Of a DNA stretch of 64,000 bases, positions 1 to 64,000 are shown one piece after another. Both the position numbers and the translations under genes were made by a program. The stretch spans positions 3,995,501 through 4,059,500 of the forward strand of contig NZ_LZEU01000001.1 in assembly GCF_014490745.1 (NCBI RefSeq), given 5' to 3'. The notes below the pieces were generated by a model. It worked only from the letters and a program-made list of their open reading frames with translations, ran no database searches and was not told the origin of the DNA. The stretch's first letter is position 1. The number at the start of each line of letters is the position of its first letter. Source of the stretch: Pseudomonas alcaligenes. GTDB lineage: Bacteria > Pseudomonadota > Gammaproteobacteria > Pseudomonadales > Pseudomonadaceae.

Positions 1-476
1 GTCACCAAGTGCAGGTCGAGGTCGCTGTTGTCGCTGTCCCAGGACAGCACCACGCGCAGCTTGGCCGGCGTCTCGCCGCTGCCCTGGTTGTAGAACTGCA
101 CGCGGCGCACCTGCTGGCCATCCGGGCTGCGCACCTCGACGTTGTTGCTGCCGGCCGGGAACACGAACGGCCGGTCAAAGCCGCCATCCTCCTGCACCTT
201 GAGCGGCATGCTGATGCCGTTGACGATCAGCCGCGCCGGCGCGCCCTCGACCTTGGCCGTGTTCTTGATCTGGCCGAGGATACGCGCGGTGTCGGCCTGA
301 TCCGGTGCGCTGTTGACCGAGGAGGCCGGGTAGTTGACCTGCTGGACGAAGTGCGCGCCCTCCGCCGAACCCTGGCGCCAGCCGGCGCGCGGGGTATCCA
401 GACGAATCTCGGCATTTGCAGTCAGCGGCAACAGACCGAGCAGAAACAGGGCAACAGGGTGCAAGCGAAAGGTCAT
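1..476 (-). CDS. magF: MagF: secreted DUF2135 (YfaP-like) protein, 3' end cut by window
   Basis: The gene reads from an ATG at 476 off the left edge of the window, so about 158 N-terminal residues are visible and no stop is seen. A signal peptide (MTFRLHPVALFLLGLLPLTANA) precedes a secreted domain. The stretch around RVVLSWDSDNSDLDLHLVT matches RIVLGWDDPQAELDLHVVT in MagA at the other end of the same operon, so the two are DUF2135 paralogues. It starts 5 bp after the magE stop, which fits one transcript. In P. aeruginosa, MagF is reported to sit with MagA, MagB and MagD in an inner-membrane-associated complex that supports the macroglobulin. The exact role of the DUF2135 domain is unknown. 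The assignment rests on position and paralogy and is strong for family, weaker for function. Confidence 0.85.
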   Translation of the reverse strand, partial: MTFRLHPVALFLLGLLPLTANAEIRLDTPRAGWRQGSAEGAHFVQQVNYPASSVNSAPDQADTARILGQIKNTAKVEGAPARLIVNGISMPLKVQEDGGFDRPFVFPAGSNNVEVRSPDGQQVRRVQFYNQGSGETPAKLRVVLSWDSDNSDLDLHLV

Positions 477-481
477 GGGGT

Positions 482-2119
482 CTATTCCAGAAGCAGGTGA
501 CGGGCGAGGCTTTCGATGTAGTCCTCGTCCTGGCCATTGGGGTGGGCCTCGAAGGCCAGGTGCAGGTATTCGTGAGTCAGGTCGAGCCGATCCTGCAGCG
601 ACAGCAGGCCGCGCACGTAGATGCGCCGGCGTTCGCGGTCGACATAGGGATTGCCGGACAGCAGGCGGCACACGGCGAACTGCGCGGTCTCGCTGTAGCC
701 GGGCTCCTCATCCAGGCGCGTACGCCATTGCCGGCGCTGCGCCTGCAGCCAGTTCTCGGCGCTGTCCAGCGGCTGGCAGGCGGCCACCGGCTTGTCCCAG
801 CGACTGAGGCTGGCCCGCGGGAAGGCACGGGCAAGGATGGCGTCGTAGCGCAGGCCGGATTCGGCCTGCTCGACCGCCTGGCTCCAGGCCAGGCGCTCGG
901 GCCCGGGCAGATCGGAGTGATAAGTGACGACGCTGCCGGCCAGTACCAGGTCGGCGCTCCAGGCGGCGATGGCCCGCGCGGCAGTCGACGCCGGGCGCGG
1001 CGCCACCCGCTGGCTGGCGCTGCTGTCGCGGATCGCCAGGCATTCGCCACGCCGTTCGGCATTCTGCAGCAGATAGGTACGGATGGTGATCGCCAGGGCC
1101 TTGGCCGCCTCGGCCGGTTGCGCCGCCGCCTCGCGATCCAGCACCCGCGCCACATATTCCTCGCGACTCAGGTGGGCGACCAGATGCAGCTGCTCGCCCT
1201 GGCGTAGAAGAAACAGCTCGCCCGCGCTCTCGATGGGCAGGCGATTGCCGTTGGCGAACTCCACCTCGTAGTGACCATTCAGCACGCCGACGGCGGCGGC
1301 CTTGTCCTGCTGGCGCACCTGGCGCAGCGGATAACGGTCGAACAGCGCCACCTCCACGCACGTACCCGGCTCCTGCGGCCAGGGCGCCGGCAGGGTGCGC
1401 CCGAGCACCTCGGCATAGCCGTGCAGGATGCTCTGGCTGGTACCGGAACCGCCAGCCCACAACGGCGTGCCATCCACCAGCCAGCCGGCGAAACCGCCCT
1501 GGCGCGCCTGCGCGTCGCCATCGGCCAGCCAGCTCCAGGTCTTCACCCGCAGACGTCCCCCCAGGGCGCCAAGCGCGGCAGCATCCGGCGCATTCAGCGG
1601 TACGTCGAGCAATACCCGGCGCGCCTCGGCCTGGGCCGGCAGGCTGGCCAGGCTATCGAGCAGTTCATGCACCGGCACCCGCCGCTGTGGCTGCAACCGA
1701 TCGAGATCCAGCAACCAGGCCGGCGCCTGCTGCGCCTGCCAGTAGCGTTGCCAATCGGCAGGCTGCAAGCCCAGGCGCTGCGGGGCGAAATACAGGCCGC
1801 AGGACTTGGCCAGGGCCTGGTCGCGGTCGATGCGCTCGCCGGCCTGGCAGCAATAGACCTCCTCGCGATCCTGGCCGGTGCAGGTATAGCCGGGGTCGGC
1901 CTGGCGGTTGTCCACCAGGTAGGCGTAGACGAACAGTTTCCACAGGCTGCCCAACGGTGTATCCAGCTGCGCCGGCAGGCTGCCACGCGCCAGCACCTGC
2001 TGGTGATCTAGCTGCAGCAGCTGGTCACCCTGGCTGGTACGCCAGGCCAGCTGCAACGGTGCCTGCCCCGCCTCGACGAGCAGGGGCACGCACAGCGCCA
2101 GCCAGCAGAGTGCCCGCAC
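482..2119 (-). CDS. magE: MagE: DUF2300 (YfaQ-like) protein with PBP-like and SpoIID-like parts
   Basis: A 545-residue secreted protein (signal peptide about 1-19) starting at GTG 2119, 3 bp after the magD stop. It belongs to the DUF2300/YfaQ family, whose function is unknown. Three stretches resemble the serine penicillin-binding-protein motifs in the right order: SLWK at 58-61 (SxxK), SCG at 106-108 (SxN position) and KTWS at 193-196 (KTG position). A middle part, roughly residues 315-385 (EEYVARVLDREA, then ALAITIRTYLL), resembles the SpoIID/LytB amidase-enhancer domain. The C-terminus carries HEYLH at 516-520, an HExxH zinc-protease-like motif. The PBP reading is my inference: the third motif has Trp where Gly is usual, so it may be a non-catalytic peptidoglycan-binding module. 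Context points to a periplasmic partner of the macroglobulin MagD. Confidence 0.85.
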   Translation of the reverse strand: MRALCWLALCVPLLVEAGQAPLQLAWRTSQGDQLLQLDHQQVLARGSLPAQLDTPLGSLWKLFVYAYLVDNRQADPGYTCTGQDREEVYCCQAGERIDRDQALAKSCGLYFAPQRLGLQPADWQRYWQAQQAPAWLLDLDRLQPQRRVPVHELLDSLASLPAQAEARRVLLDVPLNAPDAAALGALGGRLRVKTWSWLADGDAQARQGGFAGWLVDGTPLWAGGSGTSQSILHGYAEVLGRTLPAPWPQEPGTCVEVALFDRYPLRQVRQQDKAAAVGVLNGHYEVEFANGNRLPIESAGELFLLRQGEQLHLVAHLSREEYVARVLDREAAAQPAEAAKALAITIRTYLLQNAERRGECLAIRDSSASQRVAPRPASTAARAIAAWSADLVLAGSVVTYHSDLPGPERLAWSQAVEQAESGLRYDAILARAFPRASLSRWDKPVAACQPLDSAENWLQAQRRQWRTRLDEEPGYSETAQFAVCRLLSGNPYVDRERRRIYVRGLLSLQDRLDLTHEYLHLAFEAHPNGQDEDYIESLARHLLLE

Positions 2120-2122
2120 GGC

Positions 2123-5100
2123 TTACTCGACCTTCAGCTCGGCCAGCGCCGCTTCCTGCTCGACGGCCTGCTGCTGCGGGTCGTACATGCGCACGTAGCG
2201 CGCCGGCGGCAGGTGGAACTGGCCTTTCTGCGAGAAGCGCACCAGGTGACGCAGCTGCACGGTGCCCTGCAGGCTGTCGACCGGCACCGCATAGAGCATC
2301 TGCCCCGGCTCGTGGCGGGCCTTCTCCAGCGGCGCCGCCTCTTCCGAGTCGAGGCCGCTGATCTGGATGCCCCAAGTGGTGCGCTCAACATCGGCGCCCG
2401 GCGGCAGCGGCACTTCCAGCAGGCCGTAACGATAGGCATGTTCCTCGTCGCCGCCCTGCAGAGTCACTTCGTCGAGGTAGAGCTCGTCGCTGGACAGCGG
2501 GCCATCGCCGACTTCCTCGACACTGAAGCTGAACGCCGCTTCGCCCGGTACCAGGCGCAGCAAACGCCGGCTGACCTGCACCGGCACGTTGCCGGCCGGC
2601 GTCTCGGCGCTGTCGAAAGTCAGGGTCGCCGGTAACGAACCGACCTGCTCGGCAGGCAGCGGCAGCTCCTTGGGCTGCTCCTTGCCCAGCCACTGCCACC
2701 AGGTTTCCCCGGTAGCGCCCTGCTGGGCCGCCCAGCCGGCACCCGGTGCCGGTACGCTGGCCGGCGCCGCTTGCTCGATGCTGTTGTTCAGCCAGGTCAG
2801 CGCCAGAGCGCGCTCCAGGGTCGCCTGCTCCGGCGCCAGGCGCTGCAGCAGGGCATTCACTTCCTGCGGCTGCGGCCGGCCCTGGGCCAGGCGTACGGCC
2901 TCGGCGAACGGCTGACGGCTGTCGGCCACGCTCTGGCGCGCGGCCTCCAGACCGGTACTGAAGGCCGCCGGCAGGCTGACCTTGCTCTGCGCCGCCAGGT
3001 CGGCAGCCAGCACCCGCGCCAGGGCCAGGCCAAGCTGCGAGTTCGGTGCGGCCATCACCGGGCTAGTCAGGCCGGTATCGTCCAGGCTGACTTCGTCGCC
3101 GTCGCCAGCCTGGCCCAGGTCGGCCAGCAGACCTTCGAGCAAGGTGTTCACCGGCAACTGCATCTCGCGGGCGAAGTCGAGGATCAGCGCGCGCTGCAGC
3201 AACGGCGTGTTGGCCGCCTGCGCGGCATAGACCTCCAGCACACGCTGCCAGTGTTCCGGCGGCAGGCTGATATGCAGGGCGCGGCTGGCATGCCAGTCGG
3301 CGTAGTAGGCATAGGCGGTGAGGAAGGCATCGGCATCGCCCTCCTCGCCCCACCAGGTGAACCCGGCTTCCGGGCCGGCCATCTGCACCAGGCGCAGGCG
3401 GCTGTTCTGCATGATCAGGCGCAGACGGTCGCCAATGCGTGCGTCACCCTTGGCCAGCGTCGGGTAGGCCAGGCTCAACGGCAGCAGGCGGCTGGAGGTC
3501 TGTTCGACACAGCCGTAGGGGTACTCGATCAGGTCGTCGAGAGCCGAGCGGAACAGCGCTTGCGAGCTGTTATCCAGACGCAGGCGGATATTGCCGGCGT
3601 CGGCCGGCAGGCTCAGCGGGTTGCTGCCCGGATTGAGGCTCAGGCTCTGGGTGTGCATGCGCTGCCAGCCTTCGCCGGCCACGCGCAGGGTCACGCCAAG
3701 GGCATCCACCGGCTTGCCGTCCTGCACCAGCTCGGCACGCCATTCGCCGCCCTCCAGGGCAGTCGGCGGCAACGCCAGGTAGTTCACGCCTTTCTCCAGC
3801 TCCACCGCCTGGCGCTGTTCCTGGCCGGCGTAGTGGGTGACCAGTTCGGCCTTGGTGCTCTCCTCGCCCTGATTGAAGGCAAACAGGCCCAGCTGCGGCT
3901 TATCACCCTCGCGGAACAGGGTCGGCCCGCTCCACTTCAGGTACAGCGGCTTCTCGGAGCGGATGAACTGCTTCTTCTGCCCCACTTCGCCAGCCTCGTT
4001 GACCGCGCGCACGGTGATGCGCCAGCGGGTCAGCGAGTCGGGCATGCGGAAGGTCAGGCGCGCCTTGCCGTCGGCATCGGTGACCAGATCGGGCTGCCAG
4101 GCGGCGGTATCGACTTCCTCGCGGCGCGGCCGCTCCAGCACCTTGACCCCGCGTTCGCTGCGGTTGGCGCGGCCCGGTGCGGTCGGGTTGCCCGGCAGGG
4201 CCACGTCGTAACTGATGAACGACAGGCTGGCGCTGGTGCGCACGTTGTTGCGCCGTGGGTGATAGAAGAACTGGTCGATGCCCGGGGCGATTTCCGGCTG
4301 CAGGGCATAGATCATCTCGTCCACCACGCTGACCGTCAGACGGGTGGCCGCCGGCTTGCCCTGGAACTGGGTGGCGAGGTCGACAGTCACGGTTTCGCCC
4401 GGCTGGTAGCGTTCCCTGTCCGGGGTAATGGCAATTTCCACCTGCGCCTTGGCCACCTTGATCCCGGCGTTCTGGAAGCTGTAGTCGCCGCCCTTGGTGT
4501 AAAGCACGGAGAAGGTCAGGTTGGGCGCGAAGTGGTCGTCGACCGGGATGCGCGCGCGGTACTGGGTGTCGTTGAGCTTCTCCAGCTTGAGCCAGTCGCC
4601 GCCCTTGGACAGCAGCGCGGTAGCTTCCACCTGGTCGCGCTCCAGCGTCAGCAGCGCATCGCCGACCGGCTCGGGGAAGGTGATCAACGCCTGAGCTTCG
4701 GCCCCGGCCTGGTACTCGTCCTGGTCGAACACCACTTCCACGGTGCCGGCTACCGCCTTGACCCCGTCGCCGCTGACCGCGTGGCCGGTGGCGCCGAGGA
4801 TCAGGCCGTGCTTGTCCTTGAGGGTGATGCTGTAGGTGCCGGGGCGCTCGAAGCTGAGGCTGAAGCCCTGGTCGTCGTCATCCAGGCTGGCGCTGTGCTG
4901 GCTCTGGTCTTCCAGGCGCACCCACTCGTAGCTGGCCGGCTTGAGTTCGCTGGCCTGCTCGCTGTGGTAGCTGAACGGCACGGCCTCGCCCACCGCGCTG
5001 AAGCGCTGCGGTGCGTCCAGGCGATAACGCGCGGCGCCGCGCTCGATGAGGATCTCCTTGCTGACCTTGACCCGGTAGGCGGCGCCATCGCTGGCGAACA

Positions 5101-6697
5101 CGGTGAGCAGGTAGCGGCTCGGCTTGTCCGCCGCCGGTAGTTCGAGGGCGGCGCGGCCCTGGTCGTCGGTGCTCAGCTCGCTGCTGGAGAGTTCCACCGG
5201 GAACTGGCCGAGGTACTGCAGCTCGTTGTCGATCATCGACAGCTGCTGGGCACGCAGGCTCAGCTGCAGACGGGCGTTCTTCACCGGCTTGCCGTCCGGG
5301 TAGAGCAGCACCAGGTTGCCACTGACCTTCTCGCCGGTGCGGAAGTCCGGCTTGCTCAGGTCGAGGGCGATCTCGAAGTGCGGCTTGATGTAGTCGGCCA
5401 CGCGGAAGGCACTGCTGTACAGCTGGTCGCGGTAGCTGAAGCGCAGCTCGTAGCCACCGGCCACGGCGTTGTCCGGCAGCTGGAAGCGGCCCTGGGTGCC
5501 GGCCTTGCTGTCGAGCGCCAGGTCGAGGTTCTGCAGCACGGTGCCGGTGGCATCCAGCACGCTGAGCTTGAGCGGCGCTGCCTGGGCGGCCACCGAGTCG
5601 CGGGCGTTCTTGAACTCGCGGCCGACTATCTTCACTTCCACCCAGTCGCCGGGGCGGTACAGCGGGCGGTCGGTGAAGGCATACAGCTTGGTATCGTAGA
5701 TTTCGCTGTCGTAATAGAAGTTCTCGGAGACGAACACCCCGCCTTCGCTGTCCTCACCGAGCACGTAGGAGCGCTCCGGGCTGGCGTGTTTCAAGCGCAG
5801 CAGGCCCTGCTCGTCGGTGCTGCCGCTGCTCATCACGCCCAGGCCATCGCTCCACAAAACTTTGGCCCCGGCCATCGCACCGCCGTCACGCTTGTTGGCC
5901 GTCCATACCAGCAGCTCGTTGCCGGCGATCTTGCTCACCGCCACCGTGTTGGAAACGAACACCACGGTAGTCGCGCGGAACTTGCCGACCAGCGCCTCGA
6001 CCAGATACAGCCCCGGCTTGAGCTTACCCAGCGGGATATACACGTTGCCCGGATTGACGCTGACGAAGGAACTGGACGAGCCGGCCAGCTCGACGCCCTT
6101 GGGCGGCTGGATCGGCTTGGCATCCCACAGCGGGTAGCGGAACTGACTGACCAGCGGCAGGCCCTTCATCGGCGCGTACTGCGGCTGCGCCTCGAACGGC
6201 GTGGGCGCCTTGATCGCGTCCCCCATCTTCAGCTCCGGCGCTTCCTCGGTGACCTGCTTGCGCGACTCGTAGGAGAAGGCGCGCTGCATCACCCGCCGCG
6301 AGGTGCGGTACCAGCTGTCCCACAGGTAGCTCAGGGTGTTGGACAGGCCCTCGCCCTTGAACTCGCCCTCGGCCACCACCCGGTGCAGGTTCTTCTGCCG
6401 TTTGAGGAAGTCCAGCGGCTTTTCGATGCGGTACACGCGCATGTCAACGCCGCCGTAGGGCTCCATCATGTAGCGGCGGTAGTCGCGTCCCGGCGCTTCC
6501 AGGCGTACCTGGGCCACTTCGTCGGTGGCGAAGCTGGCATCGGCGAGGAGGAAGAACGACTGTCCGGCCACCGGCGAATAGTTGCTCGACTCGACATTGT
6601 CGTCGGCCTGGCTAACGCCCAGCGGCAACAGGCCGAGCAGCAGGGCGGCAGCGGCCAGTCGCGGCAGGCGCAGGCTGTTCATCGCGGGAGACTTCAT
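2123..6697 (-). CDS. magD: MagD: periplasmic alpha-2-macroglobulin (YfaS type)
   Basis: A protein of about 1524 residues of the bacterial alpha-2-macroglobulin family, which traps proteases after cleavage of a bait region. A signal peptide ends near VSQA. Beta-rich MG repeats fill most of the length, and the sequence has PYGCVEQ with Cys about 1063 and Gln about 1066 (codons 3500-3511), the CxEQ thioester pattern followed by a helical TED-like domain ([16 protein letters not shown]). I chose ATG 6697 because GAAGG lies 8 nt upstream; ATG 6712 overlaps the magC stop as ATGA and is the alternative. In P. aeruginosa the homologue is reported to bind neutrophil elastase, to be cleaved from 165 to 100 kDa, to lie in the periplasm at the inner membrane and to be under RetS/RsmA control. 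Whether the thioester forms here is untested. Confidence 0.95.
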
Positions 6698-6708
6698 CGA
6701 GTGAGCCT

Positions 6709-7347
6709 TCATCGCGAAAGGAAATGCAGTCGATAGACGCCGATAAAGTTGGGATTGGATTCGTCGGGTATCCATCGGGTGTCCTTCCATGTCATGAGTT
6801 GTTGCAGGCTCACCGAGCGCATGCCGTTGTCTGTCTTGGTGGTGGTGCCAGTGTGATAGGCGATGTTGCGGCCCATCCAGATCATCAGGTGCTGGTCGTC
6901 ACCCTGGTCGAAGAAGATCAGGTCGCCGGGGCGCGCCTGGTTGAGGTCGCGGCCGAGGAACTGGCTGTTGTACTGGATCAGTTTGATCGCGTTGACGTAC
7001 GGCCCGACCCGTCCGCCGCCCTGCTGCCACTGCTGGGCGAGCTGACGCTGCTCGGCGCTCAGTTCCAGCTCCGGCGGCAGGTAGCGGTTGGACAGGCCGT
7101 TGGCGCGCAGCCACTTGGCGTCGTGCAGCTTGAGCGCCTCGTTGGCGGCGAAGCGCACCAGGCCGGCACAGTCCTGCTGCTGCCAGCGCGGGCTGGGGCC
7201 CTGGCGCAGCTGCTCCTGGGCGATGCGCACGAACCAGGCGCGAAACACCTGCGACTGCTGCGCGTCCAGCGCCGGCGCGGCCTGGGCCAGCAGCGCCGGG
7301 CTGCACAGCAGAAGGCAGGCAAACGCTATGTAATGCCGTGCTCTCAC
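6709..7347 (-). CDS. magC: MagC: DUF1175 (YfaT-like) protein with an NlpC/P60-like Cys-His site
   Basis: A 212-residue secreted protein. I place the start at GTG 7347, which overlaps the magB stop as GTGA and is followed directly by a signal peptide ([20 protein letters not shown]); GTG codons at 7359 and 7374 are in frame but would lengthen the n-region. The family is DUF1175. Residues 59-65 (DCAGLVR, Cys60) and 141-165 (GDLIFF, then HLMIWMG with His153, then AYHTG with His165) follow the Cys-His layout of NlpC/P60 cell-wall peptidases. This suggests a papain-like hydrolase acting on peptidoglycan stem peptides or on a protein partner, which is inference. The gene is translationally coupled to magB upstream and lies 11 bp from the chosen magD start. 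Confidence 0.85.
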
Positions 7348-9182
7348 AGCGCGCGCCACTGCAGCGGCAGCCACTGCCAGGCGCTGCTGGCTTCGCTATC
7401 GGCCGGCAGGGTCAGGGCGTATTTGCCGTGGGTGGACAGGGCGCGCAGCTTGGGCAGCAGATTGCTCTGCGCGGCGTTGCGGAACACCGGTTCCATGTCT
7501 TCCGGCAGGCTCTCCAGGGTCTCGCGCTCGAACAGCGAAGCCAGGGTCTGCGGCGCCAGGTAGGCCGGCACCAGGGCATCCTTGGGCAGCACTTCGGCCA
7601 GCGGCGGGAAGCGCTTGTCCAGGGTATCCAGGGCCTTGCTCACCAGGCGGTCGTCCAGCGAGAACAGCAGGGTCGAGCCGTGCCGCGCCAGGCTGACGCG
7701 GAAAAAACCGGTGGAGGCCAGGGCATCCGGATTCTCGGCTTCGCCGCCCGGATACTGGCCGAAGTTGGAGCCGACCTGGCGCTGCCACTTGTGCGTGGCG
7801 CCTTGCTCGCTGTCTTCGACCGGGAAGGCGCCGCCCTCGACATTGGCTTCCCAGGCGCCGATCAGGCTGGCGAACAGCTTGCCCAGCTCGGCATCGGTCT
7901 GCGCACCGGCCTCGCCCTTGAGCGTGCCGACCAGCAGTGGCGAGTGCAGGCGCGACTCGGCGTACCAGCACAGGCCGGCGGTGCCGCTGAGCTGGCCGCC
8001 CAGCTCGGCAGCCACCTTGGCCTCGGCACCAACCTTGTTCAGCAAGCGCTCGGGCACGGCCGCCGCCACTGGCAGGGCGACGCAGGCACTAGCGCCCATG
8101 GGCATGGCGCGCCACACCGGGGTGAAGTCGAACTTGCCCTGGTCTTCCACTTCGTTGAGGGCCAGGAAGCTGTGCCAGCCCTGGCTGTCCATCTCGAAAC
8201 GCAGACCGGCGAAGGCCGGGATAAAGCGCTGGTAGCCGAGGGCGAGGAAATCCGAACTGAGGCTGATGCGCTGCTCCAGCGCGCCACGTGCCTCCAGACC
8301 GAAACGCTCGGGGAACGGATGCTGGCCGGCCAGCAGCGCCTCGACCGCATCGGTCGACACCTTGGCCAGCAGCGGGCCGCGCGGCTCTTCGGGCTCGACC
8401 GGCGCGGCGGCGGTCTCGTCAGCCGGCACCGCCGCGTCGGGATCGACAGCAGCCACCTCGGTCTGGTCATCCGCGCTGGCCGCCTCGGCAGAAGCCGGTT
8501 CAGGCTCCGGCTCGGGGGCGAAAAGCATGTCGGTGCTGGACAGCAGCAACAGCTGGTCGCCATGGGAGGCGAACAGCAGGGAGCGGTCGTTGTTGTAGCG
8601 CAGGCGGTAGAACGGCACCGGGGCGCCATCGACGAGGAACTCGCCGGCCTGGCTCAACTGGGTGTCGTCCAGCGCCACCTTGGCCAGCGGCTCCAGGGCC
8701 TTGGCCAGGCCGCCGCGCTCGATCACCACCAGGAAGTGCTTGAGGCGGCCGCCGGCATCGCGCCACAGGGCGACCTCGGCCGGCTGGTCGAGCAGCTCGT
8801 CGAGCAGGTTGTCGCGCAGCTGCAGGTCGTGCTCGTAGATGATCCGCCGCAGGCTGCCGGTCAGGCCGAGGCGGTCGGCGTTGGCCTCGTAATAGAACAC
8901 CAGGTCTTCGGTCAGGGTGTCACGCAGCAGCGGCACGTTGAGCAGATCCTTGGGCAGGCGACTGAGCGAGGCGCTTTCGATCAGCACGTCGGGGCGCGCC
9001 AGATCCAGGCCCAGCAGGTTCTGCTCGCCCAGCTGGCGTTCGCCCTGCTGCTCATGCCACAGCCAGCCGAAGATGCCGGCGGCGGCCACCGGTACGGCCA
9101 CCGCCAGGGCGATCAGCAGCGGGCGCAGCCGGCGGCCGGTTGGCGCGCCTTCGCTGGCAACGGGTGTGGTGTTCTCGCTCAT
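7344..9182 (-). CDS. magB: MagB: membrane-anchored DUF2138 (YfaA-like) protein
   Basis: A 612-residue protein with a short basic cytosolic N-terminus, one membrane helix at about residues 20-42 ([20 protein letters not shown]) and a large periplasmic part. It matches the DUF2138 family (YfaA in E. coli). An acidic, low-complexity Pro/Ala/Glu stretch lies near residues 223-262 and probably forms a flexible linker. In P. aeruginosa MagB is reported in a complex with MagA, MagD and MagF at the inner membrane, so an anchoring role for the macroglobulin is likely. It starts 37 bp after magA, and its stop overlaps magC as GTGA. No catalytic motif was seen. Confidence 0.88.
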
Positions 9183-9219
9183 GTCTACAGACCCCAGTTC
9201 ATCCCTGCGGCGGGAGCAT

Positions 9220-10008
9220 TCAATAGTTGAAGGACTTGATCAGCAGCAGATCGCCGATGGTGCGCAGCGGCACCACGAACGTCTCGCGCTTCTCGTTCAC
9301 GGTGTTCTCGTTGAACACCAGGCTGATCTGCGAGGTGATCACCTCGTTGAGGTTACTGCCAGCCTGGAAGTTGTAACCCTGGCTGTTCAGGTTGCCCCAG
9401 TAGTTCACGTAAATCAGGTAGGTGCCGTGCAGCGGCGCGGTCATGGTGAACATTTCCGGGCCGGGGCCGTCGACGCTGTCGACATCCAGGCCGCCACCAT
9501 TGCTCATCACCGGATCGGCCCAGAAGGCGTGCTGGCCATCGGGGGTGACCACGTGCAGGTCGAGTTCGGCCTGTGGGTCGTCCCAGCCGAGGACGATGCG
9601 TACCCGCGCTGGGGTCTTCAGATGGTTGGCTTCATAGAACTGCACGCGGCGCAGCGGCTTGCCGTCGGCGCGCAGCTCGACGCTGTTGGAGCCGGCGCCA
9701 AAATTGTAAGGGCGGACAAAGCGTCCTTCGGCGTCAGTGTAGAGGGGCAGCGGGTTGCCATTGACCGCCAGCGTATAAGGCTGGCGCAGGCCCTGGGTGC
9801 CGGCGAGCTTGCCTTCGATCAGGCTGCGATTGCGCTGCGCGCCGCGGTCGATCGGCGGCGTCGGGTAGGCGACGCGGGCGTTCTCCGTGCGGTCGAGCAG
9901 GCCGGAGTAATGCCAGCCAGCAGTCGGGCCATCCAGGCTCGCAGTGGGGTCTGCCAGGGCCGCCGACGCGAACAGCGTCAGGCACAGCGGCAACAGCGGG
10001 GGGCGCAT
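9220..10008 (-). CDS. magA: MagA: secreted DUF2135 (YfaP-like) protein, first gene of the mag operon
   Basis: A 262-residue protein with a signal peptide (MRPPLLPLCLTLFASAALA) and a C-terminal DUF2135 domain (RIVLGWDDPQAELDLHVVT, then YLIYVNYWG). ATG 10008 is preceded by AAAGGA at a good distance. It is the promoter-proximal gene of six (magA-magF), a set known in P. aeruginosa as a single element regulated through RetS and RsmA. The AAGGA that forms its ribosome site also fits an RsmA-type ANGGA motif, but one such motif proves little. It is paralogous to MagF, the last gene, so the operon is bracketed by two copies of the same fold. Confidence 0.88.
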   Translation of the reverse strand: MRPPLLPLCLTLFASAALADPTASLDGPTAGWHYSGLLDRTENARVAYPTPPIDRGAQRNRSLIEGKLAGTQGLRQPYTLAVNGNPLPLYTDAEGRFVRPYNFGAGSNSVELRADGKPLRRVQFYEANHLKTPARVRIVLGWDDPQAELDLHVVTPDGQHAFWADPVMSNGGGLDVDSVDGPGPEMFTMTAPLHGTYLIYVNYWGNLNSQGYNFQAGSNLNEVITSQISLVFNENTVNEKRETFVVPLRTIGDLLLIKSFNY

Positions 10009-10306
10009 GATTAATCCTTTAAGGCGCTAAGTTGCCAAGGCTATCGACTGGCAAGGCGCCTTTCAATCGCCAGTCAGCGGAACCGCTCAGAGTTTGGCAG
10101 CCAATCACATTCATGCTGCCCGAACGGACAGCTTTCAGCCCAGCGGCAGGCCGCCAGGCGAGCGTGACAGGCATCACAAATCGCTCGAATTCTGTGCGCC
10201 CGCCCAGCTCTGCCAGGAGGCCGAAAAGCGCATAATTTGCCGGCCGATTGCCGGTACATTCGGTGCCGCGGGCGCAATGCCCGCACCATCATTTGCAGGG
10301 ATGCAC
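10009..10306. promoter_or_regulatory. Divergent control region between the two macroglobulin operons
   Basis: About 300 bp separate the start of magA (minus) from the start of the second macroglobulin gene (plus). The only promoter-like element I can point to is CATAAT at 10231-10236, with CTGCCA 15 bp upstream, for the plus gene. That is a weak match with a short spacer. A small hairpin GCGGGC-GCAAT-GCCCGC lies at about 10268-10284, in the plus-strand leader. AAAGGA immediately upstream of magA is its ribosome site. No convincing -35/-10 pair was found for the mag operon. Both operons could share regulators bound here. Confidence 0.4.
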
Positions 10307-13300
10307 ATGTTCGCCTCACTCGTTACGGCCTGCCGCCGCGTATTCGCCTTTCTCTCCTTTATTGTCCTTGGTGTGCTGCGCCTGGGGCGCTGGCTACTCG
10401 CTGCCCTGTTCGGCAGCTGGCAGCCGCCGCTGTGGCTGCGCAAGCTCGGCCAGGGCCTGAGCGCCGGCGCGCGCTGGCTGCGCGCGCGGCCCAAGCAGAC
10501 GGCCCTGGGCCTGCTCGGCCTGGCCCTGCTCGGCGGCGCCGGCGCCTATGTCTGGCACTGGTACCAGAACCTGCCGGTGCCGCACACCGTGGCCTACTCG
10601 GTGAAGGAACCGCTGCTGACCGACTACAAGCGCGAGCCGATCCAGGTCGACACCCTGTGGATCAACTTCGGCGAATCCGCCGCGCCGCTGGACGCCATCG
10701 GTAAAGAGGTGAAACAGGGCGTGCGCCTGGAACCCGCCGTGGCCGGCACCTGGCACTGGGCCAGCGACCTCAGCCTGGTCTTCACCCCGGCCGGCGACTG
10801 GCCGATCGACCAGCACTACAGCGTCAGCCTGGACAAGGAAGGTCTGCTCGCCGACGGTGTACTGCTGCAGGACTATGACTTCAAGTTCGCCACCGCGCCG
10901 TTCAAGGCCAGCATCGCCAGCAGCGAGCTGTACCAGGATCCGGTGGTGCCAAGCCTGAAGAAGCTGGTGACCACCCTGGCCTTCTCCCACCCGGTGGATG
11001 AAGAGTCGGTGCGCCAACGCGTCAGCGTCAGCCTGGATCGCGGCCTGGAATACCGCGACAAGGACGTTACGCCGACCCCGGACATCAGCTTCAGCAAGAA
11101 CAAGCTCAACGCCTACGTGCATTCCGCCCCGCTGGCCACGCCGCTGGAAACCAGCAACGTCAGCCTGCTGCTGGACAAGGGCGTGCAGGCCCGCGACGGT
11201 GGCAATGCCAGCGAGCAACCGCTGCACACGGCCGTCAGCGTGCCCGGGCGCTACCGCCTGACCTTCAGCGCCGCCAATATCCAGTTCGTCGACAACGACC
11301 GCGGCGAGCCGGAACCGGTGCTGATGTTCAGCAGTTCCAGCGCGGTGGCCGACGAAGCCATCGCCAAACAGGTGCAGGTCTGGCTGCTGCCCGAGCACAA
11401 CCCGCGCAACGGCAAGCACTGGAGCGAATCGGAAGTCGACGAGCAGCTGCTGGCCCGCTCCGAGCGTCTCACCCTCAGCCACATTCCCAGCGTCGAGCCG
11501 CTCAACAGCCTGCATGCCTTCAAGTTCAAGGCCGAACCGGGGCGCTACCTGTACGTGAAGGTAGCGGCCAGGGTCGAGGCGGTCGGTGGCTACCTGGCCA
11601 AGGATCCGACCTACAGCCTGCTGCAGATGCCCAAGTACCCGCGCGCGCTGAACTTCCTTTCCGACGGTGCCCTGCTCAGCCTCAATGGCGAGAAGCAGCT
11701 CGGCTTCCTCTCCCGCGGCGTACCCGGTGCCCACGTGGAGATCGCCCGCCTGCTGCCCAACCAGCTGCACCACCTGGTCGACCAGAACTACGGCAGTTTC
11801 GCCCGCCCGGACTTCAGCAACAGCTACTTCGATCGCCTGGTCGAGCGCATGAGCCTGGATCTGCCGATCAGCAACAGCGACCCGGCCAAGACCCACTACG
11901 ACCATGTCGACCTGGCGCCCTACCTGAATGCCGACGGCGGCCGCCGCGGCATCTTCGTGGTCAAGCTGAGCCCGCAGGATCGCCCGGCCGACGAAACCTT
12001 CGACTCCTACTACAGCGATGACGACGGCCCGCGCGACCTGCGCTTCATCGTCGTCACCGACCTCGGCATCATCGCCAAGCGCAGCAGCGACGGCAGCCAC
12101 GACCTGTTCGTGCAGTCGCTCAGCAACGGCGGCGCGGTGGCCGGTGCCCAGGTCGAGATCATCGGCCGCAACGGCCTGCCGGTGGCCAGCGGGCAGACCG
12201 ACGCCGCCGGCCAGGCGCACTTCGCCAAGCTCGATGAGCTGCGCCGCGAGAAGACCCCGCTGATGTACGTGGTGACCCTGGGCAACGACCAGTCGTTCCT
12301 GCCGGTGGCGCGCAGCCAGCACCGCCTCGACCTGTCGCGCTTCGATATCGGCGGCCAGTACGAGAACGGCGAACCGGGCAAGCTCGGCGCCTACCTGTTC
12401 ACCGACCGCGGCCTGTACCGCCCGGGCGAGACCGCGCATATCGCCATGATCGTCCGTAGCGGCGACTGGAAAGGCCAGCTGCAGGGCCTGCCGGTGGAGC
12501 TGGACGTGCGCGACCCGCGCGGCCAGAGCGTGCTGCGCCAGCAGCTGAAACTGTCCGCCAGCGGCTTCGAGAGCCTCGACTTCGCCAGCAGCGAAGCAGC
12601 ACCGGCCGGCACCTACAGCGCCAGCCTCAGCCTGATCGACAAGGACGAGCGGCGCATCGACCTGGGTAGCACCGAGTTCAAGGTGCGCGACTTCGAGCCG
12701 GATCGCATGAAGGTCAGCGCCACCCTGTCCAAGGCCCCGGTGAAGGGCTGGATCGCCCCCGGGCAGGTCGAGGCCAAGGTCAAGGCCATGCACCTGTTCG
12801 GCGCCCCGGCTTCCGGCCGGCGGGTTACCGCCGACATGATCCTCGCCCCGGCCTATGCCGCCTTCGACGGCTACGCCGACTACCGTTTCCGCATCAGCAA
12901 CTCGCTGAAGGAGAACAGCACCGAGGAACTGGCCGAGACCCAGACCGACGACAACGGCGAGGCCGTGCTCGACCTGCGCCTGGAGCGCTTCGCCGCCAGC
13001 ACCTACCAGCTCAACCTGCTGGCCAAGGTCTACGAGGCCGAGGGCGGCCGTAACGTCGCCGCACAGAGCAGCCTGATGGTGTCCTCGGCGCCCTGGCTGG
13101 TCGGGGTCAAGAGCGTCGACTCGCTGGACTATGTGAGCAAGGGCGCCAAGCGCGAAGTGCGCTGGCTGGCCATCGGCCCCGATCTCAAGCCGCTGGCGGT
13201 GGACGGCCTGTCCACCGAACTGGTCGAGCACCGCTACGTCTCGGTGCTGATCAAGCAACCCAACGGCACCTATAAGTACGAGTCGCGGGTCAAGCACATC

Positions 13301-16147
13301 CCGCGCGGCAGCCAGGCGCAAGCCCTGGCCGCCAGCGGCAGCAGCCAGACCCTGGACACCAGCGAGCCGGGCGACTTCACCCTGACCCTCAAGGGCGCCG
13401 ACGGCACGCCGCTGAACCAGGTCGACTACAGCGTCGCCGGCCAGGGCAACAGCAGCCGCTCGCTGGAACGCAATGCCGAGCTGCAGCTACGCCTGAACAA
13501 GGCCAGCTACGCCCCCGGCGATGACATCGAGATCAGCATCCGCGCGCCCTACACCGGCGCCGGGCTGATCACCATCGAGCGCGACAAGGTCTACAGCCAC
13601 CAGTGGTTCAAGGCCGACAGCACCAGCAGCGTGCAGCACATCCGCCTGCCCGCCGAGCTGGAGGGCAACGCCTACGTCAACGTGCAGTTCGTCCGTGACG
13701 GCGCCTCGCCCGAGGTCTACATGAGCCCGCTGTCCTACGGCGTGGCGCCCCTGAAGATCGACCTCGACGCGCGGCGCATCCCGCTGCAGATCGCCGCTGC
13801 CGAGCACATCGAGCCGGGCCAGCCGCTGCACATCAGTGTGCGCAGCGACCGCGCCGGCAAGGCGGTGATCTACGCGGTGGACGAGGGCATCCTGCAGGTG
13901 GCGCGCTACCAGACGCCCGACCCGCTGGCGCAGTTCTTCCAGAAACGTGCCCTGGAAGTGGAAACCAGCCAGATCCTCGACCTGCTCCTGCCGGAGTTCA
14001 GTCGCCTGCTCAACGCGGCGGCTCCCGGTGGTGACGGCGAAGACCTGCTCGGCGCCCACCTCAACCCGTTCAAGCGCAAGCGCAAACCGCCGGTGGCCTT
14101 CTGGTCGGGGCTGATCGACCTGCCGGAAGGCGAGACCACCCTGACCTACGACGTGCCGGACTACTTCAACGGCAAGCTGCACCTGTTCGCCGTGGCCGTC
14201 GACGACAGCCGCATCGGTGTGGTCGAAGGCGCCACGGAAGTCCGCGGGCCGCTGGTGATCACCCCCAACGTGCCGGCCTTCGTCGCTCCGGGCGATGTGT
14301 TCAAGGTCAGCGCCGGGGTATTCAGCAACCTGGAGCAGCCGAGCAAGGTCAAGGTCAGCGTGGAAACCAGCGCTGGCCTCAAGCTCGCCACGGCCGCGCC
14401 GACCGAGCTGGAACTGGCGCCGCGCAAGGAAGGCGTAGTGGAGATCGACCTGCAGGCCCTGGAAGCCCTGGGTTCGGCCGATCTCACCTTCGTCGCCACC
14501 CTGCCCGACGGCAAGCGTGTGCAGATCGGTGAAACCACCTCGGTGCGGCCGCTGGTGGAACGCCGCGTGGCGCTGACCCTGGGCCGCTTCGATGGCTCCA
14601 GCCATGAGGTGCAGATCAGCCGCGACCTCTACCCGCAACTGCGCAACGTGCAGTTCGGCCTGGCCAGCTCGCCGCTGGTATGGGCCACTGGCCTGCAGAG
14701 CTACCTCGACGACTACGGCTACAGCTGCACCGAGCAATTGGTGTCCAAGGCCATGCCGGCCCTGGTCTGGGGCAGCTCGGCGGAGAGCCTCGACCAGCAG
14801 TCGCTGCCGGCCTTCGACAGCGCCGTGCGCACCCTGCGTTCGCGGCAGAACCTGGAAGGTGGCTTCGGCCTGTGGGCAGCCAACCCGCAGGCATCGCCCT
14901 ACGCCAGCCTGTACGCCACCGACTTCCTGATCGAAGCCAAGGAACGCAACTACCCGGTACCAAGCGACCTGCTGGGCCGCGCCAACAGCTACCTGTCGCA
15001 ACTGGCCAACGGCCCCAGCGAAGGCCTGGAGGAACTGCGCAACCGCGCCTACGCCGCCTACCTGCTGACCCGCCAGGGCGTGGTCACCAGCGGCGCCCTG
15101 GCCGATATCCGCGAGCGCTACGAGACCTTCCACAGCAAGAACTGGCAGCAGGACATAGGCGCCGCCTACCTGGCCGCCAGCTACAAGCTGCTCAAGCAGG
15201 ACAAGCAGGCCGACCAGCTGTTCGAGCAACAGGTCTGGCGCAGCCTGGAGAAGGGCTGGAGCCGCTACGGCCTGTACTACGATCCGCTGGTGCACGACGC
15301 CGAGCACCTGCACCTGCTCAGCAAGCACTTCCCCGAGCAGCTCGACGAGGTGCCGGTGAAGCTGCTCGACGCCCTCGGCCAGCGCCTTACCGAGCAGCGC
15401 TACAGCTCGCTATCCGCTGCCCTGCTGCTGCGTGCCCTGGACGGCTACGGCGAGCGGGCCGGCGCCGGCCTCAAGCTGAGCGTCAGCGCCTGGCTGGGCA
15501 AGCAGGCGGGTGAGCAGGCGCTGAGCCTCAGCGGCAAGCCGCCACGCAGCGCCGTGCCGCTGGCGACCAAGATGCTGCTGCCACGCAAGGAAGGCGATGC
15601 CCCGGCCTTCTACATGCTCAGCGAGGCCGGCTACGACCGCGGCGCGCCGGACAAGGTGCTCAGCCAGGGCCTGGAAGTGACCCACGAGTACATCGGCCTG
15701 GATGGCGAAGCGCTGCAGCAGGTCAAGGTCGGCGAAGAATTCCTGGTGCGCCTGCGCCTGCGCGCCAAGGACTTCGACCAGGTGCAGCAGGTGGCGGTGG
15801 TCGACCTGCTGCCGGGCGGTACCGAGCCGGTGTACAACCAGCCGGCGCCGGTCACCCCCAGCGACGACGAGAGCGACGAGTACAGCGAGGCAGACCAGGA
15901 GCCGAGCTGGCAGCCGCCGGTGGGCGAACCGGGACAGAGCACCTGGCAGCCGGAATTCGCCGATGTGCGCGACGACCGCGTGGTGCTCTACGGCACCGTC
16001 TACCGCGACGCCGCCACCTTCGTCTACCGCGTCCGGGCGACCAACGCCGGCACCTTCGGCACGCCGCCGGCCTACGCCGAAGGCATGTACGACACCACCC
16101 AGCAGGCACGCGGCAGGGCCGGTGTAATAGAGATAATCAGACCATGA
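10307..16147 (+). CDS. Large membrane-anchored alpha-2-macroglobulin (YfhM/ECAM type)
   Basis: About 1946 residues, longer than the E. coli homologue YfhM (about 1650). ATG 10307 is chosen because GCAGGG sits 6 nt upstream; ATG 10301 is the alternative. The N-terminus has two hydrophobic segments (about 10-34 and 64-86, the second containing ALGLLGLALLGGAGAYVW) and no lipobox, so it is probably held in the inner membrane by a helix rather than a lipid. MG domains follow. The thioester motif CTEQ is at Cys1474-Gln1477 (codon 14726), followed by an alpha-helical TED-like domain and a C-terminal receptor-like domain with an acidic loop (SDDESDEYSEADQE). Family knowledge: such proteins trap invading proteases in the periplasm and are usually encoded next to PBP1C, as here. 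Two small genes intervene, joined by ATGA overlaps. Confidence 0.93.
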   Translation: MFASLVTACRRVFAFLSFIVLGVLRLGRWLLAALFGSWQPPLWLRKLGQGLSAGARWLRARPKQTALGLLGLALLGGAGAYVWHWYQNLPVPHTVAYSVKEPLLTDYKREPIQVDTLWINFGESAAPLDAIGKEVKQGVRLEPAVAGTWHWASDLSLVFTPAGDWPIDQHYSVSLDKEGLLADGVLLQDYDFKFATAPFKASIASSELYQDPVVPSLKKLVTTLAFSHPVDEESVRQRVSVSLDRGLEYRDKDVTPTPDISFSKNKLNAYVHSAPLATPLETSNVSLLLDKGVQARDGGNASEQPLHTAVSVPGRYRLTFSAANIQFVDNDRGEPEPVLMFSSSSAVADEAIAKQVQVWLLPEHNPRNGKHWSESEVDEQLLARSERLTLSHIPSVEPLNSLHAFKFKAEPGRYLYVKVAARVEAVGGYLAKDPTYSLLQMPKYPRALNFLSDGALLSLNGEKQLGFLSRGVPGAHVEIARLLPNQLHHLVDQNYGSFARPDFSNSYFDRLVERMSLDLPISNSDPAKTHYDHVDLAPYLNADGGRRGIFVVKLSPQDRPADETFDSYYSDDDGPRDLRFIVVTDLGIIAKRSSDGSHDLFVQSLSNGGAVAGAQVEIIGRNGLPVASGQTDAAGQAHFAKLDELRREKTPLMYVVTLGNDQSFLPVARSQHRLDLSRFDIGGQYENGEPGKLGAYLFTDRGLYRPGETAHIAMIVRSGDWKGQLQGLPVELDVRDPRGQSVLRQQLKLSASGFESLDFASSEAAPAGTYSASLSLIDKDERRIDLGSTEFKVRDFEPDRMKVSATLSKAPVKGWIAPGQVEAKVKAMHLFGAPASGRRVTADMILAPAYAAFDGYADYRFRISNSLKENSTEELAETQTDDNGEAVLDLRLERFAASTYQLNLLAKVYEAEGGRNVAAQSSLMVSSAPWLVGVKSVDSLDYVSKGAKREVRWLAIGPDLKPLAVDGLSTELVEHRYVSVLIKQPNGTYKYESRVKHIPRGSQAQALAASGSSQTLDTSEPGDFTLTLKGADGTPLNQVDYSVAGQGNSSRSLERNAELQLRLNKASYAPGDDIEISIRAPYTGAGLITIERDKVYSHQWFKADSTSSVQHIRLPAELEGNAYVNVQFVRDGASPEVYMSPLSYGVAPLKIDLDARRIPLQIAAAEHIEPGQPLHISVRSDRAGKAVIYAVDEGILQVARYQTPDPLAQFFQKRALEVETSQILDLLLPEFSRLLNAAAPGGDGEDLLGAHLNPFKRKRKPPVAFWSGLIDLPEGETTLTYDVPDYFNGKLHLFAVAVDDSRIGVVEGATEVRGPLVITPNVPAFVAPGDVFKVSAGVFSNLEQPSKVKVSVETSAGLKLATAAPTELELAPRKEGVVEIDLQALEALGSADLTFVATLPDGKRVQIGETTSVRPLVERRVALTLGRFDGSSHEVQISRDLYPQLRNVQFGLASSPLVWATGLQSYLDDYGYSCTEQLVSKAMPALVWGSSAESLDQQSLPAFDSAVRTLRSRQNLEGGFGLWAANPQASPYASLYATDFLIEAKERNYPVPSDLLGRANSYLSQLANGPSEGLEELRNRAYAAYLLTRQGVVTSGALADIRERYETFHSKNWQQDIGAAYLAASYKLLKQDKQADQLFEQQVWRSLEKGWSRYGLYYDPLVHDAEHLHLLSKHFPEQLDEVPVKLLDALGQRLTEQRYSSLSAALLLRALDGYGERAGAGLKLSVSAWLGKQAGEQALSLSGKPPRSAVPLATKMLLPRKEGDAPAFYMLSEAGYDRGAPDKVLSQGLEVTHEYIGLDGEALQQVKVGEEFLVRLRLRAKDFDQVQQVAVVDLLPGGTEPVYNQPAPVTPSDDESDEYSEADQEPSWQPPVGEPGQSTWQPEFADVRDDRVVLYGTVYRDAATFVYRVRATNAGTFGTPPAYAEGMYDTTQQARGRAGVIEIIRP

Positions 16148-16833
16148 TGAAGAAGCACATCATTCTAAGCACATTAATTTGCATGCCAAGTTTGCTCTAT
16201 GCGCAGGCACAACCGAGCCCGACACTCGAAGCCAACTTGCTCGCAAGTGACTCAACGCAATGGCCACTCACCGCACTATTACTCGAAGTAAGTGGAGAAG
16301 GTCTGCCTATTCCTATAAAGACCTATTGCAAGGGCGAAGGTAACTGCTGGGACATGGAACTGACCATCAATAACACTCCGGCTCCTGTAGTGAATCAGAT
16401 GACCATTCCTGACCGGCTCAATTATGGTCACGCCTATGTATGGCTAACCTATAAAGGCTCTGCAGTAGACAAGGGCGCCGTACAAAACGTAAAAGTTTCG
16501 CTCACTACATATGGTCTTTCTTATTCGCCTCCTCGCCAGACCAAAAATGATCAGCCACCGCTGATCGTCGACGGGATACACAGTGACAGCATCATTTCCT
16601 CACCGTGGCCCGCCTTACTAAAACTTATTGACCAAAAATTGAACGATTATTGGAAAATCCTACCGAAAACCACTCAGCAGTCACTACTTGCAGAACAGCG
16701 GATCTGGCTGAGTTATCGCGATGCGGAGTGTGCCTTCCAGGCTCAAACAGGAATTTCTCCCATTGATAGATGCCTTTATCAGGTAACCGAAAAACGACTC
16801 TCTCGCCTACCACCCGTGGAGGTGCGCCAATGA
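16144..16833 (+). CDS. Secreted protein with LprI-like (DUF1311) C-terminal domain, copy 1
   Basis: A 229-residue protein overlapping the macroglobulin stop as ATGA. A signal peptide (MMKKHIILSTLICMPSLLYA) leads to an unrecognised N-terminal domain with a Cys pair (62, 68) and then a C-terminal part, about 157-225. That part has the LprI/DUF1311 pattern: LNDYWKIL, then EQRIWLSYRDAECAFQ, then CLYQVTEKR, with Cys196 and Cys210. LprI of Mycobacterium tuberculosis is a lysozyme inhibitor; transfer of that function here is inference. The next gene is a diverged copy with all four cysteines conserved. Base composition breaks sharply with the neighbours: two 60-base lines inside the gene (16261 and 16501) contain 28 and 29 G/C, whereas adjacent genes are visibly far richer. 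This suggests recent acquisition into the operon. Confidence 0.8.
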   Translation: MMKKHIILSTLICMPSLLYAQAQPSPTLEANLLASDSTQWPLTALLLEVSGEGLPIPIKTYCKGEGNCWDMELTINNTPAPVVNQMTIPDRLNYGHAYVWLTYKGSAVDKGAVQNVKVSLTTYGLSYSPPRQTKNDQPPLIVDGIHSDSIISSPWPALLKLIDQKLNDYWKILPKTTQQSLLAEQRIWLSYRDAECAFQAQTGISPIDRCLYQVTEKRLSRLPPVEVRQ

Positions 16834-17534
16834 AACCAATTTTTTTCTTGGCAGCGCTTTGCTTCGTCAGCGAGATAACTCTGGCCGAAGGCTTCTATAA
16901 CGCAAAAATCGAAGCCATAGATGACAGTGAGTGGCCGCAAGTAAATATGCTGCTTAAGGTTTACGACGAAAGCATAGAGCCCGAACAGTTCTCTGATGCA
17001 CTTGAACGCCCAACCCCCTATGACTGCCAGGCAGGCCTTGAAAAGCGCGGCTGGAGTTGCTGGAGCATTGATCTCCAAGAGAATGGGCGACACGTGACCG
17101 ATGTTCATCAGGTAAGCGTCGCTACGCGGCCTGGTGATAATTGGAGCTATCTTTGGTTGAGTTATCACTCGACGCTTGCCTCAATTGATGAAGGGCTATT
17201 GACCCTTAACCTAGAGATTCCCGAATGGAGTCTACGCAGTGCCAACAGCCAACAACCGCTACAACTCTACTCTGCAAAGACCCCGGCCTTGTCAGGCTCC
17301 CCATGGAAATTCATGCTCCAACGCAGTGATCAGCAGCTAAACACCAACTATCAGCACCTGCAGGAAAACCTCTCTGAGCCCGAACAAACGCTGCTACGCA
17401 AAGCTCAGCGAGCATGGTTACAACTGAGAGGTGCTCGCTGTCCAGCGCAACTCAAGAGCAGGCAAACTCGATGCCTGTACATGACCACTCAGGATCGCGC
17501 CGAAGAACTACAACAGCTACGCCAGCAGCTCTGA
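16830..17534 (+). CDS. Secreted protein with LprI-like (DUF1311) C-terminal domain, copy 2
   Basis: A 234-residue protein whose ATG at 16830 overlaps the previous stop as ATGA and has GGAGG upstream. The signal peptide is MKPIFFLAALCFVSEITLAE. It aligns with the preceding protein throughout: SCWSIDL against NCWDMEL, YLWLSYHS against YVWLTYKG, GSPWKFMLQRSDQQLNTNY against SSPWPALLKLIDQKLNDYW. The C-terminal LprI-like core is KAQRAWLQLRGARC followed by RCLYMTTQDRA. Cys66, Cys77, Cys204 and Cys215 correspond to the four cysteines of copy 1, so two disulfides are likely. It lies 18 bp before pbpC, in the same operon as the macroglobulin. A periplasmic lysozyme inhibitor or a partner of the macroglobulin or PBP1C is plausible. 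No direct evidence exists in the sequence beyond the fold-like pattern. Confidence 0.8.
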   Translation: MKPIFFLAALCFVSEITLAEGFYNAKIEAIDDSEWPQVNMLLKVYDESIEPEQFSDALERPTPYDCQAGLEKRGWSCWSIDLQENGRHVTDVHQVSVATRPGDNWSYLWLSYHSTLASIDEGLLTLNLEIPEWSLRSANSQQPLQLYSAKTPALSGSPWKFMLQRSDQQLNTNYQHLQENLSEPEQTLLRKAQRAWLQLRGARCPAQLKSRQTRCLYMTTQDRAEELQQLRQQL

Positions 17535-17552
17535 GACGAGATCATTCGCTGC

Positions 17553-19856
17553 ATGCGAGTTACTAAACCAGCCACAGTCACAGCAGTTCTTTTGGCGGCA
17601 CTGCTAACCCTGCGCCTGTGGCCGCATGCGCCGCTGCGCGAAGCCGCGCCCGCCTCGCGCCTGGTGCTGGCCCAGGACGGCGAGCTGCTGCGCCTGACCC
17701 TGGCCAGTGACGGCCAGTACCGTCTGTGGCTGCCGCTGGAGCAGATGGCGCCGGCGATGATCGACACCCTGCTGCTCAAGGAAGACCGCCACTTCTACCG
17801 CCATCCCGGCGTCGACCCCAGCGCCCTGCTGCGCGCGGCCCTGGCCACCTACGGCGGCGGCGCGCGCCAGGGCGGCTCGACCCTGAGCATGCAGCTGGCG
17901 CGGCGCCTGTACGGCCTCAACTCGCGGCATATCGCCGGCAAGCTGCAACAGATCGTCCTGGCCCTGTGGCTCGAGGCGCGCCACAGCAAGCACGACATCC
18001 TCGAGGCCTACCTCAACCTGGCGCCCATGGGCGGCAATATCGAGGGCGTCGAGGCGGCAAGTCGTATCTATTTCGGCAAGTCCGCCGAACAGCTGTCGCT
18101 CAGCGAGGCCCTGGCCCTGGCGGTGATCCCGCAGCAGCCGGGGCGCCGCGCGCACTTCGGCCCGTCTTTGCAGAAGGCCCGCCTGCAGTTGCTGGACATC
18201 TGGCTCGCCGAGCACCCGGATGATCCGCGCAACGCCGGCCTGCTGCGCCTGCCGCTGGAAGCGCGTACGCGCGCGCAGCTACCGTTCCGCGCGCCGCACC
18301 TGAGCGAGCAGCTGCTGGCCAGCCGCCGCGATGCGCTGCTGCACAGCACCCTCGACTTGCGCCTGCAGCGCCAGCTGGAACAGCTGATCACCCAGTTCGT
18401 CAGCGAACACGCCGACCAGGGCGTGCACAACGCCACGGCAATCCTGGTCGACAGCCGTGACCAGGCGGTGAAGGCGCTGGTCGGCTCGGCCGACTACTTC
18501 GCTGCCGACCTGCATGGCCAGGTCAACGGCGTGCAGGCGCGCCGCTCGCCCGGCTCGACGCTGAAACCCTTTCTCTACGGCCTGGCCCTGGATCAGGGGG
18601 TGATCCAGCCAATGAGCATCATCAAGGATGCGCCCAGCGCCTTCGGCGCCTTCCAACCGGAGAACTTCGACGGCAAGTTCGCCGGCCCGCTGACCGCCCA
18701 GGATGCGCTGATCCGCAGCCGCAACGTGCCGGCCGTGTGGCTGGCCAGCCAGGTGCACGAACCTTCGCTGCACGGCCTGCTGCAGCGTTCCGGCGTGCAG
18801 CGCCTGCGCGAAGAGGAGTTCTACGGCCTGGGCCTGGCCTTGGGCGGCGGCGAGCTGACCCCGGCCGAGCTGGCGCGCCTGTACCTGATGCTGGCCGGCG
18901 ACGGCCGCCTGCGCAGCCTGCGCTACACCCGCGACGACCCGGCCACCGTGGGCGCGCAGCTGCTGTCGCCACAGGCGGCCTTCATGGTGCGCGACATGCT
19001 GCGGCACAACCCGCGCCCGGACGGCCTGCCGCCCGACAGCCGCGGACGCAACTGGCCGGTGGCCTGGAAGACCGGCACCTCCTGGGGCTTCCACGACGCC
19101 TGGAGCGCCGGCCTGGTCGGCCCCTACGTGCTGGTGGTGTGGGTCGGCAACTTCGACGGCCAGCCCAACCCGGCCTTTATCGGCCTGAAGACCGCCGCAC
19201 CGCTGTTCTTCCGTATCGCCGATGCCCTGCCCCTGGCCCTGCCACAGGTACAGCCGGCGGCCGACAAACCGCCCGCCGGGCTGACCCGGGTCGAGGTCTG
19301 TGCCGCCTCCGGCGAGCTGCCCAACCGCTGGTGCCCGCAGACGCGCAAGACCTGGTACTGGCCGGGCGTGTCGCCGATCCGGGTGTCCACCCTGCATCGT
19401 CCGGTGATGGTCGACCGTGCCACCGGCAAGGCCGCCTGCCCGCCCTTCGATCCGGCCAGTAGCGAGCTGCAGGTGTTCGAGTTCTGGCCCAGCGACCTGC
19501 AGCGCCTGTTCGCCGCCGCCGGCCTGCCTCGCCGCACCCCGCCGGATGCGCTGCGCGACTGCCAGGTACAGCCGGCGATCAACAGCGACGAGGTACCGCG
19601 CATCACCTCGCCGCTGACCCAGGTCACCTACAGCCTGCGCCTGTCGCAGCCGCAGGAGAGCATTCCGCTGAGCGCCAACGCGGCCAGCGACGCGCGCCTG
19701 CTCTACTGGTTCGCCGACCAGACCCTGCTCGGCCAGAGCACGCCGCAGGCCGGCCTGCAATGGCGCCCCGAGCGCTCCGGGCAGTACCAATTGCGGGTCA
19801 GCGACGACCAGGGGCGCAGCGCCAGCCGCGCGCTGCGGGTGGAGTTCCTGCCCTAG
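17553..19856 (+). CDS. pbpC: Penicillin-binding protein 1C (bifunctional peptidoglycan synthase)
   Basis: A 767-residue class A PBP. One N-terminal membrane helix (about 7-22) is followed by a glycosyltransferase domain with EDRHFYRHPGVD (catalytic Glu77) and QGGSTLSMQLARRLY. A transpeptidase domain follows with STLK (Ser335, Lys338), SRN as the SxN motif and KTGT (506-509). A C-terminal BiPBP-type domain (RITSPLTQVTYSLRL onward) is typical of PBP1C. Family knowledge: pbpC is commonly next to a YfhM-type macroglobulin, and the pair is proposed to repair the wall and trap proteases after envelope breach. Its TAG stop lies inside the terminal CTAG of an inserted repeat element, so the final residues may differ from relatives lacking the insertion. 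The start is ATG 17553 with a weak ribosome site. Confidence 0.95.
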   Translation: MRVTKPATVTAVLLAALLTLRLWPHAPLREAAPASRLVLAQDGELLRLTLASDGQYRLWLPLEQMAPAMIDTLLLKEDRHFYRHPGVDPSALLRAALATYGGGARQGGSTLSMQLARRLYGLNSRHIAGKLQQIVLALWLEARHSKHDILEAYLNLAPMGGNIEGVEAASRIYFGKSAEQLSLSEALALAVIPQQPGRRAHFGPSLQKARLQLLDIWLAEHPDDPRNAGLLRLPLEARTRAQLPFRAPHLSEQLLASRRDALLHSTLDLRLQRQLEQLITQFVSEHADQGVHNATAILVDSRDQAVKALVGSADYFAADLHGQVNGVQARRSPGSTLKPFLYGLALDQGVIQPMSIIKDAPSAFGAFQPENFDGKFAGPLTAQDALIRSRNVPAVWLASQVHEPSLHGLLQRSGVQRLREEEFYGLGLALGGGELTPAELARLYLMLAGDGRLRSLRYTRDDPATVGAQLLSPQAAFMVRDMLRHNPRPDGLPPDSRGRNWPVAWKTGTSWGFHDAWSAGLVGPYVLVVWVGNFDGQPNPAFIGLKTAAPLFFRIADALPLALPQVQPAADKPPAGLTRVEVCAASGELPNRWCPQTRKTWYWPGVSPIRVSTLHRPVMVDRATGKAACPPFDPASSELQVFEFWPSDLQRLFAAAGLPRRTPPDALRDCQVQPAINSDEVPRITSPLTQVTYSLRLSQPQESIPLSANAASDARLLYWFADQTLLGQSTPQAGLQWRPERSGQYQLRVSDDQGRSASRALRVEFLP

Positions 19857-19999
19857 GTTCTGTACGAAAAGTCGTCGAGCGAAGGTCAGGCAAGGCAAAA
19901 GCGGGTGAGGAAGCGCAGTTTACGAGCGGTAAATGAGCATTCCGAACCAGCTTTTCACGCAGCCTTACCGAGCGCAGGCACTTATCGTCCAGAACCTAG
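19853..19999. repeat. 147-bp miniature inverted-repeat element with CTAG ends
   Basis: The left end CTAGGTTCTGTACGA (19853-19867) and right end TCGTCCAGAACCTAG (19985-19999) are inverted copies matching at 14 of 15 positions. The element fills the whole gap between two convergent genes. Its terminal CTAG gives the TAG stop of pbpC (19854-19856) and, on the other strand, the TAG stop of the AEC transporter gene (19996-19998). An internal 59-nt stretch (19907-19965) matches 42648-42706 at 51 of 59 positions. There is no coding capacity, so it would be a non-autonomous element. The palindromic CTAG ends could be a duplicated target, as with some IS5-family relatives; that is inference. Confidence 0.75.
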
Positions 20000-20937
20000 A
20001 TCCAGCCGCCAGACTGCAGCACCAACAGACCGATATTGGTGCTGACTACCGCGATCAGCGTGGTGATGACGATGATCGCTGCCGCCAGTTCGTGGTTGCC
20101 ACCGGCCGCCTTGGCCATGACGAAGCTGGCCGCCGCCGTGGGGCTGGCGAAGTAGAGAAAGAGGATGCCCAGCTCGGCATTGCGGAAACCGCAGAAGAAC
20201 GCGCCGAGGGTGGCCAGCAGCGGCAGCCAGAGCATCTTCATCAGGCTGGCGCTGACCGCCAGACCACTGCTGGCGCGCAGCGAGGCCAGCGACAGGGTGC
20301 CGCCGATGCAGATCAGCGCCAGCGGCAGGGTCAGCTGGGCCAGGTACTCGCCGGACGTGGTCAGCCAGGCCGGCAGCGTGACCTTCCAGTAGGCAAAGGG
20401 GATGGCGCTGAGCACGCCGAGGATCAGCGGGTTGCGCAGGATGCTCTTGGCGATGCCCCAGACACTGGCCTTGCTCGCCGGGTTGTAGACCTCCAGCACT
20501 ATCACCGACAGGGTGTTGTAGCTGAGGATCACCACCCCGCCGAGAATGCCGCCCAGCGACAGGCCGTAGTCGCCGTACAGGCTGGTAGCCAGGGCCAGGC
20601 CGATGATGCCGTTGTTGCCGCGAAACGCGCCCTGCACGTAGATGCCGCGTTCGGCATAGGGCACCCGCAGCAGCGCCCAGCCCCAGGCCAGCAGGTAGCC
20701 GAGCACGGTGGCGAGGAGGAAGTAGCCGAGTACCGCCGGCTGCAGCGCGGTATTCAGGTCGGCATGCAGGATGGCCAGAAACAGCATGACCGGCATGCTC
20801 ACGTTGAACACCAGGGCCGAGGCAGTGTGGATGAAGTGGACGTCGATCAGCCGCAGGCGCTTGAGCGCCACGCCGAGGAACAGCATGGAAAACACCGGCG
20901 CGGTGATGCCGATGGTTTGCTGGAAGACGGCGAGCAT
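19996..20937 (-). CDS. AEC-family transporter (auxin-efflux-carrier-like permease)
   Basis: A 313-residue, highly hydrophobic protein with about ten membrane helices in the two five-helix bundles of the AEC family (MLAVFQQTIGITAPVFSMLFLGVALKRL at the N-terminus; NNGIIGLALA and SPTAAASFVMAKAAGG as conserved segments). AEC permeases in bacteria (MdcF, YfdV and others) carry small carboxylates or related anions across the inner membrane. The substrate cannot be read from sequence or from the neighbours. The gene is monocistronic, convergent with pbpC and transcribed away from roxR. Its stop codon is provided by the end of the inserted repeat. Confidence 0.85.
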   Translation of the reverse strand: MLAVFQQTIGITAPVFSMLFLGVALKRLRLIDVHFIHTASALVFNVSMPVMLFLAILHADLNTALQPAVLGYFLLATVLGYLLAWGWALLRVPYAERGIYVQGAFRGNNGIIGLALATSLYGDYGLSLGGILGGVVILSYNTLSVIVLEVYNPASKASVWGIAKSILRNPLILGVLSAIPFAYWKVTLPAWLTTSGEYLAQLTLPLALICIGGTLSLASLRASSGLAVSASLMKMLWLPLLATLGAFFCGFRNAELGILFLYFASPTAAASFVMAKAAGGNHELAAAIIVITTLIAVVSTNIGLLVLQSGGWI

Positions 20938-21047
20938 GGGGAACCCCGAACCTGACTACTTGGTTAGGGGGCTAATGATACCAGCGCCGAACGCCACGAA
21001 GCTTTCGCCAGGCTTTCAGCTGGTCATAAAAATCGCAGGCAATACTG

Positions 21048-21089
21048 CGTAGGGCGGGTGAAACCCGCGGGTTTCACCCGCCCTACGCT
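21048..21089. repeat. Perfect 42-bp palindrome between roxR and the AEC gene
   Basis: GCGTAGGGCGGGTGAAACCC (from 21048) meets its exact reverse complement, ending at 21089 directly against the roxR stop codon. The GTAGGGCGGGTGAAACCC type of palindrome is a common intergenic repeat in Pseudomonas. It would form a very stable hairpin at the 3' end of the roxSR transcript, though no T-run follows, so it may stabilise the 3' end rather than terminate. Confidence 0.75.
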
Positions 21090-21650
21090 TCAGCGACGTA
21101 CCGGACGCTTCTGCAATTTGCGCTGCAGGGTGCGCCGGTGCATGCCGAGGGCACGCGCGGTGGCGGAGATATTGCCCTCGTGCTCGGCCAGCACGCGCTG
21201 GATGTGCTCCCACTGCAGGCGATCCACCGACATCGGGTTTTCCGGTACCAGGGTTTCCAGGTCGGCATGCTGCGACAGCAGCGCTGTAAGCACGTCGTCG
21301 GCGTCGGCCGGCTTGCACAGGTAGTTGGTGGCGCCGCGCTTGATCGCCTCCACGGCGGTGGCGATGCTGGAATAGCCGGTGAGGATCACCACGCGCATCT
21401 CCGGGTCCAGCTCGAGCAGCTTGGGCAGCAGCACCAGGCCGGAGTCGCCCTCCATCTTCAGGTCGACCACGGCGTAGTCCGGCAGGTCTTCCTTGGCCAG
21501 GGCCAGGCCCTCGTCGGCCGAGTTGGCCACGCTCACGCGCAGGCCACGGCGATCCATGGCCCGCGCCATCACGCGGGTGAAGGTGGCGTCGTCGTCCACC
21601 AGCAACAGGTGCGGCTGGTCTTCGCCGTCGATGGGCAGCTCTTCACTCAT
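21090..21650 (-). CDS. roxR: Response regulator RoxR (RegA/PrrA family)
   Basis: A 186-residue redox response regulator. The receiver domain holds DD at 19-20 and the phosphoacceptor Asp63 in VVDLKMEGDSG. A short linker leads to a Fis-type helix-turn-helix (NISATARALGMHRRTLQRKL), the layout of RegA/PrrA/ActR/RoxR. Its ATG overlaps the end of roxS by 8 bp. In P. aeruginosa RoxSR controls the cyanide-insensitive oxidase cioAB and other respiratory functions. The position beside the mag operon and the SIMPL gene matches P. aeruginosa, except that the second macroglobulin operon and an AEC gene lie between. Confidence 0.93.
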   Translation of the reverse strand: MSEELPIDGEDQPHLLLVDDDATFTRVMARAMDRRGLRVSVANSADEGLALAKEDLPDYAVVDLKMEGDSGLVLLPKLLELDPEMRVVILTGYSSIATAVEAIKRGATNYLCKPADADDVLTALLSQHADLETLVPENPMSVDRLQWEHIQRVLAEHEGNISATARALGMHRRTLQRKLQKRPVRR

Positions 21651-22920
21651 GGTCTTCTCCTGGGGCCAGTCTGGGCAGGCGCAGCTCGGTGAGCGTGCCG
21701 CCCTCTTCGTGGTTGTACAGTTTCACCGAACCGCCGGCCCGCGTCACGCTGGCCTGGCTGAGGAACAGGCCGAGGCCGAAGCCCTTGCCCTTGGTGGTGA
21801 AGAAGGGTTTGCCGATCTGCTCGGCGATGGCCAGCGGCACGCCGGCGCCGTGGTCGCGGATGCTCAGGTTGATCCACTGCTGATCCCAGTCCAGACGGAT
21901 GTCGAGCTTTTCCGGGCAGGCATCGGCAGCGTTGTTCAGCAGGTTGAGCAGGGCCTGGCTGAGGTCGGCCGGCGGCGACAGGCGCGGCACGGCGCCGTAG
22001 CCCAGGCACTGGAAGCGGTAGGTGGCTTCCGGGCGCATCAGGTGCCAGCGGTTGAGGGTGGCCTCGAGCCACTGCACGGCGGTCTGCTCGAACACCGCCT
22101 GGCGGCGATCCGCCTCGGCGGCGCGCACCAGGTGCTGCAGGGTTTCCTTGCACAGCATCACCTGCTCCTGCAGCAGCGCCAGGTCGTCCTGCAGGGCCGG
22201 CTTGTCGCGGTATTCCTGGCGCAGCTCCTTGAGCAGCACGCTGATGGTCGCCAGCGGCGTGCCCAGCTCGTGGGCGGCGCCGGCGGCCTGGGTGGCCACG
22301 GCCAGCAGCTGCTGGTCGCGCATGCCTTCTTCGCGGCGCAGCGCCTGCAGCTCGTCCTGGCTGCGCAGGGCACCAGCCATCTTGACCACGAAGAAGGTGA
22401 TGAAGGCCGCCGACAGGGCGAAGTTCATCCACATGCCGAACAGGTGCAGGCTGATCAGCATCGCCTCGTGCTGCACGTTGTTCAGGTGCATCGGGTGATA
22501 CCAGATCAGCAGCGCCGTGTAGCCGGTCAGCGCCAGGCCGGCAAGGAACATCGAATAGAACCAGGGCAGGGTCGCCGCGGCGATGGTCAGCGGCACCAGG
22601 TAATAGGAAACGAAGGGGTTGGTCGAGCCGCCGGAGAAGTACAGCAGCAGGCTGTGGATCACCAGGTCACAGGCCAGCTGCACCGTGTACTCAAGCTCGG
22701 TCACCGGCCACGGCCCGCGCAGGCGCAGGGCGGTGAGCAGGCAGACGCCGAGGGAAACGCCGAGGGTGATGCTCAGCGCCAGCCAGGGCAGGGGCAGGAT
22801 GTCGGTCAGGTAGGCGATGCCCACCGAGCCGGCCTGGGCGGCCAGCACCAGCAGGCGGATCAGGGTCAGGCGCCAGAGATTCTGGCGACTGGCGGAGAAC
22901 AGTTGGACACGCGCGTACAT
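21643..22920 (-). CDS. roxS: Redox sensor histidine kinase RoxS (RegB/PrrB family)
   Basis: A 425-residue inner-membrane kinase with six hydrophobic segments. The quinone-sensing signature of the RegB family is present as GGSTNPF (97-103) in the second loop region. The H-box is AGAAHELGTPLATI with His217, and ATP-binding motifs NLLNNAADA and GFGLGLFL follow. Cys257 (EQVMLCKETL) sits where RegB-type kinases carry the redox-active cysteine, so it may sense redox state by disulfide or sulfenate formation; that correspondence is by eye. Upstream, TATACT at 22944-22949 on the minus strand is a -10-like hexamer. It is transcribed with roxR, divergently from the SIMPL gene. Confidence 0.93.
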   Translation of the reverse strand: MYARVQLFSASRQNLWRLTLIRLLVLAAQAGSVGIAYLTDILPLPWLALSITLGVSLGVCLLTALRLRGPWPVTELEYTVQLACDLVIHSLLLYFSGGSTNPFVSYYLVPLTIAAATLPWFYSMFLAGLALTGYTALLIWYHPMHLNNVQHEAMLISLHLFGMWMNFALSAAFITFFVVKMAGALRSQDELQALRREEGMRDQQLLAVATQAAGAAHELGTPLATISVLLKELRQEYRDKPALQDDLALLQEQVMLCKETLQHLVRAAEADRRQAVFEQTAVQWLEATLNRWHLMRPEATYRFQCLGYGAVPRLSPPADLSQALLNLLNNAADACPEKLDIRLDWDQQWINLSIRDHGAGVPLAIAEQIGKPFFTTKGKGFGLGLFLSQASVTRAGGSVKLYNHEEGGTLTELRLPRLAPGEDHE

Positions 22921-23091
22921 GATGGCTCCGGTGGACTGCGCCGAGTATAACCATGCAGCTCCGGGTGCCGCTTCACTGCGGCAACTCGCCGCAGCTTTGT
23001 GACGCCATGTTGGAATGCGGAACCGGCGTTAACCCGGATAGTCACACAGATCCGTCTACCCTCAGGACAGTTTTCCCACAGGAGTTCCCCG

Positions 23092-23802
23092 ATGCAGCCA
23101 TTCAACCGCCTCGCCGCCACCCTCGCCCTCAGCCTCGGCGCCCTCGCCAGCCTGCCGGCCCTGGCCGACGAGCCGCGCTACAACCAGGTGTCCCTGCGCG
23201 CCGAAGTGAGCCAGGAAGTGGCCCACGACCGCATGTTCGTGACCCTCTACCGCGAGGCCCAGGACAAGGATCCGGCGCGCCTTGCCGCCGGCATCACCAA
23301 GACCCTCAACCAGGCCATCGAGCAGGCGCGCCAGGTCAAGGGCGTCAAGGTCAGCCTGGGCAGTCGCAACAGCTACCCGGTGTATGAAGACGAAGGCAAG
23401 AAGATCAGCGCCTGGCGCGAGCGCGCCGAAGTGCGCCTGGAAAGCGCCGACTTCGCCAGCCTGGCGCAGCTCTCCGCCGACCTGCTGGGCGAGCTGCAGA
23501 TGGCCGAGATGAACTTCGCCGTGGCCGAGACCACCCGCCAGCAGAGCGAGGATGCGCTGATCAAGGACGCCGTGGCCGCCTTCAAGGCCCGCGCCCAGCT
23601 GGCCACCGAGGCCGTCGGCGGCAAGGGTTACAAGCTGGTCAGCCTGAACCTGAGCAGCGGCGGCTTCCAGCCGGTGATGCCGATGCGCGCCATGGCCATG
23701 GACAGCGGTTTCAGCAAGAGCGCCCCGGCGCCGCAGATCGAAGCCGGCAGCAGCCGGGTCAGCCTGGCCGCCGATGGCGTGATCGAAGTGCAGATGCCCT
23801 GA
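23092..23802 (+). CDS. Periplasmic SIMPL-domain protein (DUF541)
   Basis: A 236-residue secreted protein: signal peptide (ending PALADE at about 26) and a SIMPL/DUF541 domain (VSLRAEVSQEVAHDRMFVTL, then NSYPVYEDEGKKISAWRERAEV). The ATG at 23092 is preceded by AGGAG. Members are periplasmic or outer-membrane associated and mostly uncharacterised; some are linked to oxidative stress. It is divergent from roxS, as with PA4495 in P. aeruginosa. A C-terminal Met/Ala-rich patch (PVMPMRAMAMD) could bind metal or be simply flexible. Confidence 0.85.
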   Translation: MQPFNRLAATLALSLGALASLPALADEPRYNQVSLRAEVSQEVAHDRMFVTLYREAQDKDPARLAAGITKTLNQAIEQARQVKGVKVSLGSRNSYPVYEDEGKKISAWRERAEVRLESADFASLAQLSADLLGELQMAEMNFAVAETTRQQSEDALIKDAVAAFKARAQLATEAVGGKGYKLVSLNLSSGGFQPVMPMRAMAMDSGFSKSAPAPQIEAGSSRVSLAADGVIEVQMP

Positions 23803-23809
23803 TCCGGAG

Positions 23810-23840
23810 CAGGGTGCCGGCATCCACTGCTGGCACCCTG
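23810..23840 (+). terminator. Hairpin after the SIMPL gene
   Basis: CAGGGTGCC (23810-23818) pairs with GGCACCCTG (23832-23840), 8 bp after the stop codon. No clear T-run follows (CCTTCTCT), so termination strength is uncertain. Confidence 0.5.
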
Positions 23841-23930
23841 CCTTCTCTGCAGCGCAAAGTTGCAGATATGCGACAAGCCCTTACAACTTCCCCGCAGCTT
23901 CTACACTGAGTGACGCATAGCGCTTGTACG

Positions 23931-23942
23931 CGGCATATGCCG
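23931..23942. promoter_or_regulatory. 12-bp palindrome upstream of dppA
   Basis: CGGCATATGCCG is a perfect inverted repeat about 70 bp before the dppA start, in an intergenic region of about 210 bp with no gene. It could be an operator; nothing else in the sequence identifies the regulator. No good -35/-10 pair was found nearby. Confidence 0.3.
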
Positions 23943-24012
23943 TGCATAGTTTCTCGCAAGGTGCCCACAAAGCACCCCTCAAGATCAAAACCAAAATAAA
24001 CATGAGGTCAAC

Positions 24013-25614
24013 ATGCGTAAAAACGCCGTCATCCAGGCTTTACTCGCTGCTGGGCTGATCGCCAGCGCCCCACTCGCCAGCGCCGCCAGCAACCTGGTGT
24101 TCTGCTCCGAGGGCAGCCCTGCCGGTTTCGACCCCGGCCAGTACACCACCGGCACCGACTTCGACGCGGTGGCGGAAACCATGTTCAACCGCCTGACCCA
24201 GTTCGAGCGTGGCGGCACCGCCGTGGAGCCGGGTCTGGCCACCAGCTGGGACGTATCGCCTGACGGCCTGACCTACACCTTCCACCTGCGCCCGGGCGTG
24301 AAGTTCCACACCACCGAGTACTTCAAGCCGAGCCGCGAATTCAACGCCGACGACGTGCTGTTCACCTTCCAGCGCATGCTCGACAAGGATCACCCGTTCC
24401 GCAAGGCCTACCAGGCCGAGTTCCCCTACTTCACCGACATGGGCATGGACGCCAATATCGCCAAGGTCGAGAAGCTCGACGACCTGACCGTCAAGTTCAC
24501 CCTGAACGGCGTGGATGCGGCCTTTATCCAGAACCTGGCCATGAGCTTCGCCTCGATCCAGTCCGCCGAGTACGCCGACCAGCTGCTCAAGGCCGGCAAG
24601 GCCGCCGACATCAACCAGAAACCGGTCGGCACCGGCCCGTTCGTGTTCAAGCGCTACCAGAAGGACGCGCAGATCCGCTTCAGCGGCAACAAGGAATACT
24701 GGAAGCCGGCGGACGTGAAGATCGACAACCTGATCTTCTCGATCAACACCGACGCCTCCGTGCGCATGCAGAAGCTCAAGGCCGGCGAATGCCAGATCAC
24801 CCTGCTGCCGCGCCCAGCCGACCTGGAAGGGCTGAAGAAAGATCCCAACCTGAACATGCCGTCGCAGCCGGGCTTCAACCTCGGCTACATCGCCTACAAC
24901 GTCACCCACAAGCCGTTCGACAAGCTCGAAGTGCGTGAAGCGCTGGACATGGCGGTGAACAAGAAGGCGATCATCGACGCCGTCTACCAGGGCGCCGGCC
25001 AGCTGGCCGTCAACGGCATGCCGCCGACCCAGTGGTCGTACGACGAGACCATCAAGGGCACCGAGTACAACCCGGAGAAAGCCAAGGAACTGCTCAAGGC
25101 CGCCGGCATTGCCGAAGGCACCGAGATCACCCTGTGGGCCATGCCGGTGCAGCGCCCGTACAACCCCAACGCCAAGCTGATGGCCGAGATGCTGCAGAGC
25201 GACTGGGCCAAGATCGGCATCAAGGCCAAGATCGTCACCTACGAGTGGGGCGAGTACATCAAACGCGCCAAGGGCGGCGAGCATGACGCCATGCTGATCG
25301 GCTGGAGCGGCGACAATGGTGACCCGGACAACTGGCTGGGCACCCTGTACGGCTGCGACGCGGTCGACGGCAACAACTTCTCCAAGTGGTGCGACGCCTC
25401 CTACGACAAGCTGATCAAGGAAGCCAAGGCCACCTCCGACGTGGCCAAGCGCACCGAGCTGTACAAGCAGGCTCAGCACATCCTCAAGGCCCAGGTGCCG
25501 ATCACCCCGATCGCCCACTCCACCGTGTACCAGCCGATGCGCAAGAACGTGCAGGACTTCAAGATCAGCCCGTTCGCGCTCAACGCCTTCTACGGCGTGA
25601 GCGTCGGCAAGTAA
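24013..25614 (+). CDS. dppA: Dipeptide-binding protein DppA
   Basis: A 533-residue SBP_bac_5 family periplasmic binding protein with signal peptide (ALLAAGLIASAPLASA). It carries the features of DppA: LVFCSEGSPAGFDPGQYTTG at the mature N-terminus, SREFNADDVLFTFQRM, and WSGDNGDPDNW holding the Asp that binds the peptide amino group in E. coli DppA, then AHSTVYQPMRK. It delivers di- and tripeptides to the DppBCDF importer encoded downstream. The ATG follows AGGTCAAC. A strong hairpin 7 bp after the stop probably lets this gene be expressed above the permease genes. Confidence 0.95.
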   Translation: MRKNAVIQALLAAGLIASAPLASAASNLVFCSEGSPAGFDPGQYTTGTDFDAVAETMFNRLTQFERGGTAVEPGLATSWDVSPDGLTYTFHLRPGVKFHTTEYFKPSREFNADDVLFTFQRMLDKDHPFRKAYQAEFPYFTDMGMDANIAKVEKLDDLTVKFTLNGVDAAFIQNLAMSFASIQSAEYADQLLKAGKAADINQKPVGTGPFVFKRYQKDAQIRFSGNKEYWKPADVKIDNLIFSINTDASVRMQKLKAGECQITLLPRPADLEGLKKDPNLNMPSQPGFNLGYIAYNVTHKPFDKLEVREALDMAVNKKAIIDAVYQGAGQLAVNGMPPTQWSYDETIKGTEYNPEKAKELLKAAGIAEGTEITLWAMPVQRPYNPNAKLMAEMLQSDWAKIGIKAKIVTYEWGEYIKRAKGGEHDAMLIGWSGDNGDPDNWLGTLYGCDAVDGNNFSKWCDASYDKLIKEAKATSDVAKRTELYKQAQHILKAQVPITPIAHSTVYQPMRKNVQDFKISPFALNAFYGVSVGK

Positions 25615-25621
25615 GCCAGCC

Positions 25622-25643
25622 GGCGGGGCCGCAAGGCCCCGCC
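25622..25643 (+). terminator. Intra-operon GC hairpin after dppA
   Basis: GGCGGGGCC-GCAA-GGCCCCGCC is a perfect 9-bp stem with a GNRA-type loop between dppA and the second binding-protein gene. No T-run follows. Such hairpins after the binding-protein gene usually stabilise its mRNA or attenuate downstream expression. Confidence 0.6.
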
Positions 25644-25660
25644 CCTGTCTCCCGCTCGCA

Positions 25661-27244
25661 ATGCGCCGCTGCCTGCTGTTTCTGGCTCTGTACCTTCCGC
25701 TGTCCCTTCTCGCCCAGCCACTGGTGGTCTGCACGGAAGCCAGCCCGGAAGGGTTCGACATCGTCCAGTACACTGCTGCCACCACCGCCGACGCCTCGGC
25801 GGAGACGCTGTTCGAGCGCCTGGTGCAGTTCGCCCCCGGCAGCACCCGAATCATCCCGGCCCTGGCCGAACGCTGGATCATCAGCGATGACGGCCTGAGC
25901 TACACCTTCTTCCTGCGTCAGGGCGTGCAGTTCCATGCCACGCCCTGGTTCACCCCCAGCCGCGAGTTCAATGCCGACGACGTGCTGTGGAGTTTCCAGC
26001 GCCAGCGCGACCCGGCCCATGCCTGGCACCAGCTGGCGCCACGCGGCTACCCGTATTTTGAAGCCATGGGCTTCGCCAGCCTGATCGACAAGCTGGAGAA
26101 GCTCGACGACTACAGCGTGCGCTTCACCCTGAAACACCCCGAGGCGCCCTTCCTCGCCGACCTGGCCATGGGCTTCGCCTCGATCTATTCCGCCGAGTAC
26201 GCCGACCAGCTGCTCCAGGCCGGCACCCCGGACAAACTCAACAGCCATCCGGTGGGCACCGGGCCGTTCATCTTCGAGCGCTACAGCAAGGACACCCAGG
26301 TGCGCTTTCGCGCCAACCCGCATTACTGGGCCGGCCCGCCAGCGAGCGAGCAACTGCTGCTGGCCATAACCCCCGATCCCAATGTGCGGGTGCAGCAGCT
26401 CAAGGCCGGCGAGTGCCAGATCGCGGTCTACCCGCGCCCCACCGACGTGCCGGGCCTGCGCCAGGCTGGCAACCTGCAGGTGCTTGAGCTGGATTCGCTG
26501 ATCACCGCCTACGTCGCCCTCAATACCCGGCACAAGCCGCTGGACGACGTGCGCGTGCGCCAGGCCATCAACCTGGCCTTCGACCGCCCCGCCTACCTGC
26601 GCGCGCAGTTCGGCGAGGGCGGCGCCAGCAGCGCGATCAACCCTTACCCGGCCACCCTGCTCGGCTACAACGACCAGATCAAGGCCTGGCCCCACGACCT
26701 GCCGCGGGCACGCCGGCTGCTGGCCGAGGCTGGCCTGAAGAACGGCTTCAAGCTGTCGATCTGGACGCGTCCCGGCGGCGGCCCGACCAATCCCAACCCG
26801 GGCATTGGCGCGCAGATGCTGCAGGCGGATCTCGCCGCCATCGGCATCCAGGCCGATATCCGCGTGTTCGAGTGGGGCGAGCTGATCAAACGTGCCAAGA
26901 ACGGCGAGCACGACGTGGTGTTCATGGGCTGGGTCGGCGACAACGGCGACCCGGACAACTTCCTCACCCCCAACCTGTCCTGCGCCGCCGCCGAATCCGG
27001 CGAGAACCAGGCCGGCTGGTGCAACCGCGAGTTCGACGGGCTGATCGGCGAGGCCCGCCGGGTCAGCGACCCGGCCCGGCGCGCCGAGCTGTACCGCCAG
27101 GCCCTGGCGATCTTCCACGAGCAGGCGCCGTGGATCGCCCTGGCCCACCCCAAGCAGTTCACCGTACTCGCCAAGGATGTCGAGGGTTTCACCCTGAGCC
27201 CGCTGGGCTCGAACAACTTCGCCCATACCCGGCGAAAGCAGTAG
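25661..27244 (+). CDS. Second DppA-like peptide-binding protein
   Basis: A 527-residue paralogue of the preceding DppA, with signal peptide (MRRCLLFLALYLPLSLLAQ). It keeps VCTEASPEGFDIVQYTA, SREFNADDVLWSFQRQ and WVGDNGDPDNF with the ligand-binding Asp. The C-terminal AHSTVYQPMRK of DppA is replaced by AHPKQFTVLAKD, and several hinge segments differ (WTRPGGGPTNPNPG for WAMPVQRPYNPN). The two proteins therefore probably feed the same DppBCDF channel with different peptides. P. aeruginosa has several DppA paralogues in this locus, so duplication with specialisation is known here. The gene sits 46 bp after dppA and 74 bp before dppB. Confidence 0.9.
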   Translation: MRRCLLFLALYLPLSLLAQPLVVCTEASPEGFDIVQYTAATTADASAETLFERLVQFAPGSTRIIPALAERWIISDDGLSYTFFLRQGVQFHATPWFTPSREFNADDVLWSFQRQRDPAHAWHQLAPRGYPYFEAMGFASLIDKLEKLDDYSVRFTLKHPEAPFLADLAMGFASIYSAEYADQLLQAGTPDKLNSHPVGTGPFIFERYSKDTQVRFRANPHYWAGPPASEQLLLAITPDPNVRVQQLKAGECQIAVYPRPTDVPGLRQAGNLQVLELDSLITAYVALNTRHKPLDDVRVRQAINLAFDRPAYLRAQFGEGGASSAINPYPATLLGYNDQIKAWPHDLPRARRLLAEAGLKNGFKLSIWTRPGGGPTNPNPGIGAQMLQADLAAIGIQADIRVFEWGELIKRAKNGEHDVVFMGWVGDNGDPDNFLTPNLSCAAAESGENQAGWCNREFDGLIGEARRVSDPARRAELYRQALAIFHEQAPWIALAHPKQFTVLAKDVEGFTLSPLGSNNFAHTRRKQ

Positions 27245-27318
27245 CGGGCCCGCGGGCCTGATAACAGACGAGTCCCACGAAGGCTCGCCAACCTGATGAT
27301 GCGGAGTACCACAACGCA

Positions 27319-28329
27319 ATGCTGTCCTTCATAGCCAGACGTCTGGGGTTGTTGATCCCCACCTTCTTCGGCGTCACCTTGCTGACCTTCGCGCTGATTC
27401 GCCTGATTCCCGGCGACCCGGTGGAAGTGATGATGGGTGAGCGCCGCGTCGACCCCGAGATGCACGCCGCCGCCATGCACCGCCTGGGCCTGGACAAGCC
27501 CCTGCCGGCGCAGTACCTGGACTACATCGGCAAGCTGGCGCAGGGCGACCTGGGCGAGTCGCTGCGCACCCGCGAAGGGGTGTGGAACGAGTTCCTCACC
27601 CTGTTCCCGGCGACCCTGGAGCTGTCCCTGGCCGCTCTGCTGTTCGCCGGCACGCTCGGCCTGGTGGCCGGGGTGATCGCCGCACTCAAGCGCGGCTCGC
27701 TGTTCGACCACGGGGTGATGGGCATTTCCCTGGCCGGCTACTCGATGCCGATCTTCTGGTGGGGCCTGCTGCTGATCATGTTCTTCTCGGTTTACCTCGG
27801 CTGGACGCCGGTCTCCGGGCGCATCGACCTGCTCTACGACATCGAGCCGAAGACCGGCTTCATGCTCATCGACACCCTGTTCAGCGAGGACGAAGGCGCC
27901 TTCGTCGATGCCCTCAAGCACCTGATCCTGCCGGCCATCGTGCTCGGCACCATCCCGCTGGCGGTGATCGCGCGGATGACCCGCTCGGCCATGCTCGAAG
28001 TGCTGCGCGAGGACTATATCCGCACCGCCCGCGCCAAGGGCCTGTCGCCGGCGCGCGTGGTGTTCGTCCACGGCCTGCGCAATGCACTGATCCCGGTGCT
28101 CACCGTGTTCGGCCTGCAGGTCGGCACCCTGCTGGCCGGCGCCGTGCTGACCGAGACCATCTTCTCCTGGCCGGGCATCGGCAAGTGGCTGATCGAGGCC
28201 ATCGGCGCCCGCGACTACCCGGTGGTGCAGAACGGCATCCTGCTGATAGCCTGCCTGGTGATCCTGGTCAACTTCGTCGTGGACATCCTCTACGGCCTGG
28301 TCAACCCCCGCATCCGTCATCAGCGCTAA
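27319..28329 (+). CDS. dppB: Dipeptide ABC transporter permease DppB
   Basis: A 336-residue permease with six membrane helices. The N-terminus (MLSFIARRLGLLIPTFFGVTLLTFALIRLIPGDPV) is the DppB/OppB signature, and the EAA loop is near residues 235-255 (EDYIRTARAKGLSPARVVFVHGLRNALIP). With DppC it forms the membrane channel for peptides delivered by the binding proteins upstream. dppC follows after 12 bp with a good ribosome site (AAGGAGG). Confidence 0.95.
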   Translation: MLSFIARRLGLLIPTFFGVTLLTFALIRLIPGDPVEVMMGERRVDPEMHAAAMHRLGLDKPLPAQYLDYIGKLAQGDLGESLRTREGVWNEFLTLFPATLELSLAALLFAGTLGLVAGVIAALKRGSLFDHGVMGISLAGYSMPIFWWGLLLIMFFSVYLGWTPVSGRIDLLYDIEPKTGFMLIDTLFSEDEGAFVDALKHLILPAIVLGTIPLAVIARMTRSAMLEVLREDYIRTARAKGLSPARVVFVHGLRNALIPVLTVFGLQVGTLLAGAVLTETIFSWPGIGKWLIEAIGARDYPVVQNGILLIACLVILVNFVVDILYGLVNPRIRHQR

Positions 28330-28341
28330 GGAGGCCCGGAC

Positions 28342-29253
28342 ATGACTCAAGCCAACACAATGCCCGCCGCCGATCAGGCGCCGTTCTACCCCTCGCCGCT
28401 CAAGGAATTCTGGCAGGCCTTCGCCCACAACAAGGGCGCCGTCGGCGGCCTGCTGTTCATGCTGGTCATCGTGTTCTGCGCGCTGTTCGCCCCCTGGGTA
28501 GCGCCGCATGATCCCAGCGAGCAGTTCCGCGACTTCCTGCTCACCCCGCCCTCCTGGCTGGAAGGCGGACAGATGCGCTTCCTGCTCGGCACCGACGAAC
28601 TGGGCCGCGACCTGCTCTCACGGCTGATCCACGGCTCGCGCCTGTCGCTGCTGATCGGCCTGGCCTCGGTGCTGATGTCGCTGATCCCGGGCATCCTCAT
28701 GGGCCTGGTCGCCGGCTTCTTCCCGCGCCTGCTCGGCCCCTCGATCATGCGCCTGATGGACGTGATGCTGGCCCTGCCCTCGCTGCTGCTGGCGGTGGCC
28801 ATCGTCGCCATCCTCGGCCCCGGGCTGATCAACACGGTGATCGCCATCGCCGTGGTGTCGCTGCCGTCCTACGTGCGCCTGACCCGCGCCGCGGTGATGG
28901 GCGAACTGGGCCGCGACTACGTCACCGCCGCGCGCCTGGCCGGTGCCGGCACCCTGCGCCTGATGTTCGTCAGCGTGCTGCCCAACTGCATGGCACCGCT
29001 GATCGTGCAGGCCACCCTGAGCTTCTCCTCGGCCATTCTCGACGCCGCCGCGCTGGGCTTCCTCGGCCTCGGCGTACAGCCGCCCACCCCCGAGTGGGGC
29101 ACCATGCTGGCCTCCGCGCGCGACTACATCGAGCGCGCCTGGTGGGTGGTCTCGCTGCCCGGCCTGACCATTCTGCTCAGCGTGCTGGCAATCAACCTGA
29201 TGGGCGACGGGTTGCGCGATGCGCTCGACCCGAAACTGAAGAATGCGCAGTAA
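28342..29253 (+). CDS. dppC: Dipeptide ABC transporter permease DppC
   Basis: A 303-residue permease paired with DppB. An N-terminal cytosolic stretch and OppC-type segment ([21 protein letters not shown]) precede six helices. [20 protein letters not shown] is the DppC/OppC signature, and the EAA loop is [26 protein letters not shown]. It ends 10 bp before dppD. Confidence 0.95.
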
Positions 29254-29263
29254 GGAGCCCAGC

Positions 29264-30238
29264 ATGAGTCTGCTGAATATCAAGAATCTCAGCGTGCGCT
29301 TCGGCGACGCCAACGCCATACCGGTGGTCGACGGTCTCGACCTCTCCGTGGACAAGGGCGAAGTGCTGGCCATCGTCGGCGAGTCCGGCTCCGGCAAGTC
29401 GGTGACCATGATGGCCCTGATGGGCCTGATCGACGCCCCCGGCATCGTCAGCGCCGACAGCCTGACCTTCGACGGCCACGACATGCTCAAGCTCAAGGGC
29501 AAGCAGCGCCGGACTGTCGTCGGCAAGGATCTGGCGATGGTCTTCCAGGATCCGATGACCGCTCTCAACCCCAGCTACACGGTCGGTTTCCAGATCGAGG
29601 AAGTGCTGCGCCAGCACCTTGGCCTCAAGGGCAAGGCCGCCCGCGCCCGCGCCCTGCAGCTGCTGGAACGGGTCGAGATTCCCGGTGCCGCCAGCCGCCT
29701 CGACGCCTACCCGCACCAGCTCTCCGGCGGCATGAGCCAGCGCGTGGCGATTGCCATGGCGATCGCCGCCGAACCCAAGCTGCTGATCGCCGACGAACCG
29801 ACCACCGCGCTCGACGTGACCATCCAGGCACAGATCATGGATCTGCTCCTCGACCTGCAGCGCGACGAGGGCATGGGCCTGGTGCTGATCACCCACGACC
29901 TCGCCGTGGTCGCCGAGACCGCCAACCGGGTGTGCGTGATGTATGCCGGCCAGGCCGTGGAAATCGGCGGCGTGCCGGCGCTGTTCGATGCGCCGACTCA
30001 CCCCTATACCGAGGCGCTGCTCAAGGCGATTCCCGAGCACAGCAAGGGCGCCACGCGCCTGGCCACCCTGCCCGGCATAGTCCCCGGGCGCTACGACCGC
30101 CCCGTCGGCTGCCTGCTGTCGCCGCGCTGTCCCTACGCCCAGCCGCACTGCAGCGCGCAGCGCCCGGCGCTGGAGCCCCATGCGCGCGGTGCGGTGCGCT
30201 GCTTCTACCCCCTCAACCTGACTGCGGAGGTGGCCTGA
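29264..30238 (+). CDS. dppD: Dipeptide ABC transporter ATPase DppD
   Basis: A 324-residue ATPase. Walker A is GESGSGKS (39-46), the signature motif LSGGMSQRV, and Walker [15 protein letters not shown]-terminal cysteine-bearing region ([14 protein letters not shown]) is typical of oligopeptide transporter ATPases and may hold an Fe-S cluster. ATG 29264 is chosen because AAGGAG precedes it and because the upstream in-frame codons overlap dppC. Its stop shares one base with the dppF start (TGATG). Confidence 0.95.
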
Positions 30239-31209
30239 TGAGTGCTGTCCTGACTGCCCGTGACCTCACCCGCCACTACGAGATCTCCCGCGGCCTGTTC
30301 CAGCCCAGCGCCCTGGTGCGCGCGCTCAACGGCGTGTCCTTCAGCCTGGAAGCCGGCAAGACCCTGGCGGTGGTCGGCGAGTCCGGCTGCGGCAAGTCGA
30401 CCCTGGCCCGTGCCCTGACCCTGATCGAAGATCCCTCTTCCGGCAGCCTGCAGATCGCCGGGCAGGAAGTCGCCGGCGCCGACAAGGCCCAGCGCAAGCA
30501 GCTGCGCCGCGATGTGCAGATGGTGTTCCAGAACCCCTACGCCTCGCTCAACCCGCGGCAGAAGATCGGCGACCAGCTGGCCGAGCCGCTGCTGATCAAC
30601 ACCAGCCTGTCGCGCAGCGAACGCCGCGAGCGGGTGCAGGCGATGATGCAGCAGGTCGGCCTGCGCCCCGAGCACTACCAGCGCTACCCGCACATGTTTT
30701 CCGGCGGCCAGCGCCAGCGCATCGCCCTGGCCCGGGCGATGATGCTCAATCCCAAGGTACTGGTGGCGGACGAGCCGACTTCGGCGCTCGACGTGTCGAT
30801 TCAGGCCCAGGTGCTCAACCTGTTCATGGACATGCAGGAGCAGTACAACACCGGCTACGTGTTCATCTCGCACAACCTGGCGGTGGTGCAGCACGTGGCC
30901 GACGACGTGCTGGTGATGTACCTCGGCCGCCCGGCCGAGATGGGCCCGGCCGAGCTGATCTACGAGCGCCCGCTGCATCCCTACACCCGCGCCCTGCTCT
31001 CGGCCACGCCGGCCATCCACCCGGATCCGGCCAAGCCGAAGATCAAGATCGCCGGCGAACTGCCCAACCCGCTCGACCCGCCCAGCGGCTGCGCCTTCCA
31101 CAAGCGCTGCCCGTACGCCACGGAGCGTTGTCAGCAGGAAGTGCCGGAGCTGCGTCTGCTCGATGCGCGCCAGGTGGCCTGCCACCACGCGGAAACCATC
31201 AACGCCTGA
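30238..31209 (+). CDS. dppF: Dipeptide ABC transporter ATPase DppF
   Basis: A 323-residue ATPase, partner of DppD. Walker A is GESGCGKST (48-56), signature FSGGQRQRIALARA, Walker B VLVADEPTSALD, and the H-loop is FISHNLAVV. The C-terminal CAFHKRCPYATERC is the DppF/OppF cysteine motif. The start overlaps the dppD stop by one base. A strong hairpin terminator follows directly and closes the dpp operon. Confidence 0.95.
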   Translation: MSAVLTARDLTRHYEISRGLFQPSALVRALNGVSFSLEAGKTLAVVGESGCGKSTLARALTLIEDPSSGSLQIAGQEVAGADKAQRKQLRRDVQMVFQNPYASLNPRQKIGDQLAEPLLINTSLSRSERRERVQAMMQQVGLRPEHYQRYPHMFSGGQRQRIALARAMMLNPKVLVADEPTSALDVSIQAQVLNLFMDMQEQYNTGYVFISHNLAVVQHVADDVLVMYLGRPAEMGPAELIYERPLHPYTRALLSATPAIHPDPAKPKIKIAGELPNPLDPPSGCAFHKRCPYATERCQQEVPELRLLDARQVACHHAETINA

Positions 31210-31214
31210 ATGTA

Positions 31215-31239
31215 CAAGGGCGCCATCTTGGCGCCCTTG
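31215..31239. terminator. Terminator between dppF and the convergent binding-protein gene
   Basis: CAAGGGCGCC-ATCTT-GGCGCCCTTG is a perfect 10-bp stem followed by TCGTTA. It lies between two convergent stop codons, so it probably serves both strands. Confidence 0.8.
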
Positions 31240-31242
31240 TCG

Positions 31243-32385
31243 TTACTGCATGCGGCTGACCGGTTGCGCCCGGCCATCCTGCACGCGGGTCAGGAACACC
31301 TCGTCCGACCCCTGGTGATCGGTCGGCGAGAACGCCACCGGAAAGCCGCCCGGATCGATCTTGAGCTTCTCCAGCACCCGGATCAGCCCCTCGCGGCTTG
31401 GCTGCGGGCCGGCCTGCTGCAGGGCCTGGGCGAAGACCGCCGCGCCCACATAGCCCTCCAGCGAGGTGTAGCCGATGCCGGCGCTGCCCATGTCGCTGCG
31501 GTAGTGCGCCACCAGCGGGCGCGAGGCATCGTAGGGTGACGGCATCACCTGGGTGATGTAGACGCCGTTGCCGTCCGCCCCGGCGGCCGCGACGAAGTCT
31601 TCGGTGCCGATGAAGGACACCGTGACGAAGCGCGTCTTCAGCCCGGCCGCCCTGGCCTGCTTGATGGTCGCCGCCAGCTGGCGGTAGGTACCGACGAAGA
31701 ACACCGCCTCCGGCTGCTGCAGCTTGAGCGCATCCACCGCGGCCGCCACCGCCAGCGAGTTGCGCTGGATGCGCACCTCGCCGTGGATCTGCAGGCCGCG
31801 CTGGGCCAGGGCGCCGGCCAGGCCGCTCTTCACGGCCTCGCCGAAGGAGTCGTCCTGCATCAGCAGGGCGATGCGCTGCAGGTGCAGGTCGTCATACAGG
31901 CGCGCGACCATTTCCTCGGTCTCGTCGAGGTAGGAGGCGCGTACGTTGAATACCCAGCGGTGCACCGGGGTGCGCAGCACGGTGGCGCCGGTGAAGGGGA
32001 ACAGGTAGGGCACCTGGGCACGCAGCACCAGCGGCAGGGCCGCGCGCGAAGTGGGCGTGCCGACATAGCCGAACAGGGCGAACACGTTGCCCGACTCGAT
32101 CAGTGTCTGGGTTGCCGCCGCGCTGCGCTCCGGCTCGTAGCCGTCGTCCAGGCTGATCAGGCTGATGCGTCGGCCATGCACCCCACCGCTGGCGTTGAGG
32201 CGGGCGAAGTAGGCCTCGGCTCCGGCCTTCATGCCCCGGCCCAGGCCGGCGGCGGGGCCGCTCTGGGCGTTGACCATGCCGATGCGGATTTCTGCCGGAC
32301 TCACCCCGGGTTCGCCACGGGCGGCCACGACGGGCAACAGTAGAACAGTGATGACAGCCAGTAAGGGCAGCAGCTGTCGAGGCAT
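31243..32385 (-). CDS. Orphan ABC substrate-binding protein (Peripla_BP_6, amino-acid/amide type)
   Basis: A 380-residue secreted protein starting at ATG 32385 (AGGAG upstream) with signal peptide (LLPLLAVITVLLLPVVAARG). The mature part begins EIRIGMVNAQSGPAAGLGRGMKAG and runs DDGYEP, then FGYVGTPTSRAALPL, the Leu/Ile/Val-binding-protein (Peripla_BP_6) fold. No matching permease genes lie beside it, so it is an orphan that may use a transporter encoded elsewhere, or may act as a sensor. It is on the same strand as and 133 bp downstream of pxpABC, which suggests, without proving, a link to 5-oxoproline or a related amide. Confidence 0.8.
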   Translation of the reverse strand: MPRQLLPLLAVITVLLLPVVAARGEPGVSPAEIRIGMVNAQSGPAAGLGRGMKAGAEAYFARLNASGGVHGRRISLISLDDGYEPERSAAATQTLIESGNVFALFGYVGTPTSRAALPLVLRAQVPYLFPFTGATVLRTPVHRWVFNVRASYLDETEEMVARLYDDLHLQRIALLMQDDSFGEAVKSGLAGALAQRGLQIHGEVRIQRNSLAVAAAVDALKLQQPEAVFFVGTYRQLAATIKQARAAGLKTRFVTVSFIGTEDFVAAAGADGNGVYITQVMPSPYDASRPLVAHYRSDMGSAGIGYTSLEGYVGAAVFAQALQQAGPQPSREGLIRVLEKLKIDPGGFPVAFSPTDHQGSDEVFLTRVQDGRAQPVSRMQ

Positions 32386-32518
32386 GTGAAGCTCCTGTGC
32401 AAATGCGTATGGACTATCGCGTTCTGGGGCACGCCAGGCTGTCCATTCCTTTTCTGCAAGCGTGCAGGGGGCGGCAGGCGCTATCAAGGCTTTTCTGCGG
32501 GCACTGGACGGCTGGCAC

Positions 32519-33439
32519 TCAACCCCGGAAGAAGCGGTAGAACGCGCGCAGCTCCGCCTGCGCATCGCTGACACTGACCTGGGTGAAGCGTAGGCGCTGC
32601 TGCGCCGGGCACTGGGCCAGGCGCCACTGGTCGAGCGGATGCAGCCAGCCGAGCAGCGGGTAGCCACCCATGGTCTGGCGGTCGGCCTGCAGGATGATCG
32701 GTTGGCCGTCCGGCGGCACCTGGATGGCGCCGCGCGCCATGCCCAGCGACCACTGCCGCGTCGGCGCCTGCAGCGCCTCGCCCTGCAGGCGCGCGCCCAT
32801 GCGATCCGACTGCGGGCTGAGCTGCCAGACCTGTTCGAAGAACGCCGCCAGCTGCTCCGGGGCGAACTCCACGGCATCGCCGCCGGTGATCACCCGCAGC
32901 AGCGGCACACCCTGGTAATCCGCCTGGAACGGCCAAGGCACGCTGGCGCCACGGGGGAAGGTCGCTGCCGCGCAGTTCAGCAGATCGCCGGCGGCCAGCG
33001 CATGGCCATCCCCGGCGAGACCACCCAGCCCTTCGCGCACCTGGGTGCTGCAGCTGCCCAGCAGCGGTGCCGCACGAAAGCCGCCGGGCGCCGCCAGGTA
33101 GGCGCGCTGGCCGCTGCGGGCAAAGCCCAGGCGCAGGCGCTGGCCGGCGCGTATGGCAAAGCGCGACCAGCCCAGTAGCGCCTGGCCGTCGAGGCTAGCC
33201 GGCAGCGCCGCGCCGGTCAGCGCCAGCCAGGTGTCGCCGCGGCACTCCAGCTCCACCCCGCCGAGGGCGATTTCCAGCAGCGGCGTGCCCCAGGGGTTGT
33301 CCAGCAGGCGATTGGCCCAGGCCGCCGCATGGCCGTCGAGCACTCCACCAGGCGACACGCCGAGGTGCTGCCAGCCGTGCCGGCCGCCATCCTGCAGCAG
33401 GCTCAGCGGCCCGGCCTTGTGCACCAGCAGGCTGCTCAC
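32519..33439 (-). CDS. pxpC: 5-oxoprolinase subunit PxpC (biotin-dependent carboxyltransferase-like)
   Basis: A 306-residue protein of the KipA/AHS2 family (LLVHKAGPLSLLQDGGRHGW, GVSPGGVLD, LALTGAALPA). With PxpA and PxpB it forms the prokaryotic ATP-dependent 5-oxoprolinase that opens 5-oxo-L-proline to glutamate and so removes a damage product. Its ATG at 33439 overlaps the pxpB stop as ATGA. It is last in the pxpA-pxpB-pxpC order. Confidence 0.93.
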   Translation of the reverse strand: MSSLLVHKAGPLSLLQDGGRHGWQHLGVSPGGVLDGHAAAWANRLLDNPWGTPLLEIALGGVELECRGDTWLALTGAALPASLDGQALLGWSRFAIRAGQRLRLGFARSGQRAYLAAPGGFRAAPLLGSCSTQVREGLGGLAGDGHALAAGDLLNCAAATFPRGASVPWPFQADYQGVPLLRVITGGDAVEFAPEQLAAFFEQVWQLSPQSDRMGARLQGEALQAPTRQWSLGMARGAIQVPPDGQPIILQADRQTMGGYPLLGWLHPLDQWRLAQCPAQQRLRFTQVSVSDAQAELRAFYRFFRG

Positions 33440-34113
33440 TCGCGCCCACCCTCTGCGCGGTAGACCGCCGCATCGATCGGCAGGAAGCGCACCCGGTCGC
33501 CGATGGCCAGCGGACAGGGCGGGCTGCGCCGCACATCAAACAGCGGCCAGGGGCACAGGCCAAGCAGATGCCAGCCGCCTGGCGAGGCCTGCGGGTAGAT
33601 GGCGGTCTGCCGCTCGGCAATGGCCAGGCTGCCGGCCGGCACCAGGGTACGCGGAGTGGCGCGCCGCGGCAGGGCCAGGCGCTCATGCAGCTCGCCAAGG
33701 TAGGCGAACCCCGGCGCGAAGCCGATGGCGCCGACGCGGTATTCGGTGGCGCTGTGCAGTTCGATCACCTGGGCAATGGACAGCTTGCAGGCCTGCGCCA
33801 CCTCGGCCAGATCGGCGCCGGCGTACCACACAGGAATCTCGTGCAGGCGCCCGCCAGCAGCGGCCAGCGGCTCGGCCAGCCAGGCCTCGAGCAGGGGTGT
33901 CAGGCGTGCAGCCAGCTGCAGGTGGTCGGTGCGCAGCAGGTCGTAGTGCAGCAGCAGGCTGGTCCAGCCCGGCACCAGGTCGGTCAGCAGATCGCCCAGC
34001 TCGGCGCGGATGCGCTCGGCCAGGGCCGCCATGCGCAGCGCCAGGGTGGCGTCGGGCGCCTCGGCCAGCACCAGCAGCAGTGCCTCGGCGCCGGCCGGCT
34101 CGAGACGGATCAC
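33436..34113 (-). CDS. pxpB: 5-oxoprolinase subunit PxpB (KipI/AHS1 family)
   Basis: A 225-residue KipI-like subunit. Its conserved core is [16 protein letters not shown], then [21 protein letters not shown], then [21 protein letters not shown]. It works with PxpC as the ATP-using part of 5-oxoprolinase. Both junctions are 4-bp overlaps (with pxpA upstream and pxpC downstream), so the three are translationally coupled. Confidence 0.93.
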
Positions 34114-34853
34114 AGGGTGTCCAGCTGCGCTCGCAGGCGCCGCAGTACGGCCAGCGACTCGGCGTTGTCGCCGTGCACGCAGAGGCTGTCGGCCTGGAGT
34201 TGCAGCGGCTTGCCGTCGATATCGGCGAACGGCTCGCCGCGGGCGATGGCCAGCGCCTGGGCGAGAATCCGCTCGGCATCCTGATGCACCGCGCCGGCCA
34301 GGCGCCGCGGCGCCAGCTGGCCGTCGGCCAGGTAGGCACGGTCGGCAAAAGCCTCGAACAGCAGCGGCACGTCCGCCGTATCGGCCAGTTCCAGCTCGCG
34401 GCGGTTGTCGGCCAGGGCCAGCACCATCAGCGGCAGGCCCTTGCGGTACAGGGCGCAGGCTTCGAGCACGGCGGCGAACAGGGCATCGTCGCGCACCAGG
34501 TCGTTGTACAGCGCACCGTGCGGCTTGACGTAGGCCAGCTGGGTACCGGCGGCGCGGCAGCAGGCATCCAGTGCGCCGAGCTGGTACAGCACCAGGGCAG
34601 TGACTTCTTCCGCGGTGCAGCTCAGATGGCGGCGACCGAAGCCCTGCAGGTCGGGATAGGACGGATGGGCGCCGATGCTGACATCGTGGCGCACCGCCAA
34701 GGCCACGCTGCGCCGCATGATCAGCGGGTCGCCGGCGTGGAAGCCGCAGGCCAGGTTGGCCTGGTCGATCAGCGGCATGGCGTGCTCGTCGTCGCCCATG
34801 CGCCAGGCGCCGTAGCTTTCGCCCATGTCACAGTTCAGCAGTATTCGGGACAT
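34110..34853 (-). CDS. pxpA: 5-oxoprolinase subunit PxpA (LamB/YcsF family)
   Basis: A 247-residue protein starting at ATG 34853, with AGGAGGAG upstream. The LamB/YcsF core is clear: [20 protein letters not shown], then [12 protein letters not shown], then [27 protein letters not shown] and CVHGDNAES. It is the hydrolytic subunit of 5-oxoprolinase. It is the first gene of pxpABC and is divided from speC by that gene's terminator. Confidence 0.94.
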
Positions 34854-34924
34854 CTGCGCTCCTCCTGGAAGTCGCGCGTTATCGCGTAAATCGCCGGGCC
34901 GTGCAACTGAGCCTAGCCCAGCAA

Positions 34925-34951
34925 CGAAAAGGCCCGCACGAGGCGGGCCTT
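34925..34951 (-). terminator. Rho-independent terminator of speC
   Basis: Reading the minus strand, AAGGCCCGC-CTCGT-GCGGGCCTT is followed by TTCGTT: a strong GC stem with a short T-rich tail, 17 bp after the speC stop. Confidence 0.85.
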
Positions 34952-34967
34952 GGCTTACCACACAGAC

Positions 34968-36131
34968 TTACAGGTAGAAGGCCTTCAGCGGCGGGAAGCC
35001 GTTGAATTCCACCGCGCTGTAGCTGGTGGTGTAGGCGCCGGTGGACAGCCAGTACAGGCGGTCCTCGGCGGCCAGGTTGAGCGGCAGGCCGTACTTGTAG
35101 TTCTCGTACATGATGTCGGCGCTGTCGCAGGTCGGGCCGGCGATCACCACTTCCTCGGCCTCGCCCTTCTTCTCGGTCCAGATCGGGAACTTGATGGCCT
35201 CATCCATGGTTTCGATCAGGCCGCTGAACTTGCCCACGTCGGTGTAGACCCAGCGCTCCACGGCGGTTCGCGACTTGCGCGCCACCAGCACCACCTCGCT
35301 GACCAGAATGCCGGCGTTGGCGATCAGCGAGCGGCCCGGCTCGAGGATGATTTCCGGCAGGTCGTCGCCGAAGTCTTCCTTGAGGAAGCGGGTGATTTCC
35401 TCGGCGTAGGTTTCCAGGTCATTGGTGCGCTGGATGTAGTTGGCCGGGAAACCGCCACCCATGTTGATCATCTGCAGGGTGATGCCGTCTTCTTCCTTGA
35501 GGCGCTCGAAGATCACCTTGACCTTGGCGATGGCGGCGTCCCACACGTCGATGTCGCGCTGCTGCGAGCCGACGTGGAAGGAGATGCCGTATGGCACCAG
35601 CCCCAGCTGCTTGGCCAGGATCAGCAGATCCAGGGCCATGTCCGGGTTGCAGCCAAACTTGCGGCTTAGCGGCCAGTCGGCACTGGTCGAGCCCTCGGTG
35701 AGGATGCGCACATAGACCTTGGCGCCCGGGGCAGCCTTGGCAATGTTGCGCAGGTCGGCTTCCGAGTCGGTGGCGAACAGGCGCACGCCCTTGTCGAAGA
35801 AGTAGCGGATGTCGCGGGCTTTCTTGATGGTGTTGCCGTAGCTGATGCGCTCGGCGGCCACGCCGGTCTTCATCACCTTGTCCAGCTCGTAGATGGAGGC
35901 GATGTCGAAGTTGGATCCCTTGTCGCGCAGCAGCTCGGTGATCTCGCTGGCCGGGTTGGCCTTCACTGCGTAGTAGATCTTGGCGAAGGGGAAGCAGTTG
36001 ACCAGCTGATCGTAGGAATTGGCGATGGTCTGCTTGTCGATCACCACGAAGGGGGTTTCCTGCTGATCGGCAAACGCCTTCATGCGCTTGAAAGTTTCGG
36101 GTGCGAAATAGTCTTCGACCTTGATCGACAT
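34968..36131 (-). CDS. speC: Ornithine decarboxylase SpeC (eukaryotic-like, fold type III)
   Basis: A 387-residue PLP enzyme that makes putrescine from ornithine. It is of the alanine-racemase-fold type, not the large E. coli SpeC type: YYAVKANP with the PLP lysine Lys57, FHVGSQQRDIDVW, EPGRSLIANAG, and GPTCDSADI with the substrate-binding Cys near the C-terminus. ATG 36131 is preceded by GGAG; an in-frame codon at 36152 would add seven unlikely residues. On the minus strand TATAAC (36158-36163) is a possible -10. The gene is monocistronic with its own terminator and an unusually long upstream gap. P. aeruginosa has the same gene at the matching place (PA4519). Confidence 0.95.
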   Translation of the reverse strand: MSIKVEDYFAPETFKRMKAFADQQETPFVVIDKQTIANSYDQLVNCFPFAKIYYAVKANPASEITELLRDKGSNFDIASIYELDKVMKTGVAAERISYGNTIKKARDIRYFFDKGVRLFATDSEADLRNIAKAAPGAKVYVRILTEGSTSADWPLSRKFGCNPDMALDLLILAKQLGLVPYGISFHVGSQQRDIDVWDAAIAKVKVIFERLKEEDGITLQMINMGGGFPANYIQRTNDLETYAEEITRFLKEDFGDDLPEIILEPGRSLIANAGILVSEVVLVARKSRTAVERWVYTDVGKFSGLIETMDEAIKFPIWTEKKGEAEEVVIAGPTCDSADIMYENYKYGLPLNLAAEDRLYWLSTGAYTTSYSAVEFNGFPPLKAFYL

Positions 36132-36741
36132 GCTCGGGACTCCAAATGGCAAAACACGTTATAGAAAAGAGGGAGTGGCTCTGCTTGAGAGCCGCGAACG
36201 CCTGATCAGTTTCCCCACTTTGGTTCGCCTACTTCCCAAGGCATGTCGCCGATGATTCTCCGGTACCCGGAAAACCTCTCGTCGTCAGTACTTGAGCCGG
36301 ATGGATCGTTGCCAGCATGAGCGTTCGGGCGCGAACTTTAGGACCATGAGCCCATGAGATCAATCAAAAATTGCCGCTGTTTTGCACCCAGTTGTCGCCT
36401 GTCTGATTGATTGTTTTTAATCCTTAACAAAGCGTCCGGAATGCTGCACAAAACCGGCCTGCAGGCCGCATTTTCCGGGTAGTGCCGCCATCCGCAGGCA
36501 CACTCAGCATCCAGCTCTTTTTTGACAGACAGAAGACGGCTTGCCGGGTTCCGGCGAACCGTCCGCCCCAGGCGGATTAAATGAGGCCTTTCCCCTGGCT
36601 ACTCCCGCTCGGCCCGGGCATATCGGCATGGCCGCACCGGTGTCGGACTACCGGGCCTGATCGCGCCGGCGTTTCCCGTTATAATCCCGCGCTTTTCGGG
36701 CTATTCACGGCCCGCAACCGTTTCCAGCCAGGCACGCATCC
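36132..36741. other. 610-bp non-coding region between speC and prfC
   Basis: No plausible protein gene is present. At the prfC side is a promoter with a perfect TATAAT. In the middle, GATCAATCA (about 36358) and TGATTGATT (about 36408) are inverted copies (8 of 9) enclosing about 40 nt and followed by GTTTTTAATCC. This looks like a structured RNA 3' end with a T-run on the plus strand. The segment from 36350 to 36430 is clearly AT-richer than its surroundings. A small RNA or long untranslated leader is possible. Confidence 0.45.
36657..36685 (+). promoter_or_regulatory. prfC promoter
   Basis: A perfect -10 TATAAT (36680-36685) lies 56 bp before the prfC start, with CTGATC 17 bp upstream as a poor -35 (3 of 6). 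Confidence 0.6.
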
Positions 36742-38325
<1,584 letters not shown>

Positions 38326-38340
38326 GCCGCCCAAGACGCG

Positions 38341-38372
38341 CTGCAGCCCTGCCTATCCGGACAGGGCTGCAG
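38341..38372. terminator. Hairpin between prfC and convergent amiB
   Basis: CTGCAGCCCTG and CAGGGCTGCAG form a perfect 11-bp stem with a 10-nt loop. No T-run is present. Confidence 0.55.
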
Positions 38373-38380
38373 TGCTGACG

Positions 38381-39436
38381 CTACGCCCCTGCCACACCAT
38401 CCCCACGCACCCGCAACTGCCCGTCCTCGACCAGCGCCAGCAGGCGGATCAGCGTCGGGTCATCCAGCAGGCACTCGGCAACCGCTGGCTCCAGCTCGGT
38501 GCGCACACGCCGTCCCAAGGCGCGCGCGCCGTAGCGCGGGTCATGCGCGCGGCATAGATGCTCCAGCGCCGTTTCATCCAGCAGCAGCGCCCTGCCCTGC
38601 TTGCCCAGGCGCTGGTTGAGCTTGCCCAGCTCGATCTCCAGCAAGGCCTCCAGCCACTCTTCCTCGATGCGCGCGAACCCCAGGATGCGATCGATGCGGT
38701 TGAGGAACTCCGGGTCGAAGTGGGCCTGCAGGGCCTGTTCGAGAATCGCCGGCTCGTCGCGCGGGGCCAGACCCAGCCAGCGCCGCCAGCCCTGCTGGAA
38801 GCGCTCGCGGTAACGCCGCGCGTCCTGGGCGCCAATGTTGCTGGTCATGAAGATCAGGCTGTTGCGAAAGTCGATGGTTCTGCTGCCGGCGGCCAGGGTC
38901 AAGCGGCCGTTCTCCAGCACGCCGAGCAGGCTGCGCAGGACTTCCCTGCCGGCCTTTTCCAGCTCGTCGAACAGCACGATGCCGGGGCGGCTGTAGCTAC
39001 CCTGGATCGCCTCGATATCAAACAGCGTGGTGCCTTCCTTACTGCCGACATAGCCGGGCGGCGCGCCGGTCAGCGCGGCGGCGTAGTGCTCCTGGGCCAG
39101 GGTGTGCATGTCGATGCGGCAGAAGGCGTCGGCGCGGCCGTGGATGGCCTGGGCCAGCAGGCGCACGATTTCGGTCTTGCCGACCCCGGTGGGGCCCATG
39201 AACAGGTTGACCGCCAGCGGCCGCTCGCGCTCGCCGATATCGGCCTTGACCACCTTGAGCAGCGATTCGACCTGCTCCAGCACGGCGTCCTGGCCGACGA
39301 TACGCGCGCGCAGCAGGCTCATCACCTGCGCCGGCTCGAACAGGAAGCGCGACTGCAGCGTGCCGGCTGGCAGCGGTACGCTGGCCTGGGCCAGGCGCTC
39401 GCGGTTGTGCTCGATCAGGTCGTTGGCAAAGGGCAT
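38381..39436 (-). CDS. amiB: AmiB-type single-domain ClpA/B-like AAA+ ATPase
   Basis: A 351-residue protein equal to one Clp-type AAA+ module. Walker A is GPTGVGKTE (81-89), pore loop GAPPGYVGSKEG, Walker B IVLFDELEKA (153-162), sensor 1 MTSNIG, and a D2-small domain with sensor 2 RYGARALGRRV. It has no Clp N-domain and no ClpP-binding loop that I can see. In P. aeruginosa, amiB follows amiE and encodes just such an ATPase, thought to act as a chaperone or energiser of amide uptake; its true role is not settled. It begins 7 bp after amiE. Confidence 0.85.
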   Translation of the reverse strand: MPFANDLIEHNRERLAQASVPLPAGTLQSRFLFEPAQVMSLLRARIVGQDAVLEQVESLLKVVKADIGERERPLAVNLFMGPTGVGKTEIVRLLAQAIHGRADAFCRIDMHTLAQEHYAAALTGAPPGYVGSKEGTTLFDIEAIQGSYSRPGIVLFDELEKAGREVLRSLLGVLENGRLTLAAGSRTIDFRNSLIFMTSNIGAQDARRYRERFQQGWRRWLGLAPRDEPAILEQALQAHFDPEFLNRIDRILGFARIEEEWLEALLEIELGKLNQRLGKQGRALLLDETALEHLCRAHDPRYGARALGRRVRTELEPAVAECLLDDPTLIRLLALVEDGQLRVRGDGVAGA

Positions 39437-39443
39437 GGGTGGT

Positions 39444-40487
39444 TCAACCTAGGCTCTTTTCCTGGCCCGGATGCGGCAGCTCGCCGACCGGGCAATCGGC
39501 CACGCCTATGGTCTTGCGGGTCATCTTCTCCACGTCGGCCTGGGCCTTCTGCGCATCCAGTACCCAGGTGCGGTAGAAGTCGAACGGGCAGTCGGCCACA
39601 CCCTTGTCGCCATCGCCGGAGTTGTACACGCCGGTGTAGCCGCGATGGAGCAGCTTGAACAGGTGGTTCTGCGACTGGTCGTTGGCGCGCGCATCGCGGA
39701 TCTGCGAGACCGACAACTGGGCGTACTGGATGCCCATTTCCTCCTCGCCGCATTCGCCGAGGGTGCGCCCGTCGAAGCCGATGATCGCGGAGTGGCCGAA
39801 GTAGCTGTACACGCCGTCGAAGCCGGCGGCGTTGGCCACCGCCACGTAGCAGTTGTTGGCCCAGGCCATGGTCTTGGCCATCAGCACCTGCTGCTCCTTG
39901 GCCGGGTACATGTAGCCCTGGCAGCGCACGATCAGCTCGGCGCCCCTCATCGCGCAGTCGCGCCAGATCTCCGGGTAGTTGCCGTCGTCGCAGATGATCA
40001 GGCTGATCTGCAGGCCCTTGGGCCCGCTGCTGACATAGGTGCGGTCGCCCGGATACCAGCCCTCGATCGGGCACCAGGGGATGCACTTGCGGTACTTCTG
40101 CGCGATCTCGCCCTGGTCGTTGATCAGGACGAGGGTGTTGTACGGCGCCTTGTGCGGGTGCTCCTCATGGCGCTCGCCGGTGAGCGAGAAGATGCCCCAG
40201 GTCTTCGCCTCGCGGCAGGCGGCGGAGAAGATCGCGGTCTCCTCGCCGGGGATGGTCGCGGCGGTGGCCATCATCTCGTCGTGGTCGTACATGATGCCCA
40301 TGGTGCTGTACTCGGGGAACACCACCAGGTCCATGCCCGGCAGGCCGAGCTTCATGCCCTTGATCATCGCAGCGATCTGGCGTGCGTTGTCGAGCACTTC
40401 GGCCTTGCTGTGCAAGCGCGGCATCTTGTAGTTGACGACGGCGACGCCGACGGTGTCCGGGCTGCTGGAAATATCGCCGTGACGCAT
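39444..40487 (-). CDS. amiE: Aliphatic amidase AmiE
   Basis: A 347-residue nitrilase-superfamily amidase that hydrolyses short aliphatic amides to acids and ammonia. It matches P. aeruginosa AmiE almost position by position (MRHGDISSS start; [32 protein letters not shown]). The catalytic triad is in the family positions: Glu59, Lys134 and Cys166. AGGAG precedes ATG 40487. In P. aeruginosa the operon is amiE-amiB-amiC-amiR-amiS with antitermination by AmiR under control of AmiC. Here amiC, amiR and amiS are missing from the neighbourhood. The gene lies with formamidase and a urea/amide importer, so control is probably different. Confidence 0.97.
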
Positions 40488-40499
40488 AGGATCTCCTCG

Positions 40500-40590
40500 C
40501 TGCGTAGGGTGGAAAAGCGTGAAGCGTTCCCACCAGGGATTCGGTCGTGCTGGTTGCTGGATTCCCGCGCAGGCGGGAACCCAATAAACA
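40500..40590. repeat. Two small palindromic repeats upstream of amiE
   Basis: GTAGGGTGGAAAAGCGTGAA with the paired TTCCCACC (about 40504-40533), and GATTCCCGC-GCAG-GCGGGAACC (about 40560-40581), are both hairpins of common Pseudomonas intergenic-repeat types. They fill most of the gap between amiE and the zinc-ribbon gene. Confidence 0.6.
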
Positions 40591-40593
40591 ACC

Positions 40594-40941
40594 TCAGTGG
40601 CTGATCATCCACGGCCGACCGGCCGGCTTGCCTTTCATGGCATGCGGGTTGGCCTTGGTCGGGGCCAGCGGTTTGTTCGGGGTGCAGCAACCGCAGCCCT
40701 TGGGGTGCTTGCGGCTCTGCTGGTATTCGTCGAGCGTCTGCGGCGCGTGGGCGCTACGCTCGTTGGCGGCGATGGCGCGGCGCTGGCTGCCGGACATGGT
40801 CGCCAGGCCCGGCGCGGAAAGGATCACCCGCGCGCTCGGCGTGCCGCAGTACGGGCAGTCGCAGGGTTGATCGCGCTCGGCCATGGGCCGTAGCAGGGTG
40901 AAGTCGCCGCAGTCGGCACAGTCGTATTCGTAGATCGGCAT
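40594..40941 (-). CDS. FmdB-type zinc-ribbon protein
   Basis: A 115-residue protein. The N-terminal zinc ribbon of the FmdB/CxxC family is clear: [20 protein letters not shown], then [14 protein letters not shown] longer tail ends in GCGCC and a basic stretch. The ATG at 40941 has AAGGAG upstream. In Methylophilus methylotrophus FmdB is encoded beside formamidase FmdA and was proposed as a regulator of it; the biochemical role is uncertain. It lies between amiE and fmdA on the same strand. Confidence 0.85.
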
Positions 40942-40960
40942 CGCAGACTCCTTGGTGATG

Positions 40961-40980
40961 CAGCGGCGTTGCCGCCGCTG
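40961..40980 (-). repeat. Small GC hairpin between fmdA and the zinc-ribbon gene
   Basis: CAGCGGCG-TTGC-CGCCGCTG, a perfect 8-bp stem about 20 bp before the zinc-ribbon start. It has no T-run; it may stabilise the fmdA mRNA end. Confidence 0.45.
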
Positions 40981-41072
40981 AACCGGCAGTGCGGTGTGAC
41001 AGCTTGCGAGTGTTCGCCACCCGGGCCGGGCTGAACGCCGTCCAGAGCCCCAGCCCTGCCCGGGTGAGGAAC

Positions 41073-42302
41073 TCACTTGTCCGGCGCGATGGGCAGGTCG
41101 ATGCTGCCGTCGAGGTACTTGGTCGGGCCGGAGGCGTTGGGGTTGATGTCGAAGTCGAAGATCTCGGTCGGCAGCCACAGGGTGGCGCAGGCGTTGGGCA
41201 CGTCGACCACGCCGCTGATATGCCCCTGCACCGGCGCCGAGCCGAGCAGCGCATAGCCCTGGGCCGGCGAGTAGCCGAACTTGGTCAGGTAGTTGATGGC
41301 GTTGAGGCAGGCCTGCTTGTAGGCGATGTTGACGTCGAGGTAGTGCTGCTTGCCGGCCTCGTCCACCGAGATGCCTTCGAAGATCAGGTAGTTCTTGTAG
41401 TTCGGCACGATCGGGCTGGGTTTGAAGATCGGGTTCTTGATCCCGTACTTGGCCATGCCGCCCTTGATCAGCTCGACCTTCATGTGCACCCAGCCGGCCA
41501 TTTCGATGGCGCCGCAGAAGGTGATTTCACCGTCGCCCTGGCTGAAGTGCAGGTCGCCCACCGACAGGCCGGCGCCGGCGACATAGACCGGGAAGAAGAT
41601 CTTCGAGCCGCGCGACAGATCCTTGATGTCGCAGTTGCCGCCATGCTCGCGCGGCGGCACGGTGCGCGCGCCGGTCAGGGCGGCCAGGTCGCGGGCTTCG
41701 CCCTTCATCTTGCCCATGTGTGCGGTCGGCGCCATCGGCGGGTTGGCCAGCGCCGGCACGCGGTGCGGGTCGGTGTCGATCAGCTCCTGCTCGCGCTTGT
41801 TCCAGTCGGCCAGCATCTTGTGATCCGGCAGGCAGCCGATCAGGCCGGGGTGAATCAGGCCGGCGAAGTTGACCCCCGGAATGTGCCGGCTGCTGGTGAA
41901 CATGCCCTTGAAGTCCCAGATGGCCTTCTGCGCCAGGGGGAAGTGATCGGTGAGGAAGCCACCGCCGTTCTGCTTGGAGAAGAAGCCGTTGAAGCCCCAC
42001 AGCGAATCGGGCTTGGCGCCGATGTCGAGCAGGTCGACCACCAGCAGGTCGCCCGGCTCGGCGCCATGCACACCGACCGGGCCGGACAGGTAATGCACGG
42101 TGGACAGGTCGACATCGCGCACATCGCTGGCGTCGTCGTTGTTCTTGATCGCGCCGGCGGTCCAGTCGTAGGTCTCGAGGATGAAGTCGTCACCCGGCTT
42201 GACCCAGCAGGCCATCGGGATGTCCGGGTGCCAGCGGTTGTGGATCTGCTCGTTTTCGGTGGCGGGCTGGTTGAGGTCGACCTTGATCAGCGTTTCGGTC
42301 AT
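41073..42302 (-). CDS. fmdA: Formamidase FmdA
   Basis: A 409-residue acetamidase/formamidase-family enzyme that hydrolyses formamide to formate and ammonia. Conserved blocks include HNRWHPDIPMACWVKPGDDF, the DWTAGAIKNNDDASDVRDVD region, GPVGVHGAEPGDLLVVD, HPGLIGCLP, PPREHGGNCDIKDLSRGSKI and VGDLHFSQGDGEITFCGAIE. It is the first gene of the fmdA, zinc ribbon, amiE, amiB series. About 90 bp upstream of its start lies the inverted repeat TACGTCGGATGACGTA, also seen between urtA and the sensor kinase. A GGCGCCATGGCGCC palindrome is in its leader (42335-42348). Confidence 0.96.
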   Translation of the reverse strand: MTETLIKVDLNQPATENEQIHNRWHPDIPMACWVKPGDDFILETYDWTAGAIKNNDDASDVRDVDLSTVHYLSGPVGVHGAEPGDLLVVDLLDIGAKPDSLWGFNGFFSKQNGGGFLTDHFPLAQKAIWDFKGMFTSSRHIPGVNFAGLIHPGLIGCLPDHKMLADWNKREQELIDTDPHRVPALANPPMAPTAHMGKMKGEARDLAALTGARTVPPREHGGNCDIKDLSRGSKIFFPVYVAGAGLSVGDLHFSQGDGEITFCGAIEMAGWVHMKVELIKGGMAKYGIKNPIFKPSPIVPNYKNYLIFEGISVDEAGKQHYLDVNIAYKQACLNAINYLTKFGYSPAQGYALLGSAPVQGHISGVVDVPNACATLWLPTEIFDFDINPNASGPTKYLDGSIDLPIAPDK

Positions 42303-42540
42303 GACAAAGCTCCTGAGACCATTGAGGGGGACTTGGCGCCATGGCGCCGGGGTACGGAGCTAGTCTTCAACGCGGCGGAGAATCGGCAAATACGTCGGAT
42401 GACGTAGTGGCAGAACGTAGTAGCCACAAGGCTTTGCAGCGTTTTCGCAGGACGAAAAAAGGCCGGCACGCACAGGCGTACCAGCCAGAAACAATGTGTC
42501 TCGCGCGCAGGGCGCACGCTCGACCTCAAGGCGTGACGCA
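42303..42540. other. Upstream region of fmdA
   Basis: No protein gene is seen. It holds the leader palindrome GGCGCC-AT-GGCGCC (42335-42348), the 16-bp operator candidate at 42391-42406, and a further ACGTAG half-site near 42415. I found no convincing -35/-10 and no sigma-54 type GG-N10-GC element. Confidence 0.5.
42391..42406. promoter_or_regulatory. Inverted repeat TACGTC-GGAT-GACGTA upstream of fmdA
   Basis: A perfect 6-4-6 inverted repeat, also readable as a 7-2-7 site with TAC ends, the arrangement known for NarL-family regulators. It is identical in both arms to the site at 48182-48197. The NarL/LuxR-type response regulator encoded at 51724 is the obvious candidate to bind it, which is inference. 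Confidence 0.65.
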
Positions 42541-42737
42541 GAACCGGTTTACGGTCTTCTGGACTAGAGCCAGGCAAGGCACAACGACCAACGGGAGTAA
42601 CAGCCTCAGGCTGGCCCGAAGGGTGAGCGCTAGCGAATCAAGCAGGCGAGGATGCGGAGTTTACGAGCTGTAAATGAGCAATCCGAGCCTGCTTTTAACG
42701 CGGCCTGGCCGACGGCCAGGAGATCGTGGGCCGGTTC
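42541..42737. repeat. 197-bp inverted-repeat element abutting urtE
   Basis: The left end GAACCGGTTTACGGTCTTCTGG (42541-42562) and the reverse complement of the right end (42716-42737) agree at 17 of 22 positions. The right end stops at the base before the urtE stop codon. The internal stretch 42648-42706 matches the core of the element at 19853-19999 at 51 of 59 positions. It has no coding capacity. Confidence 0.6.
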
Positions 42738-43427
42738 TCACACCGAGAGGTAACGGCTGATCGTCGCCTCGTCCACCTTGTCGCGGGTCTCCTCGACCAC
42801 GAACTTGCCCTTCTCGATGACCAGGAAACGGTCGGCGATTTCCATGGTGAACGACAGCACCTGCTCGGACACGACTATGGTCAGGTCGCGCAGGTTACGG
42901 ATCTCCTTCAGCTTGTGGGCAATGTCCTTGATGATCGATGGCTGGATGCCTTCGGTGGGCTCATCCAGCAGCAGCACCTTGGGGTTGGTCGCCAGCGCAC
43001 GGGCAATGGCCAGCTGCTGTTGCTGTCCGCCGGAGAGGTTGCCGCCCTTGCGCGCGCGCATCTCGTGCAGCACCGGGAACAGCGCATAGAGGTCATCCGG
43101 CACCTTGCCGCCGGCCGAGGCCGGCAGGCCGGTCTGGATGTTCTCCAGCACGGTCATGTGCGAGAAGATCATCCGCCCTTGCGGCACGTAGGCGATGCCG
43201 TGTTCGACACGCTGGTGGGTTTCCAGCTTGGACACGTCCTTGCCGTCGACCGTGATCTGCCCGCCCCATTGCGGCAACACGCCCATCAGGCTCTTGAACA
43301 GGGTGGTCTTGCCCATGCCGTTGCGACCCATGACCGCGACGATTTCCTTCTTCGCCACGTTGAGGTTGAGCTCGTGGAGGATCTGACTCTGGCCGTAGCC
43401 GGAAACGAGGTTGCTGATCTGGAACAT
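42738..43427 (-). CDS. urtE: Urea/amide ABC transporter ATPase UrtE
   Basis: A 229-residue LivF-type ATPase. Walker A is GRNGMGKTT (34-42), Q-loop VPQGRMIFSHMTV, signature LSGGQQQQLAIARAL, Walker B VLLLDEPTEGIQPS. The start at 43427 is chosen from AAGGAG at 8 nt. It is the last gene of urtABCDE. The set could carry urea or short amides: no urease genes are in the window, whereas formamidase and amidase are next door, and Methylophilus uses related FmdDEF proteins for amides. Confidence 0.9.
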   Translation of the reverse strand: MFQISNLVSGYGQSQILHELNLNVAKKEIVAVMGRNGMGKTTLFKSLMGVLPQWGGQITVDGKDVSKLETHQRVEHGIAYVPQGRMIFSHMTVLENIQTGLPASAGGKVPDDLYALFPVLHEMRARKGGNLSGGQQQQLAIARALATNPKVLLLDEPTEGIQPSIIKDIAHKLKEIRNLRDLTIVVSEQVLSFTMEIADRFLVIEKGKFVVEETRDKVDEATISRYLSV

Positions 43428-43489
43428 TAGCAATACTCCTTCAAAGGGCTCCAGCATCTGAGGCTGGCCGCCGCGCGTTCTGTCCCCAC

Positions 43490-43575
43490 TCCCCCTGGGA
43501 GAGGGTTAGGGTGAGGGGTAGGCAGCAAGTCACCCCTCACCCCCGGCCCCTCTCCCGGTGGGAGAGGGGAGCTGT
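43490..43575. repeat. Long imperfect palindrome between urtD and urtE
   Basis: GGGAGAGGGTTAGGGTGAGG (from about 43499) pairs with the CCCCTCACCCCCGGCCCCTC arm about 50 bp later, with a further CTCTCCC-GGTG-GGGAGAG hairpin at the end. This is a widespread GC-rich intergenic repeat type. Its placement inside the operon may reduce urtE expression relative to urtD. Confidence 0.65.
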
Positions 43576-43595
43576 CGGTGCACTCGCTTTAGCCT

Positions 43596-44353
<758 letters not shown>

Positions 44354-44357
<4 letters not shown>

Positions 44358-45538
44358 GGCGTGGTCTCCAGTTCACGAACGGGTTGCTTGGCGGGTGCCT
44401 TGGCGACGGGGGCACGAGGCTTGGCCTCGGCCTGGCCGAACACTTTCCGACCGACCGGGATGCGCGAGATCCACTTGCGCCCGTGGCTTTCCCACAGGCC
44501 GGCGATGCCGTTGGGGAAGTACATGACCACCACGATGAACAGGCCGCCCATCAGGTACAGCCACAGCTCGGGGAAGCTCTCGGAAAAGTAGGTCTTGCCG
44601 AAGCTCACCAGCAGCGTGCCGTACACCGCGCCGAGCAGCGACATGCGCCCGCCGACTGCGGCGAAGATGACCATCTCGATCGACGGCACGATGCCGACGA
44701 AGCTCGGCGACATGAAGCCGACCTGCAGGGCGAACATCGCCCCGCCGATGGCCGAGAACGCCGCCGCCACGCAGAACACGAAGATCTTGAAGCTGGCCAC
44801 GTCGTAGCCGGAGAAGCGCACGCGCTCTTCCTTGTCGCGCATGGCCATCAGCAGGCGGCCGAGCTTGGAGGTGAGGATGAAGCGCCCCAGCAGCACGCAA
44901 CCGAGCAGCAGGAAGGCGTTGACGAAGTAGAGGATGACCTTCGAGCTGTCCGGACGAATATCCCAGCCGAGCAGAGTCTTCAGGTCGGTGATGCCGTTGA
45001 CCCCACCGGTGAGGCCCTGCTGGCCGATGATCAGGATGGTCAGGATCGCCGCGATGGCCTGGGTGACGATGGAGAAGTACACGTCGCCGACGCGGCGCTT
45101 GAACATGGCGATGCCGATGATCAGCGCCAGCAGGGTCGGTACCGCCAGCACCGCCAGCAGGGTGAAGCTGAAGCTGTGGAACGGCTGCCACATCATCGGC
45201 AGCTCGGTGAGCTGGTTCCAGTCCATGAAGTCCGGAATACCGGGGGTCGACTGGATCTTGGTGCTCTCCGGGTCCGAGGCCTCGAGCTTGAGGAACATCG
45301 CCATGCAGTAACCGCCGAGGCCGAAGAAGATGCCCTGGCCGAGGCTGAGGATGCCGCCGTAACCCCAGCACAGCACCAGGCCGACGGCGACGAAGGCGTA
45401 GGTCAGGTACTTGCCGACCATGTTCAGGCGGAAGGTGTCCAGCGCCAGCGGGAACACCACCAGGATCAGCGTGGCCAGCACCAGCAGGCCGATGGCCCCC
45501 TGCTTGCCACCCAGCAGGCTTTCATATGCGTTTTTCAT
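44354..45538 (-). CDS. urtC: Urea/amide ABC transporter permease UrtC
   Basis: A 394-residue LivM-type permease with about ten membrane helices. GYGGILSLGQGIFFGLGGYC is the family signature, and the EAA-like loop is SKLGRLLMAMRDKEERVRFSGYDV. A Pro/Ala/Lys tail follows (EAKPRAPVAKAPAKQP). I chose ATG 45538; in-frame codons further upstream would read through the inserted repeat and give a non-conserved, Cys-rich leader. Confidence 0.92.
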
Positions 45539-45558
45539 CAGCAAATCCCCCAGCGCAC

Positions 45559-45702
45559 AAAAAGTCGCTTTGAACCGTAGCGAGCAGCTCCAGCTGCAAG
45601 AAGCCCGGAGCGCAGTGACGAAGGCGTACACGCAGTACGTCGAGGAAACGAGCACCGCGCGACGCCGCAGATGGAGCGCGCAGTAGGTTGAAAGTGACTT
45701 TT
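45559..45702. repeat. 144-bp inverted-repeat element between urtB and urtC
   Basis: The left end AAAAGTCGCTTTGAACC and the right end GGTTGAAAGTGACTTTT (45686-45702) are inverted copies agreeing at 15 of 17. The right end runs into the urtB stop codon. The interior differs from the elements at 19853 and 42541. It splits a gene pair that is normally adjacent and may carry or remove promoter or terminator signals. Confidence 0.65.
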
Positions 45703-46622
45703 CACTTGCGCACCTTGATCGAGAACAGGCCCTGCGGGCGCAGCATCAGGATCAGGATCACCGCCGACAGGGTCAGCACCTTGGCCATCGAGCCGGAGAG
45801 GAAGAACTCCATGATCGATTGCGCCTGGGCGATGGTGAACGCCGAGGCGATGGTGCCGAGCAGGCTGGCCGCGCCGCCGAAGACCACGGTGAGGAAGGTG
45901 TCGACTATGTACAGCGAACCCGCGGTCGGCCCTGTCGAGCCAATGGTGGTGAACGCCGCGCCGGCGACCCCGGCCACGCCACAGCCGAGGGCGAAGGTCA
46001 TGCGGTCGACCTTCCTGGTGTTGATCCCCACGGCGCGGCTCATCACCCGGTTCTGCATGGTGGCGCGCACCTGCAGGCCCCAGCGCGAGCGGTAGAGCAT
46101 GATGAAGAGGGTGGCGGTCAGCAGCAGGGTCAGGCCCATGACGAACAAGCCGTTCTTGGGAATGTCGATGGCCTCGGTGGGGTTCCACGAACCCATGATC
46201 CACTCAGGCATTTCCGCGCCGACTTCACGGGCGCCAAAGATCGAGCGGAAGGTCTGCTGCATCACCAGGGACAGGCCCCAGGTCGCCAGCAGGGTATCCA
46301 GCGGCCGGTGATAGAGCTTGCTGATCATCAGCCACTCGACCAGCCAACCGAGCGCTCCGGCGATCAGGAAGGAGGCGATGATGGCGAAGAAGAAGTAGTA
46401 CGGCTGCATGGCCGGGAAGTAGTGCAAGGTTGCCGAGGAAATGACGTAGGTGGTGTAGGCGCCGACGGTGAGAAATTCGCCGTGGGCCATGTTGATCACG
46501 CCCATCTGGCCGAAGATGATCGCCAGGCCCAGGGCCATCAGCAGCAGCACGCAGAACACCGACAGGCCGTTGAAACCCTGCATGACGGCAATCGCGCCAA
46601 ATTCGGAGAGTGAGACATCCAT
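45702..46622 (-). CDS. urtB: Urea/amide ABC transporter permease UrtB
   Basis: A 306-residue LivH-type permease. Conserved blocks are LMALGLAIIFGQMGVINMAHGEFLTVGAY, LYHRPLDTLLATWGLSLVMQQ and RATMQNRVMSRAVGINTRKVD (EAA-type loop), with about eight membrane helices. It partners UrtC. Its 3' end abuts an inserted element and its 5' side is separated from urtA by a REP pair. Confidence 0.92.
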   Translation of the reverse strand: MDVSLSEFGAIAVMQGFNGLSVFCVLLLMALGLAIIFGQMGVINMAHGEFLTVGAYTTYVISSATLHYFPAMQPYYFFFAIIASFLIAGALGWLVEWLMISKLYHRPLDTLLATWGLSLVMQQTFRSIFGAREVGAEMPEWIMGSWNPTEAIDIPKNGLFVMGLTLLLTATLFIMLYRSRWGLQVRATMQNRVMSRAVGINTRKVDRMTFALGCGVAGVAGAAFTTIGSTGPTAGSLYIVDTFLTVVFGGAASLLGTIASAFTIAQAQSIMEFFLSGSMAKVLTLSAVILILMLRPQGLFSIKVRK

Positions 46623-46690
46623 GGGGTGGGCTCCCGGTGGTGGAAGAGTGTTCAGGGCCTCGGACGAGGCCGGTGACGCGGAACTTCATG

Positions 46691-46774
46691 GGCAGGAGCC
46701 AGCTGGCTGGCGACCGGTACCCGCAGTGGGCCGACACGCCGGGCAGAGCGATCGCCAGTCAGCTGGCTCCTGCC
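46691..46774. repeat. REPIN-like pair of inverted REP sequences between urtA and urtB
   Basis: GGCAGGAGCCAGCTGGCTGG from 46691 and the inverted copy ending at 46774 (CAGTCAGCTGGCTCCTGCC) form 23-bp arms with one mismatch around a 38-nt centre. The AGGAGCCAGCTGGCTGGCGA core is the familiar Pseudomonas REP type. The gap of 194 bp between the two genes holds little else. It may protect the urtA mRNA from 3' decay. Confidence 0.8.
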
Positions 46775-46816
46775 GAAAGTGGCTGTGCGCAGGGCTGGGC
46801 CCTGCGCACGTGGGGC

Positions 46817-48061
46817 TTACTGGTAGCCTTTGGGGAACGGGTTCGGCTCGATCAGGTCGGACTCGTAGACCACCTTGAAGGTACCGTCGGCCTGGATCTC
46901 GGCGATCCGCGACTTGCTCCACAGGTGATGGTTGTCGTGCACCTTCACGTAGCCTTCCGGCGCGGTGGTCAGCTCGATGCCCGGGGAGGCGGCCACCACC
47001 TTGTCGACGTCGAAGCTGCCGGCCTTCTCGACCGCGGCCTTCCACAGCCATGGGCCGAGGTAGCCGGCCTGGGTCACGTCGCCGATGACCGCATCCTTGC
47101 CGTATTTGGCCTTGAACTCCTCAACGAATTTCTTGTTGTTGGGGTTGTCCAGGGTCTGGAAGTACTTCATCGAGGAGTAGAAGCCCTTCATGTTCTCGCC
47201 GCCGATGCCGAGCATTTCATCCTCGGTCACGGAGAGGGTCAGCAGGGTCTGCTTGTCGGCGGTGATGCCGGCGGCTTTCAGCTGCTTGTAGAAGGCCACG
47301 TTGGAGCCACCGACCACGGCGGCGAAGACCACGTCCGGCTTCTTCAGCTTGATCTTGTTGGTCAGCGAGCCGAACTGGGTGTTGCCCAGCGGGTAGTACT
47401 CTTCGCCGACAACCTTGCCGCCGAGCACGTTCTCGATGTGCTTGCGCGCGATCTTCATCGAGGTGCGCGGCCAGATGTAGTCCGAGCCGAGCAGGTAGAA
47501 GGTCTTGGCGCCCTTCTCCTTGGCAATCCAGTCGAGGCTGGCGAGGATCTGCTGGGTGGCTTCCTGGCCGGTGTAGATGACGTTCTTCGACTGCTCCAGG
47601 CCTTCGTAGAAGGTCGGGTAGTAGAGCAGGCCGTTGTCCTTCTCGAAGATCGGCAGCACCGCCTTGCGCGAGGCCGAGGTCCAGCAGCCGAACACGGTGG
47701 CGACCTTGTCGCTTTCCAGCAGCTTCTTGGCCTTCTCGGCGAAGGTCGGCCAGTCGGAGGCGCCGTCTTCCTGGATCACCTTGATCTGCCGGCCGAGCAC
47801 GCCGCCCGAGGCGTTGATCTGCTCGATGGCCAGGCGCTCGGCCTGGATCGAACCGGTTTCGGAAATCGCCATGGTGCCGGTGGCCGAGTGCAGCTGGCCG
47901 ACGGTCACCGTGGTATCGGTCACGGCCAGGCCGGTGGTGTTGACGTCATCCGCCGCCGCGGTCTGGCTGAACACGCTGGCCGCCAGCAGCGAGAGCGCCG
48001 CGGCACCCAGCGCCAGCCGGCGGGGAAGAAGGCGTTTCGAACCCGTCAGTCGAGAATCCAT
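46817..48061 (-). CDS. urtA: Urea/amide-binding protein UrtA (AmiC/FmdD family)
   Basis: A 414-residue Peripla_BP_5 binding protein starting at ATG 48061 with GAGGAG upstream. A signal sequence with an Arg-rich n-region (LLPRRLALGAAALSLLAASVFSQTAAA) precedes the mature part. Typical UrtA/AmiC blocks: VTVGQLHSATGTMAISETGS, then WTSASRKAVLPIFEKDNGLL and YPTFYEGLEQSKNVIYTG. It collects urea or short amides for UrtBCDE. It is first in the operon. Upstream lie two operator-like inverted repeats shared with the divergent sensor kinase. Substrate choice between urea and amides cannot be read with certainty. Confidence 0.93.
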   Translation of the reverse strand: MDSRLTGSKRLLPRRLALGAAALSLLAASVFSQTAAADDVNTTGLAVTDTTVTVGQLHSATGTMAISETGSIQAERLAIEQINASGGVLGRQIKVIQEDGASDWPTFAEKAKKLLESDKVATVFGCWTSASRKAVLPIFEKDNGLLYYPTFYEGLEQSKNVIYTGQEATQQILASLDWIAKEKGAKTFYLLGSDYIWPRTSMKIARKHIENVLGGKVVGEEYYPLGNTQFGSLTNKIKLKKPDVVFAAVVGGSNVAFYKQLKAAGITADKQTLLTLSVTEDEMLGIGGENMKGFYSSMKYFQTLDNPNNKKFVEEFKAKYGKDAVIGDVTQAGYLGPWLWKAAVEKAGSFDVDKVVAASPGIELTTAPEGYVKVHDNHHLWSKSRIAEIQADGTFKVVYESDLIEPNPFPKGYQ

Positions 48062-48159
48062 GGTCTTTGCTCCTCTGTGGTTTTTTCCGCCCCGGCTCGC
48101 CTTGCGGGTACCGGTTTGGGGTTGGCGCAAGCATGCGATTGGCGGTGTGCGCGGCGGTA

Positions 48160-48197
48160 TACGCAGGTTGACGTAACGGCATACGTCATCTGACGTA
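48160..48197. promoter_or_regulatory. Tandem TACGTC-N4-GACGTA operators between urtA and the sensor kinase
   Basis: TACGCAGGTTGACGTA (48160-48175, 10 of 12 arm positions) and TACGTCATCTGACGTA (48182-48197, perfect) are spaced 22 bp centre to centre, two helical turns, so both lie on one face of the helix. They sit between the divergent urtA and kinase genes, about 100-140 bp from the urtA start, and match the site before fmdA. The 7-2-7 pattern with TAC ends fits a NarL-family dimer. Confidence 0.7.
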
Positions 48198-48353
48198 GGG
48201 CCAGATGCACCGCGCTGGTGCAAGCTCGTGCCCGACAACCAGCCAGATAGAAGCCCGCGCGCGCGGTTGCCGCGCCTGCAGGCCGGGGCATGGTTGTTGC
48301 AGCCTCGTGATACGGCCAGCCGGCCATCGAACCGACCCCAGGGAACCGCCTCC

Positions 48354-51300
48354 GTGCAACCAACCGGCACCCAGCGCATCGTCAAGATCCGCCGCGACTA
48401 CAACAGCTGGGTCGCCGACGAGACCCTGGAGGACTACGCGCTGCGCTTCACGCCCAAGTCGTTCCGCAAATGGTCGGAGCTGCGCATCGCCAACACCGCC
48501 CTGGGCGCGGTGTCGTTCCTCGCCCTGGAGGCCATCGGTGGCGCCCTGGCAATCAGCTACGGCTTCACCAACACCCTGTGGGCGGTGCTCGCCGTGGCCC
48601 TGGTGATCTTCCTCACCGGCCTGCCGATCAGCTACTACGCGGCGCGCTACGGCGTGGACATGGACCTGCTGACCCGCGGCGCCGGCTTCGGCTACATCGG
48701 CTCGACCATCACCTCGCTGATCTACGCCAGCTTCACTTTCCTGTTCTTCGCCCTCGAGGCGGCCATCATGGCCCTGGCCCTGGAGCTGTATTTCGACATA
48801 CCGCTGGCCCTGGCCTACGTGCTCTGTTCGATCATCGTGATACCCCTGGTGACCTACGGCATCACCCTGATCAACCGCCTGCAGCTGTGGACCCAGCCGC
48901 TGTGGCTGGTGCTGCTGTTCCTGCCCTACCTGTTCGTGCTGCTGAAGAACCCCGGCGCGCTGAGCGACTGGACCAGCTTCGCCGGCCGCGAGGGCGAAGG
49001 CGGCGCGTTCAACCTGCTGTCGTTCGGCGCCGCCTGCACCGTGGCCCTGGCCCTGGTCACGCAGATTGGCGAGCAGGTCGACTACCTGCGCTTCCTGCCG
49101 GAAAAGACCCGGCAGAACCGCAAGCGCTGGTGGGCCGCGCTGCTGATGGCCGGGCCGGGCTGGATCATCCCCGGTGCGCTGAAGATGCTCGCCGGCGCCT
49201 TCCTGACCTTCCTCGCCCTGCAGCACGAAATCCCCATCGAGCGCGCCGCCGAGCCGACGCAGATGTACCTGGTGGCGTTCAGCTACGTGTTCAGCTCGCC
49301 GCAGTGGGCGCTCGGCGCCATGGTGCTGTTCGTCATCGTCTCGCAGATCAAGATCAACCTGACCAACGCCTACGCCGGCTCGCTGGCCTGGTCGAACTTC
49401 TTCGCCCGCGTCACCCACAGCCACCCGGGGCGCGTGGTGTGGCTGGTGTTCAACGTGGCCATCGCCCTGATGCTGATGGAGCTGGGCGTGTTCGATGCCA
49501 TCGAGCAGGTGCTCGGCCTCTACGCCAACATCGCCATCGCCTGGATCGGCGCGCTGGTCGCCGACCTGGTGATCAACAAGCCGCTGGGCCTGTCGCCCAA
49601 GCACATCGAGTTCAAGCGCGCGCACCTGTACGACATCAACCCGGTCGGCGTCGGCGCCATGCTGATCGCCTCGCTGCTCTCGGTGCTGGCCCACGCCGGA
49701 CTGTTCGGCGCCCTGGCCCAGGCCGCCTCGCCGGTGGTAGCGCTGGGCTCGGCCTTCCTGGTGGCGCCGCTGATCGCCTGGCTGACCAAAGGCCGCTACT
49801 ACATCGCCCGCAGCAGCGCGCCGCAGCTGCTGTACCCCGCCGGCCCGCGCGCAACCGTGCAGTGCGGCCTGTGCAGCAATCAATTCGAAGCGCCGGACAT
49901 GGCCTTCTGCCCGGCCTACAGCACGCCGATCTGCTCGCTGTGCTGCTCGCTCGACGCACGCTGCGGCGACGCCTGCAAGCCGCGTGCGCGCCTGGCCGAG
50001 CAGATGGACGACTTCGTCCGCTGGATCTACCCCAAGGCCTCGATCCCGCGCCTGCACAGCCGCCTGGCGCAGTACCTGGGCCTGCTCGCGGTGCTGGTGC
50101 TGTTGCTGGCCGGCGCCCTGGCGCTGATCTACAGCCAGGTCGCCCACGGCCTGGTGGCGCACTCGCCGGAGGTGCAGCGCACCCTCTACCAGGCCTTCCT
50201 CAAGGCCTTCCTGACGCTCTCGCTGTTTGCCGCGATCCTCGCCTGGTGGGTGGTGCTGACCCGCGAAAGCCGCAGCGTGGCGCAGAAGGAATCGGATCGG
50301 CAGACCCTGCTGCTGATGCAGGAGATCGAGGCACACCGGCGCACCGACGAAGCCCTGCAGAAGGCCAAGGAAGCCAGCGAGGCGGCCAACGCGGCGAAGA
50401 GCCGCTACGTCACCGGGCTGTCCCACGAGCTGCGCACGCCGCTCAACAGCATCCTCGGCTACACCCAGATCCTGCAGCGCGACGCGGCCATGCCCGGCCA
50501 GCACCAGGACGCCCTGGCCACCATCTTCCGCAGCAGTTCGCACCTGCTGTCGCTGATCGACGGCCTGCTCGACGTGGCCAAGATCGAAGCCGGCAAGCTC
50601 AACCTGGAGCTGTCGGAAATCCCCTTCCCCGAGTTCATCCACCAGCTCGACCGCATGTTCACCCCGCAGGCCGAGGAGAAGGGCCTGCGCTTCCACCTGG
50701 AAACCGTCGGGCGCATGCCGGCGGTGGTGCGCGGCGACGAGAAGCGGGTACGGCAGATCCTCATCAACCTGCTCGGCAACGCGGTGCGCTTCACCGACAG
50801 CGGCGAGGTGCGCCTGCGCATCAGCTACCTGCGCGAGACGGCCAGCTTCGAGATCCTCGACACCGGCATCGGCATCGACCCCGAGCAGATCGAGCGGATC
50901 TTCCAGCCCTTCGAGCGCGGCGACCTGCTGCGCCAGGACAACGGCGTCGGCCTCGGCCTGACCATCACCCGCATGCTCACCTCGCTGATGGGCGGCGAGC
51001 TGTCGGTGAAGAGCGTGCTCGACCAGGGCACCTGCTTCCAGGTGCGCCTGTTCCTCTCCGAGGTACGGGTGCCGCAGGCGGTGGTGCATGTCGAGCACGA
51101 CATCATCGGCTACCAGGGCCCGCGCCGGCTGATCCTGGTGGTGGACGACCATATCGAGCACCGCCGCGTGCTGGCCGGCATGCTCGATCCGCTGGGTTTC
51201 AACATTGCCCAGGCGGCCAGCGGCCAGGAGGCGATACGCCAGGTGGCGCTGCTCAACCCCGACCTGATCTTCATGGATCTGTCGATGCCGCAGATGGACG

Positions 51301-51749
51301 GCTGGGAAACCAGCCGGCTGATCCGCCGCAACGCCCTGTCGCAGGCGCCGATCATCGTGCTCTCGGCCAACGCCTTCGCCGACGACCGCGAGCGCAGCGT
51401 GGCCGCCGCCTGCAACGACTATCTGGCCAAGCCGGTGCACACCCCGCAGTTGCTCGAGCGCATCCACAAGCAGCTCGACCTGCAATGGCTACGCCGCACC
51501 AGCGAGGACGCGCCCAGTACCACGCCACGGGTACTGCCCGACGCCGCCGACCTGGCCGCCCTGCGCGAACTGGCCGCACTCGGTTATGTACGCGGGCTGC
51601 AGGACAAGCTCGATGCCATCGACCAGCTGCGCCCGGACTGCGCCAGCTTCACTGCGCCCCTGCGCGCCCTGGCGAAAGGATTTCGCCTGGATGAACTCAA
51701 CCGCCAACTCCAGGAAGCCGAACATGAATGCGCAGACACAACCGCCTGA
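48354..51749 (+). CDS. Hybrid sensor kinase with an NCS1-type permease as sensor domain
   Basis: About 1131 residues, starting at GTG 48354 (AGGGA upstream); GTG 48228 is an alternative that would add 42 residues. Residues about 15-490 form a complete 12-helix permease of the purine-cytosine/NCS1 type (RDYNSWVADETLEDYALRF start; RGAGFGYIGSTITS). Next is a compact cysteine cluster: eight Cys between 504 and 541 (CGLC, CxxCC, CGDAC). Then come two membrane segments, a coiled coil, HisKA with SHELRTPLNS (His691), a HATPase domain (NLLGNAVRFTD, GVGLGLTITR) and a receiver with MDLSMPQMDGWE (Asp975). It is divergent from urtA and overlaps the response-regulator gene by 26 bp. A transporter-like sensor of a nitrogen compound is the natural reading; the ligand is unknown. 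Confidence 0.9.
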   Translation: MQPTGTQRIVKIRRDYNSWVADETLEDYALRFTPKSFRKWSELRIANTALGAVSFLALEAIGGALAISYGFTNTLWAVLAVALVIFLTGLPISYYAARYGVDMDLLTRGAGFGYIGSTITSLIYASFTFLFFALEAAIMALALELYFDIPLALAYVLCSIIVIPLVTYGITLINRLQLWTQPLWLVLLFLPYLFVLLKNPGALSDWTSFAGREGEGGAFNLLSFGAACTVALALVTQIGEQVDYLRFLPEKTRQNRKRWWAALLMAGPGWIIPGALKMLAGAFLTFLALQHEIPIERAAEPTQMYLVAFSYVFSSPQWALGAMVLFVIVSQIKINLTNAYAGSLAWSNFFARVTHSHPGRVVWLVFNVAIALMLMELGVFDAIEQVLGLYANIAIAWIGALVADLVINKPLGLSPKHIEFKRAHLYDINPVGVGAMLIASLLSVLAHAGLFGALAQAASPVVALGSAFLVAPLIAWLTKGRYYIARSSAPQLLYPAGPRATVQCGLCSNQFEAPDMAFCPAYSTPICSLCCSLDARCGDACKPRARLAEQMDDFVRWIYPKASIPRLHSRLAQYLGLLAVLVLLLAGALALIYSQVAHGLVAHSPEVQRTLYQAFLKAFLTLSLFAAILAWWVVLTRESRSVAQKESDRQTLLLMQEIEAHRRTDEALQKAKEASEAANAAKSRYVTGLSHELRTPLNSILGYTQILQRDAAMPGQHQDALATIFRSSSHLLSLIDGLLDVAKIEAGKLNLELSEIPFPEFIHQLDRMFTPQAEEKGLRFHLETVGRMPAVVRGDEKRVRQILINLLGNAVRFTDSGEVRLRISYLRETASFEILDTGIGIDPEQIERIFQPFERGDLLRQDNGVGLGLTITRMLTSLMGGELSVKSVLDQGTCFQVRLFLSEVRVPQAVVHVEHDIIGYQGPRRLILVVDDHIEHRRVLAGMLDPLGFNIAQAASGQEAIRQVALLNPDLIFMDLSMPQMDGWETSRLIRRNALSQAPIIVLSANAFADDRERSVAAACNDYLAKPVHTPQLLERIHKQLDLQWLRRTSEDAPSTTPRVLPDAADLAALRELAALGYVRGLQDKLDAIDQLRPDCASFTAPLRALAKGFRLDELNRQLQEAEHECADTTA

Positions 51750-52398
51750 GCGCGGGGTGATCCTGATCGTCGACGACACCCCGGACAACCTCGCGCTGCT
51801 CTCCGACGCCCTCGACGACGCCGGCTACATGGTGCTGGTGGCGCTCGACGGCCTCAGCGCGCTGACCCGCATCCAGCGCCGGCGCCCGGATCTGATCCTG
51901 CTCGATGCGCTGATGCCCGGCCTGGACGGTTTCGAGACCTGCCGGCGGATCAAGGCCCAGGCCGAGAGCGCGGACATCCCGGTGCTGTTCATGACCGCGC
52001 TGACCGACAGCGAGCACGTGGTCGAAGGCTTCGCCGCCGGCGGCATCGACTACGTGACCAAGCCGATCCACCCCGAGGAAGTGCTGGCCCGCGTCGCCGC
52101 CCACCTGCGCACCGCGCGCATCCTGCAATCGGCGCGCGCCGCCTCGCAGCCGCTGGATCTCAGCCTGAGCAACGAGCCGACCCAGGAAGCCCTGTCCAGC
52201 CGCTACCAGCTCACCGAGCGCGAGGTCGAGGTGCTGCGCTGGGTGGCCTGTGGCAAGACCAACCGCGATATCGGCGACATTCTCGGCCTCAGCCCGCGCA
52301 CGGTGAACAAGCACCTGGAGCACGTCTACGTGAAGCTCGGCGTGGAGACCCGCACCGCCGCCGCGGCCGTGGCGATCTCGGCCAGCGTGGCGCGCTGA
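51724..52398 (+). CDS. NarL/LuxR-type response regulator
   Basis: A 224-residue regulator: receiver domain with DD at 17-18 and phosphoacceptor Asp61 (LLDALMPGLDGFE), then a GerE-type helix-turn-helix (LTEREVEVLRWVACGKTNRD, then LSPRTVNKHLEHVYVKLGV). ATG 51724 is preceded by AGGAAG and lies inside the 3' end of the kinase gene, so the two are co-translated. It is the cognate output of the permease-kinase hybrid and probably binds the inverted repeats at 48160-48197 and 42391-42406. That would place urtABCDE, fmdA and its downstream amiEB under its control. Confidence 0.9.
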   Translation: MNAQTQPPERGVILIVDDTPDNLALLSDALDDAGYMVLVALDGLSALTRIQRRRPDLILLDALMPGLDGFETCRRIKAQAESADIPVLFMTALTDSEHVVEGFAAGGIDYVTKPIHPEEVLARVAAHLRTARILQSARAASQPLDLSLSNEPTQEALSSRYQLTEREVEVLRWVACGKTNRDIGDILGLSPRTVNKHLEHVYVKLGVETRTAAAAVAISASVAR

Positions 52399-52400
52399 AT

Positions 52401-54440
52401 TCAGCCCTTGCCCTGCATCTGCCGCAGCAGCGGCGCACACTGGCTGCCGTCCTGGCCGCCGCTGCTCGGCGCGATCAACGCCACCAGCCCGGCCGCCGGC
52501 GCCACCGCCACGCCCAGGGCCAGCAAGCCGGCGCCGCGCAGGGCCAGCGGCACGGCCTGCACGCCGGCGTCCGGCTGCTTGAAGGTGCCGCGCACATAGA
52601 GAGGCGAGCGCAGGGAGAAGATGCGCATACCCTTGGACGCCGGGGTGACCGTCAGATCCAGGCGCTCGCTGGCGAAATTGGCCGTGCCGTCGACCTTGAT
52701 GATGGCGTTCTCGGTATCCACCACGAACAGCCGCGTGCTCATCAGGCCGCGCTTCAGTCCCAGGTCGGCGGCCGCGCAGTTGATCTGCACCTCCTCGTCG
52801 CCGAACAGCTTGCCGACCAGGTAATTGCCCAGGTTGAGCCCGGCGATCTCCAGCAGGCCGCGACTGATCGCGCCATCGTTGACCAGCAGTTTCACCGAAC
52901 CGTCGGCAGCGCCGAGCTGGCTGGCCACCGAGTTGCCGCGGCCGGCCAGTTCGGCGTCGCCGTTCAGCTCGCCGAGGCTGGTCTGCATTGGCGCAAAGCC
53001 GGGGAACAGCTGCTTGAGCTTCAGGCGCCGCGCGCTCAGGCGGGCCCGGCCCTGCAGCGGGGTCTGTGCGCCATCGAGGTGGATGGTCGCATCCAGCTCG
53101 CCGCCGGCCACGCCGAAGCGCAGCGGCTCCAGGCTGAGGCGGCCATCGTCGAGCAGCACATGGGTGTCCAGGTCGCTGATCGGCAGCTTGTTGCTGTGCA
53201 CGATGCGCTTGCCGGTGAAACGCACGTCGGCATCCATGGCGCGCCAGCGCTCGGTGCGGAACGCCTCCACCGGCAGCAGCTTGCCCGCCGGCTGGCTGGC
53301 CGCTGCACCACGCTGCTTCTTCTCGGCATTGGAGTCGGCGCCGATCAGCGGCGCCAGGTCGGCGAACAGCAACTGGTTGGAAGTCAGCTGGCCGGAGAGC
53401 TTGGGCCGCGGCAGGCCGGCGACGAAGGTCAGGTCACCGTGGATATCGCTATCGCCGATGCGCCCGTTGAAGTCCTGGTAGCGGAAGCGGGCACCGCCGC
53501 TGTCGCGCAGCCGGGCACTGAGCCGGCCATCGGTGGCGTAGGCCGGGGTCTCCGGCAGGGTCACCCCGGTCAGCGCATAGAGGTGGCCCAGGCTGCTGCC
53601 GGACAGCTGCAAGCGCAGGTCGAGGGCGCCGAGGTGCTGCGGCTCGGTCAGGGTGCCGGCCAGCACGATGCGCGTGCTGCCGGCACGGATATCGGCCTGC
53701 AGGGGGAACGGCAGCCGCGCATCCTGCAGCGCCAGCAGGCCGCCGACCTTGCCCTGGCCGTCCAGCGTCTGGCCCCGGTAACGGCCCTTGGCCTGCCAGG
53801 CGAAGGCGTAGTCCTGGGCACCGACCGCCGCCGCGGGCTGGCCCTTGCCGACGATATCGCTGAAGGCGATTGGCTGGCCCAGCGGCGTGATCTGCAGCTG
53901 CAGCTGGGTGCGCAGCAACTGGTCGTCCAGGCTGACCTGGCCGCGGTCGAAGCCGATGGTACCGATGTCCAGCGTCCAGGCCGACGGCGCCTGCGGGTCG
54001 GCCGGATCGCCCTGGTCGAACTGCCAGTTGCTACGCCCGTCGGCCAGGCGCTGCAGATGGGCGACCGGTGCCACCAGATCGATGCGCGGGATGCTCAGCG
54101 TCTTCCACAGCAGCGGCAGCGGCTCCAGGCGCAGCTGCACGCGCTCCAGGCTGACGAAAGTCGCCTCCTTGGCCCACGGCGGATTGCCCAGGCGCAGGCC
54201 CGTGGCGGAAAAGTGTGGCCACGGCAGCCAGGCGTGCCAGCCGCTCGCACCCGGCTCGCGCTGCCAGACCACGCGCAGGTCGCCGTCGATGGCGAAGGGC
54301 CGGTTCAGTGCCGCGGACACCTGGGCATTCAGCAGCGGCCGGGCCTGGTTCCAGTCGAACAGGGCGAGGAACAGCAGCAGCGCCGCCAGCACCAGCAGGG
54401 TCGCGGCGCCCAGGCCGCCCAGCAGCTTACCTACCCGCAC
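52401..54440 (-). CDS. AsmA-family envelope protein
   Basis: A protein of about 679 residues. I start at GTG 54440, because AGGAAG lies 6 nt upstream; a TTG two codons earlier would overlap that site. One N-terminal membrane helix (LGAATLLVLAALLLFLALFDW) is followed by AsmA repeats (ARPLLNAQVSAALNRPFAIDGDL, then GDAELAGRGNSVASQLGAADG near the C-terminus, the typical AsmA_2 block). Members are bridge-like or inner-membrane-anchored periplasmic proteins affecting lipid transport to the outer membrane. It converges with the response-regulator gene, 2 bp away. Confidence 0.88.
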   Translation of the reverse strand: MRVGKLLGGLGAATLLVLAALLLFLALFDWNQARPLLNAQVSAALNRPFAIDGDLRVVWQREPGASGWHAWLPWPHFSATGLRLGNPPWAKEATFVSLERVQLRLEPLPLLWKTLSIPRIDLVAPVAHLQRLADGRSNWQFDQGDPADPQAPSAWTLDIGTIGFDRGQVSLDDQLLRTQLQLQITPLGQPIAFSDIVGKGQPAAAVGAQDYAFAWQAKGRYRGQTLDGQGKVGGLLALQDARLPFPLQADIRAGSTRIVLAGTLTEPQHLGALDLRLQLSGSSLGHLYALTGVTLPETPAYATDGRLSARLRDSGGARFRYQDFNGRIGDSDIHGDLTFVAGLPRPKLSGQLTSNQLLFADLAPLIGADSNAEKKQRGAAASQPAGKLLPVEAFRTERWRAMDADVRFTGKRIVHSNKLPISDLDTHVLLDDGRLSLEPLRFGVAGGELDATIHLDGAQTPLQGRARLSARRLKLKQLFPGFAPMQTSLGELNGDAELAGRGNSVASQLGAADGSVKLLVNDGAISRGLLEIAGLNLGNYLVGKLFGDEEVQINCAAADLGLKRGLMSTRLFVVDTENAIIKVDGTANFASERLDLTVTPASKGMRIFSLRSPLYVRGTFKQPDAGVQAVPLALRGAGLLALGVAVAPAAGLVALIAPSSGGQDGSQCAPLLRQMQGKG

Positions 54441-54580
54441 AGCCAACTTCCTGCATAGCCACGTACTCCAAGCAAACGGGACTCAATAGGTCTGACTGAC
54501 GAAAGCGGGGAATGCTCCCCGCGCTGGCAGCCCGGCGCAAAATGCCCGATCCTGAGGGCCTTGGCCAGCCCGGAACGCCC

Positions 54581-55366
54581 ATGCGCCTGATCGACACCCA
54601 CACCCACCTGGATTTCCCCGACTTCGACGCCGATCGCAGCGAACTGCTGGCGCGCAGCCGTGCCGCCGGGGTGGAGAAGCTGGTGGTGCTAGGCGTGTAC
54701 CAGGCCAACTGGCAGCGCCTGTGGGAGCTGGTGCAGCGTGAGGACGGCCTGTACGCCGCCTTCGGTCTGCACCCGGTGTATCTCGAGCAGCATCGCAGCG
54801 CCGACCTGGACGAGCTGCGCACCTGGCTGCTGCGCCTGGCCGGTCATCCAAAGCTGTGCGCAGTCGGCGAGTTCGGCCTCGACTACTTCCTCGAACAGCT
54901 CGACCGCCAGCGCCAGCAGGAGCTGTTCGAGGCCCAGCTGCACCTGGCCACGGAGGTCGAGCTGCCCGTCCTGCTGCATGTACGACGTGCCCATGCCGCC
55001 ACCATCGCCACCCTCAAGCGCCTGCGCCCGCCGCGCGGCGGCATCATCCACGCCTTCGCCGGCAGCTACGAGGAAGCCCGCGAATACCTGCGCCTGGGCT
55101 TCAAGCTCGGTCTTGGCGGCGCACCGACCTGGCCGCAGGCCCTGCGCCTGCGCAAGGTGCTGGCGCAGCTGCCGCTGGAGGCCATAGTGCTGGAGACCGA
55201 TGCGCCGGACATGGCGCCGGCCATGCACCCCAACCAGCGCAACAGCCCGGAGTTCCTCCCGGATATCTGCACTGCGCTGGCCGAGCTGCGCGGGGTAACC
55301 CCAGCCGAACTGGCCGCCGCCAGCAGCCGCAATGCCGCCGAGCTGTTCGGCTGGCCACTGGCGTAA
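54581..55366 (+). CDS. TatD-family metal-dependent hydrolase
   Basis: A 261-residue TIM-barrel nuclease-like hydrolase starting at ATG 54581. Metal-binding motifs: DTHTHLDF (His6, His8 region), VGEFGLDYF, LHVRRAH, IIHAFAGS and LETDAPDMAP. It is closest to the YjjV branch of the family. Members act as 3'-5' DNases or have unknown substrates. Its start is 140 bp from the divergent asmA-like gene, and a shared terminator separates it from the chemoreceptor. Confidence 0.88.
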   Translation: MRLIDTHTHLDFPDFDADRSELLARSRAAGVEKLVVLGVYQANWQRLWELVQREDGLYAAFGLHPVYLEQHRSADLDELRTWLLRLAGHPKLCAVGEFGLDYFLEQLDRQRQQELFEAQLHLATEVELPVLLHVRRAHAATIATLKRLRPPRGGIIHAFAGSYEEAREYLRLGFKLGLGGAPTWPQALRLRKVLAQLPLEAIVLETDAPDMAPAMHPNQRNSPEFLPDICTALAELRGVTPAELAAASSRNAAELFGWPLA

Positions 55367-55427
55367 ACCCGCCCTACCCGGCCGCCCCAGCAGGGCGGGT
55401 GCAAGCCGCGAAACCGCAACGCAGAAA

Positions 55428-55459
55428 CGCAAAAGCCCGCCAATTGGCGGGCTTTTGCT
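55428..55459. terminator. Bidirectional terminator between tatD-like gene and chemoreceptor
   Basis: CAAAAGCCCGCC-AATT-GGCGGGCTTTTG is a perfect palindrome with A-run and T-run on both sides, between convergent stop codons. Confidence 0.92.
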
Positions 55460-55471
55460 TGAGCAGGGCAA

Positions 55472-57502
55472 TCAGACGCGGAAGGTGCTGATCAGCTGCT
55501 TGAGCCGCGCCACCTGGTCGGACAACTCGCGGCTGGCGTGCTCGGTCTGCACCGCGCCTTCGGCCGTGCGCTCGCCGGCCTGGTTGATCTCGACGATGTT
55601 CATGTCGATATCGTGGGCCACGGCGGTCTGCTGCTCGGCGGCGGCGGCGATCTGCTGGTTCTGGTCGACGATCATGCCGACCGCACCGAGGATATTCTCC
55701 AGCGCCTGCTGCACCTGCGAAGACTGGCTGACGGTGCTCTCGACCATCTGGTGGCTGCCGTTCATCGCCGACACCGTGGCGTTCACCCCGGTCTGCAGGC
55801 GGCCGATCATCTGCTCGATTTCCTCGGTGGACTGGTGGGTGCGCTTGGCCAGGTTGCGCACCTCGTCGGCCACCACGGCGAACCCACGGCCCTGCTCGCC
55901 AGCCCGCGCCGCCTCGATGGCGGCGTTGAGCGCCAGCAGGTTGGTTTGCCCGGCGATGCCCTTGATCACTTCCAGCACCTGGCTGATCGAGGCGCTGTCG
56001 GAGGCCAGCTGGTTGATCACGCTGACCGACTGATCGATCTCGCTGGCCAGGCGCTGGATGCTGCCCACCTGCGATTCGACCAGTTCGCGGCCGCTGACTG
56101 TTTCCTCGTTGACACTCTGCGCGCTGCCCACGGCGGCGGCGGCGCTGCGCGCCACTTCCTGGGCGGTGGCGGACATCTGGTTCATCGCCGTGGCGACCTG
56201 TTCGATCTGCCCGCGCTGGGCACTGACCGCCTGGCTGCTCTCGCCGGAGACCATCTCGACCTTGTCGGCCTGGCGCTCGACCTCGGTGACGGTCTGGCCG
56301 ACCAGGTCGATCAGCTCGCGGATCTTCTCCACGGTGCCGTTGAACACCTGGCCCAGCTCGCCCAGCTCGTCCTGGCTCTTGACGTTGACCTTGACCGTCA
56401 TGTCGCCGGCGGCGACCTGGCCGAGGGTCTTGCCGAAGCCCTTGAGGGTGGTGCGGGTGGAGACGTAGAAGCCGCCGTAGAGGTAGCCGATCAGGACGAA
56501 CACCACCACCAGAGCGATGACCAGCAGGAACATCTGTGTGCGCTTCTGCCCCAGGCGCTCGGCCAGGCCCTGGTCGAGGAACTGCAGCACGGCATCGTTC
56601 AGTGCATAGGTCTTGTCGATACCGGCGCTGGTCTCGTCAAAAAAGCTCTGCCACGAGGCGTCCAGGGTGTCAGCCATGAGAATCTGCTCTTCCAGGCGGC
56701 TGCTGCCTTCGGTCAGGGTCGCCCGGCTGGCTTCGGCCAGGGCGCCGAGAGCCTGCTGCGCCTGCGGCTTGTCCTGCAGGGCGCTCTGGATCTTGAAGCC
56801 GTACTCGGCATTGAGCTTTTCCAGATCAGCGAGCATTTCATCGAGCTTGCCGCTGTCGGACGAGCCGAGGATGTGCTGGCCGAGGGTGTAGGAACCGAGG
56901 GCGCGGCCCTTGCTCAGGGCCTTGGTCACCGGCGGGGTGACGGTGGTCAGCAGCTCGGTCATCTGCCGCACGGTAAGATCGGCATCCTGGCTGAGGCCGG
57001 CCTGGCTGGCGACGAACTTGATGAACACGTCGGTGTTGTCCAGCACCTTGACCCCGAGGCCAGCCCTGCTGCGCTGCGAGTCTTCCTTCTGCATGGCGCT
57101 CAGGGCGGTCTTGATCGCGTCGCGCTGGGTATTGAACTCGGTGACCTTCTGCTCGTCCTCGCTGCTCGGCGCCAGGGCGTCCAGGCCGCTCTGGATGGTG
57201 CCCAGCAGCCCGTCGATCTGCGCGGTGATCTTCTCCGACTCGCCAGACTGGCCGAGCACGGCATTGATCTCCAGCAGGTCGTTGAGACGTTCGATGTCCT
57301 GGCGCAGCTTCATGCTCTGCTTGAGCAGACCGATGCTTTGCAGTTCGGTGCGGGTGTCGACGAACTCGGCATAGGAGTCGCGCACCAGGTAGAAGTTGGT
57401 GACCAGCATGGGCAGGAAGAAAAGAACGCTGATCAGGCTGAACTTCATGCCGAAGCTCAGGCGGTTCATGAGCGCAATGGCTGGATACAGCACGCTATTC
57501 AC
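55472..57502 (-). CDS. Methyl-accepting chemotaxis protein
   Basis: A 676-residue receptor. GTG 57502 is chosen because AGGAG lies 7 nt upstream and the protein then starts [17 protein letters not shown]1 is at about 20-40 ([20 protein letters not shown]). A largely helical periplasmic part of about 300 residues follows, then TM2 ([20 protein letters not shown]), HAMP and the signalling domain with the hairpin tip [20 protein letters not shown]. The periplasmic ligand domain is not one I can name with confidence. It occupies the position of PA4520 in P. aeruginosa, between speC and ampE there. Confidence 0.92.
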
Positions 57503-57754
57503 TACACGTCTCCTGTTGCCATTATTGTTGTATACCGGCCGGGAGCAGGCCGGGAATTGAACGGCAAGATGATGAAACTCGATCTGGAGCCCGACTACGC
57601 AAAGCGTAGCGGACGCATGGCGACGGCTTGAGCGTGCCAGATTCGGCACTACCGTTCATCCACGATTTGCAAAGGGTGTTTTCGGGCAGGCACACGTCCT
57701 TGCGCGACCTGTATACCGGATATCGACCCGTTCCTCTGTAACTTAAGGTTAAGA

Positions 57755-58645
57755 ATGCGCATGTCACTTCGCCTCGGCATTGATCTGGGTGGTACCAAGA
57801 CTGAAATCATTGCCCTGGAGGGCTCCGACGAACGGTTACGGCGGCGCCTGCCCACGCCCCAGGGCGATTACCCGGCCACTCTCGACACCCTGGTGCGTCT
57901 GGTGCACGAGGCCGAGGACGAACTGGGCGCCCAGGGCTCGGTCGGTGTCGGTATCCCCGGCACCCGCTCGCCGGATCATGGGCGGATCAAGAACGCCAAC
58001 TCGGTGTGCCTGATCGGCCAGGATCTGCAGGGCGACCTGCAGCAGCGCCTGGGGCGGCCGGTGCGCCTGGCCAACGACGCCGACTGCTTCAGCCTGTCCG
58101 AGGCCACCGACGGCGCCGGCCAGGGTGCGCGCAGCGTGTTCGGGGTAATTCTCGGCACCGGCGTCGGTGGCGGCATCGTGATCAACGGCCAGCTGCTCGG
58201 CGGGCCGAACGCCATCGCCGGTGAATGGGGGCACAACCCGCTGCCCTGGCGCAGCGCCGCCGACGGCCCGGCCCGGCGCTGCTACTGCGGCCTCGACGAC
58301 TGCATCGAGACCTTTCTCTGCGGCCCCGGCTGGGCTGCTCGCAGCGCTCTGGGCCTGAGCAGCGAGCAACTGGCCGCTGCGGCTCAGGCCGGCGAGCCGG
58401 CGGCAGCCCTGGCCCTGCAGCGCTACGCCGAGCACCTGGCGCGCAGCCTGGCCTCGGTAATCAACCTGCTCGATCCGGAAGTGATAGTGCTGGGCGGCGG
58501 CCTGTCGAATATCCAGGCACTGTACCAACTGGTACCGCAATTGCTGCCGCGCTACGTGTTTTCCGACCAGGTCAACACGCGCCTGGTACAGGCCCGCCAT
58601 GGCGACTCCAGCGGGGTGCGCGGCGCCGCCTGGCTGTGGGATTGA
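57755..58645 (+). CDS. mak: ROK-family fructokinase (Mak-like)
   Basis: A 296-residue ROK sugar kinase. IDLGGTKTEIIAL is the phosphate-binding start, VGIPGTRSP and LANDADCFSLSEATDGAG surround the catalytic Asp, AGEWGHNPLPW holds the sugar-binding Glu/His, and CYCGLDDCIETF is the zinc motif. The near-identity of these blocks to E. coli Mak, including the terminal KHGDSSGVRGAAWLW-type ending, favours manno(fructo)kinase over N-acetylglucosamine kinase. ATG 57755 follows AAGG at 6 nt. It is monocistronic and converges with ampE. Confidence 0.85.
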   Translation: MRMSLRLGIDLGGTKTEIIALEGSDERLRRRLPTPQGDYPATLDTLVRLVHEAEDELGAQGSVGVGIPGTRSPDHGRIKNANSVCLIGQDLQGDLQQRLGRPVRLANDADCFSLSEATDGAGQGARSVFGVILGTGVGGGIVINGQLLGGPNAIAGEWGHNPLPWRSAADGPARRCYCGLDDCIETFLCGPGWAARSALGLSSEQLAAAAQAGEPAAALALQRYAEHLARSLASVINLLDPEVIVLGGGLSNIQALYQLVPQLLPRYVFSDQVNTRLVQARHGDSSGVRGAAWLWD

Positions 58646-58648
58646 GCG

Positions 58649-59479
58649 CTAGAGCAGAAGGATCCACACGGCAAAGGCGGCGTACCAGAACACCGCCGAA
58701 CGCACCAGCAGCTGCCACAGCTCGTCCAGGCTGTTGGCCCCGGCCTCGCCGGCCTGCGGCTCGGCCAGCTCGCCAGCGGCACGCCCGGCCCGGCCCAGCA
58801 GCTGCGCGGCGGGAATGTCCCAGGCCAGCAGGTCGTGCAGCACCGCGCGGCTGACTGCGGCGAAGTTGCCGACCAGGGCGAAGCTGGCCGCCAGTACCCG
58901 CACCGGCAGCCAGTCCAGTGCATGACGCAGGCGCGCGGCACGCTCGGCCAGCTCCGGCTGCCGGGCCTGCTCGGCGGCCAGCGCCAGCAGGCGGTAGGCC
59001 AGCGCCAGCAGGGGGCCGAGCAGGGCATACCAGAAGATCACCGCGAAGAAGCCCTGGTAGGCCTGCCACAGCTCGTAATCCTGCACCCGCGACAGCAGTT
59101 CCGCCTCGCCGTCGGCCTGCACGCCGAGGTCGCGCTCGGCCACATGCAGGGCGGCCTGGTCATCCCCCCGGCGCCAGGCATCGCGGAACGGCCCGAGGGC
59201 CGCCAGCACATCGCCACGGCCCAGGCTGTAGACCAGCACCAGCAGGTGCAGCGGCAGCGCCAGCCAGCCGTAGGCCAGCGGCTGGACAACGCCCAGCAGC
59301 AGGCCGAGCAGTCCCAGCGGCACCAGTATCAGCAGGGCCAGCGCCAGCCAGGGCTCGGCCGGCTGGCGTGCCTCGACTCGCGCCAGCCACTGCTGCCAGG
59401 CCCCATCCTGCTGAATGCGCTGGCGCCAGGCAGATAGTTTCTCCACCCAGAGCACCAGCAAGAGCACCAGGAAATTCAT
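58649..59479 (-). CDS. ampE: AmpE inner-membrane protein
   Basis: A 276-residue membrane protein with about four helices (NFLVLLLVLWVEKLS; LALALLILVPLGLLGLLLG; FFAVIFWYALLGPLLALAYRLL; SAVFWYAAFAVWILLL). Its ATG follows the ampD stop codon directly. AmpE is the usual partner of AmpD in enterobacteria and pseudomonads and is linked to beta-lactamase regulation and cell-wall recycling, though its molecular activity is unknown. Confidence 0.92.
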   Translation of the reverse strand: MNFLVLLLVLWVEKLSAWRQRIQQDGAWQQWLARVEARQPAEPWLALALLILVPLGLLGLLLGVVQPLAYGWLALPLHLLVLVYSLGRGDVLAALGPFRDAWRRGDDQAALHVAERDLGVQADGEAELLSRVQDYELWQAYQGFFAVIFWYALLGPLLALAYRLLALAAEQARQPELAERAARLRHALDWLPVRVLAASFALVGNFAAVSRAVLHDLLAWDIPAAQLLGRAGRAAGELAEPQAGEAGANSLDELWQLLVRSAVFWYAAFAVWILLL

Positions 59480-60040
59480 CTACAGCTCTCCTTGTTCGGT
59501 CAGCGCCGCCCGCAGCCGGGCCCAGTCGAAATATGGCCCCGGATCGGTCTTGCGCCCCGGCGCGATATCGCTGTGGCCGCAGATACGCGACGGATTCAAT
59601 TCAGGATAGGCCTGCAACAGCTGCCGGCTCAGGGCAACCAGGCTGGCATATTGGGCCTCGCTGAACGGCAGCTCGTCGGTGCCCTCCAGCTCGATGCCCA
59701 GGGAAAAGTCGTTGCACCCCTCGCGCCCGTCAAAGCTGGACACACCGGCGTGCCAGGCGCGCTCACCGCAGGCGACGAACTGGGTGACCGCGCCATCGCG
59801 CTCGATCAGAAAGTGCGCCGACACGCGCAACTCGGCGATACCGGCGAAATAGGGGTGTTCATCGATGGGCAGGCGGTTCTGGAAGAACTGCTGCACCTTG
59901 CCCGTGCCGAACTGGCCGGGTGGCAGGCTGATGTTGTGAATCACCAGCAGGGACACCTCGCCCTGCGGGCGGGCATTGCAGTTCGGTGAGGGGCAGTGCC
60001 GCACGCCGGCGCACCAGCCTGTGACGGGATCCAGCTGCAT
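59480..60040 (-). CDS. ampD: 1,6-anhydro-N-acetylmuramyl-L-alanine amidase AmpD
   Basis: A 186-residue cytosolic zinc amidase that cleaves anhydro-muropeptides during peptidoglycan recycling and so keeps AmpR-controlled beta-lactamase low. Zinc ligands fit the family: His35 (VIHNISLP), His156 and Asp166 (GHSDIAPGRKTDPGP), with Glu117 (LGIELEGT) near the active site. There is no signal peptide, which separates it from AmiD-type paralogues. It is followed immediately by ampE. Confidence 0.96.
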   Translation of the reverse strand: MQLDPVTGWCAGVRHCPSPNCNARPQGEVSLLVIHNISLPPGQFGTGKVQQFFQNRLPIDEHPYFAGIAELRVSAHFLIERDGAVTQFVACGERAWHAGVSSFDGREGCNDFSLGIELEGTDELPFSEAQYASLVALSRQLLQAYPELNPSRICGHSDIAPGRKTDPGPYFDWARLRAALTEQGEL

Positions 60041-60096
60041 GGAAGCTCCTTGGACAGATCACCACTCTACCAGAGGCCGGCACGCCCCAGAAACGA

Positions 60097-60123
60097 CAAC
60101 GCCCGGCACAGGGCCGGGCGTTG
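60097..60123 (-). terminator. Terminator of the DUF1631 gene
   Basis: On the minus strand CAACGCCCGGC-CCTG-TGCCGGGCGTTG is followed by TCGTTTCT, about 20 bp after the DUF1631 stop. The stem has one unpaired base. Confidence 0.75.
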
Positions 60124-60141
60124 CTTGCAGCAGGCTGGGAA

Positions 60142-62502
60142 TCAGTCGCCCTTGAGCTTGCGCAGGTTGCCGATCACCGACTCCAGCGCCCGGTCGAACA
60201 GCAGGGCATCGTCGAGCAGGCGAATGGCGCCGCGGCGGAACTCCACGGCCAGGCCCATGCGGCTCTTCTCCTGCACTTTCATGCCGGTGCGGTTGACGAA
60301 GATGTACTTGCCGGTCGGCTTGATGATCGCCGCCAGCTTGCAGCGCAGCTTGTGCTCTTCGTCCTCGAAGATTTCCACCCAGCTGCCGACGCGCAGGCTG
60401 TCCACCTGAACCAGTGCGGCATCGTCGTCCGGCAGGCTCGCCTCGGGCTCGGTGGCACGCACCTCACCCGGCGCCAGCAGGACGATCTCTTCGACCACCT
60501 CGACCATGGCCGGCGGCTCGACCAGCGGCTCCGCCTCGACTGCCGGCAGATCCAGCAGCGGCATGCCACTCAGCTCGGCGGCCACCTCGGTCTCAGTAAC
60601 TGCTGCAGCTTCCTCGCCTTCACCCTGCGGCTGCGCTGCCGGGCTTTCGGCCGGAGCCTCGGGCAGGCTGCGCTTGAAGCGCTGGAAGGCCTGCACATGT
60701 ACCGACTCCAGCTGGCTGAAGAACTCGCTGGTGACGAACGGGTCGATAGCCGCGCTGGCCAGGCCGTCGCGCAGGGCCTTGAGCAGGCTCGGCACCAGCT
60801 CCAGCAGACGCAGGCGGTCTTCCGGCGACTCGTGGGGCTCGACGCTCCATACCAGGTCGTCCATCACCACCAGGGCAGCCTGCCATTCTTCGGCCTCGAC
60901 GCCATGCTTGAGGCAGATCAGCTGCAGCACCTTGCTCCAGCCCTCTTGCAGCAGGCGCACCACCACCTCGGGCAGGGTCTTGCCCAGCAGGCGGGCATTC
61001 AGTGCCTGCTCGACCTGCTGGCGGGCCAGCTCGGCCTTGGCACGGCCCTCTTCGGCATCGCGGGTACGCTGCTCCAGCAGCTCGCTGCGACGGCGCTCGT
61101 CACCGGTAAAGGCAAGGAATTCGGCGAGAACATCGGAGAAGATCGCAGGATCATCGGTGAAATCGTTGAGCAGACGCTGCACCACCTGCTCGATGCGCTG
61201 GTACAGCACATCGCGCTGCGCATCGCCCTGCCCGCTCCAGCCGAGCGCCGCCGTGGCGATCTCGTTGAGCAGGCGGCGCGCCGGGTGGCTGCCGCGACTG
61301 AAGAAGGTCTTGTCCAGTACGGCGACCTTGAGCATCGGGATCTGCAGACGCCCGATCAGCGCCTTGAGCGAATCCGGCAGGGTACGGTCGTCGAGGATGA
61401 ACTCGAAGAGCATGGCGACCAGGTTGATCACATCCTCGTCGATCTCGCCCACCACGCGGGTCTTGCCGGTTTTCGCACTGGCCCGGGCCAGCAGTTGTTC
61501 AAGCTGACCGCGCAGGTTGTAGTCGTCCTGCGCCACCGCTGCCTCGTTCGGCAGGTGCTGCTGCAGGTGGGAAAGCAGGCGCATCAGGTCATTGCTCGAC
61601 ACCGGCACGGCATCGGCCGGCAGCGCACGCCGCGGCGCCACTGCAGTACCACGCACCTGGGCCAGCAGCTCCTGCAGTACGCCGAACACTTCCTGCTCGC
61701 CAGCATCGGCATAAGCGCCGCCTGCGGCTGAACCGCCCTCTTCCGCCGCCTCGCGGCTCGTGCGGGTTCCAGCAGCCTGACGCGGCCCCTGGCGGCGCGC
61801 CGGCGGCGCCGACTTGAGCTCCGGCAGTACGCCGGCTTCGACTAGCTGCTGGTTGGCATTGGCATACAGCTGGTCGACATCGGCCAGCACGTACTTCTCG
61901 AACAGCTTGAGAATGATCAGTTTGACGCGGATCTCCACGCCCAGCCCGGCGCAGGCCTCGAGGAAGCGCTCACACAGCTTGTGCGGGCCAAGCGGGTTGC
62001 TCTTGTCGTCGAGCTTCTGGGTGATCATCGCGTTCAGACGGGTGGTCAGGTGACCCAGGGCCAGACCATCGCGGCTCATCACCCGGGCGACCATGGCATC
62101 CAGGGCGACGGACTCTTCCAGCACGTCATCCTGTACCAGCGACAGGCTATCGAAGGAAACCGGCGCCAGCTGCGGCGGCTTGCCGATTTCATACTGATTG
62201 AGGGTGGCGAAGCTTTCGAAGACCTTCTGCAGAAAACCGCGCTCGATGCTCTTGCGCTTCAGGCGCAGGTCGCGCATGGCTTCAAAGAAGGCATTCTGCT
62301 CAGCATTGCTGCTGGCACGGTCGGCCATCTCGAAGAGGGTGTCGTCGGCATTGTCGAACAGCGCCTGCAGAGCCTGCTTGAGCTGCTGTGCTGCCTTGTC
62401 GCGCACTTGAATCAGGGCCACGGGAAGTCTTCCTGCCGGCGAAGCTGGCGATTGCTCAGGGGCAGCCTTGTTCAGGTGCACCACTTTCGCGTCAGTCTGC
62501 AT
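60142..62502 (-). CDS. DUF1631 family protein
   Basis: A 786-residue cytosolic protein. The N-terminal half is predicted helical (VRDKAAQQLKQALQALFDNADDTLFEMADRA). A middle disordered basic stretch (SAPPARRQGPRQAAGTRTSREAAEE) and an acidic Glu/Ala stretch around 650-690 separate it from a C-terminal beta-rich part (RVGSWVEIFEDEEHKLRCKL, then KYIFVNRTGMKVQEKSRMGL) that looks PilZ-like, though I see no clear c-di-GMP-binding RxxxR. The function of DUF1631 proteins is not established. P. aeruginosa has the same gene between ampD and nadC (PA4523). Confidence 0.85.
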   Translation of the reverse strand: MQTDAKVVHLNKAAPEQSPASPAGRLPVALIQVRDKAAQQLKQALQALFDNADDTLFEMADRASSNAEQNAFFEAMRDLRLKRKSIERGFLQKVFESFATLNQYEIGKPPQLAPVSFDSLSLVQDDVLEESVALDAMVARVMSRDGLALGHLTTRLNAMITQKLDDKSNPLGPHKLCERFLEACAGLGVEIRVKLIILKLFEKYVLADVDQLYANANQQLVEAGVLPELKSAPPARRQGPRQAAGTRTSREAAEEGGSAAGGAYADAGEQEVFGVLQELLAQVRGTAVAPRRALPADAVPVSSNDLMRLLSHLQQHLPNEAAVAQDDYNLRGQLEQLLARASAKTGKTRVVGEIDEDVINLVAMLFEFILDDRTLPDSLKALIGRLQIPMLKVAVLDKTFFSRGSHPARRLLNEIATAALGWSGQGDAQRDVLYQRIEQVVQRLLNDFTDDPAIFSDVLAEFLAFTGDERRRSELLEQRTRDAEEGRAKAELARQQVEQALNARLLGKTLPEVVVRLLQEGWSKVLQLICLKHGVEAEEWQAALVVMDDLVWSVEPHESPEDRLRLLELVPSLLKALRDGLASAAIDPFVTSEFFSQLESVHVQAFQRFKRSLPEAPAESPAAQPQGEGEEAAAVTETEVAAELSGMPLLDLPAVEAEPLVEPPAMVEVVEEIVLLAPGEVRATEPEASLPDDDAALVQVDSLRVGSWVEIFEDEEHKLRCKLAAIIKPTGKYIFVNRTGMKVQEKSRMGLAVEFRRGAIRLLDDALLFDRALESVIGNLRKLKGD

Positions 62503-62606
62503 TGAGAGTCTCCCACAGGCCGCCCGATCCGGACTGCCTGTTTACGATTCGGCTGGACGCCATCCATAACGTCAAAGGTGTGGCGTCAAAATCTATGGCC
62601 AACCTT

Positions 62607-62634
62607 ATTATAGGGGGAGGCGAAGGATGACCAA
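62607..62634 (-). promoter_or_regulatory. Promoter of the DUF1631 gene
   Basis: On the minus strand TTGGTC, 16 bp, TATAAT. The -10 (62607-62612) is perfect consensus. The leader to the ATG at 62502 would be about 95 nt. Confidence 0.6.
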
Positions 62635-62783
62635 ATACCCCCTGTCGCAGACTTGACCTGGTTCACAGAGCGCAGTTCCAACTGCGCCGAACGGTCATGT
62701 TTGTCCACCAAATCGCTCTATCGGTCTAGCAGATGGACGGAGTTTTCTCCCGTCGACCTCCTGCGCCGACCGTCGGCAATCCC

Positions 62784-62789
62784 TATAAT
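62784..62789 (+). promoter_or_regulatory. nadC -10 element
   Basis: TATAAT lies 26 bp before the nadC ATG; the region 16-18 bp upstream has no good -35. GGAGG at 62806-62810 is the ribosome site. The leader would be very short. Confidence 0.55.
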
Positions 62790-62815
62790 CGCGCCACCAG
62801 ACTGCGGAGGCCGCC

Positions 62816-63664
62816 ATGCCCAACCTGATCCTTGCCGACCTCGGCGCCGAAATCGAAGCCAACGTGCGCCGCGCCCTGCACGAGGATATCGGCAGCGGCG
62901 ACATCACCGCCCAGCTGATCCCCGCCGAGCGCCTGGCCCAGGCCAGCATCATCACCCGCGAGGCGGCCGTGGTCTGCGGCACTGCCTGGGTCGACGCGGT
63001 ATTTCGCCAGCTCGACCCGCGCGTCGCCGTGCACTGGCAGGTCGTCGATGGCGAGCGGGTTAGCGCCAACCAGCAGCTGTTCAGCCTCGAGGGCCCGGCC
63101 CGCGCCCTGCTCAGCGGTGAACGCAGCGCCCTGAACTTCCTGCAGAGCCTGTCCGCCGTGGCCACCCGCTGCCGCCACTTCGCCGACCTGGTCGCCGACA
63201 CCCAGGTGAAACTGCTCGATACCCGCAAGACCCTGCCTGGCCTGCGCCTGGCGCAGAAGTACGCGGTCACCCAGGGCGGCTGCCACAACCACCGCATCGG
63301 CCTGTACGACGCCTTCCTGATCAAGGAAAACCACATCGCCGCCTGCGGCGGCATCGCCCCGGCGATCACCGCTGCCCACCGCATCGCCCCGGGCAAGCCA
63401 GTGGAAGTGGAAGTGGAAAGCCTGAAGGAGTTGCAACAGGCCCTGGAGGCCGGCGCCGACATCATCATGCTCGACGAACTGAGCCTGGACGACATGCGCA
63501 CCGCCGTCAGCCTGACCGCCGGCCGCGCCAAGCTGGAAGCCTCCGGCGGTATCAACGAAAGCACCCTGTGCACCATCGCCACAACCGGCGTGGACTACAT
63601 CTCCATCGGCAGTCTGACCAAGGACATCAAGGCCATCGACCTGTCGATGCGACTGAGCCTGTAA
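62816..63664 (+). CDS. nadC: Nicotinate-nucleotide pyrophosphorylase (quinolinate phosphoribosyltransferase)
   Basis: A 282-residue enzyme of de novo NAD synthesis that turns quinolinate and PRPP into nicotinate mononucleotide with release of CO2. Family motifs: [15 protein letters not shown] near the N-terminus, [33 protein letters not shown] and [20 protein letters not shown], which make the quinolinate and phosphate site, then [14 protein letters not shown] and [17 protein letters not shown] precedes the ATG. A strong terminator follows. Confidence 0.97.
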
Positions 63665-63684
63665 ATGCCAAATCGCAGCCAATA

Positions 63685-63715
63685 AAAAGCCCCGCCAATG
63701 CGGGGCTTTTCTTTT
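63685..63715 (+). terminator. Rho-independent terminator of nadC
   Basis: AAAAGCCCCGC-CAAT-GCGGGGCTTTT followed by CTTTTA: a canonical stem with T-run, 20 bp after the nadC stop. Confidence 0.92.
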
Positions 63716-63718
63716 ATA

Positions 63719-63794
63719 TGGTGCCGGAGACAGGAATCGAACCTGCGACCTTCGCGTTACGAGTGCGCTGCTCTACCGACTGAGCTACACCGGC
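63719..63794 (-). tRNA. tRNA-Thr (anticodon CGU)
   Basis: On the minus strand a 76-nt cloverleaf runs from GCCGGTG to CACCA. The acceptor stem GCCGGTG/CTCCGGC pairs apart from one position; the D-arm is GCTCAGTCGGTAGAGC, the anticodon loop CTCGTAA (anticodon CGT, reading ACG), the T-arm GTTCGATTC, and CCA is encoded. In P. aeruginosa a tRNA-Thr stands between nadC and the pilA region and marks the border of the variable pilin cassette. Confidence 0.95.
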
Positions 63795-63807
63795 GGCGGG
63801 CGGTAAG

Positions 63808-64000
63808 CTAGCACCACACCCTATTTGAAGCAATCGTCATGTCCGCATTGTGCCACTTAGCAAGGTTGCCCACATAACCCAATGCAAAAAAGGCAGAGGG
63901 CAACCCGTGATAAAAAACCCCGTCAATCATCGATAACAGCAGAAGCGCAACAACCAGAACCAAACCAAAGCCAGCTCGCAATTGAAACTCCACGGGAGCA
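63808..64000 (-). CDS. 3' end of a membrane-protein gene, perhaps a pilin glycosyltransferase
   Basis: Only the last 63 or so codons lie in the window; the gene continues beyond 64000 and ends at TAG 63808. The visible part has one strong membrane helix (AGFGLVLVVALLLLSMIDG) and then FYHGLPSAFFALGYV and a short polar tail. Base composition is clearly lower in GC than nadC. By position (between tRNA-Thr and the expected pilA) and by its hydrophobic end, it could be a TfpO/PilO-like or other Wzy-type O-oligosaccharyltransferase. This is a guess from context, not from a recognised motif. Confidence 0.4.
   Translation of the reverse strand, partial: APVEFQLRAGFGLVLVVALLLLSMIDGVFYHGLPSAFFALGYVGNLAKWHNADMTIASNRVWC

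Follow-up and report, generated by a model that had tools for sequence, protein, structure and literature searches.

Several described systems share features with the two genes reported here, A and B, which lie between an alpha-2-macroglobulin (A2M) gene and pbpC in Pseudomonas alcaligenes. The first ones are proteins with an LprI domain (PF07007). LprI of M. tuberculosis (MtLprI) is described in PMC7933661 as a lipoprotein with an MliC domain in addition to PF07007. The same source describes ScwA of Salmonella, a periplasmic protein with an LprI domain and four conserved cysteines; it controls the level of MltD and showed no lysozyme phenotype. Other members have been linked to T6SS immunity: the LprI protein SED_RS06230 of S. 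Dublin (146 aa) was proposed as immunity to a T6SS peptidoglycan hydrolase (PMC8867033), and DUF1311/LprI proteins are among the presumed immunity genes adjoining effectors of the WHIX class, which is defined by the motif WHxxxH and has partner domains that mostly attack peptidoglycan (PMC12135965).

A second group of studies concerns the macroglobulins. A type I A2M beside PBP1C has been published, as a hypothesis, as a periplasmic defence-and-repair pair (PMC5764988, PMC4498604). The type II macroglobulin MagD, which is stabilised by its operon partners, above all MagB (PMC5764988), was reported in 2025 to protect P. aeruginosa, mainly against the peptidoglycan-targeting VgrG3 and to a limited extent against Tae1; in the same report MagD gave no protection against TseH or any other class of effector that was tried, and B. 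thailandensis was withstood without it (PMC12663445). Furthermore, some Pseudomonas strains have a putative macroglobulin gene located between the T6SS effector and immunity genes tfe8/tfi8 (PMC10671463).

The features of the P. alcaligenes locus are compiled in Table 1; the window is the whole stretch of 64,000 nucleotides that was analysed. The first gene of the unit, the start of which was picked by comparison with the orthologue in genome G013, has the Pfam domains bMG3, MG2, A2M_BRD, A2M, bMG5 and bMG10 above cut-off. Its translation carries the thioester motif CXEQ within YSCTEQ, and because of this CTEQ it is classed as type I by the rule given in PMC5764988. The pbpC product shows the domains Transgly, Transpeptidase and BiPBP_C. 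An earlier note on this DNA had described two paralogous, secreted-looking reading frames between a macroglobulin gene and pbpC, and this arrangement was found exactly as claimed: A and B, and nothing else, lie between the two genes, the macroglobulin stop and the start of A share an ATGA overlap (16145-16147), as do the stop of A and the start of B (16831-16833), and 18 bases separate the end of B from the ATG of pbpC. For gene B the ATG at 16830 was taken as the start; the mechanical reading frame extends upstream to 16770. Head to head with this operon stands a type-II-like operon comprising DUF2135, DUF2138, a 221-aa ORF, an A2M with CVEQ and DUF2300. Thus, with a CXEQ A2M followed by pbpC and a type-II-like operon adjacent, the locus resembles the described type I A2M-PBP1C operon, from which it differs by the inserted pair.

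Table 1. Features of the A2M-A-B-pbpC locus of P. alcaligenes (positions refer to the window)
Feature	Position	Strand	Evidence
Adjacent divergent macroglobulin operon, context outside the unit	482..10008	-	
Type I bacterial alpha-2-macroglobulin gene, CTEQ, first gene of the unit	10301..16147	+	Pfam
Low-GC segment, limits approximate	16124..17608	.	GC profile and comparison with eight relatives
Gene A, secreted-looking LprI-family protein, 229 aa	16144..16833	+	ORF; PF07007 34.4 bits
LprI domain in A, residues 159-222	16618..16809	+	Pfam
Gene B, secreted-looking LprI-family protein, 234 aa	16830..17534	+	ORF; PF07007 40.0 bits
LprI domain in B, residues 163-227	17316..17510	+	Pfam
pbpC, penicillin-binding protein 1C	17553..19856	+	TIGR02073 824.5 bits, cut-off 494.2

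The C-terminal LprI/DUF1311-like pattern noticed earlier was confirmed by the Pfam model: in the C-terminal third both proteins score above the PF07007 cut-off of 22, with alignments spanning model positions 22-106 of 106. For the N-terminal two thirds no convincing Pfam match was obtained, and a search of NCBIfam (E up to 0.01) gave no match for A or for B. For each of them structure prediction yielded, with middling confidence, a beta-sandwich at the N-terminus and three helices at the C-terminus. In an alignment of 30 relatives, A and B included, three cysteine columns are kept in 30, 29 and 29 rows, respectively, and a fourth one in 26 rows, B having a cysteine four residues off, at residue 66; each of the 30 proteins in alignment A2 gives a PF07007 match (E up to 0.001). 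A and B cluster in the tree (100/100), A on a very long branch, and a PF07007 search of the P. alcaligenes genome (E up to 0.01) matched these two and nothing elsewhere.

These features can be compared with those of the described LprI proteins. With MtLprI they have PF07007 in common, but MliC (PF09864) is absent from their Pfam matches up to E 1, and their N-termini, read by eye, resemble a Sec signal peptide without lipobox. MtLprI was the model chosen in the earlier note. ScwA has the C-terminal LprI domain, the four conserved cysteines and, presumably, the periplasmic type in common with A and B. It is, however, described as rich in alpha-helices, whereas the N-domain predicted for A and B is a beta-sandwich, and in the parts of PMC7933661 considered there is no link of ScwA to A2M-pbpC. 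The T6SS candidates share the LprI domain and, judging by eye, the signal peptide (PMC8867033, PMC12135965), whereas the additional N-terminal beta domain predicted for A and B distinguishes them from the short SED_RS06230.

Base composition suggests a foreign origin of the pair. The low-GC segment, which the earlier note does not mention, has about 35-60% GC, compared to about 65-80% outside (60-base windows); it starts in the final codons of the A2M gene and stops about 19 codons inside pbpC. The GC content is 48% for A and 52% for B but 68-71% for their neighbours, and GC3 is 0.49 and 0.54, respectively, against 0.91 in both neighbours and 0.40-0.54 in four relatives from vgrG islands, which are described below. 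Among 398 genomes of the genus, 52 others carry this pbpC (E up to 1e-150), and in none of these are A or B found at the pbpC locus. The search with B was also run over a genus draw of 398 genomes, taken as identical since the handles agree, and gave no match in 51 of the 52; the remaining one (G338) has a match on a different contig. Direct inspection of 29 of these loci revealed no match to A or B, nor did another 22 a2m/pbpC loci, which come from 21 genomes and represent pairs that are distant or paralogous (for 17 the stretch covered just 1.5 kb upstream of pbpC, and that of L044 is without A2M). Hence the cassette is not a general one; a survey of the genes in other macroglobulin-pbpC gaps had been suggested in the earlier note. 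In three relatives a different small secreted-looking gene occupies the slot between a2m and pbpC.

Owing to the low GC and the absence from the pbpC locus of all 52 genomes, A and B look recently acquired. Since the low GC enters both flanking genes, it may have been brought in by exchange, from a donor in which a2m and pbpC already flanked the segment, or its edges may have changed later. It is conceivable that the two genes are mere newcomers, using the transcription of the operon or in decay, and functionally unconnected with A2M and PBP1C. Their low GC, the locus empty of them in relatives and the result with the B-like protein P0002, for which a search of 392 genomes (E up to 1e-20) matched the P. 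alcaligenes genome as the only one, would all agree with this. Still we consider it unlikely, as both frames are intact and ATGA-coupled, the conserved cysteines and the LprI signature are kept, and B-like proteins at 65-68% exist elsewhere.

The close relatives of B, at 65-68%, are three proteins, P0002-P0004, one of them labelled Pseudomonas sp. UBA6718; a single-sequence search with A matched A itself and nothing more, and a profile search of a large protein collection gave 40 proteins, known ones included. With B, 54 other genomes of the genus draw were matched at E up to 1e-3, 18 of them near full length. In 16 of these 18 a match to one VgrG query lies within about 10 kb, and the other two (G302 and G381) have a single gene of near-core GC close to groEL, without VgrG. 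The remaining 36 matches comprise the LprI domain only or are partial. Eight of them were examined: the partial one (G011) is a split copy in the same type of island, with VgrG, and the seven LprI-only loci are all without VgrG. The difference between 16/18 and 0/7 corresponds to a Fisher p of 7e-5, a value that ignores shared ancestry and is not a probability.

A scan of genomes from named species points in the same direction. Out of 23 loci, 13 reach into the N-domain, all of them in Pseudomonas and all with VgrG, compared to none of the ten LprI-only loci; nine of the 13 were judged to be already in the genus set (eight of the 18, and G011). With 91-97% identity to the query copy, the island VgrG proteins represent mainly one island lineage, so the counts are not independent, and to B the island relatives show only about 21-29% identity. 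Among 340 genomes drawn from the whole class, the family profile matched 19 others (E up to 1e-6), with the LprI part only. The full two-domain architecture appeared in Pseudomonas only, among the named or placed genomes searched. Against a profile of the relatives' N-domains, that of B scored 22.7 bits and that of P0002 14.7 bits, the best of 6000 shuffles reaching 7.0, and the N-domain of A scored no higher than shuffled sequences. When the test was reversed, 19 of 25 relatives exceeded the best of 5000 shuffles and six did not.

Like the T6SS candidates from the literature, the two-domain relatives of A and B are thus mostly found near VgrG, often together with an effector of WHIX type. An ORF of at least 450 aa with the sequence WHGG[IV]H, which fits the WHxxxH motif of WHIX-class effectors, is present at 12 of the 16 genus vgrG loci and at 10 of the 13 named ones, and at none of the LprI-only controls (0/7 and 0/10) or the two groEL loci. 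Among six island effectors of this kind, Pfam gave traces below cut-off in some: two have NlpC/P60 at the N-terminus, and one has GH19 at the C-terminus. At two loci (L125 and L129) the LprI relative is kept together with an effector candidate of a different type. Therefore, the target of an LprI relative cannot be read from its position; an orphan immunity gene retained after exchange of the effector is one reading of these two loci.

The P. alcaligenes genome itself has a T6SS sheath gene and two VgrG-type matches, one followed by an effector that contains WHGGVH as well as a GH19 domain scoring 29.7 bits (cut-off 25.5) and then, up to the contig end, by two secreted-looking ORFs without LprI. 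A and B do not adjoin an effector, in contrast to the published LprI candidates; their neighbours are A2M and pbpC. In having no cognate effector they resemble the orphan T6SS immunity genes of, for example, Bacteroidales and V. cholerae, which, however, are described from acquired defence systems or immunity arrays, not from inside an envelope operon (PMC12247911, PMC10470768, PMC5361080).

From this comparison, the threat to the cell wall that A and B counter may be the injected toxins of competing bacteria and not the lysozyme of animals. They would be soluble periplasmic proteins of the LprI class, immunity-like and gained horizontally, which became lodged as orphans in a type I A2M-PBP1C operon. 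Co-transcribed with A2M and PBP1C, they would bind and block peptidoglycan-cleaving effectors coming from the T6SSs of competitors, GH19 or lysozyme-like WHIX effectors being plausible targets, and A2M and PBP1C would protect and repair the compartment shared with them. We infer location, transcription, target, inhibition and cooperation alike, and give this explanation as a whole about an even chance (roughly 0.5).

In its favour are the siting of the near-full-length relatives near VgrG, as opposed to the LprI-only ones, the WHGG[IV]H ORF at most of these vgrG loci, the GC3 of A and B close to that of the vgrG-island relatives, the T6SS and GH19 effector of P. alcaligenes itself, the profile score of the N-domain of B, the published proposals of LprI immunity proteins and the reports on MagD and tfe8/tfi8. 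Against it one has to hold the lack of an adjacent effector, the two groEL relatives without VgrG, the distance of the island relatives, which belong mostly to one lineage so that few events underlie the association, the different effector type beside the relative in some islands, the N-domain of A and of six relatives in the shuffle tests, and the failure of MagD against TseH together with its dispensability against B. thailandensis. In the parts of the literature covered, inhibition of a hydrolase by an LprI domain alone is not reported from any assay.

Besides the possibility of recent newcomers discussed above, the other main rival is that A and B act on the cell's own enzymes, regulating peptidoglycan hydrolases or synthases in the manner of ScwA, or serve as partners of PBP1C or A2M. 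ScwA, as a periplasmic LprI protein acting on MltD (PMC7933661), provides a precedent, the stabilisation of MagD by MagB and other operon partners (PMC5764988) another one, and A and B are tightly coupled with the neighbouring genes. Yet the loci lacking them (29 and 22) imply that neither enzyme needs A and B, and the full-length relatives reside mostly in vgrG islands, which renders such a role improbable. Inhibition of c-, g- or i-type lysozymes from animals is the weakest explanation and very unlikely: PF07007 bears the name of a lysozyme inhibitor and both proteins exceed its cut-off, but neither has an MliC match, ScwA is without lysozyme phenotype (PMC7933661), and most full-length relatives sit in interbacterial toxin islands. 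The anti-lysozyme module proposed in the earlier note thus keeps its assignment to LprI, its operon and its notion of envelope defence, and the inhibition of host-type lysozyme has no specific support.

LprI candidates for T6SS immunity and the hypothetical A2M-PBP1C defence pair are both already known; new is their occurrence in one operon. The unit was earlier thought to be undescribed, which is correct for the inserted pair but not for defence and repair by A2M and PBP1C (PMC5764988, PMC4498604). Our literature search, with most subscription journals outside its coverage, found no article with both LprI and macroglobulin and none with the phrase 'lysozyme inhibitor LprI family'. As a speculation, based on the P. 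alcaligenes genome and three relatives, the A2M-PBP1C operon could be a dedicated anti-T6SS unit, with the gap between a2m and pbpC as a cargo slot for lineage-specific periplasmic immunity proteins; we regard this as a doubtful, rather improbable idea. The slot holds two LprI-class candidate inhibitors here, another small secreted-looking protein in three relatives and none in the others.

Genes resembling T6SS immunity genes within an A2M-PBP1C operon point to rival bacteria as a threat faced by this lineage. PF07007 proteins, P0002 among them, are named lysozyme inhibitors from the name of the family. For many of them our results suggest a likelier role than this name implies.

In the genome from which the window derives, VgrG is followed by a 1028-aa effector with the motif WHGGVH and a GH19 domain, and the two downstream ORFs are candidate immunity genes for this locus. 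In two vgrG islands of the same kind (L125, L129) the LprI relative is kept but the effector candidate, of 576 aa, belongs to a different type; one reading of this is effector exchange within the island. In genome G011 (L055, L086) the island's LprI relative is broken across frames.

The a2m-pbpC gap of three relatives (G387, G173, G013) holds a secreted-looking protein of about 93–111 aa with the motif CEHFSGEEPYD; the G013 copy had no match in Pfam. Next to the A2M-A-B-pbpC operon, the A2M of the type-II-like operon carries CVEQ, whereas CXEQ is reportedly absent from type II macroglobulins (PMC5764988).

The single two-domain LprI genes near groEL, found in two genomes, have a near-core GC of 0.61–0.62 and are apparently domesticated orphans.

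Coordinates of the features discussed
Feature	Location	Strand	Remark
VgrG-effector locus, own genome	L164 316-6910	minus	VgrG, 1028-aa effector, two ORFs
Low-GC secreted-looking ORFs	L164 983-1684, 316-780	minus	without LprI
576-aa effector candidate, vgrG island	L125 13622-15352	minus	
576-aa effector candidate, vgrG island	L129 11730-13460	minus	PG_binding_1
Type-II-like macroglobulin operon	window 482-10008	minus	head to head with A2M-A-B-pbpC operon
A2M of this operon	window 2123-6790	minus	CVEQ
Two-domain LprI gene near groEL	L120 9084-9857	minus	
Two-domain LprI gene near groEL	L121 9203-9976	minus	
CEHFSGEEPYD-motif gene	L135 1091-1426		reverse complement coordinates; between a2m and pbpC
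CEHFSGEEPYD-motif gene	L136 1145-1426		between a2m and pbpC
CEHFSGEEPYD-motif gene	L062 10788-11087		between a2m and pbpC
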